64,000 bases of DNA from Tubiluchus corallicola (taxonomy: Eukaryota; Priapulida; Priapulimorpha; Priapulimorphida; Tubiluchidae). Below the pieces are notes generated by a model. It was not told the DNA's origin and searched no databases. It saw only the letters and a list, made by a program, of their open reading frames with translations. Location of the stretch: contig JAQGDQ010000629.1 in assembly GCA_030141605.1 (NCBI GenBank), forward strand, positions 59,773 to 123,772, written 5' to 3'. Below are positions 1 through 64,000 of this stretch, one piece after another (the first letter of the stretch is position 1; every line of letters begins with the position of its first letter). Made by a program: the position numbers and the translations under genes.

Positions 1-418
1 TCAAAATCTCTCATATAAGCAGGTCGTCGAAAAGCTGTTGCCAACTGTTTTACAACGACGTTATTAGCGTCACTAATTATCAAAAGAACATGGAGTTGTC
101 TACCGGTGGCGTGCCTTTTGTAGTTCCCAGTAATTGCAAACGCTTAAACATTCTAGCATGCCAATGCTTGCGTGTTAGTACTAGTATATCGTTTCCAAAA
201 GTGATTCGAGTCTTTTTTACAGTTGAATTGCTTATTATTGTTGTCGAAAGTCGCCAAAAATGAAAAAATCTTTTTGCGCAAATGTTGCAGTGGTGCAGTT
301 TAGATGGGCCCTTTCAGAGAATGTCTATTGTTAAAACATGCCAATTAAGGAAATTCGAAAACGTAAAAATTCCAACAATCTACAGTAATAGTGTAGTACA
401 ACAATCTACAGTATACTA
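1..418. other. Unannotated flank
   Basis: No gene, repeat or RNA signal that can be supported was seen here. It is ordinary AT-rich sequence leading into the long AGT repeat. Confidence 0.5.
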
Positions 419-508
419 TAGTAGTAGTAGCAGTAGTAGTAGTAGTAGTAGTAGTAATGGTAGTAGTGGTAGTAGTAGTAGTGGTAGTAGTAGCAGTGAT
501 AGTAGTAA

Positions 509-598
<90 letters not shown>

Positions 599-599
599 C

Positions 600-678
<79 letters not shown>

Positions 679-679
679 A

Positions 680-727
<48 letters not shown>

Positions 728-736
728 CAATAGTAA

Positions 737-822
<86 letters not shown>

Positions 823-885
823 ATAGTAATGGTAGTAGTAGTAGTAGTAGTAGTAGTAATAGTAGTAGTAGTAATAGTAGTAGTT

Positions 886-923
<38 letters not shown>

Positions 924-978
924 TGTTGTTGTTGTTGTTGTTGTCGTTGTTGTAACAGCAGCAGCAATAGTAATAGTA
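419..978. repeat. Long (AGT)n microsatellite
   Basis: About 560 bases of almost uninterrupted AGT (equivalently GTA/TAG) triplets, with scattered AGC, AAT and GGT variants and a TTG/CAG-rich end. The long Ser, Thr, Val and Leu homopolymer reading frames on both strands are a by-product of the triplet repeat, not genes. Very long pure tracts suggest recent expansion by slippage, and the assembled length may be unreliable. Confidence 0.95.
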
Positions 979-1360
979 GGTACTACTTCAAGAACCACTT
1001 TCTTGTCGTTTAAGGTCAAGCACGCATTATTATTGTTATTTTTATTTTCTCCAGCCTTACAGAATTTCTACAAGTAAAATTTGTCTAATAGCATTTCAGA
1101 GACATTATAGCGATGAAACATTATGCTTGAGTAATAGTTATGTAATGTATAGTGCCTGAAAAGATTACAAACAATCAAGATTTATCAAATTTCTCAAAAA
1201 AACTCTCAAACTGAAGAAATCTCTCCCAGGCAGATAGAAAACATGATCTCAGCCGTCAAATTAATGAAATTGACCCTCCCTGTCCCAAGGAAATTGGTTT
1301 CCCATTTTTAAATTACAAGATTTTATGCCAACTGTTGCTATTGCATTATGTTTATCAAGG
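979..1360. other. AT-rich spacer
   Basis: Nothing supportable seen. The 3' edge is the left copy of the target duplication of the adjacent retrotransposon fragment. Confidence 0.5.
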
Positions 1361-1391
1361 TTGACCATCCAGTATAAGGCAGACCCTTTTA
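1361..1391 (+). repeat. Left target-site duplication of the retrotransposon
   Basis: Begins TTGACCATCCAGTATAAGGC and recurs at 1789..1820 with a few substitutions, directly flanking the retrotransposon fragment. Confidence 0.75.
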
Positions 1392-1788
1392 TGGAGAACT
1401 TGTGCCTGGAAAGAGAAAGGTTGGACGACCAAAGAAACGCTTCAAAGACAGCCTGAAGGCCTCACTCAAGGAGCTCAGCATGGATATCCGTTCAATGGAA
1501 ACCCTTGTACAAGATCGCTCAGCATGGCGGAGTGCCATCACCGCAGGGGCAAAGACAGCAGAGGCGAAACGAATTGAGGAGGCAGAGGAGAAGCGCATGT
1601 GACACTGCCCAACAACAGTTCAAAACACCCAGCCTCACCTGTGCAAAAAATGCCAAAGAAGTTTTCAGGCCAGAATTGGCCAAGTCAGCTCATCAAAGGA
1701 ATGACAACCCCCCCCCCCCAAACTGACCCTTTATCCCTGTCACTATAATCATCTTCGATTCGAAGGACGAACATCATCATAATTAAGA
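1392..1788 (+). mobile_element. 5'-truncated non-LTR retrotransposon, 3' end only
   Basis: The conceptual protein contains GRPKKRFKDSLKASLKEL and DRSAWRSAITAGAKTAEAKR. This is the basic segment found after the reverse transcriptase in many invertebrate LINE-like elements. After a frame change it reads CKKCQRSFQARIG, a degenerate form of the zinc-finger-like end (C-x2-C ... F-x-A-R-I-G) of the same elements, then a short tail near CATCATCAT. The fragment is bounded by near-identical ~31-base direct repeats (1361..1391 and 1789..1820), so it looks like a 5'-truncated insertion made by target-primed reverse transcription. Stops and frameshifts show it is dead. The subfamily cannot be assigned with confidence. 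Confidence 0.75.
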
Positions 1789-1820
1789 TTGACCATCCAG
1801 TATATGGCAGACCTCTTTAT
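1789..1820 (+). repeat. Right target-site duplication of the retrotransposon
   Basis: Begins TTGACCATCCAGTATATGGC and matches 1361..1391 apart from a few differences. Confidence 0.75.
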
Positions 1821-2143
1821 TGTTATTCACGCCCTGCAGTATTTTACGTAAAACTCATGAAAACAATTAACACTTACTGATAACAATTTAATTCGATTAT
1901 TTATTTATTTATTTATTTGTACATCTGTGAACCAAACAAACAGCAGATCAGCAGAAAAACGAAGAGTACGACGCACTTTTAAGCTGAACTCATCAATTCA
2001 GCAATGTTTTGCTCTTCATACAAGATAATTAGATACCCAAAATGTTATGAGATACCCAAATTAAATATATTTAATTTGCAACAGTGAATATATTACCTTT
2101 CTAATTAAGTGTAATAAAAACAAAGATGCGAGATTTGCAAAGC

Positions 2144-3413
2144 TATAGGTTTTACACGTCAAATGTAGACACAGGAAAGTTCAAATGTGACTTAGGTAAG
2201 TCAAATGTGACTTAGGTAAGTCAAATGTAGACATAGGAATTTCGAAATGTGTTTTGGTAACTCAAATGTGACTTAGGTAAGTCAAATGTAGACATAGGAA
2301 TATCGAATGTGTTTTGGTAAGTCAAATGTAGACATAGGAATATCGAATGTGTTTTGGTAACTCCAATGTGACTTAGGTAAGTCAAATGTAGACATAGGAA
2401 TTTCGAATGTGTTTTGGTAACTCAAATGTGACTTAGGTAGGTCAAATGTAGACATAGGAATTTCGAATGTGTTTTGGTAACTCCAATGTGACTTAGGTAA
2501 GTCAAATGTAGACATAGGAATTTCGAATGTGTATTGGTAACTCAAATGTGACTTAGGTAAGTCAAATGTAGACATAGGAATATCGAATGTGTTTTGGTAA
2601 GTCAAATGTAGACATAGGAATTTCAAATGTGTTTTGGTAACTCAAATGTGACTTAGGTAAGTCAAATGTAGACATAGGAATTTCGAAATGTGTTTTGGTA
2701 ACTCAAATGTGACTTAGGTAAGTCAAATGTAGACATAGGAATATCGAATGTGTTTTGGTAAGTCAAATGTAGACATAGGAATTTCAAATGTGTTTTGGTA
2801 ACTCAAATGTGACTTAGGTAAGTCAAATGTAGACATAGGAATTTCGAAATGTGTTTTGGTAACTCAAATGTGACTTAGGTAAGTCAAATGTAGACATAGG
2901 AATTTCGAATGTGTTTTGGTAACTCCAATGTGACTTAGGTAAGTCAAATGTAGACATAGGAATTTCGAATGTGTTTTGGTAACTCAAATGTGACTTAGGT
3001 AAGTCAAACGTAGACAGAGGAATTTCGAATGTGTTTTGGTAACTCAAATGTGACTTAGGTAAGTCAAATGTAGACATAAGAATTTCGAATGTGTTTTGGT
3101 AACTCAAATGTGACTCAGGTAAGTCAAATGTAGATGCATTACTTTGAATAAATCGGTAATTAACTCATTTAAGTGCAAGTTACAAAAAGATAAACCTAAT
3201 TAAAATTAAATTTTATGGTTATGGTGCTATCGGCAGCATCAATTTTTCTCAATGTCTACATTTGATATACCAAAAATGCTTAAGATTTGTTGAAAACTAT
3301 TGTTAACACATTTGAACTACCCAAGTCTACATTTGAGTTACCAAGACACATTTGAATTACCTAAATCTACATTTGAGTTAACGTAGGTCTACATTTGACA
3401 TGTAAAACCTATA
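2144..3413. mobile_element. Foldback/MITE-like element with expanded 60-bp minisatellite
   Basis: The ends are inverted repeats: TATAGGTTTTACACGTCAAA at the left, and its near complement ending TGTAAAACCTATA-like at 3390..3413. Directly inside the left end, a ~60-bp unit (GTCAAATGTAGACATAGGAA, then TTCGAATGTGTTTTGGTAAC, then a TGACTTAGG stretch) is repeated about 15 times to 3130. The right arm (3290..3400) carries the same words in inverted orientation (CATTTGAACTACC, TCTACATTTGAGTTA). A second copy at 25243..25893 has the same ends and core but only about one unit. The flanks look like TA or TATA duplications. No transposase is encoded. Confidence 0.75.
2165..3130. repeat. 60-bp minisatellite array inside the foldback element
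   Basis: Tandem units of about 60 bp, each with the landmarks GTAGACATAGGAAT, GTGTTTTGGTAA and TGTGACTTAGGTAA. Some units lack the last third, giving a two-step higher-order pattern. Apparent reading frames on the minus strand (repeating STFDLPKSH) follow from the 60-base (multiple of three) period and are not considered genes. Confidence 0.9.
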
Positions 3414-4505
3414 CAATGAGACGTATCAGACATTTACACTGGTAACTATCTCTCCGATTATGACGTAAATTGAACAGTCAATTAACAGAACAATGAATGA
3501 AATGCTTAGAACTTTACATCCATAGTGACACAAATGATCAGAATTAATGATGCTATAACAGCTAATTACAAAAATAAATTATACTAACTTACTAAGATAA
3601 TCATTTTACAGTGTCATGAAATTATTACTAATATACTGTAATTATTTTATCATGCTATGAACGCCATATGAACTAAACACAATAACAGGTAATAGTTACT
3701 GTAGTGGCAATTACCGCACACCATATCACGACTGGTTCAAGTGCATAGCAACTCAGCCCTCTCAAACCTTAATTTTCACAACTATTATATATATATATGC
3801 AGGCAATGCAGTATTATAGTTTATTCGTACTGCAAGTACAACGTGACTATTCCATATATTAGCGAGTAATTTAAATCATTAGGCCTATATGATAAGTAAG
3901 TTTTATTACGCTAGTACACATAGGGACTAGATTAGAACTTAAAGTTAAACAATTACAGTGAATGAATTCACGGGTACTACATACGTTTATCACACATGTT
4001 TAAACTTGACGCGCACAATCCTAAAACTGTTGAATCAGTTTAGTAAGTTCATTTCAACGAAAGTAAAAATGTCTCGTTGTCTTACTCATGCACGTCCTGC
4101 TGCATCCGCAACAATAACTCGGCAATGTTCTGCATGTGTCAGACGCCACGTTGGAGAGACTACAAGACATTCTTGTTGCTAATCTGTACTCTAATAAAAA
4201 CTGTGAGGAGTAGTATCAAGGTTACGATATCGCGCAAGGTTTGAAAATACCTTTATAGTACTCAAGCACGAAATAAATGAAAACTTTTTACGTTCTCTAA
4301 ACATTGTGGGGTGAAGTGAGTGTTGCAAAAATAATCAAACGCAAAAATACGACTACTGGAAACAATTTCTTATTTTAGTTTTTGCTTAAAAAGTTTCATT
4401 TTATACCTATAAATATGCTTAAAAAAACTCAAATTATCATGTGCGTTCACACTGTACTATGCCAAAGGATATATATATTCCAGGTAACCAGTAAAGCATT
4501 CTAAA
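3414..4505. other. Intergenic, nothing recognised
   Basis: AT-rich, with no coding pattern, RNA or repeat that can be supported. A 74-codon frame near 3958 has no recognisable motif and is not called. Confidence 0.4.
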
Positions 4506-4507
4506 GC

Positions 4508-4550
<43 letters not shown>

Positions 4551-4790
4551 TACACATACATATATATATATGTGTGTGTATATAACCAGTAAACAAAAGT
4601 TTCAAAGGCTTAAGCATATGTGTATATACATATACACACACATATACATACACACATATATATATGTGTGTGTATATAACCAGTAAGCAAAGTTTCAAAG
4701 CATATGTGTATAGACATATACACACACATATACATACACATATATACATATATATATATATATGAGGGTGTATATAACCAGTAAGCAAAA
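4506..4790. repeat. TA/CA-rich repeat, three ~90-bp units
   Basis: Three copies of a unit made of TATATA and CACACA tracts followed by GTATATAACCAGTAARCAAA and GTTT-AAAG words, at about 4506..4600, 4615..4695 and 4700..4800. It combines dinucleotide slippage with a larger tandem unit. Confidence 0.8.
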
Positions 4791-4892
4791 GTTTGAAAAG
4801 TAAGCATGCACAGATAAGATATGTGTACCTATTTGCATGGAAAAATTTACTCAGTGAATTCACCTATCAGCTTTCTTACAAACCTTCAATAA

Positions 4893-5203
4893 GTAATGGC
4901 CCATCACAGCTGCATCAACACGTAATGGCCCACCACAGCTGCATCAACGTGTAATGGCCCATCACAGCTGCATCAACATGTAATGGCCCACCACAGCTGC
5001 ATCAACACGTAATGGCCCACCACAGCTGCATCAACACGTAATGGCCCACCACAGCTGCATCAACACGTAATGGCCCACTGCAGCCGCATCAACACGTAAT
5101 GGCCCACCACAGCTGCATCAACACGTAATGGCCCACCACAGCTGCATCAACACGTAATGGCCCACCACAGCTGCATCAACACGTAATGGCCCACCACAGC
5201 TGC
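4893..5203. repeat. 29-bp minisatellite
   Basis: About eleven tandem copies of a 29-base unit containing GTAATGGCCCACCACAGCTG and CATCAACAC, with few substitutions (ATCACAG, ACTGCAG variants). Confidence 0.92.
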
Positions 5204-7067
5204 TTCTGCAACATTCGTTAACATAATGCCACTACAGAGCAGCAGGTAAACGAAAAACTTAACAGCAGGTAAACACGGAAACTGCAAACAAACATGAATA
5301 AGCAAAGTGGCAGTGAGATGCTGAAATAAAACATGCACGGTTTTCTATTGACGAAATGACAATTTGGATAATTGGAATTTGAGAAATGAATCATTCGGAA
5401 TGAAAAAAAAAAACAATTAAATGAGATTAAGTGCAAGGTGGCGCTGTCAGCCAACTTACATTGTATGTAAAAATCTCAGTGCATAATTCACATGTGAGAT
5501 TACTACATATTACTATACAATAATAATAATTCCAATGTGGTAATTTGCTAAAATTATTGCCAAACAAGAATAAATACATACACCATCACGAAATTCTATA
5601 AATGCCTATAATAACACAGTGTGTGCAATTCAGAACTATGCAAACTTGTCATCAAACTTTCATACTTAATTAACTAATAAAACTATGTAGCCTACAGCAG
5701 TTGATTAAAGGAAAACAGTACAATATTTATACCATGGCACGTTTTGCTACTGGTAATAATTGCCAAAATTAATGTTTTGCATACTTGGATATTAGGTGAG
5801 AGACAGCGAGCAATGGCATCACATTGGGTTAAATTTTCCAATGACAGAAATCTTTTATGTGCCTTTCACAAGTGTTTACAAAAACGAAGACTGTAAATTA
5901 GCACTGCTAGTCACACAGACAGTGAAACGCAAAAACTTGTTTGGAATTTAAACTAGCAAAAATCAAAGTTCACTTTTCATCAGGTTACCAATAACATAGT
6001 GGTGGGTTTGCATGGATTATCTACGCTTCTGTTAATTTGGTACGGCCTTTCATTTGGCACTGCACGTCTGCAAATGCAGGCATTGTTGCCCATACGCACA
6101 GCTTCGAGCAACAATGAAATTCGTCTTTGGAAGTAAAGAAAAACAATGTTTGCACTTCGGTTGTTTTAAGACGTAAATCGTTTAAAAATTACGGTCCAAA
6201 AGTATGTTTTCCTTTAATGACCCAATTCCTTTGCACTGCTATCATTATAGGCGCCACAGTTGCATGGTAGCAAAATGTTATAGAAGTGCCCTAAATTTTT
6301 GTACTAAAAAATTTGCACAGAAAGATTTCACTGCCAGACATGACACCAGAAATCTAAGTTGTAACAGAAAAGAAAATCATTTCTTCAGCTTTGAGCAAAA
6401 AAACAGTGCATTACAGTTTTTCTTGAACCAACAGCATGTATACGGTAGCTCACTCTTTTGAGTGAAAACAAAAGCTGGTATGCAAAATTTTGTTTAAATC
6501 CATACACTTTTTCTACAAATGTGCAAGAGTGGAAATCTTCCACAATGATTGCCGTGCTTTTATTAGACAAAACGATCGACTAAAATCTACGTTTGGGGCA
6601 TCTGATACTAAACACTACAGTCTTTCACCGGACAATATATGACAGAAATCACACGCTATACACAGAGGTGATGTGACTAAGGCAAAATATCACATGTGTT
6701 ACTATTAGATGATTTGCACAGCTATAATTATCGTAATCACAGTATGCACTAGCTACTACATTTAATTAAACAAGAGAAACTCCCACGTAAACTCGGCAGA
6801 GAGGAAACAAAAAGATGACCGATCTAGTTGACGCTTTGAGACTTTCGACTCAAAGGTGCCAGGATCAAGCCTTGCTTTGATCAGTAATTTCTGCAATATC
6901 GTTTATGCTCAACGACAAACTGCTGAGCTTAAGAATCGGTCGCGTTTACACTGTTACAATAGCCTCATAAAGTATAGAGAAATGCCAAGTTCAAATTTAA
7001 TTACAATGTGACCTGCATTTAAGAACCTAATATTAGATAAAAGTACACAATGTGTAGCTGTCTCAGC
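5204..7067. other. Intergenic, nothing recognised
   Basis: No supported gene. Frames of 60-85 codons near 5147-5454, 6204 and 6385 have no domain pattern, splice context or codon periodicity that would support them. Confidence 0.4.
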
Positions 7068-7255
7068 CAGTGGCAGAGCTAACAGGGGAGCAACCACCTC
7101 CGCCTGACTATATTTTTCAAAATTGGCACATCTCAACAAATTTTTTTTTTATTTTAAATGCAAAATTAAAATGTATAGTCAGTGAGTTAAAAACGTCTGG
7201 TATGTGTTTTTAGTGTGCTTGCTCCCCTTAACTTTAGAACATGGCTATGCCCCTG
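7068..7255. mobile_element. Short hAT-like MITE (CAGTGGC ends)
   Basis: Left end CAGTGGCAGAGCTAACAGGG; the right end reads in reverse CAGGGGCATAGCCATGTTCT, followed by AAGGGGAGCA. These are about 25-base terminal inverted repeats with hAT-style CAG starts. Length is 188 bp with no coding capacity. A related, longer copy lies at 13913..14479. Confidence 0.6.
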
Positions 7256-8147
7256 TTCTTGGCGATTGTTGAAAAATTGTTCCAAAAGATGATATTTGTG
7301 TACTTGCATAGCAAAAACATCAGTAAGTTGGCAATTAAGCTTTTCTAGTTATTCACATATCCTGAATCTCCATTTCACGAGGATCATTTTGATACCAAGT
7401 TCATCGCTCTGTGTTATTTCTAAACTGAGATAATCCATGTTGAAGTTGAGGTGCAGGTTGCACACTGAAAAACATAATTTTTTTCGCGTATCTACAAAAC
7501 ACTTAGCAAGCGCATAAATGCTGGTTGCTATGGACTTTACAAGAGCACACTGAAGTTATGTTTAAATCCAGTAGATAGGTCTTCCTGATGAAGATCCGGT
7601 CTTGGCAACAGAAAAAGCCCGAAGCAAAATGACTGCTTCCACGAGTTACTATCAGAGTTTGAAAATGCAAGTTTTTTTACAATTGCAGTACCAGTTTCTA
7701 GCCAGAAAAGTGGGTACGGGGTTACAAAATTAAATTTTTAGTATTTTTTGAACATTTTCCTTATAATCCTTATAATTTGATACTAGAATACAAAAGTCCA
7801 ATATATTTAGCGTCTGTTTTTATAAAAAACAAAAAATTGACGTTTGTCATAATTTTTGGTGCATTCTACTTTGAAGCACCATACCGTAGTTTTTATTATG
7901 CCGACTTGTGGACGATTTTGGTTTGCAAGCACACGTATGTTCATTGCTACAGTTTCCATTCACATCGCAATTATTGTGGCCACAGCAATTAATTTGAAGA
8001 GGCTGTAAGAAATGAACCTTGGTACACGATGCAGTACTTTATGAAAATAATTTTTCAAAGTTTAACAAAAGAAATGACCGAAACTTCAAACTACGGGAAT
8101 TGCAGCAGCCAACCTTAGATAGCATGCAACCCCAGTAAACAACACTT
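7256..8147. other. Intergenic, nothing recognised
   Basis: AT-rich. A 71-codon frame at 7777..7992 has no recognisable family features and is not called. Confidence 0.4.
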
Positions 8148-8683
8148 AAAAACATTTATAGTTAAAAACAACAAAACTTTATTAAAACTTTTAAATTGGA
8201 AAGTTAAAGTCACGCAAAATGTTTCGACAGGCTGCTGCTGCTGTCATCATCAGTGGTAACTTTACAAACTTTCTTTTATTAATAAGTGCCAGTTATCTAC
8301 GTACCCTAATCAGCCTGCTCTTAATGTACAAAGCAGTTCAATTCCTTTAACTTTATTTTCAAACACTTAGCTATTTGTTACTGTATCAGTTTCTTTCCTT
8401 CAGCTCTGTTTATTCATTACCTATTTGTATTTTGTAAATACATAATTAGTGCTTAAGTTACTGCATCAATTTCTTTACTAGTCTGTTTATTCATTACCTA
8501 TTTGGCTTCTGTTAACTACTTAATTAGTGCATAACAGGCTCTGCTTATATAAACTGGTTGCACATTTGTAAACTTATCACTGATGACGACAGCAGCAGCT
8601 ATTCGAAATGTTTGACATGATTTTAACTGTCTCATGTAAAAATTTTAATAACGTTGCGCTGTTTTTTTACTATAAATGTTTTT
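8148..8683. mobile_element. Inverted-repeat (hairpin) element
   Basis: The left arm (about 8148..8290) starts AAAAACATTTATAG and includes ATGTTTCGACAGGCTGCTGC, then GTCATCATCAGTG. The right arm (about 8565..8683) contains the complement, including CACTGATGACGACAGCAGCA, and ends CTATAAATGTTTTT. Arms of ~110-130 bases flank a ~270-base unrelated centre, so this is a foldback-like non-autonomous element. No protein is encoded. Confidence 0.65.
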
Positions 8684-9309
8684 ATGTGTCTCTAATAAAA
8701 ACATGACTCAAAAACCACGTTTACGGTCTAACTTTAACACTAAGCTACAATCAAGAAAATAACTTTCCTATCTTTCTTAAAACTATTCACATTAAATTAT
8801 AGCATGGTGGAAGCACCTATTCTGCACCATTAACCACAAGCAGAAAACAGCTGTAGAAACTGCTAGCGACTACTACGCAAGATTACAAGCAAGTACAAAT
8901 TATGAACAAACTTTAATGTACAATACGGCTATGACAATTACACGAGTCTAAACTCTTATAATTTCGTGTCACGTAGCGTGAATAATCATATAGCATCGTT
9001 TAGGTAAGCATAACGAACACTTATTTAATTAATTGCAGTAGCTAAACCAAGACACTATAAATAACGAATCACAAAGACTTTAGTTTACTTCGGCTTGTGT
9101 GGAAAACGAGTGAAATGTTACGATCTGTAGTTATTTGTCTCTTCTTATTATCACTAACGATCATTCCTCTGTCATGCCACGAATTTTTCCCAGCCTCCGT
9201 TGCTGAAAAAAGTAGAAACTTGATGTAGAGAAACAACGGTAAAGTCATCACTAGTGAAACTTTCACAATTACTGTAAACATCCATGATCATTGTAATTCA
9301 TTAAATTTA
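8684..9309. other. Intergenic, nothing recognised
   Basis: No gene, RNA or repeat that can be supported. Confidence 0.4.
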
Positions 9310-9560
9310 GAAAAACGTTCTCTCTCTCTAAAATGCTTTCTCCTTTCTTTATTTCAACCTTCTTTTCTGTTTCTCTTTCCACTTTCTTCCTTTCCTCCTT
9401 TTTTCTTTCTGTCCAACACAGTCTCTCCCCCTCCCTTTTCTTTTTCCTCCATGCCCATCCCTCTCTCTCTCTCTCTCCCTTCCTCCCTCCCTCCTCTCTG
9501 TCCCTCCCTCTCTCTCTCCGCCCTCTCTCTCTCCATTTCCGTCTCCCTCTCTTTCTGCAA
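9310..9560. repeat. CT-rich polypyrimidine tract
   Basis: About 250 bases with very few purines on the plus strand, including (CT)n and CCCTC runs. The Arg/Glu-rich and Ser/Leu-rich frames here only reflect the composition. Confidence 0.85.
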
Positions 9561-9690
9561 ATCATAGGCTTGTAAATTTAACTTAGTTCAACAATGTTTG
9601 CTATACGAACAAAATCATAAATAATACTAATTAGGTCTTAACTATATCAACTTCATGCAAAACCAAATTAGAATTCTTGTAAACAACTGT

Positions 9691-9729
<39 letters not shown>

Positions 9730-9735
9730 GCAATA
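9691..9735. repeat. (CAA)n microsatellite
   Basis: About 13 CAA triplets ending in CAG/CAATAA. Confidence 0.9.
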
Positions 9736-10334
9736 ACAAGAAATTTATGCCTGCCAGAAGAACTGAATTTCTTCTGAAACTGCCATTACTTGCAAACAAA
9801 GCAATTAACACCTGCAGGATAATTTGCTGCAGTTTAGACAACAATAAAATCATATCTTATGTAGCTTATCACACTACATCACTCAAATTGTAGTCGTACG
9901 AGCAATGTATCCTTCACAAAGGTTAGCTTGTTTTTGTTTTGGAAAACTTTTTCTTACAGGCTAAAAATCACAAAAATTATCCGTGAAAAAATACCCACAC
10001 TTCCCTGGGTTTCTATTAGAACCAGAAAAAGATTGACATGGCGCGACTTTAACGGGAACAAAAAAAAAAGAAACACGCACAGGGTCGAATTCCGTGACTG
10101 CGAAACATTGGGAAAATTTGTTGAGGCATCAGGCAGGCCACTAAAAATATTTCTGTCTTACCTCACGACAGAAGGGAGTCACTAGGGAGGGAGAAAAAAC
10201 ATTTTTAAAGCTTTGTGAATGTTTAAAGCTGAATCGTGGAATATTTAGAATCAGTGGTTTATTTCCCACTGGTTAGCAGTAATGTTTTAAATTTTTTTCA
10301 GTGCACATTTTTTCACACTTGATGTTTTCAAGTT
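9736..10334. other. Downstream flank, nothing recognised
   Basis: No supported feature. An 85-codon frame at 9928..10185 lacks recognisable motifs. Confidence 0.35.
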
Positions 10335-10660
10335 TCGCATTACTAAATTATCATATAATTGTTGATTATTGTATAGTTTCTTTTTCTGTATAATTGTCGT
10401 AAATTATCGTATAATAAATATGGTATAATGTATTTTGTATAAGTATGTATAAGTATTTCGTATAATTGTCGTAATATCGTATATTATTGTATAAATTTTG
10501 TATAATTGTCGTAAATTATCGTATAATAAATATTGTATAATGTACTTTGTATAAGTATGTATAAGTATTTCGTATAATTGTCGTAATATCGTATATTATC
10601 GTATAAATTTTGTATAATAGTTGTAAATTATCATAAAATTGTCGATTATTGTATAGTCTC
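10335..10660. repeat. AT-rich ~115-bp direct duplication
   Basis: TTGTATAATTGTCGTAAATT and ATCGTATAATAAATATTGTA words recur, giving two near-identical ~110-120 base blocks (about 10390..10500 and 10500..10615) with partial copies on both sides. Confidence 0.8.
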
Positions 10661-10875
10661 TTTTTTTGTATCATGAACGTGTATGTTCTGATGATTATGG
10701 TATAAGCGGCAACACTACTCGGTTGTTAATAAACCAATTTGGCGGAAAATTCGATACTTTTTAGCCTCCAACACAATGAGCCGAGAGTTAGTCGTGAAAA
10801 AACATGGCCGCGTCCTGCATTCCCCAAAAGAACGATGTTAAAATAATTATTACATTTTAAATTAAAGAATAAGCT

Positions 10876-10881
10876 TTTATT
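10876..10881 (-). promoter_or_regulatory. Candidate polyadenylation signal for the PITP gene
   Basis: TTTATT on the plus strand, so AATAAA in the gene sense, about 330 bases past the last stop codon (11208). No AATAAA was seen between the three terminal exons, so all three isoforms may share this 3' end. This is inferred from position only. Confidence 0.4.
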
Positions 10882-11207
10882 ATGACTGCGTTGAGTAAAT
10901 ATATGAACGTATGAAAAAAAATTATAAAATTCCCGGCCGGGTGTGGGATAAAAAGTATTATCCAGGTAATTAGACGGAAACAGAAGTATTTTTATCGTCG
11001 GCCTTATGAATGTACAGTGAAGTAAAACATAGCAAGCCTTTTAGCTAACGAACCAGCACACAGATTATACGAAAATGCGTGACAACATTATGACGCTGAT
11101 GATAAATGATAAATGATGTGACGTTTGAGTGATGCAGTATCATGCTAAAGAAAATTAAAGGAACAACAACATAATCGTGCACATATAGAGCAAAAACATT
11201 ACAAAGA

Positions 11208-11288
11208 TTATTCGCCGTCGCTTTCGCTGGAGGCCTCGCTTGATGACATCATCAACAGATGCCCCTTAAGAGAACCCCTGAGTCGTTG
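11208..11288 (-). CDS. PITP alternative terminal exon, distal copy (tail 26 residues)
   Basis: Acceptor CTCTTTGTTGCAG. Encodes [14 protein letters not shown], then [12 protein letters not shown] and TAA. The acidic, serine-rich end is unlike the other two copies and has several S-x-x-E/D casein-kinase-2-like sites. The upstream intron flank is nearly identical to that of the middle copy, while the coding 3' half has diverged. Confidence 0.85.
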   Translation of the reverse strand, partial: QRLRGSLKGHLLMMSSSEASSESDGE

Positions 11289-14200
11289 CTGCAACAAAGA
11301 GTTGCGAGTACGGTCAGCAAACAAGAAAAGCATTGTTTAAGAAAGAAATCAAAACAAGTGAACATGTCAAGCATGCACCTATATAGAGACTAGGCATTAC
11401 ACAGACTATGTGTCTTGGCCGACAGCGGCTTCACGCGACGGAGACGCGGACATTGAGGCCATCATCAGCATCCCTCTGAGAGAACCCCTGAGTCGTTGCT
11501 GCAACAAAGAGTTGCAAGTACGGTCAGCAAACAAGAAAAGCATTGTTAAGGAAAGAAATCAAAACAAGTGAACATGTCAAGCATGCACCTATATAGAGAC
11601 TAGACATTACACAGACTATGGGTCTTGGCCGACAGCGGCTTCGACACGCGAAGGAGACGCGGAGATTGCGGTCATCATCAGCATCCCTCTGACAGAACCT
11701 CTACGTCGTTGCTGCAACAAAGTTGCGCTTGTGGTCAGTATGCAACAAATGCAATAACATTCATGTGCACTAGCAGGTTTCTACACTAATAAAAAGCAAC
11801 ATGCACTATCTTCAAAAAAACCACTACTACTGTTCTAACATTCTATAAGCATGCAGGACATAACATTGTAATGGATTGGTCTCACCTGATATGTACAATG
11901 AAGGGAAATGTATGTTTTGTAGCAAAAATACAATCTAACTACCATTGCGATTCTTGATACGAAAGCTGCTGGGTTACGACGTACTTGCCAGGCAAGTTAA
12001 ACAATACTATGCCTGTTTAATTAAAGGATGCATGACTGTAGGGAAAATTGTTTTTGTGAGTGGCCATTTTCATACAGCCTCGGGCAATTATCTCGCTGCA
12101 AGAGATGTTTAACTTCCGAAAGAGGATAAGACACCTTTGGTTCCATGCCTCATCTCGGAGAATTATCCCTGGTAATGAGCAATGTTCTGGTCCTACCACA
12201 GTCGGGCCCTGCAACTGTAGTCAGTGCCGAATCCAAATCTGCTGAGTGCCAGCAATGCAAAACAGTAAACAACAAAGATTTTACACAGGTGCCCAAAAGT
12301 ATTCAGGTAGTAATTAGTAATTACAATTACTTACCTCGTCTAATTCGTGTTTAACCCGTTCTTCCAAATCACGTATATCATCCATGGTTAGACCGTGCCA
12401 GTTGTCCATCCAGCAGAAAACTTGACGATGAAAGTTGCCGAACAGTCTAGGATAACACTGGAAAAATCACGGAAAGAGTAAAACGAGAGCTAGCACCACC
12501 AATCGGCAGTCAGAAAGTCGTAAGTTCAATTCCCACAGTAAGATGTTTGTGTTTTTTCTTTTATTTTGCGGTGATTATAACACTTTCGACGAACAGTGGC
12601 TTAAAGGACAAGAAAATGGCAAACCAAAATAAGCCTCAGAACATTTGCAAATAAAAAATTATATCACCTAGGTATAATCTTAAGACTTAAGCGAATAAAG
12701 TACTCGCAGTAAACGTTGGCACAGACATGTTTCATTTAGACTGCTAATTGAAAAGCCAGTATGTGACTGATCACGTGACATGACGTCACTCGAACACAGT
12801 CGCAGTGAGTTCTGAGCACGTGCACTACAAAGATTTGTGTTGTGGTTCTGTGACGCCATCTCATATGGCGCCGCTGTGACAGTCTCGCGGGAGTATTTAG
12901 AATGAAAACAAACAGGAAATTCTTTAATGTGAGTATGATAAACGCTTAAGATTGCCTCTAACCATTATAAATCTTCTGAGACTTGCTTTAACTAGGCCTT
13001 TTCTTGTCCTTTAAAACCTATAACAATACTTTTCGTTGCTTTTCATTATTAGTACTATCATTCCAATTTCCCAAACTTTGATAAGATCGCTGAATTTCAT
13101 TCTACGTTGTTCATAAAGTACGAAAATGTTCTGGCATAGTGCCTGCCATACTTGGGTCTTTTTTATTAATACTAAATATAAAGGTGTTTAAGCATCAAAG
13201 TCACCATCGAGGTGAGATTTGGCACACGAGCATCAGCAGCGGCTTTCAGTCTCGTGATAAATCTAGCGCAGAAGTCTTAGTATCCGGATACGCTCTCGGT
13301 CTTACATGAGACCTGGACACCCCTGACAGGGATGTGAATGAGAAATTGCAAAGAACTCTGAAGCAGGCAGGGGGGGTCACCTAGCCCCCCAATGGGGTTG
13401 AGGGGAAAGCCCCCTTGGAGCCAGCAACAAACTGCAATTTTGTGACCATAGAGAGCCTCTAAGTAGAGTTAAAATATCAATTACCTTGTTTCATGCATAA
13501 TTTAAAATACCCAACTATCAAGGATACATGATACCTAATTGTCTCAAAAATGCCTAAGTACTGGCCGCTCCTATGCAAAAGTATATAAAAACTGTCTGCA
13601 ATTGACTCAAATAACTCCGCACAATTGATTCTATATTATTATACATAGTGATGTACACGTGGTTACACTGATGTACTGATGTAAACAAAGTGACGGCCTG
13701 CCACCTAGCGGCCAGCTTGTGAAATAAAAATTTTCTCAACGAATTTACGCGATTTACAAAAATGTCACTACTGGTCTTCCAAAAACTTGGAATTCCGCGT
13801 ATTCGCGGAAAATTCTCAACCCTGCACTAATTCTATTCCCTGTGATGGCACAAGTCATGACTAGGCACACGAGCATTAATATCGATGCCTCATCTCTGTC
13901 TTATATTAGACATAGTGGCATAGTTAATGGGGGAGTGGCAAGGGGAGCAATTCTCAAAATTTGGCGCCCTTTCGACAACCTGCCTTATTACTTCATTGCA
14001 GCCTCCCTGTTTTTTAGTTTTTTTTAGTTTTTCGTTTATTATTATCACATGCAGTACAATATAATGGCATTAAGCACACAGTGACATCAAAATTATCACG
14101 TCATACTGTAATAAATTATTATATTTCATACACTATCGTTATCATAAAAGAATAATTGTACTGCGGTGGGCTAGAGAAGCAAAGACTTGTATAAGCCCAC

Positions 14201-17200
14201 TGTCACGTGAACCCGATAAAAAAAGAATGGATGAGTGAACAAAAATAAAGAACTGGGAGAAAGATTAGATCATACAGGAAGGATAGAAGGATGTGTTAGT
14301 GGAAATGGTAGGAAGAAAAGATTGTTCCAAGGATCAAATTGCCCCAAATATTATTATTCTAATATATTCTTGTCACACACTGATACTACTGGAATAGACA
14401 AACATATAATTGCTTCACGTGTCACGGTGCCATTTTATGTGCTTGCTCCCCCCTAACTTTAGAACTTGGCTACGCCCTGCTTAGATATGCCGCCTAACTC
14501 TTAGCAATGGTAATGGTGGCATAATTAAAGCACAAGAGAACCCTTCATAAACATAGCTTAAAAAATTCGATTTGAGATTTTATATCACTTACAAACTGCC
14601 TTTTTGCGTGCAGGACTTCAATCGGCAGTCACGCTGTGTAAAACATGTAAATTTAAACTCCCGCGATGACCGTTAGACACAGCCATTTTCACGACAGGTC
14701 ATTTGAAACAAGTTTAGGTAACATTTTGTAAAGTTTGAAAAAATAATCAGAGCATTCGTAGTGCACAAGTCACTAATAAATAAAATTTAATATTACTGCA
14801 TCTTGTCAGTAAGATTAAAAATATGTTTTTAGTTACTGATAGGTGCACCCTGCAGGGTGAGCCAGGAACATTTTACCAATTGGTGAAAACATTTTAAATA
14901 ATTAATAATTTTCTTTTCTAGTTACATAAGTCTTTTTAGCAGGTAAGCGAAAATTTAAGTAATATAGATTTGCACGGAAAATCATTTGAGACATAATTTA
15001 ACATTGCTTTTTCTTCCCCTGATTTACGTTTGGTACATGACGTCATGTAATGGCGACTTTGGAACAGTATTGCGGGAGGTTTAAAATGAGAACAAACTAA
15101 ATTTCCTTTCAGTGCGAGTAAGATATACACATAAAATGCTGTAAAGTAATATAATTTTTTAAGGCGATTTTTTTAAAACCTACTTCAGGTACCCCTTTTC
15201 TTGTCCTTTAAGCAAAGTATTGGTCAACCTTTACTCATAAGTACATAGGTTAATACTGTAATGGCAAGGTCTAAGTTTCATATTGAGATCTTGAATGCAC
15301 CTCTACGCAAAGGCATGTCTCAAAAGCGAAACCATGACAACAGTTACAGCTTCTCACATTTCTGTGCATTGCAAACCAGACATTTGTAATGGAGCATCGC
15401 TCATCAACAAAGATAATCCTCTAAGATGAGCCAGTGAACCAGCAGAGGAGTCACGTTCCACTGCACGTACAACCTTCCTCAACGAGGTACTAATGATACC
15501 GCCTGATGTAAGTTGGTATTGAACCAAGGTTGCCACATACCATTGGCGAGAAAGCACACGAGTGCTTATCCACTCAACCATGAACTGTTTAAATTTATGA
15601 TACTAAAACAATCACAACACATTGCACAATGCTAGTAATATATTCTAACTAATCACAATGCAAAGTTCCCACAGAATCTTAAAATAAATTTCCCGGACTT
15701 TTCCCTGCTCTATCAAATATTGATTTTCCATGACCAGGATAAGCAGAAATTGCATTACCACTATACATATTCAAACATTTTTGTCTATGGACATTCATAC
15801 ACCTACTGATATATAACGTGTCGGCACAGTTGCAGTAGTGCTAAGGAAATTACACTAATCACATTAAATCAACTTACTTTTTTAATCCAATCATTATTTT
15901 TAGAACAGAAATTGAAACTGGGAGCCTGCCTAAGTAAAATTTCATTTGAACACGAATCTCTGAAAAATATGTTTGGAAAAATATCAGTCCACGGTGATTA
16001 TTTTTTCAACCCTTTCCAATTTCCCCGACTATTTCGCCTCATTTCCATCATTTTCCCTGACTTTTGAAATTATCTTTTCCCTTGACTTTTCCATGACTTT
16101 TCAGGATAGCCTGTATTTTTCCCCGACCGTGGGAACCCTGCACAGGTATGTTACAAAACACTTACACTTTGTATAAAATTCTCCACTCGGTTCTGCAACC
16201 CCCACCATTTAAAATGTACAGTAACTAGTTTATAGCAGCACATCACAGGATTCATACCGTCCCACCATTTTGGTCCTAGTAACGGACCACGGCCGGTCTT
16301 TTTTGATTTAAATTTCTTGGGATCCTCACTAGCCTTGTAATCCTGAAATAATAAAAGTTGATGAAACTTTAATTATCGTGCGGCAGCAGAATTGAAATGA
16401 CCAACTGTTCTCTTGTCCTAATATGGGCACTGTGTATGAAACTGTACAGTGTCGTTATGGCTGAGCGAAAAAAATTGGTATCGCAGCATTGCGTTTAATC
16501 ACAGTACATACTAAGGCTGTAACGATACACCTAAGTCCCGATATGATAATAATAATATGACAATAATCTTTATTTAAATTCGGTTTTCTGGAACAACAAT
16601 TAACATAAGCTCAGAAGAGCTTTTGGGCCGACAGTAAACAACAACATAAAACTACATAACAGACACTATTGGTTGGCATCCTTCTGTCTCGGAAGACAAT
16701 GTAGTGTGTGCCAAGAGCGTCAGTTATTGATTACATTGATGGAGCTGCAGCATCGACTGGGGCTGAGCAATCGGATCCTTGAACCTCTGGAGTGGCCTCT
16801 CAAGGGCGTACGCCTGGGCAAGGTGTATGGAAATCCTGAGTTGCCCAGACAACAGCAACACCCTCTCTTTCTCCCTGGTGTAGTCCAAAGGAAGGCAGAG
16901 CGATACATTTGGCACCAGGTTGGCTGCAGGAGTCAGTGATCATGCTGCACTGATCCGCCTTTGGGATTCCGCCACTCCTGATTTGGAAGGTTTACTCCTC
17001 TACACATGGCCTTTGGGTACTTGACCTCCTTTGCCCTCTAGCCATTGGCTGCTTGTGCAACTCCTCCGCCTAGTATCGAGATACAGTGTGGGCATCCCGC
17101 AAGTCTACAGCACCTGGTATTCCTAGGTGGTCACCCATCCAAGTACTAACCAGGCCCCACATTGCATAACTTCAGTGATCAGACGAGAAGCGGTGTTTTC

Positions 17201-20200
17201 AACGTGATTTGGCCATAGTCACAGAGACTATTATTACCCCACTTTTACCCTAAATACCACTCGCCAGGCAGAGCAACAGCAGGTACCATTTTTAAAGTCT
17301 TTGGTATGACCTGGCCACTGTATCAAACTCCCGACCTCCCAGACAGAAAGTGAATGCGTTCAGACGGACCAAACCGTCGATATGATGCATATCACAATAC
17401 TAATAGCACGATATGATACGTATCATGATACACATTGAGTTAACGTTTGAAGGCTTTAATAAAAAAAACAAGGTAAGTTGTTGCTTAATCTAATATATAT
17501 TTATATATGTATATATTAGACTTATGAAACTATCTTAAGATTGCTAAGTGCTAAAACAATTCAGCAAACTGTTTGATTTCTGTTTATACTCTTGTATTAT
17601 TATTATTATTGTAAGCTACCGTGTGTGCAAAACATTTCAATGCTGTTGATTTAAAATATGCTGGTGCATTTTATACTCCATATTTACTGCAAGCCATTTC
17701 AGAAACTTACAAGCAAAAATATAATTTGCTACAACATATATGCACATTTGTGTTTTCAATGGCTTCAGCAGCAGGTGTCTATGTCAAGGTCAAGTCTCTC
17801 CTCTGCTCCTCTCCTTGTGCTCACTGCACTGATTATGACCACGGAGTTCAACTGTGTTGTTTTCACTCTGTGGAGTTAAACTACAGGACATTCTACACCT
17901 GTAGCTTGAATTATTTCTCACAGTTTTTATCAGCTGGCAGTCAAGCATCTCCTAAATATCAATGATTCAGATTATCGTGATACTGGTTCACTTTGACGAA
18001 TCGTCACGGAAGATACCACGATGCATCGATGCAGGCCTAGCACATACACTATTTATCGCATTTCATATTTTTTCTGCACGGACTCAGTGCTTATGCAACT
18101 GCTTTCACAATCGACAAAACTCACAGTAACCCACAACTAATCCTACTTACTTAACTGTTACCTACTTAGCATTTACATCGCAATACCGCAAAGATACCAA
18201 AACGACGGAGTGATATACAATATCCAGCCCTAATTTTCATTGCCTCACTAACAGCTACATACAGCCACCAAGCTTCTAGAATGCATTCTTGTTTATTAAC
18301 CAAATCTTGAGAGAGAGATTCTCTGTTTATTCGGCGCAAATTTCACCAAGGGTGTCAGTTTTGATAAATTTTTACTAAAATCTGTATACTTGCAAACAAG
18401 CAAATGTCTTTAACATAATATCAACAAGAAGCTATAGTTTGTCTTTATACAAACTACAAACATTCCTACAAAGTGCAGATCGGCTTACAAGTATTGTGGA
18501 AAATTCTTTCCGCCCGCAAACCACCACGAAAAGAGGTAACCATGTTTATAAAACGGCTGTGTTACCAAAACTGAAACCGAAACAGAAATTTCTGAAACAT
18601 GGGAAACCGAACCGAAGCCGAACGGAAACTATTTTTGCAAAAACCAACTATTGTCAAATTTGAAAAAAATCTGAACTAAATAAAATACTTTGTTTTTGCT
18701 TGTTTGCTTTTATTTGCTTGATAAAGTAGCTAGGCAAAAAATCCTAACCAAAAAAGTAGAACGATGTTTATGGTTAAAGATCGTGATGCTTTAAAAAATT
18801 GACAAATTTTATTTTGTGAATATTTTGTTGGCTATATTTCATAAATTATCAAATTAAACTTGGTCTTATTCAAATTATACTTTGGTATTTCGGTTGATTG
18901 TGCCTGGAGACCTTAAAGCTTCACAGTAGTGAGTATTGAAGATATGCCGCATTGCCGTAAAGAGCATGTTACAAATGGTACAAAAAGTTAAATAAACGAT
19001 ACTTACGCTCTATTTGAACTATTTTATTGCAATTGTAATACTTAATGTAGTAAAATTAGCCAAAATTTTTAGACGATTTTTAACATCTAAAAGAAAAATA
19101 GGTAAGCTGGATAAATACTATTAAAGCCTTGGAAAAATGCTACCGAAAATTACCGAAAGTTTTGGCTACGAAACTTAATAATTTTCGACAAAAATGAAAC
19201 TGAACCGAAAGTGTAATTATTGGCAAACCGAAACGAAATTTTCCGAAAGTTTTGGCTACGAAACTTAATAATTTTCGACAAAAATGAAACTGAACCGAAA
19301 GTGCAATTAATGACAAACCGAATGGAATTTTCATTTCTGTAACATCCCTGTAATAAAACTGCATGGTCCTTGCAAGAAAAGTATATGTGAAGTATATTTA
19401 AACAGAAAAAAAGTTTTGATACCTTTGGTAGAACGGGGTCATTGGCTATGTCCATTATGAGTACTTGTCGCTTCCGTAGCTTATCTGCGGGTAACATGTG
19501 TGCCTGCCAAAACACAAGAACGTGCAAAGTTGAAAAACACTGATCAATGTTAATTAAAGCACTAAGATACAGTATACCAAATTTTAATCAAAACATGGGG
19601 TTCTATAAAAGTGAAATTTGCAATAATTACTTAAGGTAGTTGTTTGCAGAAACAGAACCATAACTCCAGCGCATTGTGTTCACTTGACACAGCAAACATC
19701 AAAACGGCCACATAATCAAATAATCTGCTGTGCTGCGTAGCACATAAATTACCCAACAAGCAAGTCTGGAATCTTCATGCTCTTTCATGTAACTCGGTCG
19801 TCAGGGCAACTCAAACTTAGAAATGTGAAGTGAAGTACGGTAAGTCCTAGCTTAATGGTTCCAGGAAAACGCGACGTTAAGTGAAGCGTCGTTAAACGAA
19901 ACCAAAACTTCCATAGAAGGTAATGTAAAAGAATTGAGATACGTTCCAAATAGAAAAGTCAACACTGCTTAAATCAGATAAGTTAAACATTCTATGAGTT
20001 TTATTCATATTTCTACTGATTAATGTCTTCCTGTTTGCCTAAAACCACCTATATATTTTACTTATTGATACCTAGCCATAGCAGTTTCTCTTTCGTTGAT
20101 GTTTAAGCCAGGGATGAGAATGACATATTGCAAAAAACTCTGAAACAGGCCGGGGGAGCCAGCAACAAATTGCAATTTTGTGACCATAGAGAGCCTCTAA

Positions 20201-23200
20201 GTGGACTTAAAATATCAATTACCTTGTTTCATGCATAATTTAAAATACCCAACTATCAAGGATACATGATCGTGAAGCTTCAAAAAATTAACAAATTTTA
20301 TTTTGTATACATTTTGTTGCCTATATTTCACAAATTATAAAATTAAACTTGGTTTTATTCAAATTACGCTTTTTTTTTGGTTTTTTGTGTCTGGAGGCCT
20401 CAAAGCTTCACATTTGTCAGCAATGAAGATATGCCGCATTGCCGTAAAAGGCATGGTACAAATCGTACAGATTACCAAATAAACGATATTTACGCTTCAT
20501 TTGAACTACTTTAGCCAAAATTTTTCAGAGATTTTTAACATCTAACAGATAAAAGGTAAGCTGAATAAATACCTCGAAAAATGCTACTGGAAGTTTCGGT
20601 TACGATTTCGACGAAAACGAGGTTTAACCCCGAAAAATGTTCTCAACGAATTTACAAAAATGGCACTACTGGTCTTCCAGAAACTCGGAATTCCGCGTAC
20701 CCGCGGAAAGTTCTCACCCCTGGTTTAAGCCTAGTCAGCAGTTAAAACACTGCAAAATCAATCCCTCGCGTGACCTTGGGAATTTTACATACATACTTAG
20801 TCTCGTTCCTACAGCAACGGGTTGCAGGCAAAATTGCTCGCTGATCACTCGATAGTTGATACAAACCATTAGTAATGCAGTAGTAGCGTCAGTAGTCAGT
20901 CGGGAAGCAAAAACATGTAAAATAATTACACTGTTTACATTACTAGTGCATTTTTAGAACAGAATAATGCAATAGGTGCTGCTTTAATGCATCAAATTAG
21001 GTAAATCTTGTTAATCAAATAAAAATTTGCCTTGAACAAAGTAAAAAAATTGTCATTAAACTGTAACGTGCATTGTTAAGTGACAAAAGGTGTCAAATTA
21101 CTGGCGTCATCAAAACGAAACGTCGTTAAGGGAAGAGTTACTGTATTTCTGTTTTTCAAATTGCAGTTAAAATACTCACATTTTCTTGATTGCCAGTATC
21201 AGGACAATGTATCGTTTCTATACAAATTTCAAAGTTTTCCTTCATATAGTCTGGATTCTGAAAAAAAACAGCAGAAATTAGTGCACTGGTATAGTCAAAA
21301 TATGTACAGTTTAAGATAATACATACTTTAAAGCAAAACTGGACCATGCAAAGCATTTTAGAAAAGTTGAACAGCCGTGGGAATGGGGTTGCTTCGCAAC
21401 TAGTAACGCTAGGCAGCCAGGCAGCATCTGAAGCCAGATGCACTCCATAATACTGAACTGTATGGTATGCTCCAAAGCAAAATCACTTGTAGATCATTGA
21501 TGTTACGTGTGTTTAGTTGATTATTCTCCATTCTTATAAAATGATTGCATATTATAAATTAGTACAGTGTCTTTTCTAAAAACTGGTTTTTAAATATAAG
21601 TACATGCTTATTTATGAATTGTGTGCACGTGCGTGCATGCGTGTGTGCCCGCATCTGTGTGCATGTGTGGAAATAAAATTAATATTTAATATTAGTATTC
21701 AATAATGAACAACTACTTGTTTATTTACAAGATTCTCTATTAGTAACACACCACAAGAAGTTACTGTGCAAACGTGCAAAAGTCAACGTGGACCAGGTAA
21801 AAAGCAACTACGTAGTGAAAGGGTTAAGCAGCGCACACTTACAGAAAGCCAGGGCCTTACAGACAGCTTTTTGATTATTGCTTTCTTATATTTTTGCAAG
21901 TCTAAATTATAACATAAAGTAAACTCAACATGCTAAATAACTTGTCTTTTCCTTTAATCAAATCATAACAGAGATTTTAAAAAATTAAGCTTGTATTTTG
22001 CGATCATGATACAAAGTTGTCGCCAAGAATTAATACTTACTATTACCCATCTTAGTTATTAAATGGCTAAAAGTGTATCAGTGAAGAATTTTAAATCTTA
22101 AAGGACAAGTAAAGAGGTACCTGAGGTAGGTTTCAGAAAAATTGCCTTAGAAAATTATATTACTTTATTACAATTTCATGCGTATATCGTACTCTCGTAA
22201 AAAATATTTACAGTTTGTCTTCATTTTAAATCTCCCGCAGTACTGTTCCGACCGTGCCATTTCACGGCGTCACTATGTAAATCAGGTGAAGAAAAGGAAA
22301 TCTTAAGCCACATCACAAAAAACTTTCCACGCAAAATTATATTACTTAGCATTTTGCTTACCTGCTGGAAGTACTTATGTAAATGAACTAGAAAATGACT
22401 TATGTAACTAGAAAAGGACTTACGTAAATGTAACTAGAAAAGAAATTTTTTAATTATTTGAAATGCTTTCACCAATTGGTAAAATGTCGTTGATTCACTC
22501 TCCAGGGTGCACCACTCACTAACCAAAAACGTATTTTTAATCTTACTTACAAGATACAGTAATTTTAAATTTATTTAGTTAGTGAAGTGTGCGCTACGAA
22601 TGCTATGATTATGTTTTCAGTTTACACAATGTTATCTAAACTTATATCAAATGACCTGTCGTCAAAATGGCTGCGTCTAATGGTCATCGCGGGAGCTTAA
22701 ATTTACATGTTTTATACAGCGTTACTGCCGACGCAAGGCCTGCATGGAAAAACCAGTGTGTAAATGGTATAAAATTTCAAGACGAATTTTTAAGCTTTAT
22801 GTAAGTTGAGGATTTTCTTGTGGTTTAAAACATTCTCGGTAGCTTAATACGTGACAACGTCAATACTTACCGAAATTACGGTTTTGCAGTACGGATAAGC
22901 GTTCCAGGCTTTTTCATGTATTTCTAATGAACCCTTTGGAGCTAGCATTCGAATGAACATGGGTACTTTACTGAAATCACAATGAAAAGTATAAATAATT
23001 TACACAAAAAACGAGAAATCAATAGACATCATTTCTGAAACGTTTCCGAATTTTCTGTGAGCAGTTTCTACAATATTACTAGTTAAATATACAAATGCAT
23101 GGAAAGCGACATATTAGAATGCAGTCAGCAATGCATTAAAGATAATTTCTATTCATAGCTTACATACTAAACTGGTTTCAATACATAATTTAACAGTTTA

Positions 23201-26200
23201 CAATGGACTTATTGAAGCTTACACAAAACTTTCCATAACCCCAGTTTGCTAATTTTCAGAAATATTACATGCAAATCACTATGCCTTATGATACCCTATT
23301 CAAAACGTCTCAAAGCAAAGTTTATTAACCAACACAGATGATATTAAATGAACACTGCAGCTGAAACCACCATTTTCTATTCTGGCTCCTTTTTGCAAAT
23401 GCGATAAGAAAAGTTGCAAACTGAATTACAAATGCAGACATAACTAATATGTTTACTTTATGGTGTTTTCAATGTATAGAACTATTTAAATGTGCAATCA
23501 AGGCAGTGAAGGTGAATTCACAAAAATTTTGTACCGTAAAAATTCTCCGACTTACAGGACTACTAACTGCATAAAAAGCAAAGTAATTTAGAGGGACAAT
23601 ACGTTTGCCAACTTAAGCACTAGTTATTCGCTCAATGGCAGCTCGTGTATAGGTATTGTGGAACTGCAGCGCCCCCTATTTTTACTCGACATTATCAATA
23701 ATATTCAGCATAATAAGTCTGTTTTCTTTAGTTCTTTCAAGAGTTATTTAGAAGCAAGTATAAAATTCTAATGCACAACTTGGTTATAAAACTGGCTACA
23801 ATGACGACATACCAATAAGAAAAGATGCTGAGCCTTTCATCCCACATTTGATGTTCATAAAAACCCCATTAACTGTGTTTACTCACTTATACAAATGGTA
23901 GATTTTGTGTGTATATTGCCCGACTGTATATTTTCCCCCATAAAATGGAATTCCTTCGAATGGCTCATTTTTAAGCACCTCTATTCCCTCTCCTCCTCCG
24001 GTCTCATTCTTGCTGGCTTCGGCTACCGACCACAATTGTGCAACTTGATACTAGAAAAAATTAGCGCAATCAACTGAGTGCACAGGAAACACACACAAGA
24101 AAACGCACACGAGAAAACGCATGCAAAGAAACGCATGCGAGAAAACGCAGGCAAGGAAACGCAGGCGAGGAAACGCAGGCGAGAAAACGCAGGCGAGGAA
24201 ACGCAGGCGAGAAAACGCACACAAGGAAACGCACGCGAGAAAACGCATGCAAGGAAACGCACGCGACAAAACGCACGCGAGAAAATGCACACAGGAAACA
24301 CACACGAGAAAGACACACGAAAAAACACACACGAGAAAACACACACGAAATAGCGAACATTTTCTAGTGCAGAAACTGCAGACACCTTTAATCTGATACC
24401 ATGGGTTGATTCTAAAATTTGTATCACTGAAGAGTTTAACGAAGAAATTTATAACTTCGATAAACATGAAAGGCTCGGTGTTTTTTCACGTATGAAATTC
24501 TTTCTGCATATAATACAAGTTTCTCCAATTCATTAACAGAGGGCTCTTGTTCATTTCTAAACGTCACTTATTATTTATTTTCATTTTTTATTTCAAATTT
24601 ATTTCGTACATTTAAGGTACGTGTCATTACACAGAAATTTAAAAACACTCAACTATATTGTAAAATTACGGTAGAAACTAATAAAATATTAACACATATA
24701 ACATAAAAACACAAGACAGATCACTAAATAATACAATATGCAGAGGCATAAAACCCAATAAAAGTCGCCTTTAAAATGGTACAAGAAACATCGATATGCA
24801 TTGTCAGACACAATAGACTCTGTCTTTGATCTCTTGACTCTTGCTGATGGCTAAACAAATTTGTTGTTATCTTTGAGAGAGGGGTGATGTAAGCTGGTAA
24901 ATTTATACCTATCCTGTGATGCACAATGTAATGAAAGATGTTTAGTATCGTTTGCCGGGGTCTAATTTCTATTGTTTTCATTTCTGGTTTTATGTTATAC
25001 ATAAATACCACATGTATTGTCAGACACAATGGACTCTGTCTTTGATCAGCATCTTCTGTCACACCCACAGTGCATTTAAGGATTCACTAAAGGCAGATTT
25101 TCAGTCAGATCTCCATGCAGATCACTGAATCATCTGCATAAAACAGAGTTAATACGTAAAAAGCTGTTGCCATCATCGTTATGCAAACAGAACAATCTTA
25201 CGTGCATTCTCTTGCTATGTTAAGACATTTGTATATGCCTAATATAGGTTTTACACATCAAATGTAGACACAGGAATTTCGAATGAGTTTTGGTAACTCA
25301 AATGTGACTTAGGTAACTCAAATGTAGATACAATTACTTTGAATAAATAGGTAATTAACTCATTTAAGTGCAAATTACAAAAAAGATAAACCAAAGATAG
25401 TCATCACCTCTTTCATAACTTTGAAAAATGTGTTGTTTATCCCTTCCCAATGAACAGAATCACTAATTAGTTTTTTAAGTAATGCATTAGCACTGCATTA
25501 ATAAATTAGTTTCTCTCAAGAAACATTGTTTATTTTAAGAATGTATTGTTTTCTCTAACAGTTCCAATGGTATGTAAAGTTTACAGAATATTAGTGAACT
25601 ATTAGTAGACCTATAAAGTTATTATTTTCACAGCAATTATTAAATTAAGATTAAAGGAGATTAAATTTAACATCCCTAAACTTTACCACCTATCCACATT
25701 TGAGATGCCAATGTCACAGTTGACTTGACATGTGTCTACATTTGACTTACCAAAAATGCTTAAGATTTCCTGAAAACCATTGTTAACACATTTGAACTAC
25801 CTAAGTCTACATTTGAGTTACTGAGACACATATGAATTACCTAAATCTACATTTGAGTTAACGTAGGTCTACATTTGACATGTAAAATCTATAATATAAT
25901 TGATAAGCTGTATGTTTGCTCTGCATATCACAATACAGTTATATGGACAAACTGGTACAAACTACGTTTTGCATTACGAAATCAATAAGTATGTTTCCTC
26001 TATTGCTCGGTACATCTTTACGATAGATTTTATAACCCATACATAGACCATTCCGAGCTCGTCTCTCTTCTAATGGCTTTAAACTTAAAACGCTTAGCCT
26101 GTTAATAAATTTATAGTCAACAGAAACCACAACATACCTCTTCAACAGACAGCGGTAAAATGACCCGACTGAAATAAACAAAAAAGAATCATTAAGAGTC

Positions 26201-29200
26201 ACTCAAAACTTATTATTAGTGAGGGAATAAAGTGAGCGGAAACGAATTTGGCCATGAATTTAAACAAAATCACATTCAGTTAATGTGGGTGAACACTGGC
26301 CATCAGACAAACTGCTTTTGGGGCAATTTCAGCTGCCATACTACTCCTGGATTCAAGGAGGAACAATGTACACATTTAATAACAAGACTAACACCTATGC
26401 AGTTGAGGGTCTTGTCACTAATTTTTATAACCAACTTCATTCCAGTCACTCAACAACTATGAATATTGCTACAGAACTCTGCTTTAGTACCACTGAGTCT
26501 GAGGCGTACTAACCAACAGGCTAACTAGCCTATAGCCTGAGGCGTCAAAGTTTGAGAGGCATCACATTTTAGGAAAAATTCTTATTCTCCTTGGAAAATG
26601 TGTATACTTTCATATTCATGTAAAAGGTGCATTTTATAACACACCACAGGCAGTTACTGAAAGCAGCTTTTATATAAGTGCCACATAATGAACAGGTGCA
26701 AGGTATTACACAACAAGCAGTTGCGCAGCCTGCTTGGATATAAGCGCTGTGCAAATACATGTAATTAATAATGACCTCGTAGAAACTAGCTTAACAGTGT
26801 TTCTAATACACTACAAGTAATTGTTTAATCTGCTCATTACATAAACAATCATAAATTTGCAATAGTGAGGGGCGGGCTGAAATGTCAGCCTAGGGCGTCA
26901 TAAAGTCTTGATACGCCCTTGCACTGAATATATGGTGTGCCAAAATGGAGATCAAAAATATACAGGCCAGATGGAAGATTGAGTGGACTTTCAGGCTTCA
27001 AAGTAAGAGCTAGTATGCTTTGACATCCTACTTGGTGAAGAAGGTTTGACTTTTCCAACTGTACGGCACCTAAACAGGTACCAAAAGTTGGAGGCTGTGT
27101 GAGTGCTGTTTTTTATATGGTTATGGCTGAAATCAAAGAATAAATAATATAAGCACGGAATAAGCAGGGACTAAGCACTAAGCACAAACAACCAGGGAAC
27201 AAGTACAAAAAGTAGGACCTTACACCGGTCCTATTTTCCCTAATATAAAAAACCTGAAAATTTTAAAAACAATAAAATATACATATGACCTGTTTATACC
27301 TTACGTATACCATAAGTATACCATACGTCCCTTTATGACCGAAAGTCCCTTATATCAGGGTACCTTATATACGAAGATTTTTATAAGGAAAAACGTTACG
27401 GAATTTTCGGACCGGTGTTGGTGATCTGTTATAAGCGAATATCTTATACCCGTGGTTGACTGTATGTGTGTGTGTGTGCGTGCGGGCGTGTATGTGTGTG
27501 TGTGTGTCTGTGTGTGTGCGTGTTACAGATCACAAATTATTGCAATAATATTGATTTTAGCTTAAAAGCTACCTAAGAAACAAAAACAGATCATTGCTTT
27601 GCGTGAAACCTCATTTGCTCCTCATTTTTATTCTGGAGGAGCATACAGTGCAGTGCTCCGCAAAAAAAGAAAACATTTCCACCCCTGACCACAGCAGAAA
27701 CCAGACAATTTTTCATGTTTGAACAGGTATACAACCATCAAGTCAATTTCCACCCCTGACCACAGCAGAAACCAGACAATTTTCCATGTTTGAACAGGTA
27801 TACAACCATCAAGTCAATTTCCACCCCTGACCACAGCAGAAACCAGACAATTTTCCATGTTTGAACAGGTATATCACCATCAGGTCAATTTCCACCCCTG
27901 ACCACAGCAGAAACCAGACAATTTTCCATGTTTGAACAGGTATATCACCATCAGGTCAATTTCCGCCCCTGACCACAGCAGAAACCAGACAATTTTCCAT
28001 GTTTGAACAGGTATATCACCATCAGGTCAATTTCCGCCCCTGACCACAGCAGAAACCAGACAATTTTCCATGTTTGAACAGGTATACCACCGTCAAGTCA
28101 ATTTCCACCCCTGACCACAGCAGAAACCAGACAATTTTCCATGTTTGAACAGGTATATCACCATCAGGTCAATTTCCACCCCTGACCACAGCAGAAAGCA
28201 GGCAATTTTCCATGTTTGAACAGGTATACCACCATCAAATCAACTTCCTTTAGAAATCACATCCCAACCTGCAGCACTAAATTAGTTAATCTACAAAACA
28301 GCATGCTGCCTCCAACGAAAGCACAAGGATTTGCAGATTTTGTTAAAGTGACCGTCAAACTTGAACTCGGATCAATACAAGGGAGACGGTAAACAGAGCG
28401 CAAGATTCTTTAGAAACGTAACAGTTTCCATTAATTTGGTAAATATTGGAAATGAACAGCAAAACCCATATGAACAAAATTGTTCTTTAAAAGCACACGA
28501 AACCATCCTTTATAAATGAAGCTTAAAAAGTTCGCATTGAAATTTTATATCACTTACATGCTATCTCATTGCATACAGGACTTGTATTAGCAGTACTAGT
28601 TAGCACTGTAAAAAAACTTGTAAATTCTCCTGTGATGACCGTTAGGTGCAGCGGTTTTAACGGTAAGTCATTTGAGACAAGTTCAGATAACATTGGAAGT
28701 TTGAAATAACAAAGAGAGCATTCGTAGAACACTCTTGGCTGACCAAGCAACAGCTTAAATCACTTTATATTGTCAATAAGATTAATAATATGTTTTTGGT
28801 GAATCAGTGCCAGTGCACACTGGGATGGAGATGCGGTGCCGTTTTACCAGGTAGAGTGAACATTTTAAATAACTAAGAAGAAGCTTTCAAACAGGCAAGC
28901 ATAAAACTAACTAATACAACTTTGCATGTAATGCCTTTGGGATATACTTTTTTAACATTCCCCTTTATTAATCGTTCATAACACATCAAAAATAAAATGT
29001 CGATAAATCACAAAATTGTTTGGTTTCATCACAGCCTATCAATTTTGCTGTTTAACGAAACCGATCGATCGCAAATCTGGCAGAATAAGTACGTATTGCC
29101 GCTATAAAAATTATTTTTAAACTGTGTTGCTTTGGCAGTTGTTTTACACATCAAAAGATATTATCCATAAGACTTCAATGACGAAAATTCATTTATCTGC

Positions 29201-31739
29201 AATTATTTGATTGATTTCCTGGAATTTATTATAAATTTTATCACTGAAGTAAAAGAAAAAGCAAATGTATCAATGGAATTTGTGGCACTTGTCTACTCAT
29301 TTTCACAAATGCTGAAAAACTCCCTGAGACACGTTGAGCAACAGCCACTGAGCAACGTTGGAGCAGACATGGTTGAGCAACAGGCACTGAGCAACGTTGG
29401 AGCAGACATGGTTGAGCAACAGACAGTGAGCAACATTGGAGCAGACACGGTTGAGACGTGTTAAACAGCAATAAACCGATGATAATGCCTAAAAGAAAGT
29501 AAAGCCAGAACGAAAATCTATGATCATTACATCTAATCCATGGATGTTCTATTCTAGATAGATGGCTACAGTCTAATCAGCTTTCACCAATACAATTACA
29601 AGGACTGACAAGAATATGTGCAAGGCCTTCTAAAAATTATATGCGATTAAAATTGACAAAGTTACAGGATGGGATTTTATAAGAAAACAGCTATTGTTAA
29701 TTGCAAACCATACTGCAAACCAACAAGGTGAAAATGACCAAGACCACGCATTATGGTGTGAAATAAGTAGAAAAGAAAAAAACTTCAATGATCAAAACAG
29801 CAGCAGCACGACTGAAATGCTTAATCGGTTTGGCCACTCCTTTTGAGCGTGTGATCTCTTGGAAAAGCAAGTGTATGAAATATAAATTTGAGACATTTAT
29901 GAGAAATTTGAAGCACATAAATGAATTTATCGTAACAGAATGCTAAACATTTCAAAACTTCTGCTCTAAGTTTTACATGTTTTGCTTTTGTAAACATTTT
30001 CTTAGAAATTCAGCAATTTTTGCGGCTGTTTATTAATTACCGATCATTACCGAACACAACTGTTCGATCACCGATGACTGATCAGTTCGGCAGGTCACTA
30101 GAACTAAATAATACATTAGAAAGTTTATAAGAAACCAAATAATTATAGATAAATGAGTAAAAAAACATGCTCCGAACACATCCAGTTTGCAATGTCCACA
30201 TTGTACAGCCAACATTAGGGGTGCACCAAATATTCAGATCGTCAAACTTTTTATGGAATATCGGTACAAAAATCCCGTCCAACAATCTTCCGTTGCAATC
30301 ACTAAAGATTCGGTGAACCTTCAGTATACCGAAATTACTCTTTTAATAATTGTCACATTAGGTAAGAATTACATCAAAACGAACCGAACAGTTTCCTACA
30401 ATGCTTAGAAAAATTTATACAAAATTTAGCAAAAATATTGAGCTACTTTAAAGGACAAGAAAAGGGGCACCTGATGTAGGTTTCAGAAAAATCGCTGTGT
30501 AAAACGTTCCATGCAAATCTATATTACTTAGCATTTCACTTACCTGCTGGAAAGACTTATGTAACTAGACCAATAATTTAAAATGTTTGTGCCAATTGGT
30601 AAAACGTGTCTGACTCACCCTCCAGGGTGCGCCACTCACTAACCAAAAATGTATTTTTAATTTTATTGACAAGATACAGTAATTTAAAATTTTACTTAAT
30701 TAGCAACATGTATGCTACGAATGCTCTGATTACTTTTTCGAACTTTACGCAATGTTATCAAAACTTGTTTCAAACGACCTACTATTAAAATGGCTGAGCC
30801 TAACGGTCATCGCGGGAGTTTAAAATTTACACGTTTTATACAGTGTTGCTGCCGACGCAAGCCCTGCATACGAAAAGGCAATATGTAAGTGGTATAAAAT
30901 TTCGAGACAAATTTTTTAAGCTTTATGTAAGTGGAAGGTTTTCTTGTGCTTTGTCAATAATATTACAGAAGTTTAGAGATCATATCGTCATAAATGAGAA
31001 ATCAAAAGATTACCCAAAGGTTAGCTTGATGAATAAATCTTGCACGCAGTACTGTTTTGTATCCAAGTTACCTGTTTTTATGTGTGATATTGTTCTACAA
31101 TTGTGCTCCTGTAATCAGTCGCTATGAATGAAGTACATTAGCTCAAACACACCATTGTAACAAACAGCACCAAGTGAAAAACTAGGTAAGAAAGCCAAAA
31201 CTGATATAGGATGCGAATTGGTCGAAGGACTGAACTAGAAATTGAGCAAACTGCTGGATTCTATTATTAAAAGCTAAAGTTAAGTATGTTCCTTGTGTCT
31301 TACACACACAGAGATTCTCATTTGCACATATCTAACTAAATCCAGTGGACATAATGGAAATAACGAAACAACAACATACAAAATTATCTTACGTTTATCT
31401 ACAAAACTTGAAAGTAAATGCAATACATTACTGCAATAATTGATTAACGATTATTGGAAATACTACTTATTCCGAACCCGAATTCGATCGACCCACAAAA
31501 GCAGTAATTATCATTATAGGCACTAACATAAAATAAATCTGAAATTGCAAGGTCAGATAACTAACCGCATACAAAAAACTTGGCGTTTTGTTGTTACAGC
31601 CTGATTAGTTTCAATAGAAAACATGAATTAATGGGAGAGCAATGCGTGCGTGCTCTACAAAAATTAAATGATTTCAATCCTGAAAATCGCAGTACACTCA
31701 ATTTGTTTAACAACAAACTTACTATTCTTTTATAAGCAT
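11208..31739 (-). CDS. Class I phosphatidylinositol transfer protein (PITP alpha/beta type), complete, with three alternative last exons
   Basis: PITPs of this family move phosphatidylinositol and phosphatidylcholine between membranes and supply PI to lipid kinases. Joined exons 31739-31723, 26168-26138, 24050-23887, 22970-22871, 21257-21180, 19503-19423, 16342-16166 and 12457-12335, plus one of three last exons, keep frame at every junction and give 283, 287 or 288 residues (vertebrate proteins are about 270). The protein starts [16 protein letters not shown]. Family hallmarks are [12 protein letters not shown] (27-38), QYTHKIYH (61-68; T63 and K65 match the inositol-contacting Thr59/Lys61), NAYPYC (94-99; C99 matches Cys95), [10 protein letters not shown] (168-177; S170 matches Ser166), FKWWGLQ (201-207; the membrane-inserting WW) and FHRQVFCW (225-232). 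All junctions are GT-AG. The introns hold many MITEs and SINEs. The gene could be orthologous to the single ancestral PITPNA/PITPNB. Isoform use is inferred, not shown. Confidence 0.95.
11406..11498 (-). CDS. PITP alternative terminal exon, middle copy (tail 30 residues)
   Basis: Acceptor CTCTTTGTTGCAG. Encodes [13 protein letters not shown], then [17 protein letters not shown] and TAG. The exon and its flanks are strongly similar to the proximal copy (period ~213) and the distal copy (period 210), so it arose by local tandem duplication. Confidence 0.85.
   Translation of the reverse strand, partial: QRLRGSLRGMLMMASMSASPSREAAVGQDT
11616..11711 (-). CDS. PITP alternative terminal exon, proximal copy (tail 31 residues)
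   Basis: Acceptor ACTTTGTTGCAG directly before CAACGACGTAGAGG. Encodes [13 protein letters not shown], then [18 protein letters not shown] and TAG. The R-R-G-S-V-R-G core matches the family's usual pre-terminal segment. It differs from the middle copy by substitutions and one in-frame 3-base insertion (the V in SRVEAA), as expected if the frame is maintained. Confidence 0.85.
   Translation of the reverse strand, partial: QRRRGSVRGMLMMTAISASPSRVEAAVGQDP
12335..12457 (-). CDS. PITP exon 8, last constant exon
   Basis: Acceptor TTTTTCCAG, donor GTAAGT. Encodes residues 217-257, [20 protein letters not shown] then [21 protein letters not shown]. The LTMDDIR..E helix is the gate of the lipid pocket. 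The donor leaves phase 0, matching all three downstream terminal exons. Confidence 0.95.
12605..13010. mobile_element. TTAA-flanked MITE (AGGACAAGAAAA family)
   Basis: Inverted ends AGGACAAGAAAATGGC and, reversed, AGGACAAGAAAAGGCC, flanked on both sides by TTAA (12601..12604, 13011..13014). At 406 bp it is the cleanest member of a family found repeatedly in this window. TTAA targets are typical of piggyBac-type transposition, but no transposase is present to prove it. It lies in intron 7 of the PITP gene. Confidence 0.75.
13327..13824. mobile_element. hAT-like MITE (CAGGGATGWGAATGA ends)
   Basis: Starts CAGGGATGTGAATGAGAAAT and ends AATTCTCAACCCTG, inverted to CAGGGTTGAGAATT. The internal segment at about 13430..13530 and the last ~90 bases match the element at 20109..20722. 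No clear 8-base target duplication remains. Confidence 0.65.
13913..14479. mobile_element. Longer relative of the CAGTGGC hAT-like MITE
   Basis: The left edge reads AGTGGCATAGTTAATGGGGG and then GGCAAGGGGAGCA. The right edge reads GCTTGCTCCCCCCTAACTTT, then AACTTGGCTACGCCCTG. Both ends correspond to those of the 188-bp element at 7068..7255. The boundaries are approximate. Confidence 0.5.
14529..15207 (-). mobile_element. TTAA-flanked MITE, long form
   Basis: Flanked by TTAA (14525..14528 and 15208..15211). Ends AGCACAAGAGAACCC and, on the other side, CCCCTTTTCTTGTCCT. Internally it shares CGCGATGACCGTTAGACACA-type and TTTTACCAATTGGTGAAA words with copies at 22102, 28491, 30452 and 51971. 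Reversed relative to those at 22102 and 30452. Confidence 0.7.
15661..16140. mobile_element. hAT-like MITE (CAGGGTTCCC ends)
   Basis: The right end GTGGGAACCCTG is the inverted form of CAGGGTTCCCAC; the left end is degraded (CAAAGTTCCCAC). Shared with the 48005..48430 copy in opposite orientation: GCAGAAATTGCATTACC, TATGGACATTCATACA-type and TTTTCCCTGACTTTT words. It lies just downstream of PITP exon 7 in the gene sense. Confidence 0.65.
16166..16342 (-). CDS. PITP exon 7
   Basis: Acceptor TTATTTCAG, donor GTAAGT. Encodes residues 158-216: [20 protein letters not shown] with the regulatory-loop serine S170, then a stretch a few residues shorter than in vertebrates ([13 protein letters not shown]), then [21 protein letters not shown]203-W204 is the membrane-inserting pair. 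Phase 0 on both sides. Confidence 0.95.
16671..17220 (-). mobile_element. 5S rRNA-derived SINE inserted in the tRNA-SINE
   Basis: The first 120 bases in the minus sense (17220..17101) align end to end with 5S rRNA. They contain GAAAACACCGCTTCTCGTCT, GGGGCCTGGTTAGTACTTGG, ATGGGTGACCACC and AATACCAGGTGCTGTAGACTT-like words. About 430 bases of non-5S body follow, ending GAAGGATGCCAACC. The 12-base flanks ACAGACACTATT (16659..16670) and ACAGAGACTATT (17221..17232) are a target duplication with one mismatch. It is a SINE3-type element by structure. The 88-codon frame in its body is not a gene. Confidence 0.8.
17101..17220 (-). pseudogene. 5S rRNA-like head of the SINE
   Basis: Exactly 120 bases and colinear with 5S rRNA. 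The 3' half (GGATGGGTGACCACC, the C-box region) is well kept; the A-box region is more substituted (GAAGTTATGCAATGTGGGGC). It is the promoter-bearing head of the retroposon, not a functional rRNA gene. Confidence 0.8.
18554..19350. mobile_element. hAT-like MITE (CAGGGATGTTACCGAAACG family)
   Basis: The left end CGGCTGTGTTACCAAAACTG and the right end TTTCTGTAACATCCCTG are inverted. The 8-base flanks TTATAAAA (18546..18553) and TAATAAAA (19351..19358) differ at one base. The interior shares GAAGATATGCCGCATTGCCG with copies at 20.4, 38.9 and 57.9 kb. Near the right end a ~105-base segment (GAAAGTTTTGGCTACGAAAC) is tandemly doubled. Confidence 0.7.
19423..19503 (-). CDS. PITP exon 6
   Basis: Acceptor GTTTTGGCAG, donor GTATCA (a weaker donor than the others). 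Encodes residues 131-157, [20 protein letters not shown] then NDPVLPK; the IDIA strand is typical of the family. Phase 0 on both sides. Confidence 0.9.
19838..21143. mobile_element. Tigger-like MITE (CAGTAAGTCC ends), interrupted
   Basis: The left end CGGTAAGTCCTAGCTTAATG and the right end, reversed CAGTAACTCTTCCCTTAACG, are inverted and flanked by TA. It matches the compact 256-bp copy at 50234..50489 (in opposite orientation) through AACGAAACCAAAACTTCCAT and AAAAGAATTGAGATACGTTC. The interior holds the hAT-like insert 20109..20722 and extra sequence absent from the compact copy. Confidence 0.7.
20109..20722. mobile_element. hAT-like MITE with perfect 8-bp target duplication
   Basis: Starts CAGGGATGAGAATGACATAT and ends AGTTCTCACCCCTG. 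The flanks GTTTAAGC (20101..20108 and 20723..20730) are identical. Its two ends match the 13327..13824 element, but the centre (about 20280..20600) matches the interior of the different family at 18554..19350, including GAAGATATGCCGCATTGCCG. It therefore looks like a chimera. Confidence 0.8.
21180..21257 (-). CDS. PITP exon 5
   Basis: Acceptor TTTTTTTCAG, donor GTGAGT. Encodes residues 105-130, [20 protein letters not shown] then TGNQEN, matching the conserved EYMKEDF...IET..PD.GTQEN segment. Phase 0 on both sides. Confidence 0.93.
22102..22824 (+). mobile_element. TTAA-flanked MITE, long form
   Basis: TTAA at 22098..22101 and 22825..22828. Starts AGGACAAGTAAAGAGGTACC, ends GATTTTCTTGTGGT. 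Contains TTCACCAATTGGTAAAATGT, CTCCAGGGTGCACCACTCAC and GTTACTGCCGACGCAAGGCC. It lies in PITP intron 4, ending ~45 bases from the 3' edge of exon 4. Confidence 0.72.
22871..22970 (-). CDS. PITP exon 4
   Basis: Acceptor TGATTTCAG, donor GTAAGT. Completes N71 and encodes 72-104, [13 protein letters not shown] then [19 protein letters not shown]94 and C99 correspond to the conserved Asn90 and Cys95 of the vertebrate lipid pocket. Confidence 0.95.
23887..24050 (-). CDS. PITP exon 3
   Basis: Acceptor TTTTTTCTAG, donor GTGAGT. Encodes residues 17-70 plus two bases of N71: [20 protein letters not shown], then the glycine-rich turn, then [10 protein letters not shown] with the inositol-contacting Thr and Lys. 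A minisatellite begins only ~28 bases upstream of the acceptor. Confidence 0.95.
24078..24355. repeat. 12/24-bp minisatellite beside PITP exon 3
   Basis: About 23 tandem 12-base units of the type GCGAGAAAACGCAGGCAAGG with A/C-rich variants. In the gene sense the array is T- and C-rich (GTTTTCTCGCGTGCGTTTCC) and ends about 28 bases upstream of the exon 3 acceptor. The Cys/Phe-rich and Arg/Lys-rich frames here are repeat artefacts. Confidence 0.9.
24690..25068. repeat. Dispersed repeat, shared with 37.9 kb
   Basis: ACAAGACAGATCACTAAATA and GAGGCATAAAACCCAATAAA, then GCCTTTAAAATGG, recur at about 37960..38013. Two ~50-base blocks with CATTGTCAGACACAATGGAC-type sequence occur at 24797..24832 and 25012..25047. 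Its identity is not recognised; it may be an old retroelement tail. Confidence 0.45.
25243..25893. mobile_element. Foldback/MITE-like element, unexpanded copy
   Basis: Same ends and core as 2144..3413: TATAGGTTTTACACATCAAA at the left, CTACATTTGACATGTAAAAT then CTATA at the right, and the shared core GGTAATTAACTCATTTAAGT. It has only one copy of the unit that forms the long array in the other element. Confidence 0.75.
25900..26125 (-). mobile_element. Probable retrotransposon remnant
   Basis: In the minus sense it reads [20 protein letters not shown] then [10 protein letters not shown], resembling the L-x-x-L-E-x-R-R-x-x-x-D/G-L-x-x-x-Y-K-I segment near the C-terminus of many animal non-LTR reverse transcriptases. 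The following part, DFVMQNVVC, recurs at about 38020..38120 on the plus strand as DFIMQNIIC. It is short and interrupted, so the call is tentative. It lies just beyond the donor of PITP exon 2. Confidence 0.4.
26138..26168 (-). CDS. PITP exon 2 (31-base micro-exon)
   Basis: Acceptor TTTATTTCAG and donor GTATGT. It completes Y6 and encodes [10 protein letters not shown] (7-16), the first beta strand of the lipid-binding fold. Length 31 follows the two-base overhang of exon 1, so the next exon begins in frame. Confidence 0.92.
26518..26925. mobile_element. Possible hAT-like MITE
   Basis: AGCCTATAGCCTGAGGCGTC near the left and GTCAGCCTAGGGCGTCATAA near the right are inverted/related words, and the right end reversed reads CAAGGGCGTATCAAGAC, a common hAT-like terminal style. 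The boundaries are uncertain. Confidence 0.35.
27464..27523. repeat. (TG)n microsatellite
   Basis: About 60 bases of TG dinucleotides with CG and GG interruptions. The ~110 bases before it (ATAAGCGAATATCTTATACC, CGGACCGGTGTTGGTGATCT) resemble a Tigger-like terminus, but no matching partner end was found. Confidence 0.85.
27675..28240. repeat. 71-bp minisatellite
   Basis: Eight tandem units of 71 bases with little divergence, each containing TTTCCACCCCTGACCACAGC, AGAAACCAGACAATTTTCCA and GTTTGAACAGGTATA. Variation is mostly ATACAACCATCAAG versus ATATCACCATCAGG. It lies within PITP intron 1. Confidence 0.95.
28491..28950 (-). mobile_element. TTAA-family MITE, truncated copy
   Basis: TTAA at 28487..28490, then AAGCACACGAAACCATCC and internal CTGTGATGACCGTTAGGTGC. 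It is the same family as 14529..15207 in the same orientation. The far end (CTTGTCCT) is missing, so the copy is truncated or eroded. Confidence 0.55.
29330..29455. repeat. 39-bp tandem repeat (three units)
   Basis: GTTGAGCAACAGCCACTGAG, then CAACGTTGGAGCAGACATG, repeated three times. Because 39 is a multiple of three, an open frame (29207..29464) reads [12 protein letters not shown] three times. That frame has no ATG at its start and no recognised family, so it is not called as a gene. Confidence 0.85.
30452..30951 (+). mobile_element. TTAA-family MITE
   Basis: TTAA at 30448..30451, then AGGACAAGAAAAGGGGCACC, CCAATTGGTAAAACGTGTCT, CTCCAGGGTGCGCCACTCAC and an end near TTTTCTTGTGCTTT. It lies in PITP intron 1, upstream of exon 2 in the gene sense. 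Confidence 0.65.
31723..31739 (-). CDS. PITP exon 1 (coding part): start codon to Y6
   Basis: Encodes MLIKE plus two bases of the Y6 codon, then the donor GTAAGT. The start has A at -3 (AACATGC), and the peptide matches the near-invariant N-terminus of class I PITPs, so the ATG choice is firm. The 5' untranslated region and promoter were not resolved. Confidence 0.9.
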
Positions 31740-32040
31740 GTTACCGCCGACGCAGGAATTAAATTAAAATCACTTTAATCAGCAAAAGCCTAATTGCAAC
31801 CAGGATCAAGGTCCAAAACTATTTTTCTATTATCTAATATTCTCTCAATCGGCTTTTTGTTCCGGAAGCGACTTAACACAGTTTGCGGATGTAGAAAGCG
31901 TACAAATACGGTAACACGAAAATGCCACAACTTATCTATTTAATTTTATCTTATTTTGTTTGCTTGATTTTCGCCACACTTCGACGTTGGTGCAGACTAG
32001 CAACTTGCATAGCAGAGTCCATTTTTTTGCATGATTATTG
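31740..32040. other. Region upstream of the PITP start codon
   Basis: Should hold the 5' untranslated region and possibly the promoter of the PITP gene. GC content rises locally (GTTACCGCCGACGCAGG next to the ATG), but no convincing TATA or initiator element could be singled out. Confidence 0.35.
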
Positions 32041-32400
32041 CTATCCTTGATGGCAGATTTCTTTTATTTTAGAATTCTGCCTGCCCAATTTCCTACAATA
32101 GATGTGATGGGCATAGGACTATGATGATGATGATGATGATGATGATGATCGACAGCATGGCAAAGCCTACTCTCATTGGAATATTTGTGTTTTTGTAAAA
32201 TAGTAGTAAACCTATCAAAAATCTAACTAATAGGAAATGTTATTTTAATACTACTGATCACTTTACAAATTTAAAACTATCTATAACCTTTGGTGTCGCA
32301 TGTGCATGAGCATTCATCATAATCATCACTGTGCTTTTTATATACTTCTACTAAGAATTAGGCAGGCAGATTCTAAAATAAAATCTCTGCCCAAAAAACA
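32041..32400. repeat. Inverted pair of a dispersed repeat
   Basis: TTTTATTTTAGAATTCTGCC at about 32065..32084 and GGCAGGCAGATTCTAAAATA at about 32362..32382 are inverted copies of a word also found at 37330..37352 (GGCAGGCAGAATTCTAAAAT). A short (ATG)n run lies at 32128..32149. Confidence 0.55.
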
Positions 32401-35400
32401 GGTAAGTACAGCAGTTATTTCAGCACAAAACTAGGCAGTGCTATGCTGGTTGCTTGTCAGCACCACTTCCGTTTACCATACTGTGCATGAGCATTGATTA
32501 TCAGAATTTAGTTAGCACAGTCTGATTTTTTTAACTTGCATTATTTTTCTGCCTCTAAATTTCAGTGTTCGTGCAACAATGCCCCTGTTTCTGTTGGAGT
32601 GCTCTGATGAACTGCACACAAGTTTTGTGACTTTGCATTTACACAACATGCTGGATTAAGTGACAAATTTGGTGACCAATTAGACTACTTCTGGAAGAAC
32701 TAATACAATGAGAACGAGTTGAAACTGCAAAATAAGTCAAAATGCCCTTTAAATCTCGAAAAGTTCTTAATGTTTTTCTTCTTGGAAGTTCTCGGTTATC
32801 CCTCAAAGGTTTCATCAGGTGAAATTAACTTGCTATCACTAGAACATGAAAGGCCTGTCAATCGCTACAGTGCCCTTGACTGTCCACTTAAATACCTCGT
32901 GTTGAGGGAGGATGTACTCACATTCGAAAGGTAGCTAAGATACCTCTTTTGATCTCATGCTGGCTGGAGGACTACCTTGATAGTGAAATAAAGGTTCTGG
33001 TTTCACTTCAGGCCCTGGTATTGACTGGACTGTAGCTTGCAGGTCGCTAAATTGAAAAACAGGAAATAGGAGGTCACGGCAATTTCTCCCCCAAAACTAG
33101 CAATATTATCCGTATACTAGCAACATTGATTTCCTAATCAAATCACAAAACTCATTTTGCCATATTGGTAAATTTGGTTTTGTTCGAATTTAGAGGAACA
33201 TGGTGTTAACTAGCCACGCAAAGTTTCGGGTTTCCTGCTGAACAAAATCATCAGTAATTTCAAAATTACTGATGAAGTTAAACGAATTTCAAACTATCTA
33301 ATGTAAACCACAAAAGTAATTAAACTTGCATTAGTTGACCTGACTCCTTTATTTGCTGTGTGTTTTCTGCATTGATTCTTTATTTTATGTTAGGTACTAA
33401 GAACTTTTTAGTAAAACTGATATCCAGTACTGCATAACATGCATAATCATTATGCTGTATTGCTTATTGCTTATGCGCACTATGCGGTGTGCTCTTCAGA
33501 GTCGGTAAGGGTTGGGGGGGGGGGTCCAATCTTGTGGCACTTTTGAAGTATTAATTCTAGAGCATTAAGTATTCTATTTTGCTATTCTGTTTAGACATGT
33601 CCAGAAGGATATGTCGTCTGGCACAAGTTTTTCTGGAAAAGACTGGAAAAGATTGGCCTCCATTGCTATAGTCTTCAACCAAAGCAAAGAGGTACAATCT
33701 ATTATACAATGCAAGTATAATGTCATTTCATGTACTAGGCAGACGTGTGGATATTTATCACTAGATGGAGTTTCTTTGCACTGGACTCATGGTTCAGTAA
33801 TGCTTTGCACAATAGATACCACTTGGCCACTAATCATAAAATCCTTTCGTAAATCTTCTTCCTATTTTATATGCTTTTCTGCCAAACCTGATAAATCGTG
33901 ACTGGCAGAACTACAAACAATAATCAAGCTCATGTCACTCTGATGAGCAGAAGGGAGAAAAGGCAAAAAGAAAGTGAGGTACGAGATATCTCTATGTGAA
34001 TTCCTACTATAATTAACGCATGAAGAGGCTGCCTTAGCAGAGGAATGGAGAGTCCAGTGTTCCACTGGAAGAAATAGTGGACCATCAGAAGAAGACATGT
34101 TCAGGTCGGCATTGATACCAATACCTAATGTCGCAAGTTTAGTATGTCATTTAATACATCGAGGTGTGAACGCTGATCCCTTGCCTCCAGATCAACAAAG
34201 TTAGCTCAGTTCTGCACCAGAACCAAATGGTATTAAATAAATAAAGTCTGCAAAACATATAGTTAACTAAGGAAATCCCTCTATAATATTGCCTAGAGTA
34301 ATATTAGGACAGTATGTAGTACCCTTTTCATGGAATGCAGCAGAAGGGACAACTGAATGGTCCCAATGGAGTAATACTCCAATAAACTGACGCAGTTTTG
34401 TCCCATATTGCAGTTAGATGTTGAAGGAAAGTGTATATTTGGTATCTTAGCTGAGAGAATTTCATCATTAAATTCGTGAAAATGATTTCATCAATACGTC
34501 TGTGAGAAGGATTCACAGACTGTCTTAGGCATATCAGCATGATATCTCATATTGTGACATCCAAGAAGTTGAAAGGGGTCTTAATGCTGTATGGCTTGAT
34601 CAAGTAAGTGTTACAACCACATTTGGATCGGTAGGCCTACTCTGCAACACATCCCAAGTGAGTGCTCACCATCTTTGGCTAGTAATATGTAGACCTGGAA
34701 GCACGACTATGTCCTCAGAGTATTAGTGGAACCAGTCGCGCCATACATGGAGCTCCAACGCACGGAATGATGTCACGAGCTCCAACCAATGACAAGTACT
34801 TTTACAATATTTTCATTTTGTGAATAAATGACCTAAAGTTGAGATCATCTCTAATTCAAGACTGAGCTTCTTATTTTTTCAGTTAACAAGTAGCGTATCG
34901 GGGCTGATTTGGACGACAAAAGAAGTGTTTCTCTGGAGATGTTGGTGACTGTTTGACATCCAAATGTAGTTACACTGTTAGTAGCTGGACAAGAGGTATA
35001 ATCATGAAGATAATGTCGATGAAGAAGATGAAAGAAAGCACGCAGAACTGGACTGGTTTTCAGTTGGCTGCTGTGATTTAGTTTCTCTCTCTCGGCTTTT
35101 TGAGAAGACAGATAAAGGGGGGTTAGCGCGGCAGTGTCAGAGGTTGCTGAATTAGAACCGCAGTGGGTGTGGCCCAAGTGTATAAAGTACAGTTTGTGCT
35201 GTCGTGATTGGCTCATCAGCTGCAGGTGATGGTGTTTTTCACTAGGCGATAACTATTATTTAATATTTATATGCATAGTTTTATGATTCCTAGCTAATTA
35301 TGTAACAAGTTTATGGCTTGATAATATAAAAAGTCGGTGTGCACGCATGCACAAATACGCATATTCTGTGCAGTGGGTTCCTGCGATATAGAACAGCAGA

Positions 35401-36540
35401 TGAAAAACTGCAATTCTCAACGCATGCGCAGTTGCGCTTTACTCTGCCGGGCAGCCATTGCGGGTGACATATCCAAGATTGGCAGGCAGGCAGCTAGTAG
35501 CAGACGGTGGAGCTGTGTTTCACGTGTGTACGACAAATTCTATTGTCAGTATTGAACTTCTGCTTGATGCGTGATCGAATCTGTTTGTTACACTGTAAGG
35601 TACATGCCGTGCAGCTGTAGTAATTAGAGCGTTGCTTTGATGTGCCGAGAAGAAAAACAGGATGATTTCTGTTTGAAAAGGTATGACAACATGTTTTTCA
35701 TATGTATGACAGTCTTGAGTGGCTGACTAGCTGCAATGTTTATGATCTTCCTGAAATGAATAGATTTATAACTTTTTAACCACCCGTTGCCACTGTTTAC
35801 AAGTCTGATAAATCTGTGAATAAATCTCAGAAACTTTAGATATTTGCTAGCCTTGTGAACTGTGATAATGGGTGGGTAAAAAAGTCGTACACTGTCTTAC
35901 GTGTAAGACTAGACGTCATGAACCCGGTAATTATACATATCTATATCTTAAAAACAATAAATATATAATTTTTAACAAATTCACCTGCGATTAAGGCAGT
36001 ACGAAATATACTGGCAGTTCGGTTTTTTGTGGGTTCCTCTCCCAAAGTTACAATTTCCTACCCTTTCCTTTTCATACAATAGAGTTTGAGAATTGTTCAA
36101 GTTGAAGTTGTTCAAAATAATCAGAATTGATCCACTTGAAGAAAAAAATACATTTTTCATTGCTGTTTTTTTTAGATAGCAGAGTGCAAATAGAGCACAG
36201 GACCCGTTAATTATATTAATGGTGTGGCCAGAGCGAATTCATTTTCAAGGATAATTCTCTAAAATGAGATACTGAACCAGCAACTGAGTCTTGACCACGT
36301 TTGCATATTCTCCTATGAGATAAATAACGGAAACTCTCAGAAGCACTTTTCTTGTCAGTCGCCTATCCATATTCTAACCAGGTGCAGTCATGGTTATATT
36401 CAGCCACTAATCAAACACCGTGACCAACCAGCTGTTCCTCTCGTCCTTAGAGAAACATAAAATTAACAACAGTTTTTTAACAATAGTATTGAAGTGATGC
36501 GTTCAATTATATTATGCCGACATGTAATTTATGTGCAAAT
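32401..36540. other. Long stretch without a recognised gene
   Basis: Frames at 32719, 33611, 33862, 34328, 34851 and 35337 (60-121 codons) show no family I recognise and do not join through good splice sites. A G-run is at 33515. Around 35319 a TATAAAAAG-like box precedes a locally GC-richer block (GCATGCGCAGTTGCGC). It could be a promoter or an old LTR, but no paired repeat was found. Confidence 0.35.
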
Positions 36541-36545
36541 AATAG

Positions 36546-36703
36546 ATTCATCATCATCGCTATCATTATCATCATCATCTTCATCACAACCATCTTCTTC
36601 TTATTGTTATTCATCATCACCATCATCATCATCGTCGTCATCTTCTTCGTCATTATCATCATCATCATCATTATCATCATCATCATCATCATCATCATCA
36701 TCT
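36546..36703. repeat. (ATC)n-rich microsatellite
   Basis: Mostly ATC/ATT triplets, with TTC and GTC interruptions. Confidence 0.92.
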
Positions 36704-37274
36704 AGTTACTACTTATGCGTTCCTTGTTCCAGTTCCTTATTTTTCCATGAATTTGCCATATCAGAACATTAAAGTACTGCCCGTGAAAACGCACGAGGAA
36801 GAATCGTCTGTTCCTGGAGGGGGGGGGGAGAAATTCCGTGAGAATACAAAGAAACCCCAACGTCATTACTTAAAACATTTGAAAACACTCATTTGAGCAA
36901 TATCGACGTGAAAAAAACAATTGAATTGAACAACATATAAACAAGACAACGCAAACTTGAAAGTATCGATACTTTTACCTTTTCTACTATAAGCTCATTA
37001 GAATTCCTAAGTTATAGGTTATGGTTGCTTGATGTCGTGTGTGTTAAAAATGTTCTTGTATTATCATACCGAATCTACTACCCGTTACTTGCTCGAGTAT
37101 CCTATAATCTATAATTATGCCCTCTATTGTCAGTAAGTAGAGAGCAATTTGTACACAAGTTATCCATTTTGTACTTTATTTTATTACATACCTTTAGCAT
37201 ATGTAAGTACATAGCATTATATAAAAATTAAAAAGACACACCCCCTATACTGAAAAATTACGATAGAAACTTGT

Positions 37275-37385
37275 AACTGCTGTCCATGTCATCATCATCA
37301 TACGCCCGTCACATCCATTGTAGACATTGGGCAGGCAGAATTCTAAAATAAAAGAAATCTGCCTTCAGACAGGTAAACGCAGCAG
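37275..37385. repeat. Copy of the GGCAGGCAGAATTCT dispersed repeat
   Basis: Contains TGTCATCATCATCATACGCC, CATCCATTGTAGACATTGGG and GGCAGGCAGAATTCTAAAAT, shared in inverted form with 32040..32150. Confidence 0.55.
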
Positions 37386-37909
37386 TAACGCAAGTCCAAG
37401 CATCATTCATCGCCTAACTTTGCTAATATCCCGTTGGAAGGTGCTGCCACCTTCGTTTCCGCAACGTGCGCGCATGCGCAACAGGTTGTAGTTTTCCTGG
37501 CATTGTTCTCGGTTTGCGTTGTTAAGAAGCAGATGGTCGGAGGTGAGTCAAGTCGTCTGCTTTTACGGAGGAATAATTTAATAATATGTTAATAATACGG
37601 TGAAATACATTAATAATGCAGTGAATTACGTTAATAAGACAGCGATAAGTTAGTGATGGCGTGAACTCATGTAGTAAACATAGTGGATACTGTAGTAATT
37701 ACAAACCGTTTGGACGGTGATATGATTACGTTTGTTTACGAATGTCATCTTATGTCTTCACTTGTATTGTAGCAATAAAGACGTTTGTGCAATTTAATTC
37801 ACTGTGTTATGCGTTAAAATTATTTTCACCCGTTGAAGGCGTATTAACCAACCTCAATCCGAACGAATGGCTGGTGCTGTTACAAAGCTAATAAAATATT
37901 CACATATAT

Positions 37910-38240
37910 ACATACACACATACCAGACACAAAACATAAATTTATACACAAGACAGATCACTAAAAATGCAATATACAGAGGCATAAAATTCAATAAAAG
38001 TCACCTTTAAAATGGTAAACAATCTTGATTTTATAATGCAAAACATAATTTGCACCAAACTACCAAATCGTCCATATAACTGTATTGTGATATGCAGAGT
38101 AAACTTACAATTCATTAATTATATTATTAGGTACTTCTGCCAGCCCATATATAAACGATTCAGTTATCTTTCATGTCATAATATCATAGTTAGGAATTTT
38201 AAAATTTACAAATTTTTCATTTGTGCTGCGTCTTCTCAAA
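37910..38240 (+). repeat. Dispersed repeat related to 24.7 and 25.9 kb
   Basis: First part as at 24690..24780; second part (TTATAATGCAAAACATAATT, TCCATATAACTGTATTGTGA) as the reverse of 25930..25990. The two neighbours suggest one ancestral element with different surviving parts. Confidence 0.5.
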
Positions 38241-38528
38241 ATGTTGAAGACCCTACGAAGTGGGTTATTGTGAGCCACCTTTAAAAAGTGTAGTTGTATT
38301 AGAAAAAGTTGCACCATGCGGCGCATGCGTTGAATTGACACACATACGATTTGAGCATCATTATTTTCGTATTAATATTGGTCATGTCTTAAGCGGTAGT
38401 AACCTTCTAAACCATGGAGAAAACTGTGGCCAATGGTCTCGTGTTTTTGTCGCTTTTAAAATGGACGTTAGTTGCGACACATTTTTATGCACCTTTTGAC
38501 GCGCATGCGCGCACACATACTTGAGTAT

Positions 38529-38606
38529 TAAAGCAAAACCGTACCCAATTTTAAACTGAACTCTTTAAAATACTGAAAGGAAACATACCATTTTTTTTCA
38601 AAAATG
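38529..38606 (-). mobile_element. End of a TTAAAGCAAAACC repeat family member
   Basis: TTAAAGCAAAACCGTACCCA, then a stretch like that at 39299..39390, broken by the following SINE-bearing fragment. Confidence 0.5.
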
Positions 38607-38609
38607 ACA

Positions 38610-38789
38610 ACCTACAACTACATAACAGAAACTATCATTACCCCACTTTTACCCTAAATACCACGCGTCAGGCAGGGCAACAGCAGGTACCATTTTTAAA
38701 GTCTTTGGTATGATCCGGCCGCTGGTTCGAACTCACGAACTCCCAGACGGAAAGCAGACGCATTATCACTAAACTAAACCGTCTGGTCT
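38610..38789 (-). mobile_element. tRNA-derived SINE copy
   Basis: Minus-sense head near 38789 (GACCAGACGGTTTAGTTTAG), box B-like GAGTTCGAACCAGCGG, then GGTACCTGCTGTTGC and GTAATGATAGTTTCTG; the ATT tail is lost. It continues directly into hAT-like sequence at 38790. Confidence 0.75.
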
Positions 38790-38972
38790 GTATTGGATAG
38801 TATTTACCAATTTTCCTCTTCTCCTAGATGTCAAAAACTGATGAAAAATCTTGGTTAAATTAGTTCAAATAAAGCAAAAAATTTCGTTTACGTAACAGTT
38901 TGTGACATGCTTTTACCGGCAATGCGGCACATCTTCAGTGCTGACGACTGTGAAGTTTTATGGTCTCCAGGC
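38790..38972 (-). mobile_element. Fragment of the CAGGGATGTTACCGAAACG hAT-like MITE
   Basis: The reverse complement matches 57890..58085: GATGTGCCGCATTGCCGGTA and CTAGGAGAAGAGGAAAATTG. It joins the SINE at the same point as in the 57492..58553 copy. Confidence 0.65.
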
Positions 38973-39081
38973 CCAGCAGGTACCATTTTTAAAGTCTTTG
39001 ATATTACCCGGCCGCCGTATCGAACTCACGACCTCTTAGACAGAAAGCGAACGCATTACCACTAAACTAAACCGTCTGGTC
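38973..39081 (-). mobile_element. Second, truncated tRNA-derived SINE
   Basis: Head only: GACCAGACGGTTTAGTTTAG near 39081, box B-like GAGTTCGATACGGCGG, ending at GGTACCTGCTGGG near 38973. Confidence 0.7.
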
Positions 39082-39298
39082 GAGACGGTCAATAATTGCT
39101 CATTATTGACACGGTTGGTGTATGTCCAATATTTTTATTTAAATTTATTGAAAATTATTAAAATTACAAGATAAAATCAAATAAAAAATAATAATAAAGA
39201 TGTGGATGTCTACACACTAGTACTATATAGTAATTGTTCACACCACGTACACTTTACTATTCGTTACCGTTTTCGTTTAATTACAGAAAAACAATCTG

Positions 39299-39790
39299 TA
39301 AAGCAAAACCGGATCCAATCTTAAACTGTAGGTCAAAACAATCTACTTTTTAAAATATTGAAAGGAAACATACCATTTTTTTCAAAAATGACTTACATGA
39401 AAGAATTATTACCACACAAGCACAATTTCACGTTTGCGCCACTAGTTCTTCGCTATTACATGCATTTCGCCTTTCGCTAGTTAGACGGGCACTAGTGCCT
39501 GCATTTCGGAAGCGTGTTGCACAAAAAACAGGTGCTGTTCCTCTCAGTTTAGATATGTTAGTTTGTGACGTACTACATACGTTCGACACCTCATGCGTGA
39601 GCACAGCGGTAAATCTTAAATTTGAATTTTTATCTTAAAAGTTGCCTAGTTTTAGCACAACACACTAAATACCTTACAGTATCACTGTACTTTAATTTTC
39701 TCTTTTGCAAACACGTGCAACACGCGTGTTTTAGTCTTGATAAAGCCAGGCTGACAGTTGAGTCCCCTGCGTCAAGATGATACACTCAAG
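39299..39790 (-). mobile_element. TTAAAG[G/C]AAAAC-ended repeat family
   Basis: GTAAAGCAAAACCGGATCCA, then TTTTTCAAAAATGACTTACA, GGCACTAGTGCCTGCATTTC and ACACGTGCAACACGC. The same series occurs in the other orientation at 51118..51966, 56553..57166 and 60241..60694. Confidence 0.6.
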
Positions 39791-41329
39791 AGATAATAGA
39801 TTAAACGAAAACTCATATAATTTGTAGACGTAATTTGATTTGTTTTATTTATTCCTTGGAGTTTTCAAGTATTATTATTTTAATTTGTAAACTGCGTAGG
39901 CGGGCTATAAGCACTCGTATGCCTTGGCGGGCTTCCTGAAGAGTTACAGTAAAAAACGCTAAGAGAAACAAGAAAAAAGCTCAAAAGAATGTAAAAATAA
40001 CACACTTGCGTTCCATATTTTACACGGAAACGTTAGCAGATGTATACTGAAAATACCGTTGCAACAAAGTGGAAATAGAATGTTTGCGCCAAATTGAACG
40101 ATGTCATTCGAAGTAAGATATTACGCAAAAATGCAGTAGTTCTGTGTAATTATGCAGAAAATTTAAATCTACATTGAGTGTCACCTAGCCTGGTCTGTAC
40201 ATTACGAAAAAGAGAGACAAAGAAGGAAGAAATTTCTACAGTTCACTCAAAATTTCCGTTATTCTAGCATTGTATTTAACTGTGTTTATGTAAAAATTAG
40301 TCATTGGATCAATTATGACCAAGTTTAAAGTGGTTACATTGCTTTAATCCACAGGATTAGCGTAAAATGTGTACGTTGTGCATATTAATTGTGTAAGTGC
40401 AATTAATTGACAGACTTTTGTTGACTTTCAGATACACATGTAAACTTGCGAGCATATAGTACCGGATAGGTTACTTAGTTTATAGAGTTCGCTCTATTTA
40501 TTATTATTATTAATTTTTATTTTTCATTAAAATGGTTCACTCATTATAATAAAATTGAGTAAGCCTCAGCGTAATGTTAAGATAACAACACTGTTCAAGA
40601 CAAATGCGTCCAGTGCAGACTAAAAAAAACTAAAGTGCAAAACTAAGGCCTGATTATATACAATAAATGGCCATATTTACAAACACCATATTAAAATATT
40701 TTTACAAAACAATATTACAAAAGTACATTAAATTTTACATGACATATTTTACACTATATATGTACTACATCTAAACTCCAGAACATCCAAATATGTTTAA
40801 TATGCAGCAATTGTCGTTTTATCTGTAATAATAAATTACAGCAATTTATGCGAACAATATAAGTTTGATACAGGTAAATTACTAAATTAGGTTACGTTAT
40901 TTTCGTCTATAATTATACAAAAAAAATAACAGCGAAATAGCCTTAATTGTATAAAGCAGTTCAATAAAGATAATTAGACACTTACATGTGGTCTCCCTGA
41001 GTTTTGGCACGTATAACTTGCAAAAAAACAAAAAACGATAGAAATCACTTCACAACATTCACATCATATCAACTTGAATTGCATACCAGGTATGTCTCCC
41101 TGGCCAACTACCTGGTCCCATGACTGATGGCAGTTAAAGGGGCAAGACCAAATTTCACAGGTAAGGAAACGTGTATGTACATAACAATATATACATTTGA
41201 CGTGACACAATTAACTGAAACATGCTTTACATCACATAAATTTCACTCATTACATTTACACTATTTATACATTTGACATTAAAGAACTAACATAACACGT
41301 ATTACATTACATAATTAACATTCTTAATC
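39791..41329. other. No recognised gene; partly repetitive
   Basis: About 40200..40370 is an inverted match to 52925..53045 (TTAGTCATTGGATCAATTAT, AAGTGGTTACATTGCTTTAA). Otherwise only AT-rich sequence was seen. Confidence 0.4.
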
Positions 41330-41665
41330 GTTTTATGGAGTCATGGGCGGGTGTAGATGAAAGCTGAGTCTGTGTAATTAGTATCCGATGCATAATCTGG
41401 AAGTTGAAACCTGTTATGTTGATATTCTTTTAATTTCGTTTTAGTGGTGGAGAGATTCTATTTGTTTTGTTTCACTGGGTAGTAAGTTCCATAAATGTAT
41501 GGCCTGTTTTGATACAGAGTTCTTTCCAAATTTATTGTTTACTGTAATTTGCTTTAAATTGTGTGTTCTATTGTTTAAAGTGGTATAACCATTAGTCTGG
41601 TATAACCATTTAACTATGAGCCAAAAGAGATTCTGAAGCACCTAGCGAGATAAGTGTTTATATTG
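41330..41665 (-). mobile_element. Non-LTR retrotransposon remnant, extreme 3' coding end
   Basis: The minus sense reads HNLKQITVNNKFGKNSVSKQ, then AIHLWNLLPSETKQIESL, like the NYGK.S....P.IWN.LP..IK...S...FK segment that ends many CR1/Jockey-type reverse transcriptase proteins. A frameshift follows, after which TTKTKLKEYQ continues the pattern. Too short to classify. Confidence 0.55.
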
Positions 41666-41699
41666 CACAGAAACCGGATGACGCCATTTTCGTCTAAAA

Positions 41700-42212
41700 T
41701 GAGCGCGCCCAAGTGTGAAGTAACGCCGACTTTAAATTAAAATTATTAATTACACGAGATGCTTATCACAATTTTATTTCTGAAACTTTCTAACATTACT
41801 CTCAAGTAGTAGACTAAGCTCGACTTCTCAAGAGACTTGGCTTTTGCTTTAAATGTATACAAAGGTTGGAAGTTGAGACGTACGGTCCAGGATATAGGAT
41901 AGTATAAGTTGTAGCCTAGGACCCCTTAAGCTTTCGTAATATTTAGCTTAAAATCTATTTTCTCACTACGGTGAAATATATGTAATAAATAGCAAAATAG
42001 TGGTGTTTCTTAAAGAACGTCTTTATTGACAAACGAAAGATAGTTATTCTAGTTTATTTGGAGAATTTGCATTAAGTTTACGTAAAGCACAAGAAAAGCC
42101 TCCACTTGCATTCGTCTTGAAATTTTATATTACTTACATACTGCGTTTTTGCATGCAGGGCTTGCGTCGGCAGTAACGCTGTATAAAACATGTAAATTTT
42201 AACTTTATGAAT
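41700..42212 (-). repeat. Inverted copy of the repeat at 52.5-52.9 kb
   Basis: GTCAATAAAGACG, TTACGAAAGCTTRAGGGTCC and GTAAAGCACAAGAAAAGCC (41.9-42.1 kb) are the reverse complement of 52620..52860. At 42083..42212 it contains the end of the TTAA MITE family (AGGGCTTGCGTCGGCAGTAA). Confidence 0.6.
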
Positions 42213-42639
42213 AAAAATGTTTGTACTTACGAGTATAAGAAGTCAATCGTTCGAACCTTTTTAACATTTTAAAAGAATTGAAAAGCAACGGCAAACTGTT
42301 GGAGAAATTGGGGCACTTAATTTATGTCAGATCTAAATGTTTCTGGATATTGAACAGTAAAATTTTAATAATAATAAAATTTACTTATATTGCTCTTTGC
42401 AATAAAACTGTTAAAAGTGTATACAAAAATAAGTGCATAAAACCTATCCTACCATCTTAACGAAAAAATCTCAAAAATCTGAAAATTAGATACTGATAAT
42501 AAATAATGTAATGACATTTCATATATACATTTCATTTTATATAACATTTTCTCGTAAAAGCAAATTCATCTTAAAATATATACACAATAAAGCATGTAAA
42601 CATTAGTCGAACTAGCTGCTCTAAAATATTCAGTTTCCA

Positions 42640-43585
42640 GAATTTTGGAGTAATCGAAGTAATCGAAATGAACAACATAATCGAACTTATGCTTGGAATT
42701 AATCGAAATAATCAATATAATCGTACTAATGGTTGAACTAATCACAATAATCCACACAATCGAACTAGTGGTTGGAACTAATCTAAAATCAACATAATCG
42801 AACTAATGGTTGGAACTAATCAAAATAATCAACACAATCGAACTAGTGGTTAGAACTAATCAAAATAATCAACACAATCGAACTAGTGGTTGGAACTAAT
42901 CGAATTAATCGAAATAATGAGCATAATTAAACCAGAGGTTGGAATTAATTGAGTTAATCAAAATAATCATTGTAATCGAACTAATTGTTTGAACTAATCG
43001 AAATAATCAACATAATCGAACTAGTGGCTGGAACTAATCGAAACAATAAATATAATCGAACTAATGGTTGGAACTAATCAAAATAATCAACACAATCGAA
43101 CTAGTGGTTAGAACTAATCAAAATAATCAACACAATCGAACTAGTGGTTGGAACTAATCGAAATAATGAGCATAATTAAACCAGAGGTTGGAATTAATTG
43201 AGTTAATCAAAATAATCATTGTAATCGAACTAATTGTTTGAACTAATCGAAATAATCAACATAATCGAACTAGTGGCTGGAACTAATCGAAACAATAAAT
43301 ATAATCGAACTAGTGGCTGGAACTAGTCGAATTAATCGAAATAATCGATGTTATCGAACTAATGGTTGAAACTAATCGAAATAATCAACATAATCGTACT
43401 AATGGTTGGAGCTAATAGTAATAATCAACATCATCGAACTAGTTGTTGGAATTAATCGAAATAATCAACATAATCGAACTAATGGCTGGAACTAATCGAA
43501 ATAATCCATATAATCGAACTAGTTGTTGGAATTAATCGAAACAATAAACATAATCGAACTAGTGGCTGGAACTAATCGAAATAAA
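42640..43585. repeat. ~40-bp minisatellite with higher-order blocks
   Basis: About 23 units built on CTAATCGAAATAATCAACAT then AATCGAACTAGTGGTTGGAA. A block of ~190 bases containing GAGCATAATTAAACCAGAGG and ATCATTGTAATCGAACTAAT occurs twice (from about 42918 and 43166), showing a second-level duplication. Confidence 0.92.
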
Positions 43586-44280
43586 CTAGCTGATGACCTT
43601 CAGGAGATTGTCTAATGTCTAAGCATTAAAATGGCATTGATCAGTAAAGAAAAACTTCCGGTTTCCTTGTAAAAACTTCCGTTCAATGTAAACAAGATTT
43701 GCATAAATTTCTAATAATCTTGAAGCCGAGTTTAGCTTCGTTACGCATGGAGAAGGGATGCGGAAGCCAGTTTTTCACTTGCTGTGGCGAAATTAAATTT
43801 TGTTTGGAGTAGGGTTTCACGCGTTCTCAAGCGTCTTGATAAATTTCACACCCGCATCATAGAAAATTCATAAATAATTCACAAATTTCTTCGTGGAGTG
43901 TAATTTATATCAGCCCGACGAGCAGTCAAAATGCCATAATTTCAAATTCTTGCTAGCAGTGATTTATGACAGGCATGTGTTGGACGTTTTGTTCACTTAA
44001 TCCAGCAATAATGAAATAATGAACTACGATGAAATGACCATAATGTGTGATGAGTTACGACGTAGTTAATTTTGTAAAAGATTGCTCGAGTCGTTAGTCA
44101 TCGAATATTGCGTGTAGATCGAATGCGAACTTAAGTGGTATGATTGGCTGGTCAGCTGGTAGAACAACTGGTTATTGGTAGGTCGTTTGGCTAGTTGATC
44201 AGTTGGTTGGTTTTTTGCTTTCTTTTTGTCTAGATTTTATTTTTTATTTTTATTTCACTTTGTTGTGTTTTGTTTTATCC
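43586..44280. other. Spacer upstream of the UNC93-like gene
   Basis: No feature recognised. It could hold the promoter or a non-coding first exon of the UNC93-like gene. Confidence 0.35.
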
Positions 44281-44284
44281 TATT

Positions 44285-44600
44285 CTGTCTTGTCCAGTCA
44301 GCCTAGTCCGTTCTGTCCTGTCCTGTCCTGTCCTGTCCTGTCCTGTAGTGCTGTCATGCCATGCCATGTCTTGTCTTGTCGCCCCATCCCGTTTTGTCCT
44401 GTCGTCTTATTCTGTCCTGTCCTATCCTGTCCTGTCCTGTCCTGTCCTGTTCTGTGCTGTGCTGTGCTGTCCTGTCCTGTAGTCCTGTCATGCCATGTCT
44501 TGTCCTGTCGTCCCATCCCGTTGTGTCCTGTCGTCTTATTCTGTCCTGTCTTGTCCTGTAGTTCTGCCATGCACATCCTGTCCTGTCCTGTCCTATTTTT
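44285..44600. repeat. (TGTCC)n pentanucleotide satellite
   Basis: TGTCC/TCCTG repeats with a longer unit (GTCATGCCATGTCTTGTC, CCCATCCCGTTTTGTCC) present twice about 130-150 bases apart. The 198-codon Cys/Pro/Ser-rich frame is an artefact. Confidence 0.9.
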
Positions 44601-44684
44601 CTCTAATTTCTTCTCCTTTCATTTTGTGTCTCTTTTCTATTATTTCTTTTCTGTTCTTCTATTTTCGTCTCTAGTCTCGTCTTT

Positions 44685-44780
44685 CCTCTCCTCTCCTCTC
44701 CTCTCCTCTCCTCTCCTCTCCTCTCCTCTCCTCTCCTCTCCTCTCCTCTCCTCTCCTCTCCTCTCTTCTCTTCTCCTCGC
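44685..44780. repeat. (CTCCT)n microsatellite
   Basis: About 17 CTCCT/TCTCC units with TCTTC variants at the end. Confidence 0.92.
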
Positions 44781-44953
44781 CTCTCTCTACTGTATGTAGT
44801 TTCTTTCCATTCCAGTACATTCTGTATAGATTACCGTACTAAAAAACTTACATGTTCATTGCTCTGACTCCTTGGTTTGTATTTATCAGATTAAAGCTAA
44901 AATGTCTACATCTCTGATCAGTTTATTACATTAATTGCTTTAAAACTTTTTAG

Positions 44954-45024
44954 GTTTAAGAGGAAACGTGCAATATGTGAACACCAAACGTATGACTTGA
45001 GGCTTGCAGATAATCACTAAAGCC
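44954..45024 (+). other. Putative 5' untranslated part of the UNC93-like first coding exon
   Basis: AACTTTTTAG at 44944..44953 is a plausible acceptor, so a non-coding exon may lie further upstream. TGA at 44998..45000 closes the frame ahead of the ATG at 45025. Confidence 0.45.
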
Positions 45025-45151
45025 ATGTCCACACAAAACCTATCCACACTTGAACGGGTTTACCCGCCACGCAAGTACAGCATTCTTGAAATACCAACTA
45101 GACCAGGTGCACAATTAGAAGCCAGAAAGTGGAGCAACTCTTCCAGCTCGG
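45025..45151 (+). CDS. UNC93-like coding exon 1
   Basis: Encodes MSTQNLSTLERVYPPRKYSI, then LEIPTRPGAQLEARKWSNSS and SS, plus the first base of G43. The donor is TCGG|GTAAGC. Two R-K-x-S motifs (S19, S37) fall here. It joins exactly in phase to the acceptor at 45952, and both exons carry the word RKYSI around the junction. Confidence 0.82.
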
Positions 45152-47363
45152 GTAAGCATTGTTGTCTTTGGAGATATCGTTGCCATGACCATTACCGTAT
45201 TTGTTGTGGTTATTGTCGTCATCATAAATGTTTGGTTGAAGAAGTTTTGTGTTCCTTGCTTTCAAATAGCCACATATTTTAGCATCTATGATTTAATTTT
45301 TTTATTTTTATTATTCATTTTGCACCTTTAAGAGCACATAGCAATATAACAAATGTAAACAGCTAAATTTATAAAAGGAAGGGAAGGATATAGGAAAGAG
45401 AAGATGAGTGCCAGAAAATATCAGTTGATTCATTAGATTATAACTCTGACTGCCAGAATATCGTTTATTTCACAACAATTTTTACCCATTGCGTGTAATG
45501 AGTTGAAGAAAGGAGATGCTGAATAGTTGTGAACCAGTCAGGCTTGAACCTGAAACTCTGGGATTAGATCTCTCATGCTCTGCCATCTGTTGCCATTTCC
45601 GATAAGGCCCGAGATTTCATACATGTTGCGTCCGCCATCCGACAGCACCACCTTTACCCATATCACAGTAGAGGGATGCTTATGACATTCAAATTCAAAA
45701 TTCAATTTTTTTTCAAATTCAAAAAATATTTTATTGATTTAACATACATCATAATCACATTAGTTTTGAAATACAATATATAATCAGAAAAGTAGAAAAA
45801 ATAACTTTACTTGTTTTTTAATTAGCTGGCAATTTACGATATCATTAATTAGATTTTGATTAGGAATGCCAGACTGTCGGTTGACCTAATGGTTTTTTCG
45901 CAACCATTTTTATGAATTACTTCAGATTAACAAGTGATGTTTTTCTTGTAGGCGATGGTCAACCCAGGCGCAAGTACTCAATCGCTGGACTGTACGATCA
46001 CAACCTTCCAATTCGAAAACTCAGTGGTAACTCTGATTATGGACCTCGACGAAAACTCAGCACAGTCGATCACAACAACCTTCTGCGCTTGTCGCCTAGA
46101 AGAGTCAGTGCTGTCCAACGGACTTCCCTTATTGGTTCGATTGAAGAATCGCCCTTGTCATCCCCCAAAACGTCGGTATGCTCCAACTCTAGAAAAATCA
46201 GCTTGAGAATGGACAGCAAGATCAGCATTCCCACGAAAGACAGCGGAACTGTTGACTTACATCTGGACTTGGGTGACATCATGCTACCTTTAGGGAAGCG
46301 TGGCCGCAGTGCCTCCTGTTATGGCGCATACCTTCCTCACGCAATAAGCATCAATGGTGATGTCATAAAAGTCCACCAGAGGGAGCCAGAGGTGAAAAAC
46401 AAGTTGCATGGCTCCTTTTCACAGCAGGTGAAGCATTTGAAGAACTTGCTGGTTCTGGCTGCTTCCTTTGCGTGCACATTTACGGGATTCCATGCGTTGC
46501 GTTGCCACCACAGTAGCTTGACCGACTGCGGTGTCACCTCTTTGGCAACATTCTACGCTTCCATGGCTATCGGTGGCTTCTTCAGTTCTGTGATAACGAC
46601 AAAGTTGAAACCCAAGTGGACGATTGTCATCAGTTTTATATTCTACAGTTGTTACTTTTCAGCCAATCTGCATCCGACTGCGTATACAATGATGCCCACA
46701 TCGGTTCTGTCGGGGTTAATGTCCGGTCCCTTGTGGAACGCCCAAACTCTGTACCTGTACTCCACTTCTCGCAAGTACGCGTTCCTGACCGAAGAGGCAC
46801 CGGAACGAATTCTGAATCGGTTCAACCGAATATTCAGTTCAATCTTTCACAGCAGTTTGGTAATCGGTAACCTCATATCATTCTTGGTGTACTCCCAAAG
46901 TGTGAAAATTCTTCTTCCAAGTGCATTTGAACTGACCTCAAGTGATAATCAGGCTGCAAATCTAACTTCTCCATTGCAGCAAACTGATGACAGTCGTATT
47001 AAAGATGTTGGCAGTGGTCATGGTATTAATCTCTCATGTGGCGCATATCCATGTACATTCTCTGAAACGACGCCACCTGTGGAAAACATGGATTATATTC
47101 TAGCCAATGAAAATCACCCTTTGAACAGTGGTATTGTTATTGTCAGCGTATTCATTGGTTGTGGTCTATTGGGTATTGCTCTGAGCACAGCTATGTTGGA
47201 TCGGTTGGAACCGAACATACGGGAACCGCCCAGACAAAGGAATTTAGTGAGGTTATTGATTCGAATGAGCAAGACAATACACGATGGACGAGTGTTGTGT
47301 TTGTCAGTACTCATGTTTTTTACTGGAGTCGAACAAGGATTTTTGTTTGCGGATTTTACTAAG
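45025..47363 (+). CDS. UNC93-family membrane protein, 5' part (first 513 residues), 3' incomplete
   Basis: UNC93 proteins are multi-pass major-facilitator-like membrane proteins; relatives act in potassium-channel regulation in worms and in Toll-like receptor trafficking in vertebrates. Exons 45025..45151 and 45952..47363 join in phase 1 (G43 split), and the second ends in a phase 0 donor. A polar N-terminus (1-206) precedes membrane segments near 207-226 (NLLVLAASFACTFTGFHALR), 240-258, 265-281, 287-309 (with GPLWNAQ, a family motif), 334-357, 435-457 and 488-509. The TM5-TM6 loop has N-x-S/T sites at N379 and N402, so it is probably luminal or extracellular. It ends ...GVEQGFLFADFTK, where the family continues for ~200 more residues. 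The subfamily is unresolved. The start is chosen from an upstream in-frame stop and AAAGCCATG context. Confidence 0.9.
45152..45951 (+). other. Intron 1 of the UNC93-like gene
   Basis: 800 bases, GT-AG, phase 1. No repeat or gene recognised inside. Confidence 0.8.
45952..47363 (+). CDS. UNC93-like coding exon 2
   Basis: Acceptor TTTTTCTTGTAG, donor AAG|GTAAGA. Encodes residues 43 (last two bases) to 513 in a 1412-base uninterrupted exon. It has the rest of the R-[K/R]-x-S array (S52, S67, S79, S95, S126) and seven membrane segments. The large exon suggests partial intron loss compared with multi-exon relatives. Confidence 0.93.
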
Positions 47364-48004
47364 GTAAGACTACTGAGCTTGAGCATGTGGTATCATTGCA
47401 AAACCTGTTATGTACTATAAAGGACACACATGTAGGAAAGTTGAATTATCATTGCAGTGACACATGTGTGTGTGGATGCGAGGCCCATATATGTTTTAAC
47501 GGCCTCTGAATGCAAAAGAACCGAGTTCGAGTCTCAGTTGTGACATATAATTTTTCAGGATTTCTAATTTCTTTTGCCTAAAGGCAAATTATTTTCCTCT
47601 TTTTTGCTGCATATTGTTTCGATTTTTTTCTATTTTTTCTTGATCGTGGTCATCTTGTTACTTCATTTTGAAGAGCCGAGAATCGTTCATGTTTTTGAAA
47701 AGCATTTGTTAGTAACAATTGGTTGATTCATTCTGATGCGAACTAACTATTATAATTGTGTTGGCTCATTGACCCTCAATGCACTCAAGATGTAACAGGT
47801 ACAACAGGCCTATCATATAGAACAACTGTCCCACAGTAGACCTACGTTTGACCCTAAGCACCCGGAAACGTAGACTTGAATTGAATTTATTGATTAACAG
47901 GGACAAAGCATATTAATAATAAAACATCACATACAAAGTTGTAAAGAGTTAGTCAAAATTAAAAAAAACAATATCGGTAATGAAGAGCCTAAATGGTCAC
48001 ATAC
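47364..48004 (+). other. Start of UNC93-like intron 2
   Basis: Begins GTAAGACTACT. No downstream exon encoding the expected SY.TC.LG..-type continuation was recognised anywhere to 64000. Confidence 0.5.
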
Positions 48005-48430
48005 AGGGTTCCCGCGGTCAAGAAAAATCCTTGAAAATACAGGCTATCCTGGAAGGTTATTGAAAAGTCAGGGAAAAGGATAATTTGGTAAAAAATCAGG
48101 GAAAGTGGTGAAAATTGGGCGAAAAGTCAGGGAAATTGGAAAAGGTTGCAAAAATAATCACCAAGAACCGATATTTTTCCAAACATATTTTTCAGCCATT
48201 CATGTTCAAATAAAATTTTGCTATGGCAGGTTCCCAGTTTCAATTTGTGCTCCAAAAGTAACAATTGGCCGACATATTATATATATCAGTATATGTATGA
48301 ACGTCCATACACAAAAATGTTTGAATATGTTTACTGGTAATGCAATTTCTGCTTGTCTTGGTCATGAAAAATCAATATTTGGTCAGGGAAAAGTCTGGGA
48401 AATTTATTTTAAAATTCTGTGGGAACCCTG
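48005..48430. mobile_element. hAT-like MITE (CAGGGTTCCC ends)
   Basis: Left end CAGGGTTCCCGCGGTCAAGA, right end TGTGGGAACCCTG, inverted. The 8-base flanks TCACCATA and CACACATA match at 6 of 8. It is the same family as 15661..16140. The 117-codon frame inside is not a gene. Confidence 0.72.
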
Positions 48431-48441
48431 CACACATAAAA

Positions 48442-48548
48442 ACACAGGCTCACAATAAACGAAGTGATCACAGGCTCACAATGAATGAAGTGATCACATT
48501 CTCACAATGAATGAAGTGATCACAGGCTCACAATGAACGATGTGATCA
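48442..48548. repeat. 28-bp tandem repeat
   Basis: Four units of CACAGGCTCACAATGAATGA then AGTGATCA, with minor changes. Confidence 0.9.
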
Positions 48549-48737
48549 CAACAAAATCATATCAGGTAGCTAAAATATAAAAAGAATGACAAATATAGCA
48601 GTCAATTAAAATAAATAACTAAATTTTGTAAGACTTATTTGTAGACAACTGTAGGATGAAATAATATGAACAGATTGCTCAGTTTTTAAATGAATGTTGA
48701 TTTAGATAAAAATTTAATCTAAAACACCGGGCGCCGC

Positions 48738-48912
48738 TTAATAGACTCACTTTGGGACCGAAGTGTCTTGACCCAATTAACCGGTTGAATCAATTAGCCA
48801 ACGGGTGTAGTGTATTACAGTAGTCGCTGCTGATAGCTGACTCACTTTGGGACCGAAGTGTTTTGACCCAATTAACCGACTGAACCTATTAACCGTTGGG
48901 TGTAATATTACT
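48738..48912. repeat. ~90-bp direct duplication
   Basis: GACTCACTTTGGGACCGAAG, TTGACCCAATTAACCG and GGGTGTA recur once. The repeated word AATTAACCG/ATTAGCCAAC gives a short internal periodicity. Confidence 0.8.
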
Positions 48913-50231
48913 GGTATAGAAGTATGATTCATCAGCTTAGTATGCACTGCAAAGGTTTTTAAGGAATTTTAGACATGAAGTGATGCCCAAATTCCTTTGT
49001 GCAGTTAAAAATTAGGAAAAAATATTAATTTATATAAGTGATTTAGCAATGAATTAAAAGGTATATCTTTCTAAATCATACAAGTCTGTTTATTTGCAAA
49101 AGTTATAAAAATTCCTTCGAAGTCAGTTGCTTCATTTTATCGCGAAGAAGTTGATAAAAACGTTGAAAATCTGTCGTTGTATGATGCACAAATTACCTAC
49201 TCTATCATATAGTTTCAATGTTTGCGTTACTGCATTTATACTCCTCGTAACTGCACAAAATATTAAGTTATTTAAAAGCCGCTTATATAAAGTCAACTTG
49301 CATAAAATCCTTGTACACAATAAACACATGTAAGCAGTTAATCTCTATGTCTTTACCACATTTTTGTAAATATTGTATTTGTATGTTTTTTGCCGACGTG
49401 TTTTGTATTATATTGTTTTTATTATAGACTGTATTTTACTATTGAGTGTGAATAAACTAAAATGAATAGAAATTAAAAAAATAAACATGGACCAGCTTTA
49501 CGATTACTTGTTTCTCAAATGATAAGACTAAAGCATTAATTAATTCTTTTGCATTTGATAGAATTTTCTATTTTTGTGCTTTCGTTTGTGGCCTGACATC
49601 TTGCCAACGATCTTGCATAGTTTACCTATTTATCTTTTTGACGATCCTCTGCTTCTTCAAGAAACGGAGCACTTCTGCTAAGTGCATTATTATGGATTTT
49701 AGTTTACATCCTCATCGTGGATCCGCCTCTAATTTTTCACGCTTTGAGTCATTTGCTTCGCAAATTCGCTGCGATCCAATCTAACAGCGACAATTGTGAC
49801 TCGAGTGAATCCATCATGGCGGCATTTTTTTAATTACTGAAAGATGCGAATTGAGGTAATCATTATTCGATGAAGCTGTCAACAATTTGTGAGGATGATG
49901 CAGCTGCACGGATGAAGATGCGGCGCTCCTGCTGCCGTACCATTAATGATGAATAGGGCTTTTATCGCGAAAACGCAAAATTTTGATTCTTTATTCCCGA
50001 TGTTCTTGTGAGATTGTATAAATAATTAATTCACGTGAAAGGAAATTTGTGTCGAAATGGAAATTAAAAATTTATTTTTGACGACATTTTGTTCCATGCA
50101 ATACTATGGTATTAAAACTGGCGAGACTTGGTGGGATCTGCCTATTATCTGTCTGATTTCCAAATAAATTTTTTAATGGAAATTCTTCAAGGAATACAGG
50201 ACGATTTTCCATATTCTATCCCATTTTGAAA
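48913..50231. other. Intron or intergenic, nothing recognised
   Basis: No repeat or coding pattern supported. Two ~65-codon frames near 49130 have no recognisable features. Confidence 0.4.
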
Positions 50232-50233
50232 TA

Positions 50234-50489
50234 CAGTAAGTCCTCACTTAACGACTCCCCGTTTAGCGACGTTTCGTTTTAACGACGCTGAACATTTGAC
50301 ACCTTTTAAGCAAGCAGAATGAAGTTAATTAGTAAAACGTTTAATTCATATGATTTAAGCAGCATTGATTTTTGCCTCTGGAACGTATCTCAATTCTTTT
50401 ACTTTACTTTCTATGGAAGTTTTGGTTTCGTTTAACGACGTTTCACGTCTAGCTGAAATGCATTAGTGTCGTTAAGCGAGGACTTACTG
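50234..50489. mobile_element. Tigger-like MITE, compact copy
   Basis: Ends CAGTAAGTCCTCACTTAACG and, reversed, CAGTAAGTCCTCGCTTAACG are nearly perfect inverted repeats of more than 20 bases, flanked by TA on both sides. 256 bp, no coding capacity. The terminal pattern is typical of pogo/Tigger-derived elements. Confidence 0.8.
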
Positions 50490-50557
50490 TATACATTATA
50501 ACACCTACAATAATGTCAAACTGTTTCTGGTAATTAAGTAATAAGTTAAAAACTTAA

Positions 50558-51720
50558 TTAAAGGAAGACCAAACGATTGTTTAGACTCAATCTCATTTTA
50601 ATTTACTATCCAAAATATACATTTTAGTGCCTACAAAAGTTAGCGATTGTTTCTTATATTTGAATAATTAGCTCAGAAAGTTAATTAACGGCAACCGAAC
50701 ACAGCTATTACTTACGTCAGAAATTAACCACGTTTGTGCAATGGCAGGCGTCTTCCCTTGCGCATCAAACACATTTACATAAGTGTTACAGTAGTGTTCA
50801 AACGCATGATGTCACGATAAATGAGCTTTCCATGACGTCAGAAACTAACACAGCAGTACATGATCATGGTTATCACGGTACCGCCTTCTATTTGTCAGCC
50901 ACGCGCACGTTACAAAAAGGTACTGCTGCCAATTTAGTAGATTCACTGAGCCGCGTGTAGCTTTAAAAGTTTAACGAAATTTGAGTATCCGAGGTAATTA
51001 TTATTTAATCTAAGCTTTGATATAAAAAAGCTATTGTAGTTTTCAATAGTTTAGAGCATTTTTATTCTGAACTCGTGCTTACACAATCATCCGGTTTTCT
51101 TTTAAGAGCAGGCGAGGACAACTATTGATGACATCACAAACTAACATAATTTTCAACAGCACAAACATTCCGTGAGCGTGTTGCACGTGTTTGCGAAAGT
51201 GAAAATTGAAGTACAGTGCTACTGTGCAACATTCAGTGTGATATACAAAAACTCAACAGAGTTTAAATTTAAAATTCAAGCTTCAAGTTCACGTATGAAT
51301 TCTCGAACGTATGGTCGATATGACAACCGAACACTTCTGAACCATTGAGCTCACGCATGAGCTGTTGAATTATGTGTAGTACTTCACAAACGAACACATA
51401 TGAACTGAGAGTTACAGCACCTGCTTTTTGTGTAATGCATTTCCGAGATACAAGCGCTAGTGCCCATTGAACTAGCAAATGCTGAAATGCATGTAACAGC
51501 GCGAATGCAAAATTGCGTTTCTATGGTAATAATTCTTTCATATTATGGTAATAATATGTCAAGTCACTCTTGAAAAAATAGTATGTTTCCTTTAAATATT
51601 TTATAGGGAGATTATTTTGAGTCAGTACAGAAGATTGTAACAAAAATCTTCTTTGCATTGTTGTTGTTGTTGTTGTTGTTGCTGCTGCTGCTGCTGCTGC
51701 TGTTGTTGTTGTTGTTGTTG

Positions 51721-51751
<31 letters not shown>

Positions 51752-51966
51752 TGTTGGTGTTGGTGAGTGTTGCTGCTGCTGCTGTTGTTGTTGTTGTTGT
51801 TGCTGCTGTTGCTACTTTTGCTGTTACTGCTACTGTTGTTGCTGCTGCTGTTGCTGCTGCTGTTAATGAGTCATTTTTGAAAAAATAGTATATTTCCTTT
51901 CAGTATTTTAAAGAGTAGATTGTTTTGATCTTTGACCTACAGTTTAAGATTGGGTCCGGTTTTGCT
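50558..51966 (+). mobile_element. TTAAAG[G/C]AAAAC-ended repeat family, composite
   Basis: Starts near TTAAAGGAAGACCAAACGAT and ends TTGGGTCCGGTTTTGCTTTA. The right part (51118..51640) matches 56690..57110 (GATGACATCACAAACTAACA, CGTGTTGCACGTGTTTGCG). The poly-CTG/TTG tract 51655..51865 lies inside it and interrupts the usual 3' segment, part of which is duplicated on both sides (GAAAAAATAGTATRTTTCCT). Confidence 0.55.
51655..51865. repeat. (TTG/CTG)n microsatellite
   Basis: About 70 triplets of TTG and CTG in blocks, with GTG and CTAC interruptions. A poly-Leu frame starts in it but is an artefact. Confidence 0.93.
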
Positions 51967-51970
51967 TTAA

Positions 51971-52637
51971 GGACAAGAAAATGGTACCTGAATTAGGTTT
52001 CAGAAAAATCGTCTTAAAAATTTTATTAGTTTATGTCGATTTTATGCATATATGGTATTCGTGTAGCAAGGATTTTTTTGTTTGTTTTCATTTTAAATCT
52101 CCCACAATACTGTTCCGACCGCACCATTACATGACGTCATACACACACAACGTAAATCAGGGGAAGAAAAGGAAGGTTAAACTATGTCCCAAAAAACTTT
52201 CCGTGCAAAGTTCTATTACTTAACACTTCGCTGCTTGAAAGACTTGTGTAACTAGAAAAGAAAATGGTTAATTATTTGAATTCTTTTCACCAATTGGTGA
52301 AATGTCGTTGACTCACCCTCCAGGGTGCGCCTCTCACTAAGCAAAAAACGTATTTTTAATCTTATTGACAAGATACAGTAATTTTAAGTTTTATTTAGTT
52401 ACTGACTTGTGCGCTACGAATGCTCTGATTATTTTTTCAAACTTTATTCAGTGCTATCTAAACGTGTTTCAAATGACTTATCGTCAAAATGGCTGCGTCT
52501 AACGATCGTCGCGGGAGTTTAAATTTACATGTTTTATACAGAGTTACTGCCGAAGCGAGCTCTGTATGCAAAAACGCAGTATGTAACTAATATAAAATTT
52601 CAAGACGAATGTAAGTGGAGGTTTTTCTTGTGCTTTA
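51971..52637 (+). mobile_element. TTAA-family MITE
   Basis: Begins GGACAAGAAAATGGTACCTG directly after TTAA (51967..51970), which is also the end of the preceding element. Contains CACCAATTGGTGAAATGTCG, CTCCAGGGTGCGCCTCTCAC and GTTACTGCCGAAGCGAGCTC; ends near TTTTTCTTGTGCTTTA. Confidence 0.65.
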
Positions 52638-53050
52638 CGTAACTTTAAGTATGCAAATTCTTTAAATAAACTAGAATAACTATCTTTCGTTTGTCAATAA
52701 AGACGTTCCCTAAGAAACACCACTATTTTGCTATTTATTACATGGTACATATATTTCACATATTTCAATACAGCCGTAATGAGAAAATAGATTTTAAACT
52801 AAATATTACGAAAGCTTGAGGGTCCTAGACTGCAACCTATACAAGCTTATAGGATAATCCAGCGCTGCACTGTAGGTTTCAACTTCCTATTCGTTGTATA
52901 CACATTTTTAAGGTGTAATCCTGTAGATTAAAGCAATGTAACCACTTTAAATTTGGTCATAATTGATCGAATGACTAATTTCTAGATAAACACAGTTAAA
53001 ATTGGAATAATAGAACTTCTGAGCAAACTGTAGAAATTTCTCAACGCATA
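52638..53050 (+). repeat. Dispersed repeat, inverted copy at 40.2-42.2 kb
   Basis: Shares GTCAATAAAGACGTTCCCTA, TTACGAAAGCTTGAGGGTCC and AAAGCAATGTAACCACTTTA with the reverse complement of 40200..42080. Confidence 0.6.
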
Positions 53051-53760
53051 CCTTCATCACAGCTTGCCTTCACAGCATTCACGCTGGACACCAAATTACG
53101 TCATTTTTTTTAAATATACCGGCATCAACGTTTGTTTGGCGGGAGATAAGAAATATTTAAATATCTTTTACATTTTTAAGCAAATCATTCTATGCGTATA
53201 TCTCGTATTGTGATTTCAATATTTTTAATTGTACATTAAAATGCAATAAATGTTGTTCGGGGGTTGGTTCTTCCTTTAAAGCTTCATAACGTTGTTAGCA
53301 ACTTTAAAACATGTCCGTGCAAGTAAAGTGAATCAAAAATTCCACATCAAAACGTAGCCCGACAATAAAATGGCAATCAAAATAATTTGAAAGTGAGTTA
53401 GAGGCGAGAATAACAGTTCCTTTTTCCGGTCGCCCGTTTCGTGCACCCGGTAATTGCTGCCCGGACGACCTAATTGCGCCAGTGAAGCCATAGCTTTGAG
53501 TATAAGTGGGAATCCACTAGCAAGCTGAGAGCATTATCAATAAGCAGCGAAGGATCGTCAGCCCGTAGACTATTCAATTTCGTGCCATGGTAGCAGCTAA
53601 CGAACCAGGGTCAACTCACTTATATATCATTGCAAAATATTAGCTAGCCCATTTGCTGTTTGTGCATTGCATGAGGAAGCCAGACCTACTGCTGACGAGG
53701 GGGGCTTCTTAGCCTTCAATCACTGGTGAAAGTAAAGAGGCATTTTGACTAGGGCACGGA
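53051..53760. other. Nothing recognised
   Basis: No coding pattern, RNA or repeat that can be supported. Confidence 0.4.
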
Positions 53761-53764
53761 AATG

Positions 53765-54085
53765 ATGCTGTTTCCGTCGTCATTGTTATCAACATTAATA
53801 TCATCATTGTCTACACTGCTGCATTCATCATCACTGTCGTCATCATCATCATCATCATCATCATCATCAGTGTCGTCACCATTGTCGTCGTTGTCATATC
53901 GTTATCACCATCTGCATCATCATCATCATCGTCATTGTTATCAGCATTAATATCACCAAGGTCTACACTGTTGCATTCATCATCATCATCATCATCAGTG
54001 TCATCACCATTGTCGCCATTGTCACTATCGTTATTATCATCTCCATCGTCGTCGTCGTCGTCGTCGTCATCAGCGTCGTCCACCA
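53765..54085. repeat. (ATC)n/(GTC)n compound microsatellite, doubled
   Basis: ATC/GTC-rich triplets. A block with CATTGTTATCA, ATTAATATCA and GTCTACACTG appears twice (about 53785 and 53935), so the tract includes a ~150-base duplication. Asp-rich and Ser-rich frames are artefacts. Confidence 0.9.
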
Positions 54086-54158
54086 TTACAAACCTCGCGA
54101 CACCATACAGTGTCACTGTAACTATAGGTAATTTCTTGTGAACTTTCATGTTGGTTCA

Positions 54159-54691
54159 CAGGGTCGGCCCAAAAAAAATTTCACCAAATTAGTTCGTAAT
54201 GTACATTTGTAAAAGAGACCCGCAACACTATATGGTCCAGTTTCTCCTCTTTCCAAAGAGGTATAAATTTCCACAAGAGCGCCGTACGAAGTTTTTTGTA
54301 CACTTTGTTTCAGCAATAAGAATAAAACAACCATTTGGGGGAGGGAGAGGGGGGGTCAGCGCCATTCGTAGCAGAAATAAAATAGAGGAGACAAAAAACG
54401 TTCAACAGCGCTTCTAGTATCTTGGAGGGAAGTTTTTGGCTCTTTGGAAAGAGGAGAAACTGGGCTGTATGGTGTTGCGGGTCTCTTTTACAAATGTGTC
54501 TACCAGGGTGCAAGATTACGTCATTACGAGTTATCTGGGAGAAGGTTTTCCTCTAGACGACCATGTATGCTTGAACACCAAAATGCGTGTATTCATAGTG
54601 ACATTATATGGTGCCGAGATTCATAATAATGGACGACGATGATGCTGACGATGATGAGTTTAGGGGGAACGTTTTTTTCCGGACTGCCCTG
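54159..54691. mobile_element. Foldback-like element with long inverted arms
   Basis: The left arm (TACATTTGTAAAAGAGACCC, GCAACACTATATGGTCCAGT, TTCTCCTCTTTCCAAAGAG) at about 54199..54263 is the inverse of about 54436..54501 on the right. The outer ends CAGGGTCGGCCCAAAAAAAA and, reversed, CAGGGCAGTCCGGAAAAAAA are also inverted, suggesting hAT-like termini. No 8-base target duplication was found. Confidence 0.6.
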
Positions 54692-54981
54692 TACAAGATG
54701 ACTCACGAATAGCTTGTGTACAAATCTATGCTTCATTTGAATTCAGCATGCGCTTTAATTTAAGTAGCTGTTACAGTGAATCTGATGGACAAGGTCACTG
54801 TTTGTAATCACTGTGCAGATCTCCTGCGTTATACACAAATTACATGATCAGATTAGGCACTGCTTCAATCGTAGGGGACAATATTGGAGAGCCTATTATT
54901 AGTATTGATAGAAATGACCTAAAATGCATACCGTATTTGTGGCAACAAGATTGCTAAAAGGAATATAATAAGAGCTGCTAA

Positions 54982-55560
54982 TAATTATCATCATCATCGC
55001 CATCGTTGTCGTCGTCATCATCATAATCGTTGGCAAGGTAATGTTCTTTTTTATCATCATCATTATTATCATCATATTCATCATCATCATCATCATCACC
55101 ATCAATATCATCAATATCACAATCATCACCATCATCATCACCATCATCGTTATTATCAACATCACAATCATTGCCATCATCATCAACATCATCACCACCA
55201 TTATTATCACCACAACCACTACCACCACCACCACAACCATGATTATCATCATCGTCATCACCATTGTCAGCATTATTATTATTATCATCGTCATCATCAC
55301 CATCATCATGATCATGCTTACTGTGATCATCATCATCGTCACCATTTTTATAATTGCCATCATCATTGTCATCAGAAGTGTCATCATAGTCGTTATCTTT
55401 GTTGTTGTTGCCATGGTCTGCAGCTTCAACGTTAATTGGAGGATCATCAACATAAGCGCTCACATCATCATCATTTTCTTTTTCTTTTCTTCATTATCAT
55501 AACCATCATCGTCGTCTGCTTCGTTGTCATCATTGTCATCATTATCAACTGCAACAGCAA
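54982..55560. repeat. (ATC)n-rich tract
   Basis: About 580 bases of ATC/ATT/ACC triplets. Asp/Asn-rich, Met/Ile-rich and Ile-rich frames result from it. Confidence 0.93.
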
Positions 55561-56552
55561 CACTACAATTTTCTACAAAAGTTTGTATGCAATCGTAAAG
55601 CGTCGCTGTCATGCTCATCGTTGCCGTCATAAGCATAATTCGCGTGATGCGTGCACTACGTCACAACTGAACATTTTTGAACTGAGAGATACAGCACCGG
55701 TTTTCCTACTGTTGCAGCAAGATGTAGGCAATAAGAGATGCTTGCCAAATCACAGTGGCAGAATTTTTAAATGCATTTCAACCATCTAACGCATTTCTAA
55801 CTTTATCCCAACTTGCTTGACTAATTCACGTGGATTTATATTTTTCCTCCATTAACTCTTGTAGGCTGCAAGACAGAACCACAAAATTGCGTCCGGTTCC
55901 TTGCCATTCTGATTAACGAGGAAACCGCTTAGGAATTAAGGTTGTGTCCAGACAAACAAGACGACGATATCATTTAGAAATCCGACGTCTGCTTGCCGCA
56001 CGGGACACAAGTCACATAGCCCTAAGGAAGCCTTTTAAACATTCAACAGAAACGTTCTGTTTCCTGCCATTTCCTTATGTTCGTCGACAATTCGGAACAT
56101 AAAGGCAAAAGCAAACAGTTTTAACCGAGCAGACGTGATCTAATTTGTCTAGCTAGTGTCGTTCAGTGTCGACATCAACGACATCAACGACACGCTTAAT
56201 TTGAACTGGCTGCTCGACGCGCGTCTGAAATTGGCAGCTTAACTGTTTTATATTGAAGTAAATTGGCTGACTGACCTGGGACCAGTTACACAACCGTGTG
56301 CAGAATAGAAGCTGCACACGGTAAAGTAAATTAGAGGAAATAGTTTTTCTTTATCTCTCCGTATTCCCTAGGATAGGGGCTTTATTGTTTCAACAAGGGA
56401 AATCTTTGCTCAGTAGTCTAAAACTAAATGCACTGAACGGAGCAAAAGATGTAAACTGGTTTTAAAATGCAAATACAACATTGCTTATAAAAGTTTCAGT
56501 TTTATACAAAAATGCAAAGAAAATGCTCTAACAAAGATTTCCTGATACATTT
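55561..56552. other. Nothing recognised
   Basis: No gene or repeat that can be supported, apart from a short echo (ACATCAACGACATCAACGAC) at about 56171. Confidence 0.4.
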
Positions 56553-57166
56553 AAAGGAAGACAGGATGATTTTTCATATGCTGCCCCATTTTCAAGTCCG
56601 ATAAAAAGTATACACTTTAACACGATTAATACTGCAAAAGCGTTTCTGATAATTAAATTATAGAATAAAATCTTAATTAACAGCAGGCGAGCCCAAATAT
56701 TGTGACATCACAAACGAACATAATTTTTAACAGCAAAAATATTCCAGGAGCGTGTTGCACGTGTTTGCTGAAACGAAAATTGAAGAACAATGTTACTGTA
56801 AGATATTCAGTGTGTTGTACTGAAACTAGGCGAGTTTTAAGATAAAAATTCAAATTTCAGATTTACCGTTGTACTCACGAATGAGCTGTCGAACGTGTGT
56901 AGTTCGTCACAAACTAACACATCTGAACTGAGAGGTACAACACCTGTTTTTTGTGCAATGCGTTTCCGAAATGCAGACGCTAGTGCCCGTGTAATTAGCG
57001 AATGGTGAAATGTGGCGAGGAACTAGTGGCGCGAACGTGAAATTGTGTTTGTGTGGTAATAATGCTTTCACATAAGTCATTTTTGAAAAAAATAGTTTTC
57101 TTTCAATATTTTAAAGTGTAGATTGTTTTGACCTAAAGTTTAAGAATTGGGTACGGTTTGCTTTAA
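56553..57166 (+). mobile_element. TTAAAG[G/C]AAAAC-ended repeat family, complete-looking copy
   Basis: Starts TTAAAGGAAGACAGGATGAT; ends GAATTGGGTACGGTTTGCTTTAA, whose reverse TTAAAGCAAACCGTACCC resembles the start, so short inverted ends may exist. About 614 bp, no coding capacity. Other copies are at 39.3, 51.1 and 59.7-60.7 kb. Confidence 0.6.
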
Positions 57167-58086
57167 TGAATAATAAACGTATGTGTGCGCGCATGCGCGT
57201 CAAAAGGTGCATAAAAATGCATGGGAACTAAACTCATATTGGGTCCGGTTTTGCATAAAGCAATATTTAAAACTGAGCTTACCTAATGCTCATCCAAAAA
57301 TGTCTCAAAATTAGCTATTTAACTTTATGTATAAACTTATAGTTTGTCGATAAATTACGTCATTGGTGGAAGAGTGCTTGTTCAAAATGGGAGCGACTTC
57401 AAAGTTATTTTACTAACTACACGAAGCACTTGTCGCATTTTTATTACTAAATCCTTCTAACATTTTTCACGAACATTGAAATAAGCCCAACCAGGGATGT
57501 TACCGAAACGAAACTGAACAGAAACATTTTTGCAAAGCCAAATAGTATTAAAATTAAAAAAAAAGAAAATTCTAAAATAAGTCAAATATTTCGTTTTTTG
57601 TTTGTTTGCTTTTATTTGCGGTGATGCAAAATTAGTGATAAAAAATTCTAATACAAAAAGGAAAGGAAGTTTTATGGTATCGAACCTCAAGTTTGATGGA
57701 GTGACTTACATTAGAAAATGTGTTACTATGTTTTTGGATTTAAGAATCCTTATTGATTAACGTTTAAAGATCTTAGTGCTTCATTAAAATACAGAAATTT
57801 TATTTTCCAGATATTTTGTTGCCTATATTTCATAAATTATAAAATTGGAAACGATTTTGCTCAAATAATTTCAAACGTGATTTGATATTTTGATTGATTA
57901 TGCCTGGAGATCAAAAAAATTCACAGTCGTCAGCACTGAAGATATGCCGCATTGCCGGTAAAAGCACGTCACAAACTGTTACGTAAACGAAATTTGTTGC
58001 TTTATTTGAACTAATTTAGCCAAGATTTTTCATCAGTTTTTGACATCTAGGAGAAGAGGAAAATTGGATAAATACTATCCAATACA

Positions 58087-58357
58087 GACCAGACGGTTTA
58101 GTCTAGTGGTAATGCGTCTGCTTTCCGTCTGGGAGGTCGTGAGTTCGAACCAGCGGCCGGGTCATACCAAAGAGTTTAAAAATGGTACCTGCTGTTGCCC
58201 TGCCTGACGCGTGGTATTTAGGGTAAACGTGGGGTAATAATAGTCTCTGTTATGTAGTGGTAGTTTGTTATTTACAGTCAGCGATAATAGCTCTATGAGC
58301 TAACGTTAATTGTCGACCCAAAAGCTGACTTTAAATAATAAAGATTATTACTATTAC

Positions 58358-58452
<95 letters not shown>
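58087..58452 (+). mobile_element. tRNA-derived SINE, best-preserved copy
   Basis: The ~75-base tRNA-like head has a box A-like TAGTCTAGTGG (58100..58110) and box B GTTCGAACC (58143..58151). The body contains GGTACCTGCTGTTGCCCTGC and CGTGGGGTAATAATAGTC, and the 3' end is a ~120-base ATT tail. The head looks like a transcribed tRNA-like promoter, but the element ends in a repeat tail and is not a tRNA gene. Confidence 0.85.
58332..58452. repeat. (ATT)n microsatellite (SINE tail)
   Basis: About 38 near-perfect ATT triplets forming the SINE 3' tail. Asn-rich frames are artefacts. Confidence 0.95.
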
Positions 58453-58453
<1 letters not shown>

Positions 58454-58561
58454 AAGTAAAACCTCTGAAAAATGCTACCAAAAGTCATCAGAAATTTCCG
58501 CTACGAAACTTCGTCCAAACCGAACCGAAAATTTCGTTTCAGCAACATCCGTGAGCCTAAC

Positions 58562-59747
<1,186 letters not shown>

Positions 59748-60233
59748 ACTTTAAAGTTCCACCAACTGTTGCTATTAAAAACTTACATGCATTTCACCAT
59801 TCTTTGGTTAGACGGGCAATAGCGCCTGTATTTCGCAAATGCATTGCACAAAAACAGGTGCTGTACCTCTCAGTTCAGAAGTGTTAGTTTGTGACGAACT
59901 GCACGCGTTCGACAGCTCATGCATGAGTACAGTGATAATTTGAAATTTGAATTTTCATATTAAAACTTGCCTAGTTTTAGTACAACACACTGAATATCTT
60001 ACAGTAGCACACGTGCAACACGCTCGTGGAATATTTTTGCTGTTGAAAATTACGTTAGTTTGTGATGCCATCAATAGTTGGGTTCGCCCAACGTTAATTA
60101 AGTTTTTAATCTATTACTTAATTATCAGAATCACATTTGCAGTATTAACTGTGTTAAAATGTATACCAGACTTGAAATTTATCACACTTGAAAATGGCGT
60201 AATATATGAAAAATCATCCTGTCTTCCTTTAAT
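59748..60233 (-). mobile_element. TTAAAGGAAGACAGG repeat, reversed copy
   Basis: The reverse complement starts TTAAAGGAAGACAGGATGAT (60233 side) and carries the words of 56553..57166. It abuts the next, oppositely oriented copy at 60241. Confidence 0.6.
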
Positions 60234-60240
60234 TCACGGC

Positions 60241-60694
60241 AGGTGAGTCTGACTAGTGATGACATCACAACTGAACGTAATTTTCAACAGCACAAACATT
60301 CAATGAGCGTGTTGAACGTGTTTGTGAAAGCGAAGATTGAGGTGCAGTAGTACTTAACAACATTCAGTGTGATGTACAAAAACTCGGCAAATTTTACGTT
60401 TAAAATTTAAATTTCAAGTCTCTCACTGTGCTCACACACGTGCACTACGCCACAACTGAACACAGCATCTGTTTTTGTGCAATGCGCACTCGAGATGCAG
60501 GCACGAGTGCCCATCTAACTAACGAATGGCGAAAAGCAAAGCACTAGCCGCGCGAACGCGAAATTGCGTTTCTGCGCAAATAAATCTTTCACATCGAGTT
60601 ATTCTTGAAAAAAAGACAATATGTTCGCTTTCAATTTTTTACAGGTTAGATTGTTGCAAGCTGTAGTTTAAGATTGGGTGTAGTTTTCCTTTAA
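60241..60694 (+). mobile_element. TTAAAG[G/C]AAAAC-ended repeat, forward copy lacking its start
   Basis: Begins mid-element (GGTGAGTCTGACTAGTGATG) and runs to GATTGGGTGTAGTTTTCCTTTAA. With the preceding copy it forms a head-to-head pair. Confidence 0.6.
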
Positions 60695-60869
60695 ATTCAA
60701 CTTGAATAATCTCACAGTTTTATTATCTGAAGAAAAGATTCGAGTATCTCATGAAACGTCATGAAAAGATGCTTTAATCTAGCAAAATTATCCTAAAAGC
60801 CAAACAAACAGTAAAATAAGATCATATTAATCCAAGTAAAAATACATATCAACATACATACACAATAAA

Positions 60870-61022
60870 AAAAACTGCTACTATGTACAGTAGAAGCCAC
60901 TACATCACACTCATACACAATAAAAAAACTGCTACTATGTACAGTAGAAGTCACTACGTCACACACATACACAGAAAAAAAACTGCTACTATGTACAGTA
61001 GAAGCCACTACGTCACACACAT
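60870..61022. repeat. ~52-bp tandem repeat (three units)
   Basis: AAAAACTGCTACTATGTACA, then GTAGAAGCCACTACRTCACA, then CWCATACACA, repeated three times. Confidence 0.92.
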
Positions 61023-61329
61023 ATATAAAATACTAAGTAAAGATTATTTACAGATCAAAAAAAATTGCAAAAATACATCTAGAAAGATGTTAAATTAATA
61101 GATCTTTTCTGTATGCGGCTGATTTATTCATTACTGATAAATTTTAGATAAAAACGGTTTCTCTAGTCTCTACAGACTGAGGGAACGGTAAGACGAATGG
61201 CTCTTCTAGCTCCCATGAAAGGGAAGTTAACTCTCGCAATTAAATTAACAGTCGGCGCAGCTTTCTAAATTTGTAAATCTGTCAATTAGTTCAATAAACG
61301 CGTGCGGAAAGGTCAAGCAGCGTTTTGGA

Positions 61330-62560
61330 AAGACTTTAAATTGAATTTACGGTAACGTCAAATCTGCGTCCACATGTTTCGTAATTGTTCTTTGAAGTGA
61401 ATTTACAGTAACTTGAAAGCTCCGTTCACATGGTTGGTTATTGTTCTTTGAAGTGAATTTAGGTAACGTCAAAACTGCATTCACATGGTTGGTAATTGTT
61501 CTTTGAATGAATTTATGGTAACGTCAAAACTGCATTCACATGGTTCGTAATTGTTCTTTGAAGTGAATTAACGGTAACGTCAAAACTGCGTTCGCTTCGT
61601 TCGTAATTGTTGTTTGAAGTGAGTTTATATTAACGTCAAAACTGCATTCACATGGCTGGTTATTGTTCTTTGAATGAATTTAGGTAACGTGAAAGCTGCA
61701 TTCGCATGGTTCGTAATTGTTCTTTGAAGTGAATTTAGGTAACGTCAAAACTGCATTCACATGGTTGGTTATTGTTCTTTGAATGAATTTAGGTAACGTG
61801 AAAGCTCTGTTCACATGGTTCGTAATTGTTCTTTGAAGTGAATTAACGGTAACGTCAAAACTGCATTCACATGGCTGGTTATTGTTCTTTGAATGAATTT
61901 AGGTAACGTGAAAGCTCCGTTCACATGGTTCGTAATTGTTCTTTGAAGTGAATTAACGGTAACGTCAAAACTGCATTCACATGGCTGGTTATTGTTCTTT
62001 GAATGAATTTAGGTAACGTGAAAGCTCTGTTCACATGGTTCGTAATTGTTCTTTGAAATGAATTTAGGTAACGTCAAAACTGCATTCACATGGTTGGTAA
62101 TTGTTCTTTGAAGTGAATTAACGGTAACGTCAAAACTGCGTTCACTTCGTTCGTAATTGTTGTTTGAAGTGAGTTTATATTAACGTCAAAATGCATTCAC
62201 ATGGCTGGTTATTGTTCTTTGAATGAATTTAGGTAACGTGAAAGCTGCATTCGCATGGTTCGTAATTGTTCTTTGAAGTGAATTAACCGTAACGTCAAAA
62301 CTGCGTTCACATAGTTGGTAATTGTTCTTTGAAGTGAATTTACGGTAACGTCAAAACTGCGTTCACATGGTTCGTAATTGTTCTTTGAAGTAAATTAACG
62401 GTAACGTCAAAACTGCGTCCTCATGGTTGGTTATTGTTCTTTGAATGAATTTAGGTAACGTCAAAATGCATTCACATGGTTGGTAATTGTTCCTTGAAGT
62501 GAGTTTATAGTAATTTGAAAGCTGCGTTCACATTGTTGGTAATAGTTCTATGAAGCAAAC
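61330..62560. repeat. ~55-bp minisatellite
   Basis: About 22 units of 54-57 bases based on GTAATTGTTCTTTGAAGTGA, ATTTACGGTAACGTCAAAAC and TGCATTCACATGGTT. Alternation of GTAACGTC and GTAACGTG, and of AGTGAATT and ATGAATTT unit types, gives a roughly 110-base two-unit period in the middle. Confidence 0.94.
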
Positions 62561-63360
62561 TTCTAATGCCTGTAAGCACACTTGTCAGGGCAAAGCAGCG
62601 AAAATTGAGAGTAATAATTATTTATTTCATTTTATATCCAATAATAAAATATAATAAAAACAATACAATATATGAAACGTGTTGGGGAAAATGCATATAA
62701 ATACAATATTTACAAGAGTATGGTAAAGACACAAAGAGTGTGAACAACATGCTTGTATGTAATATGAAAAAATAGTATGTTCCCTGTCAATATTTTACAG
62801 GGTAGATTGTTTTGAGCTACAGTTTAAGATGTGTCCTGTTTTCCTTTAAATCCTAGAAGTAAACTTTCGTTAGTAACAGAACTCCTCTAAGCAATTTAAT
62901 TATGATATAGGTTGGGCACTCACACAAAACTCGTCCTCGCGTTGTGTGCCAGGTGACTCGGTTGGAGTAAGTGGTTGGGGTTAGTCATATAAAAGTTCTA
63001 GTATATTAATAATGTAATCCATGCATCATTAATCTTTTTTTCAACTTGGTTACAAATTACAAACGTGAAACGTCAGAACGCTTATCCCAACTTCCGTTGC
63101 CCCGGCAACGATCAATTATCCATACTACAGATTGTTTGCTCTTTCTAGCAAGCATAACACTTCAGCTTATACTTCTTAACACTTTTAACTTAATGATGAA
63201 ATTGAATGAATGATGAATCACGTTTGTATTTAGTGTGATTTCAGCGAAGAGATTGCTGTGAATATGAAATTTGAATAGGAACTCGTTCATATAAGGCTTG
63301 AGTTACAGTACTAATGGAAGTATTTTCTGCAAGACAACTAAACAAGCTTGAACTCTAGTT
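62561..63360. other. Nothing recognised apart from a repeat end
   Basis: GTTTAAGATGTGTCCTGTTTTCCTTTAA near 62822..62849 is the end of the TTAAAGGAAAAC family. Otherwise no supported feature. Confidence 0.4.
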
Positions 63361-63371
63361 GTTACAAAAAA

Positions 63372-63625
63372 AGCAGTGGTCCCACACAGTGTAATGGACT
63401 TGTCTAATGATTGTCCCAGAAAACAGTGGTCCCACACAGTGTAATGGACTTGTCTAATGATTGTCCCAGAAAGCAGTGGTCCCACACAAAGCAGTGGCCT
63501 CAAACAGAGTTGTGGACGCACACATACGAATGGTCCCAAACAAGGTAGTGGACTCAAGTCTAGTGATCGTCCCAGAAAACAGTGGCCTCAAACAGAGTAG
63601 TGGACCCAGCCATACGAATGGTCCA
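63372..63625. repeat. Irregular minisatellite (~50 and ~30 bp units)
   Basis: CAGTGGTCCCACACAGTGTA then ATGGACTTGTCTAATGATTG occurs twice in full, followed by shorter variants (AGTGGCCTCAAACAGAGT, ACGAATGGTCC). Confidence 0.88.
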
Positions 63626-63689
63626 AGTAAGTGAGATAATAGTACCGTAGAATAGGTTGATGGTTGTCTAGCCAGTAGAATAGAATTTT

Positions 63690-63949
63690 TACTGTTGTTG
63701 CTGTTACTACTACTGCTACTGCTGCAGTTGCTGCTGCTGCTACCGCTACTACTGCTACTGCTCTTACTGCTGTTATTACTGCTGCTGCTACTACTGCTAC
63801 TGGTGTTACTCTACTGCTACTGCTACTGGTGTTACTACTGCTGCTGCTGCTACTGCTGTTACGACTGCTACTACTTCTGCTGCTGTTACTACTACTGCTA
63901 CTACTACTACTACTGTTGCTACAACTGTTACTACTACTGCTGCAGCTGT

Positions 63950-63997
<48 letters not shown>

Positions 63998-64000
63998 TGC
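63690..64000. repeat. (CTG/CTA)n compound microsatellite reaching the window end
   Basis: CTG, CTA and TTA triplets for over 300 bases, ending in a pure CTG run at the window edge. Confidence 0.95.

Follow-up and report, generated by a model that had tools for sequence, protein, structure and literature searches.

A tripled candidate alternative terminal exon in a class I PITP gene of Tubiluchus corallicola

Results

The window analyzed here, a 64-kb stretch of Tubiluchus corallicola DNA, carries on its minus strand a class I PITP gene that comprises nine coding exons and runs from 31739 to 9161 (Table 1). A tblastn search with an approximate mammalian PITP-alpha query found five exons with E values no higher than 3e-5, whereas the E value for exon 2 was 3.7. 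Exon 1 is the single candidate obtained when the sequence upstream of exon 2 was searched by pattern; it is in phase with exon 2 and yields the protein start of the database relative P0001 (MLIKEY). The joined exons 2 to 8 are open throughout, and the nine exons have GT donors and AG acceptors. When a 282-residue query was compared with domain families, PF02121 matched residues 1 to 246 with 372 bits, bearing out the PITP identity proposed in a sequence-only reading of this DNA. Solved relatives among the matches listed numbered five, four of them PITP alpha and one PITP beta. The canonical form, which ends with the exon 9 tail, has 270 residues, and 257/270 are identical to those of P0001, the best database relative. 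P0001 is probably transcript-derived, because its contig has 1134 bases. Among the 120 listed of 2407 matches, the named relative with the highest identity is that of Priapulus caudatus (217/270). By its sequence, the gene belongs to the class I PITPs of the alpha/beta type, with a single PITP domain spanning nearly the whole protein of ~270 residues; PI/PC binding and transfer are properties predicted from this class membership.

Several other features of the gene and its surroundings were noticed. Arthropod PITP isoforms from Dendroctonus (P0005/P0013) and Macrobrachium (P0007/P0009) vary in the block that corresponds to exon 5 (NPGYMK...EN), and P0004 of Frankliniella seemingly contains two versions of this block in a row; the arthropod variation probably reflects a separate duplicated internal exon. 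One exon 5 was seen in the Tubiluchus gene, and scanning the minus strand of the window by motif revealed no second copy of it. Intron 6 of the PITP gene harbors a full-length 5S rRNA match (17102-17220, minus strand; RF00001, 88.7 bits), which may be a short interspersed element derived from 5S rRNA or else a dispersed copy of the 5S gene. Elsewhere, a 502-codon open frame on the plus strand (45912-47420) resembles an UNC-93-like membrane protein, as judged by eye from its translation.

Table 1. Coordinates of the PITP coding exons, the three-copy array, and associated elements in the 64-kb window
Feature	Position	Strand	Remarks
Coding exon 1	31722..31739	(-)	MLIKE plus two bases of a Tyr codon, ~17 bases, then GTAAGT
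Coding exons 2-4	26168-26138, 24050-23887, 22970-22871	(-)	Reading around tblastn matches
Coding exons 5-7	21257-21180, 19503-19423, 16342-16166	(-)	Reading around tblastn matches
Exon 8	12335..12457	(-)	Donor GAG/GTAAGT (bar after GAG); ends at 12335 in phase 0
Candidate docking stretch	11997..12018	(-)	22 bases of intron 8; inverted pair with 11319-11340
Copy A	11616..11711	(-)	31 codons, stop TAG
Spacer A-B	11499..11615	(-)	CTGAC branch-point-like motif ~26 bases before the B acceptor; without donor-like site
Copy B (middle)	11406..11498	(-)	30 codons, stop TAG; 5' end resembling C, 3' end resembling A
Spacer B-C	11289..11405	(-)	Differs from spacer A-B at 4/120 bases (stop codon to acceptor)
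Copy C	11208..11288	(-)	26 codons, stop TAA aligned with the A and B stops
AATAAA candidate poly(A) signal	10876..10881	(-)	First after the array; common to the three copies
Conserved last coding exon 9	9161..9202	(-)	QRRLGKIRGMTEE, TGA stop included

Downstream of exon 8 lie three related exon copies in tandem, here designated A, B, and C in the order of transcription. Their starts are spaced 210 and 213 bases apart, and each copy is preceded by TTGTTGCAG, continues the phase of exon 8 with an open frame, and has its own stop, in agreement with the three copies of period ~210 described in the sequence-only reading. The 3-base in-frame indel that it reported between the middle and proximal copies was also confirmed, as one 3-base gap between A and B. 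The core RxRGS[VL][RK]G, which LMM had been said to follow directly, is indeed present in 3/3 copies with LMM next in all of them, save that C has one extra residue; the end of C differs strongly from those of A and B. Homology, an acceptor, a shared phase, and an open frame are found together in all three neighboring copies, and a CTGAC motif is located ~24-26 bases upstream of the exon start in 3/3. The GC content is 0.59, 0.60, and 0.55 in the coding stretches of A, B, and C versus 0.38 in the spacers. We also observed that these stretches (11619-11711, 11409-11498, and 11211-11288; GC 0.55-0.60) lie above PITP exons 7, 8, and 9 in GC content (0.42, 0.44, and 0.50). The pyrimidine tract of the A acceptor is poor, scoring 0.53, compared with 0.68 for B and C, 0.74 for exon 9, and 0.63-0.79 for the seven internal exons. 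With an approximate scoring matrix, no donor-like site scoring above 0 was detected between 11715 and 11190; therefore, the copies would be acceptors of one terminal exon and not separate exons with their own donors. In addition to the AATAAA hexamer of Table 1, a GATAAA is present at 10996, and AGTAAA and ATTAAA lie downstream of exon 9.

The array had been taken for the last coding exon of the gene, supplying three possible tails. When positions 26000 to 1 of the minus strand were scanned for peptides that are linked to an acceptor and score 5/7 on QR..G.[VIL][RK]G[MT], tail peptides were found at four places, namely, the three array copies and 9202-9161, some 2 kb past the array. No further tail copies were detected in this range. 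The peptide at the fourth place, QRRLGKIRGMTEE, is equal to the P0001 tail at 13/13 residues, and a good pyrimidine tract precedes it. As judged by this conservation, exon 9 is the ordinary last exon, and the array sits between exon 8 and exon 9, so that neither the position nor the number of tails claimed earlier can be upheld. Since exon 9 is conserved, lies elsewhere, and was found in one copy, the array would represent an added alternative terminal exon.

The array tails were then compared with those of 119 relatives, aligned from the best 120 listed of 2407, with P0002 left out. The number of residues after RG is 3-8 in 117/119 relatives versus 17-22 in the array tails. At the serine position, 79 of these 119 relatives have Glu, 10 have Thr, and 4 have Ser, and exon 9 has Lys. 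In a basic setting (RxRGS), all three array tails carry a serine at the position of PITP-beta Ser262. A comparable motif, RKKGSVRG, is present in PITP-beta structure 2a1l, and its serine is taken to be Ser262 from its position. No array-tail protein was found among 2 and 783 protein database candidates at E values up to 10, a database in which 90% clusters can hide isoforms and from which the species itself seems absent, as the best match to the gene is 95%.

The copies record part of their own history. Over the first 20 exon bases, B is identical to C and differs from A at 4 positions, and it follows A afterwards; copy B thus looks like a chimera of the kind that would arise if A and C had crossed over unequally within the exon. 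Tandem repetition is common in this DNA. After TRF rows were merged by hand, the 64 kb contained 12 tandem arrays with a period of 50 or more, the PITP array included, and upon random placement of the arrays, at least one touched one of the nine PITP exons in 12549/20000 trials. Because tandem arrays are frequent in the window, multiplication of the copies needs no selective reason. The unmerged TRF output had 77 rows, overlapping rows counted, with arrays at 27675-28248, 61334-62555, 2158-3134, and other places.

We also compared copy A with exon 9. In the core, a ten-codon stretch picked after it had been seen, 7/10 residues are the same and 15/30 bases differ. Among the shared residues that have codon choice (Q, R, R, G, R, and G), 5/6 use another codon, and Q keeps CAA. 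Random placement of the 15 differences kept at least 7 residues in 3/200000 runs, or in 7/200000 runs in the reverse direction. The likeness is lower for B (6/10 residues, 172/200000 runs) and for C (4/9 residues, 6117/200000 runs). By these counts, copy A resembles exon 9 more than chance would predict. The comparison was also simulated under an equal-clock model, in which exon 9 was constrained and the array either neutral or constrained, at seven times. Residue identity and codon changes were reproduced together in at most 530/40000 runs at any time with a neutral array and in up to 20639/40000 with a constrained one; a stricter version that added the 15 base differences was matched in at most 1/20000 neutral and at most 11/20000 constrained runs and separates the models less. 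As 7/10 residues have been kept despite differing codons, old protein-level constraint is indicated for the A core versus exon 9, and the proximal core has probably been protein-coding for long.

Among the copies themselves, no sign of constraint was seen, either in the A versus C core or in A versus B past the crossover. The A and C cores keep 6 residues over nine codons with 7 differences, a result reached by 47410/200000 random placements, and are no better conserved than such placements. Past the crossover, A and B differ by the gap and by 5/70 substitutions, of which 4 are nonsynonymous and 1 is synonymous, versus 4/120 in the spacer (Fisher p 0.29). Coding constraint had been claimed from the frame kept by the three copies, and these comparisons leave that argument weak. 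When C was aligned freely with A or B, several tail gaps were not multiples of three, and their totals (12 and 15 bases) are.

Intron 8 contains a 22-base stretch that could pair with the bases immediately preceding the CTGAC motif in copy C (20/22) or copy B (18/22). For the local pairing before C, 6/300 shuffles reach the pair count and 3/300 the weighted score, the length of 22 having been taken from the pair itself. The pairing before B is ordinary, being reached by 60/300 shuffles by count and by 62/300 by weighted score. When duplex energies were computed for whole spacers, 190/300 and 218/300 shuffles were at least as strong, and 293/300 before copy A. The intron 8 stretch is thus a possible docking site, a lead only.

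Discussion

On balance, we lean toward the view that the array, situated after exon 8 and before exon 9, is a proximal alternative terminal exon of old kinship with exon 9 that is now tripled, with the splice choice between the two inferred. Exon 9 would then serve as the distal terminal exon, and the array would offer three tandem acceptors of one proximal terminal exon. Splicing of exon 8 to exon 9 would give the ordinary 270-residue protein with its short tail, and splicing to an array acceptor would give a protein of 283-288 residues with a longer end and a serine at the PITP-beta Ser262 position. Transcripts with an array tail would end after the AATAAA at 10881, and any copies farther downstream of the acceptor chosen would fall in the 3' UTR. 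In this way, four C-termini could be attached to one body, one from exon 9 and three from the array. The tail behind the lid helix would be expected to change in a regulated manner, in phosphorylation or membrane residence, and the lipid-binding body would be left unchanged. The tail choice proposed in the sequence-only reading remains plausible, with the correction that it would involve four tails, drawn from array acceptors and a distal exon, and not three exons with donors of their own.

The array may instead have been used as an alternative terminal exon in the past and now be unused and drifting, its copies being an ordinary repeat expansion, which we regard as unlikely but well worth weighing. 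Such drift would fit a window with 12 tandem arrays whose period is at least 50, where overlap with a PITP exon by chance is likely (12549/20000). It would also fit the A-B changes, whose 4:1 ratio of nonsynonymous to synonymous substitutions, with the indel, is no slower than the spacer, as well as the A-C core (47410/200000), the gaps in the freely aligned C tail that are not each multiples of three, and an exon 9 acceptor better than that of copy A. On the other hand, 3/3 copies are open and possess an acceptor, a branch-like motif, and an aligned stop, and C is widely diverged yet open. The possibility that one copy is an assembly artefact, with two haplotypes placed side by side, appears very remote to us. 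Marine invertebrates can be very polymorphic, which would allow for it, and a 183-base stretch does recur at 93% one unit on. However, a joint inside the exon of chimeric B suits a crossover better than two alleles, and C is clearly distinct.

It is conceivable that all three array exons are used and separately regulated, each tail having its own role. This is a special case of the proximal terminal exon favored above, with its likelihood included there, and we rate it as decidedly improbable. The acceptor and open frame of each copy, the end of C so unlike those of A and B, and the intron 8 stretch that pairs before C (20/22) or B (18/22), as would a docking site for which selectors compete, all speak in its favor. 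Against it, the acceptor regions of B and C are nearly the same, as are the tails of A and B, no constraint was found between A and B, whole-spacer duplex energies are no better than those of shuffles, and the B pairing is ordinary (60/300). Somewhat less doubtful, although still unlikely, is that the gene has an independent serine/serine-less switch like the one of PITP-beta sp1 and sp2, in which the serine exon was then tripled to give four C-termini, perhaps with intron 8 docking that competes before B and C.

The closest parallel to the favored proximal terminal exon is found in PITP-beta itself. According to PMC8266687, the vertebrate sp1 and sp2 variants differ in that 16 other residues take the place of the last 15, Ser262 of mammalian PITP-beta is constitutively phosphorylated in sp1 and missing from sp2, and the need for Ser262 in Golgi localisation is disputed, with conflicting findings. 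What distinguishes the PITP-beta tail variants invoked in the sequence-only reading is the presence or absence of Ser262, and it is the array (Ser) versus exon 9 (Lys), a contrast that had escaped that reading, that matches this difference. Both systems are class I PITPs with alternative C-terminal ends, putative in the Tubiluchus gene, of which one has a serine and the other lacks it. By the serine position in a basic setting, the array tails would be sp1-like, and their phosphorylation is putative. Unlike in PITP-beta, the serine tail here is encoded by a relative of the ordinary exon, present in three tandem copies. If used, the array would provide a natural comparison for the unsettled role of the PITP-beta alternative tails and of Ser262 phosphorylation. 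It also looks like a terminal-exon cluster captured following unequal crossing-over within a coding exon, a stage at which one can trace what becomes of a new copy.

Among the titles listed by literature searches, none concerns this PITP tail-exon array, and the term PITP does not occur in the main text of PMC9741552, a study of tandem duplicated exons. In that study, 77/236 human events exchange one C-terminus for another, and a set of three tandem 3' exons is described for each of TPM1, lev-11, and Tm1, apparently without common origin. Like the PITP array, these tropomyosin genes thus possess three tandem related 3' exons for alternative C-termini; the gene and the tail are different, and alternative use is reported there, whereas it is inferred for the PITP array (PMC9741552). 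Tandemly repeated terminal exons or 3' regions are likewise described for Drosophila pip and PGRP-LC in PMC9013439, where they are used in a mutually exclusive way and competing RNA pairing is reported; the pairing scores of the PITP array are mixed. Taken together, tandem terminal exons are already known, and the PITP array adds a case in a family whose alternative tails are known from vertebrates.
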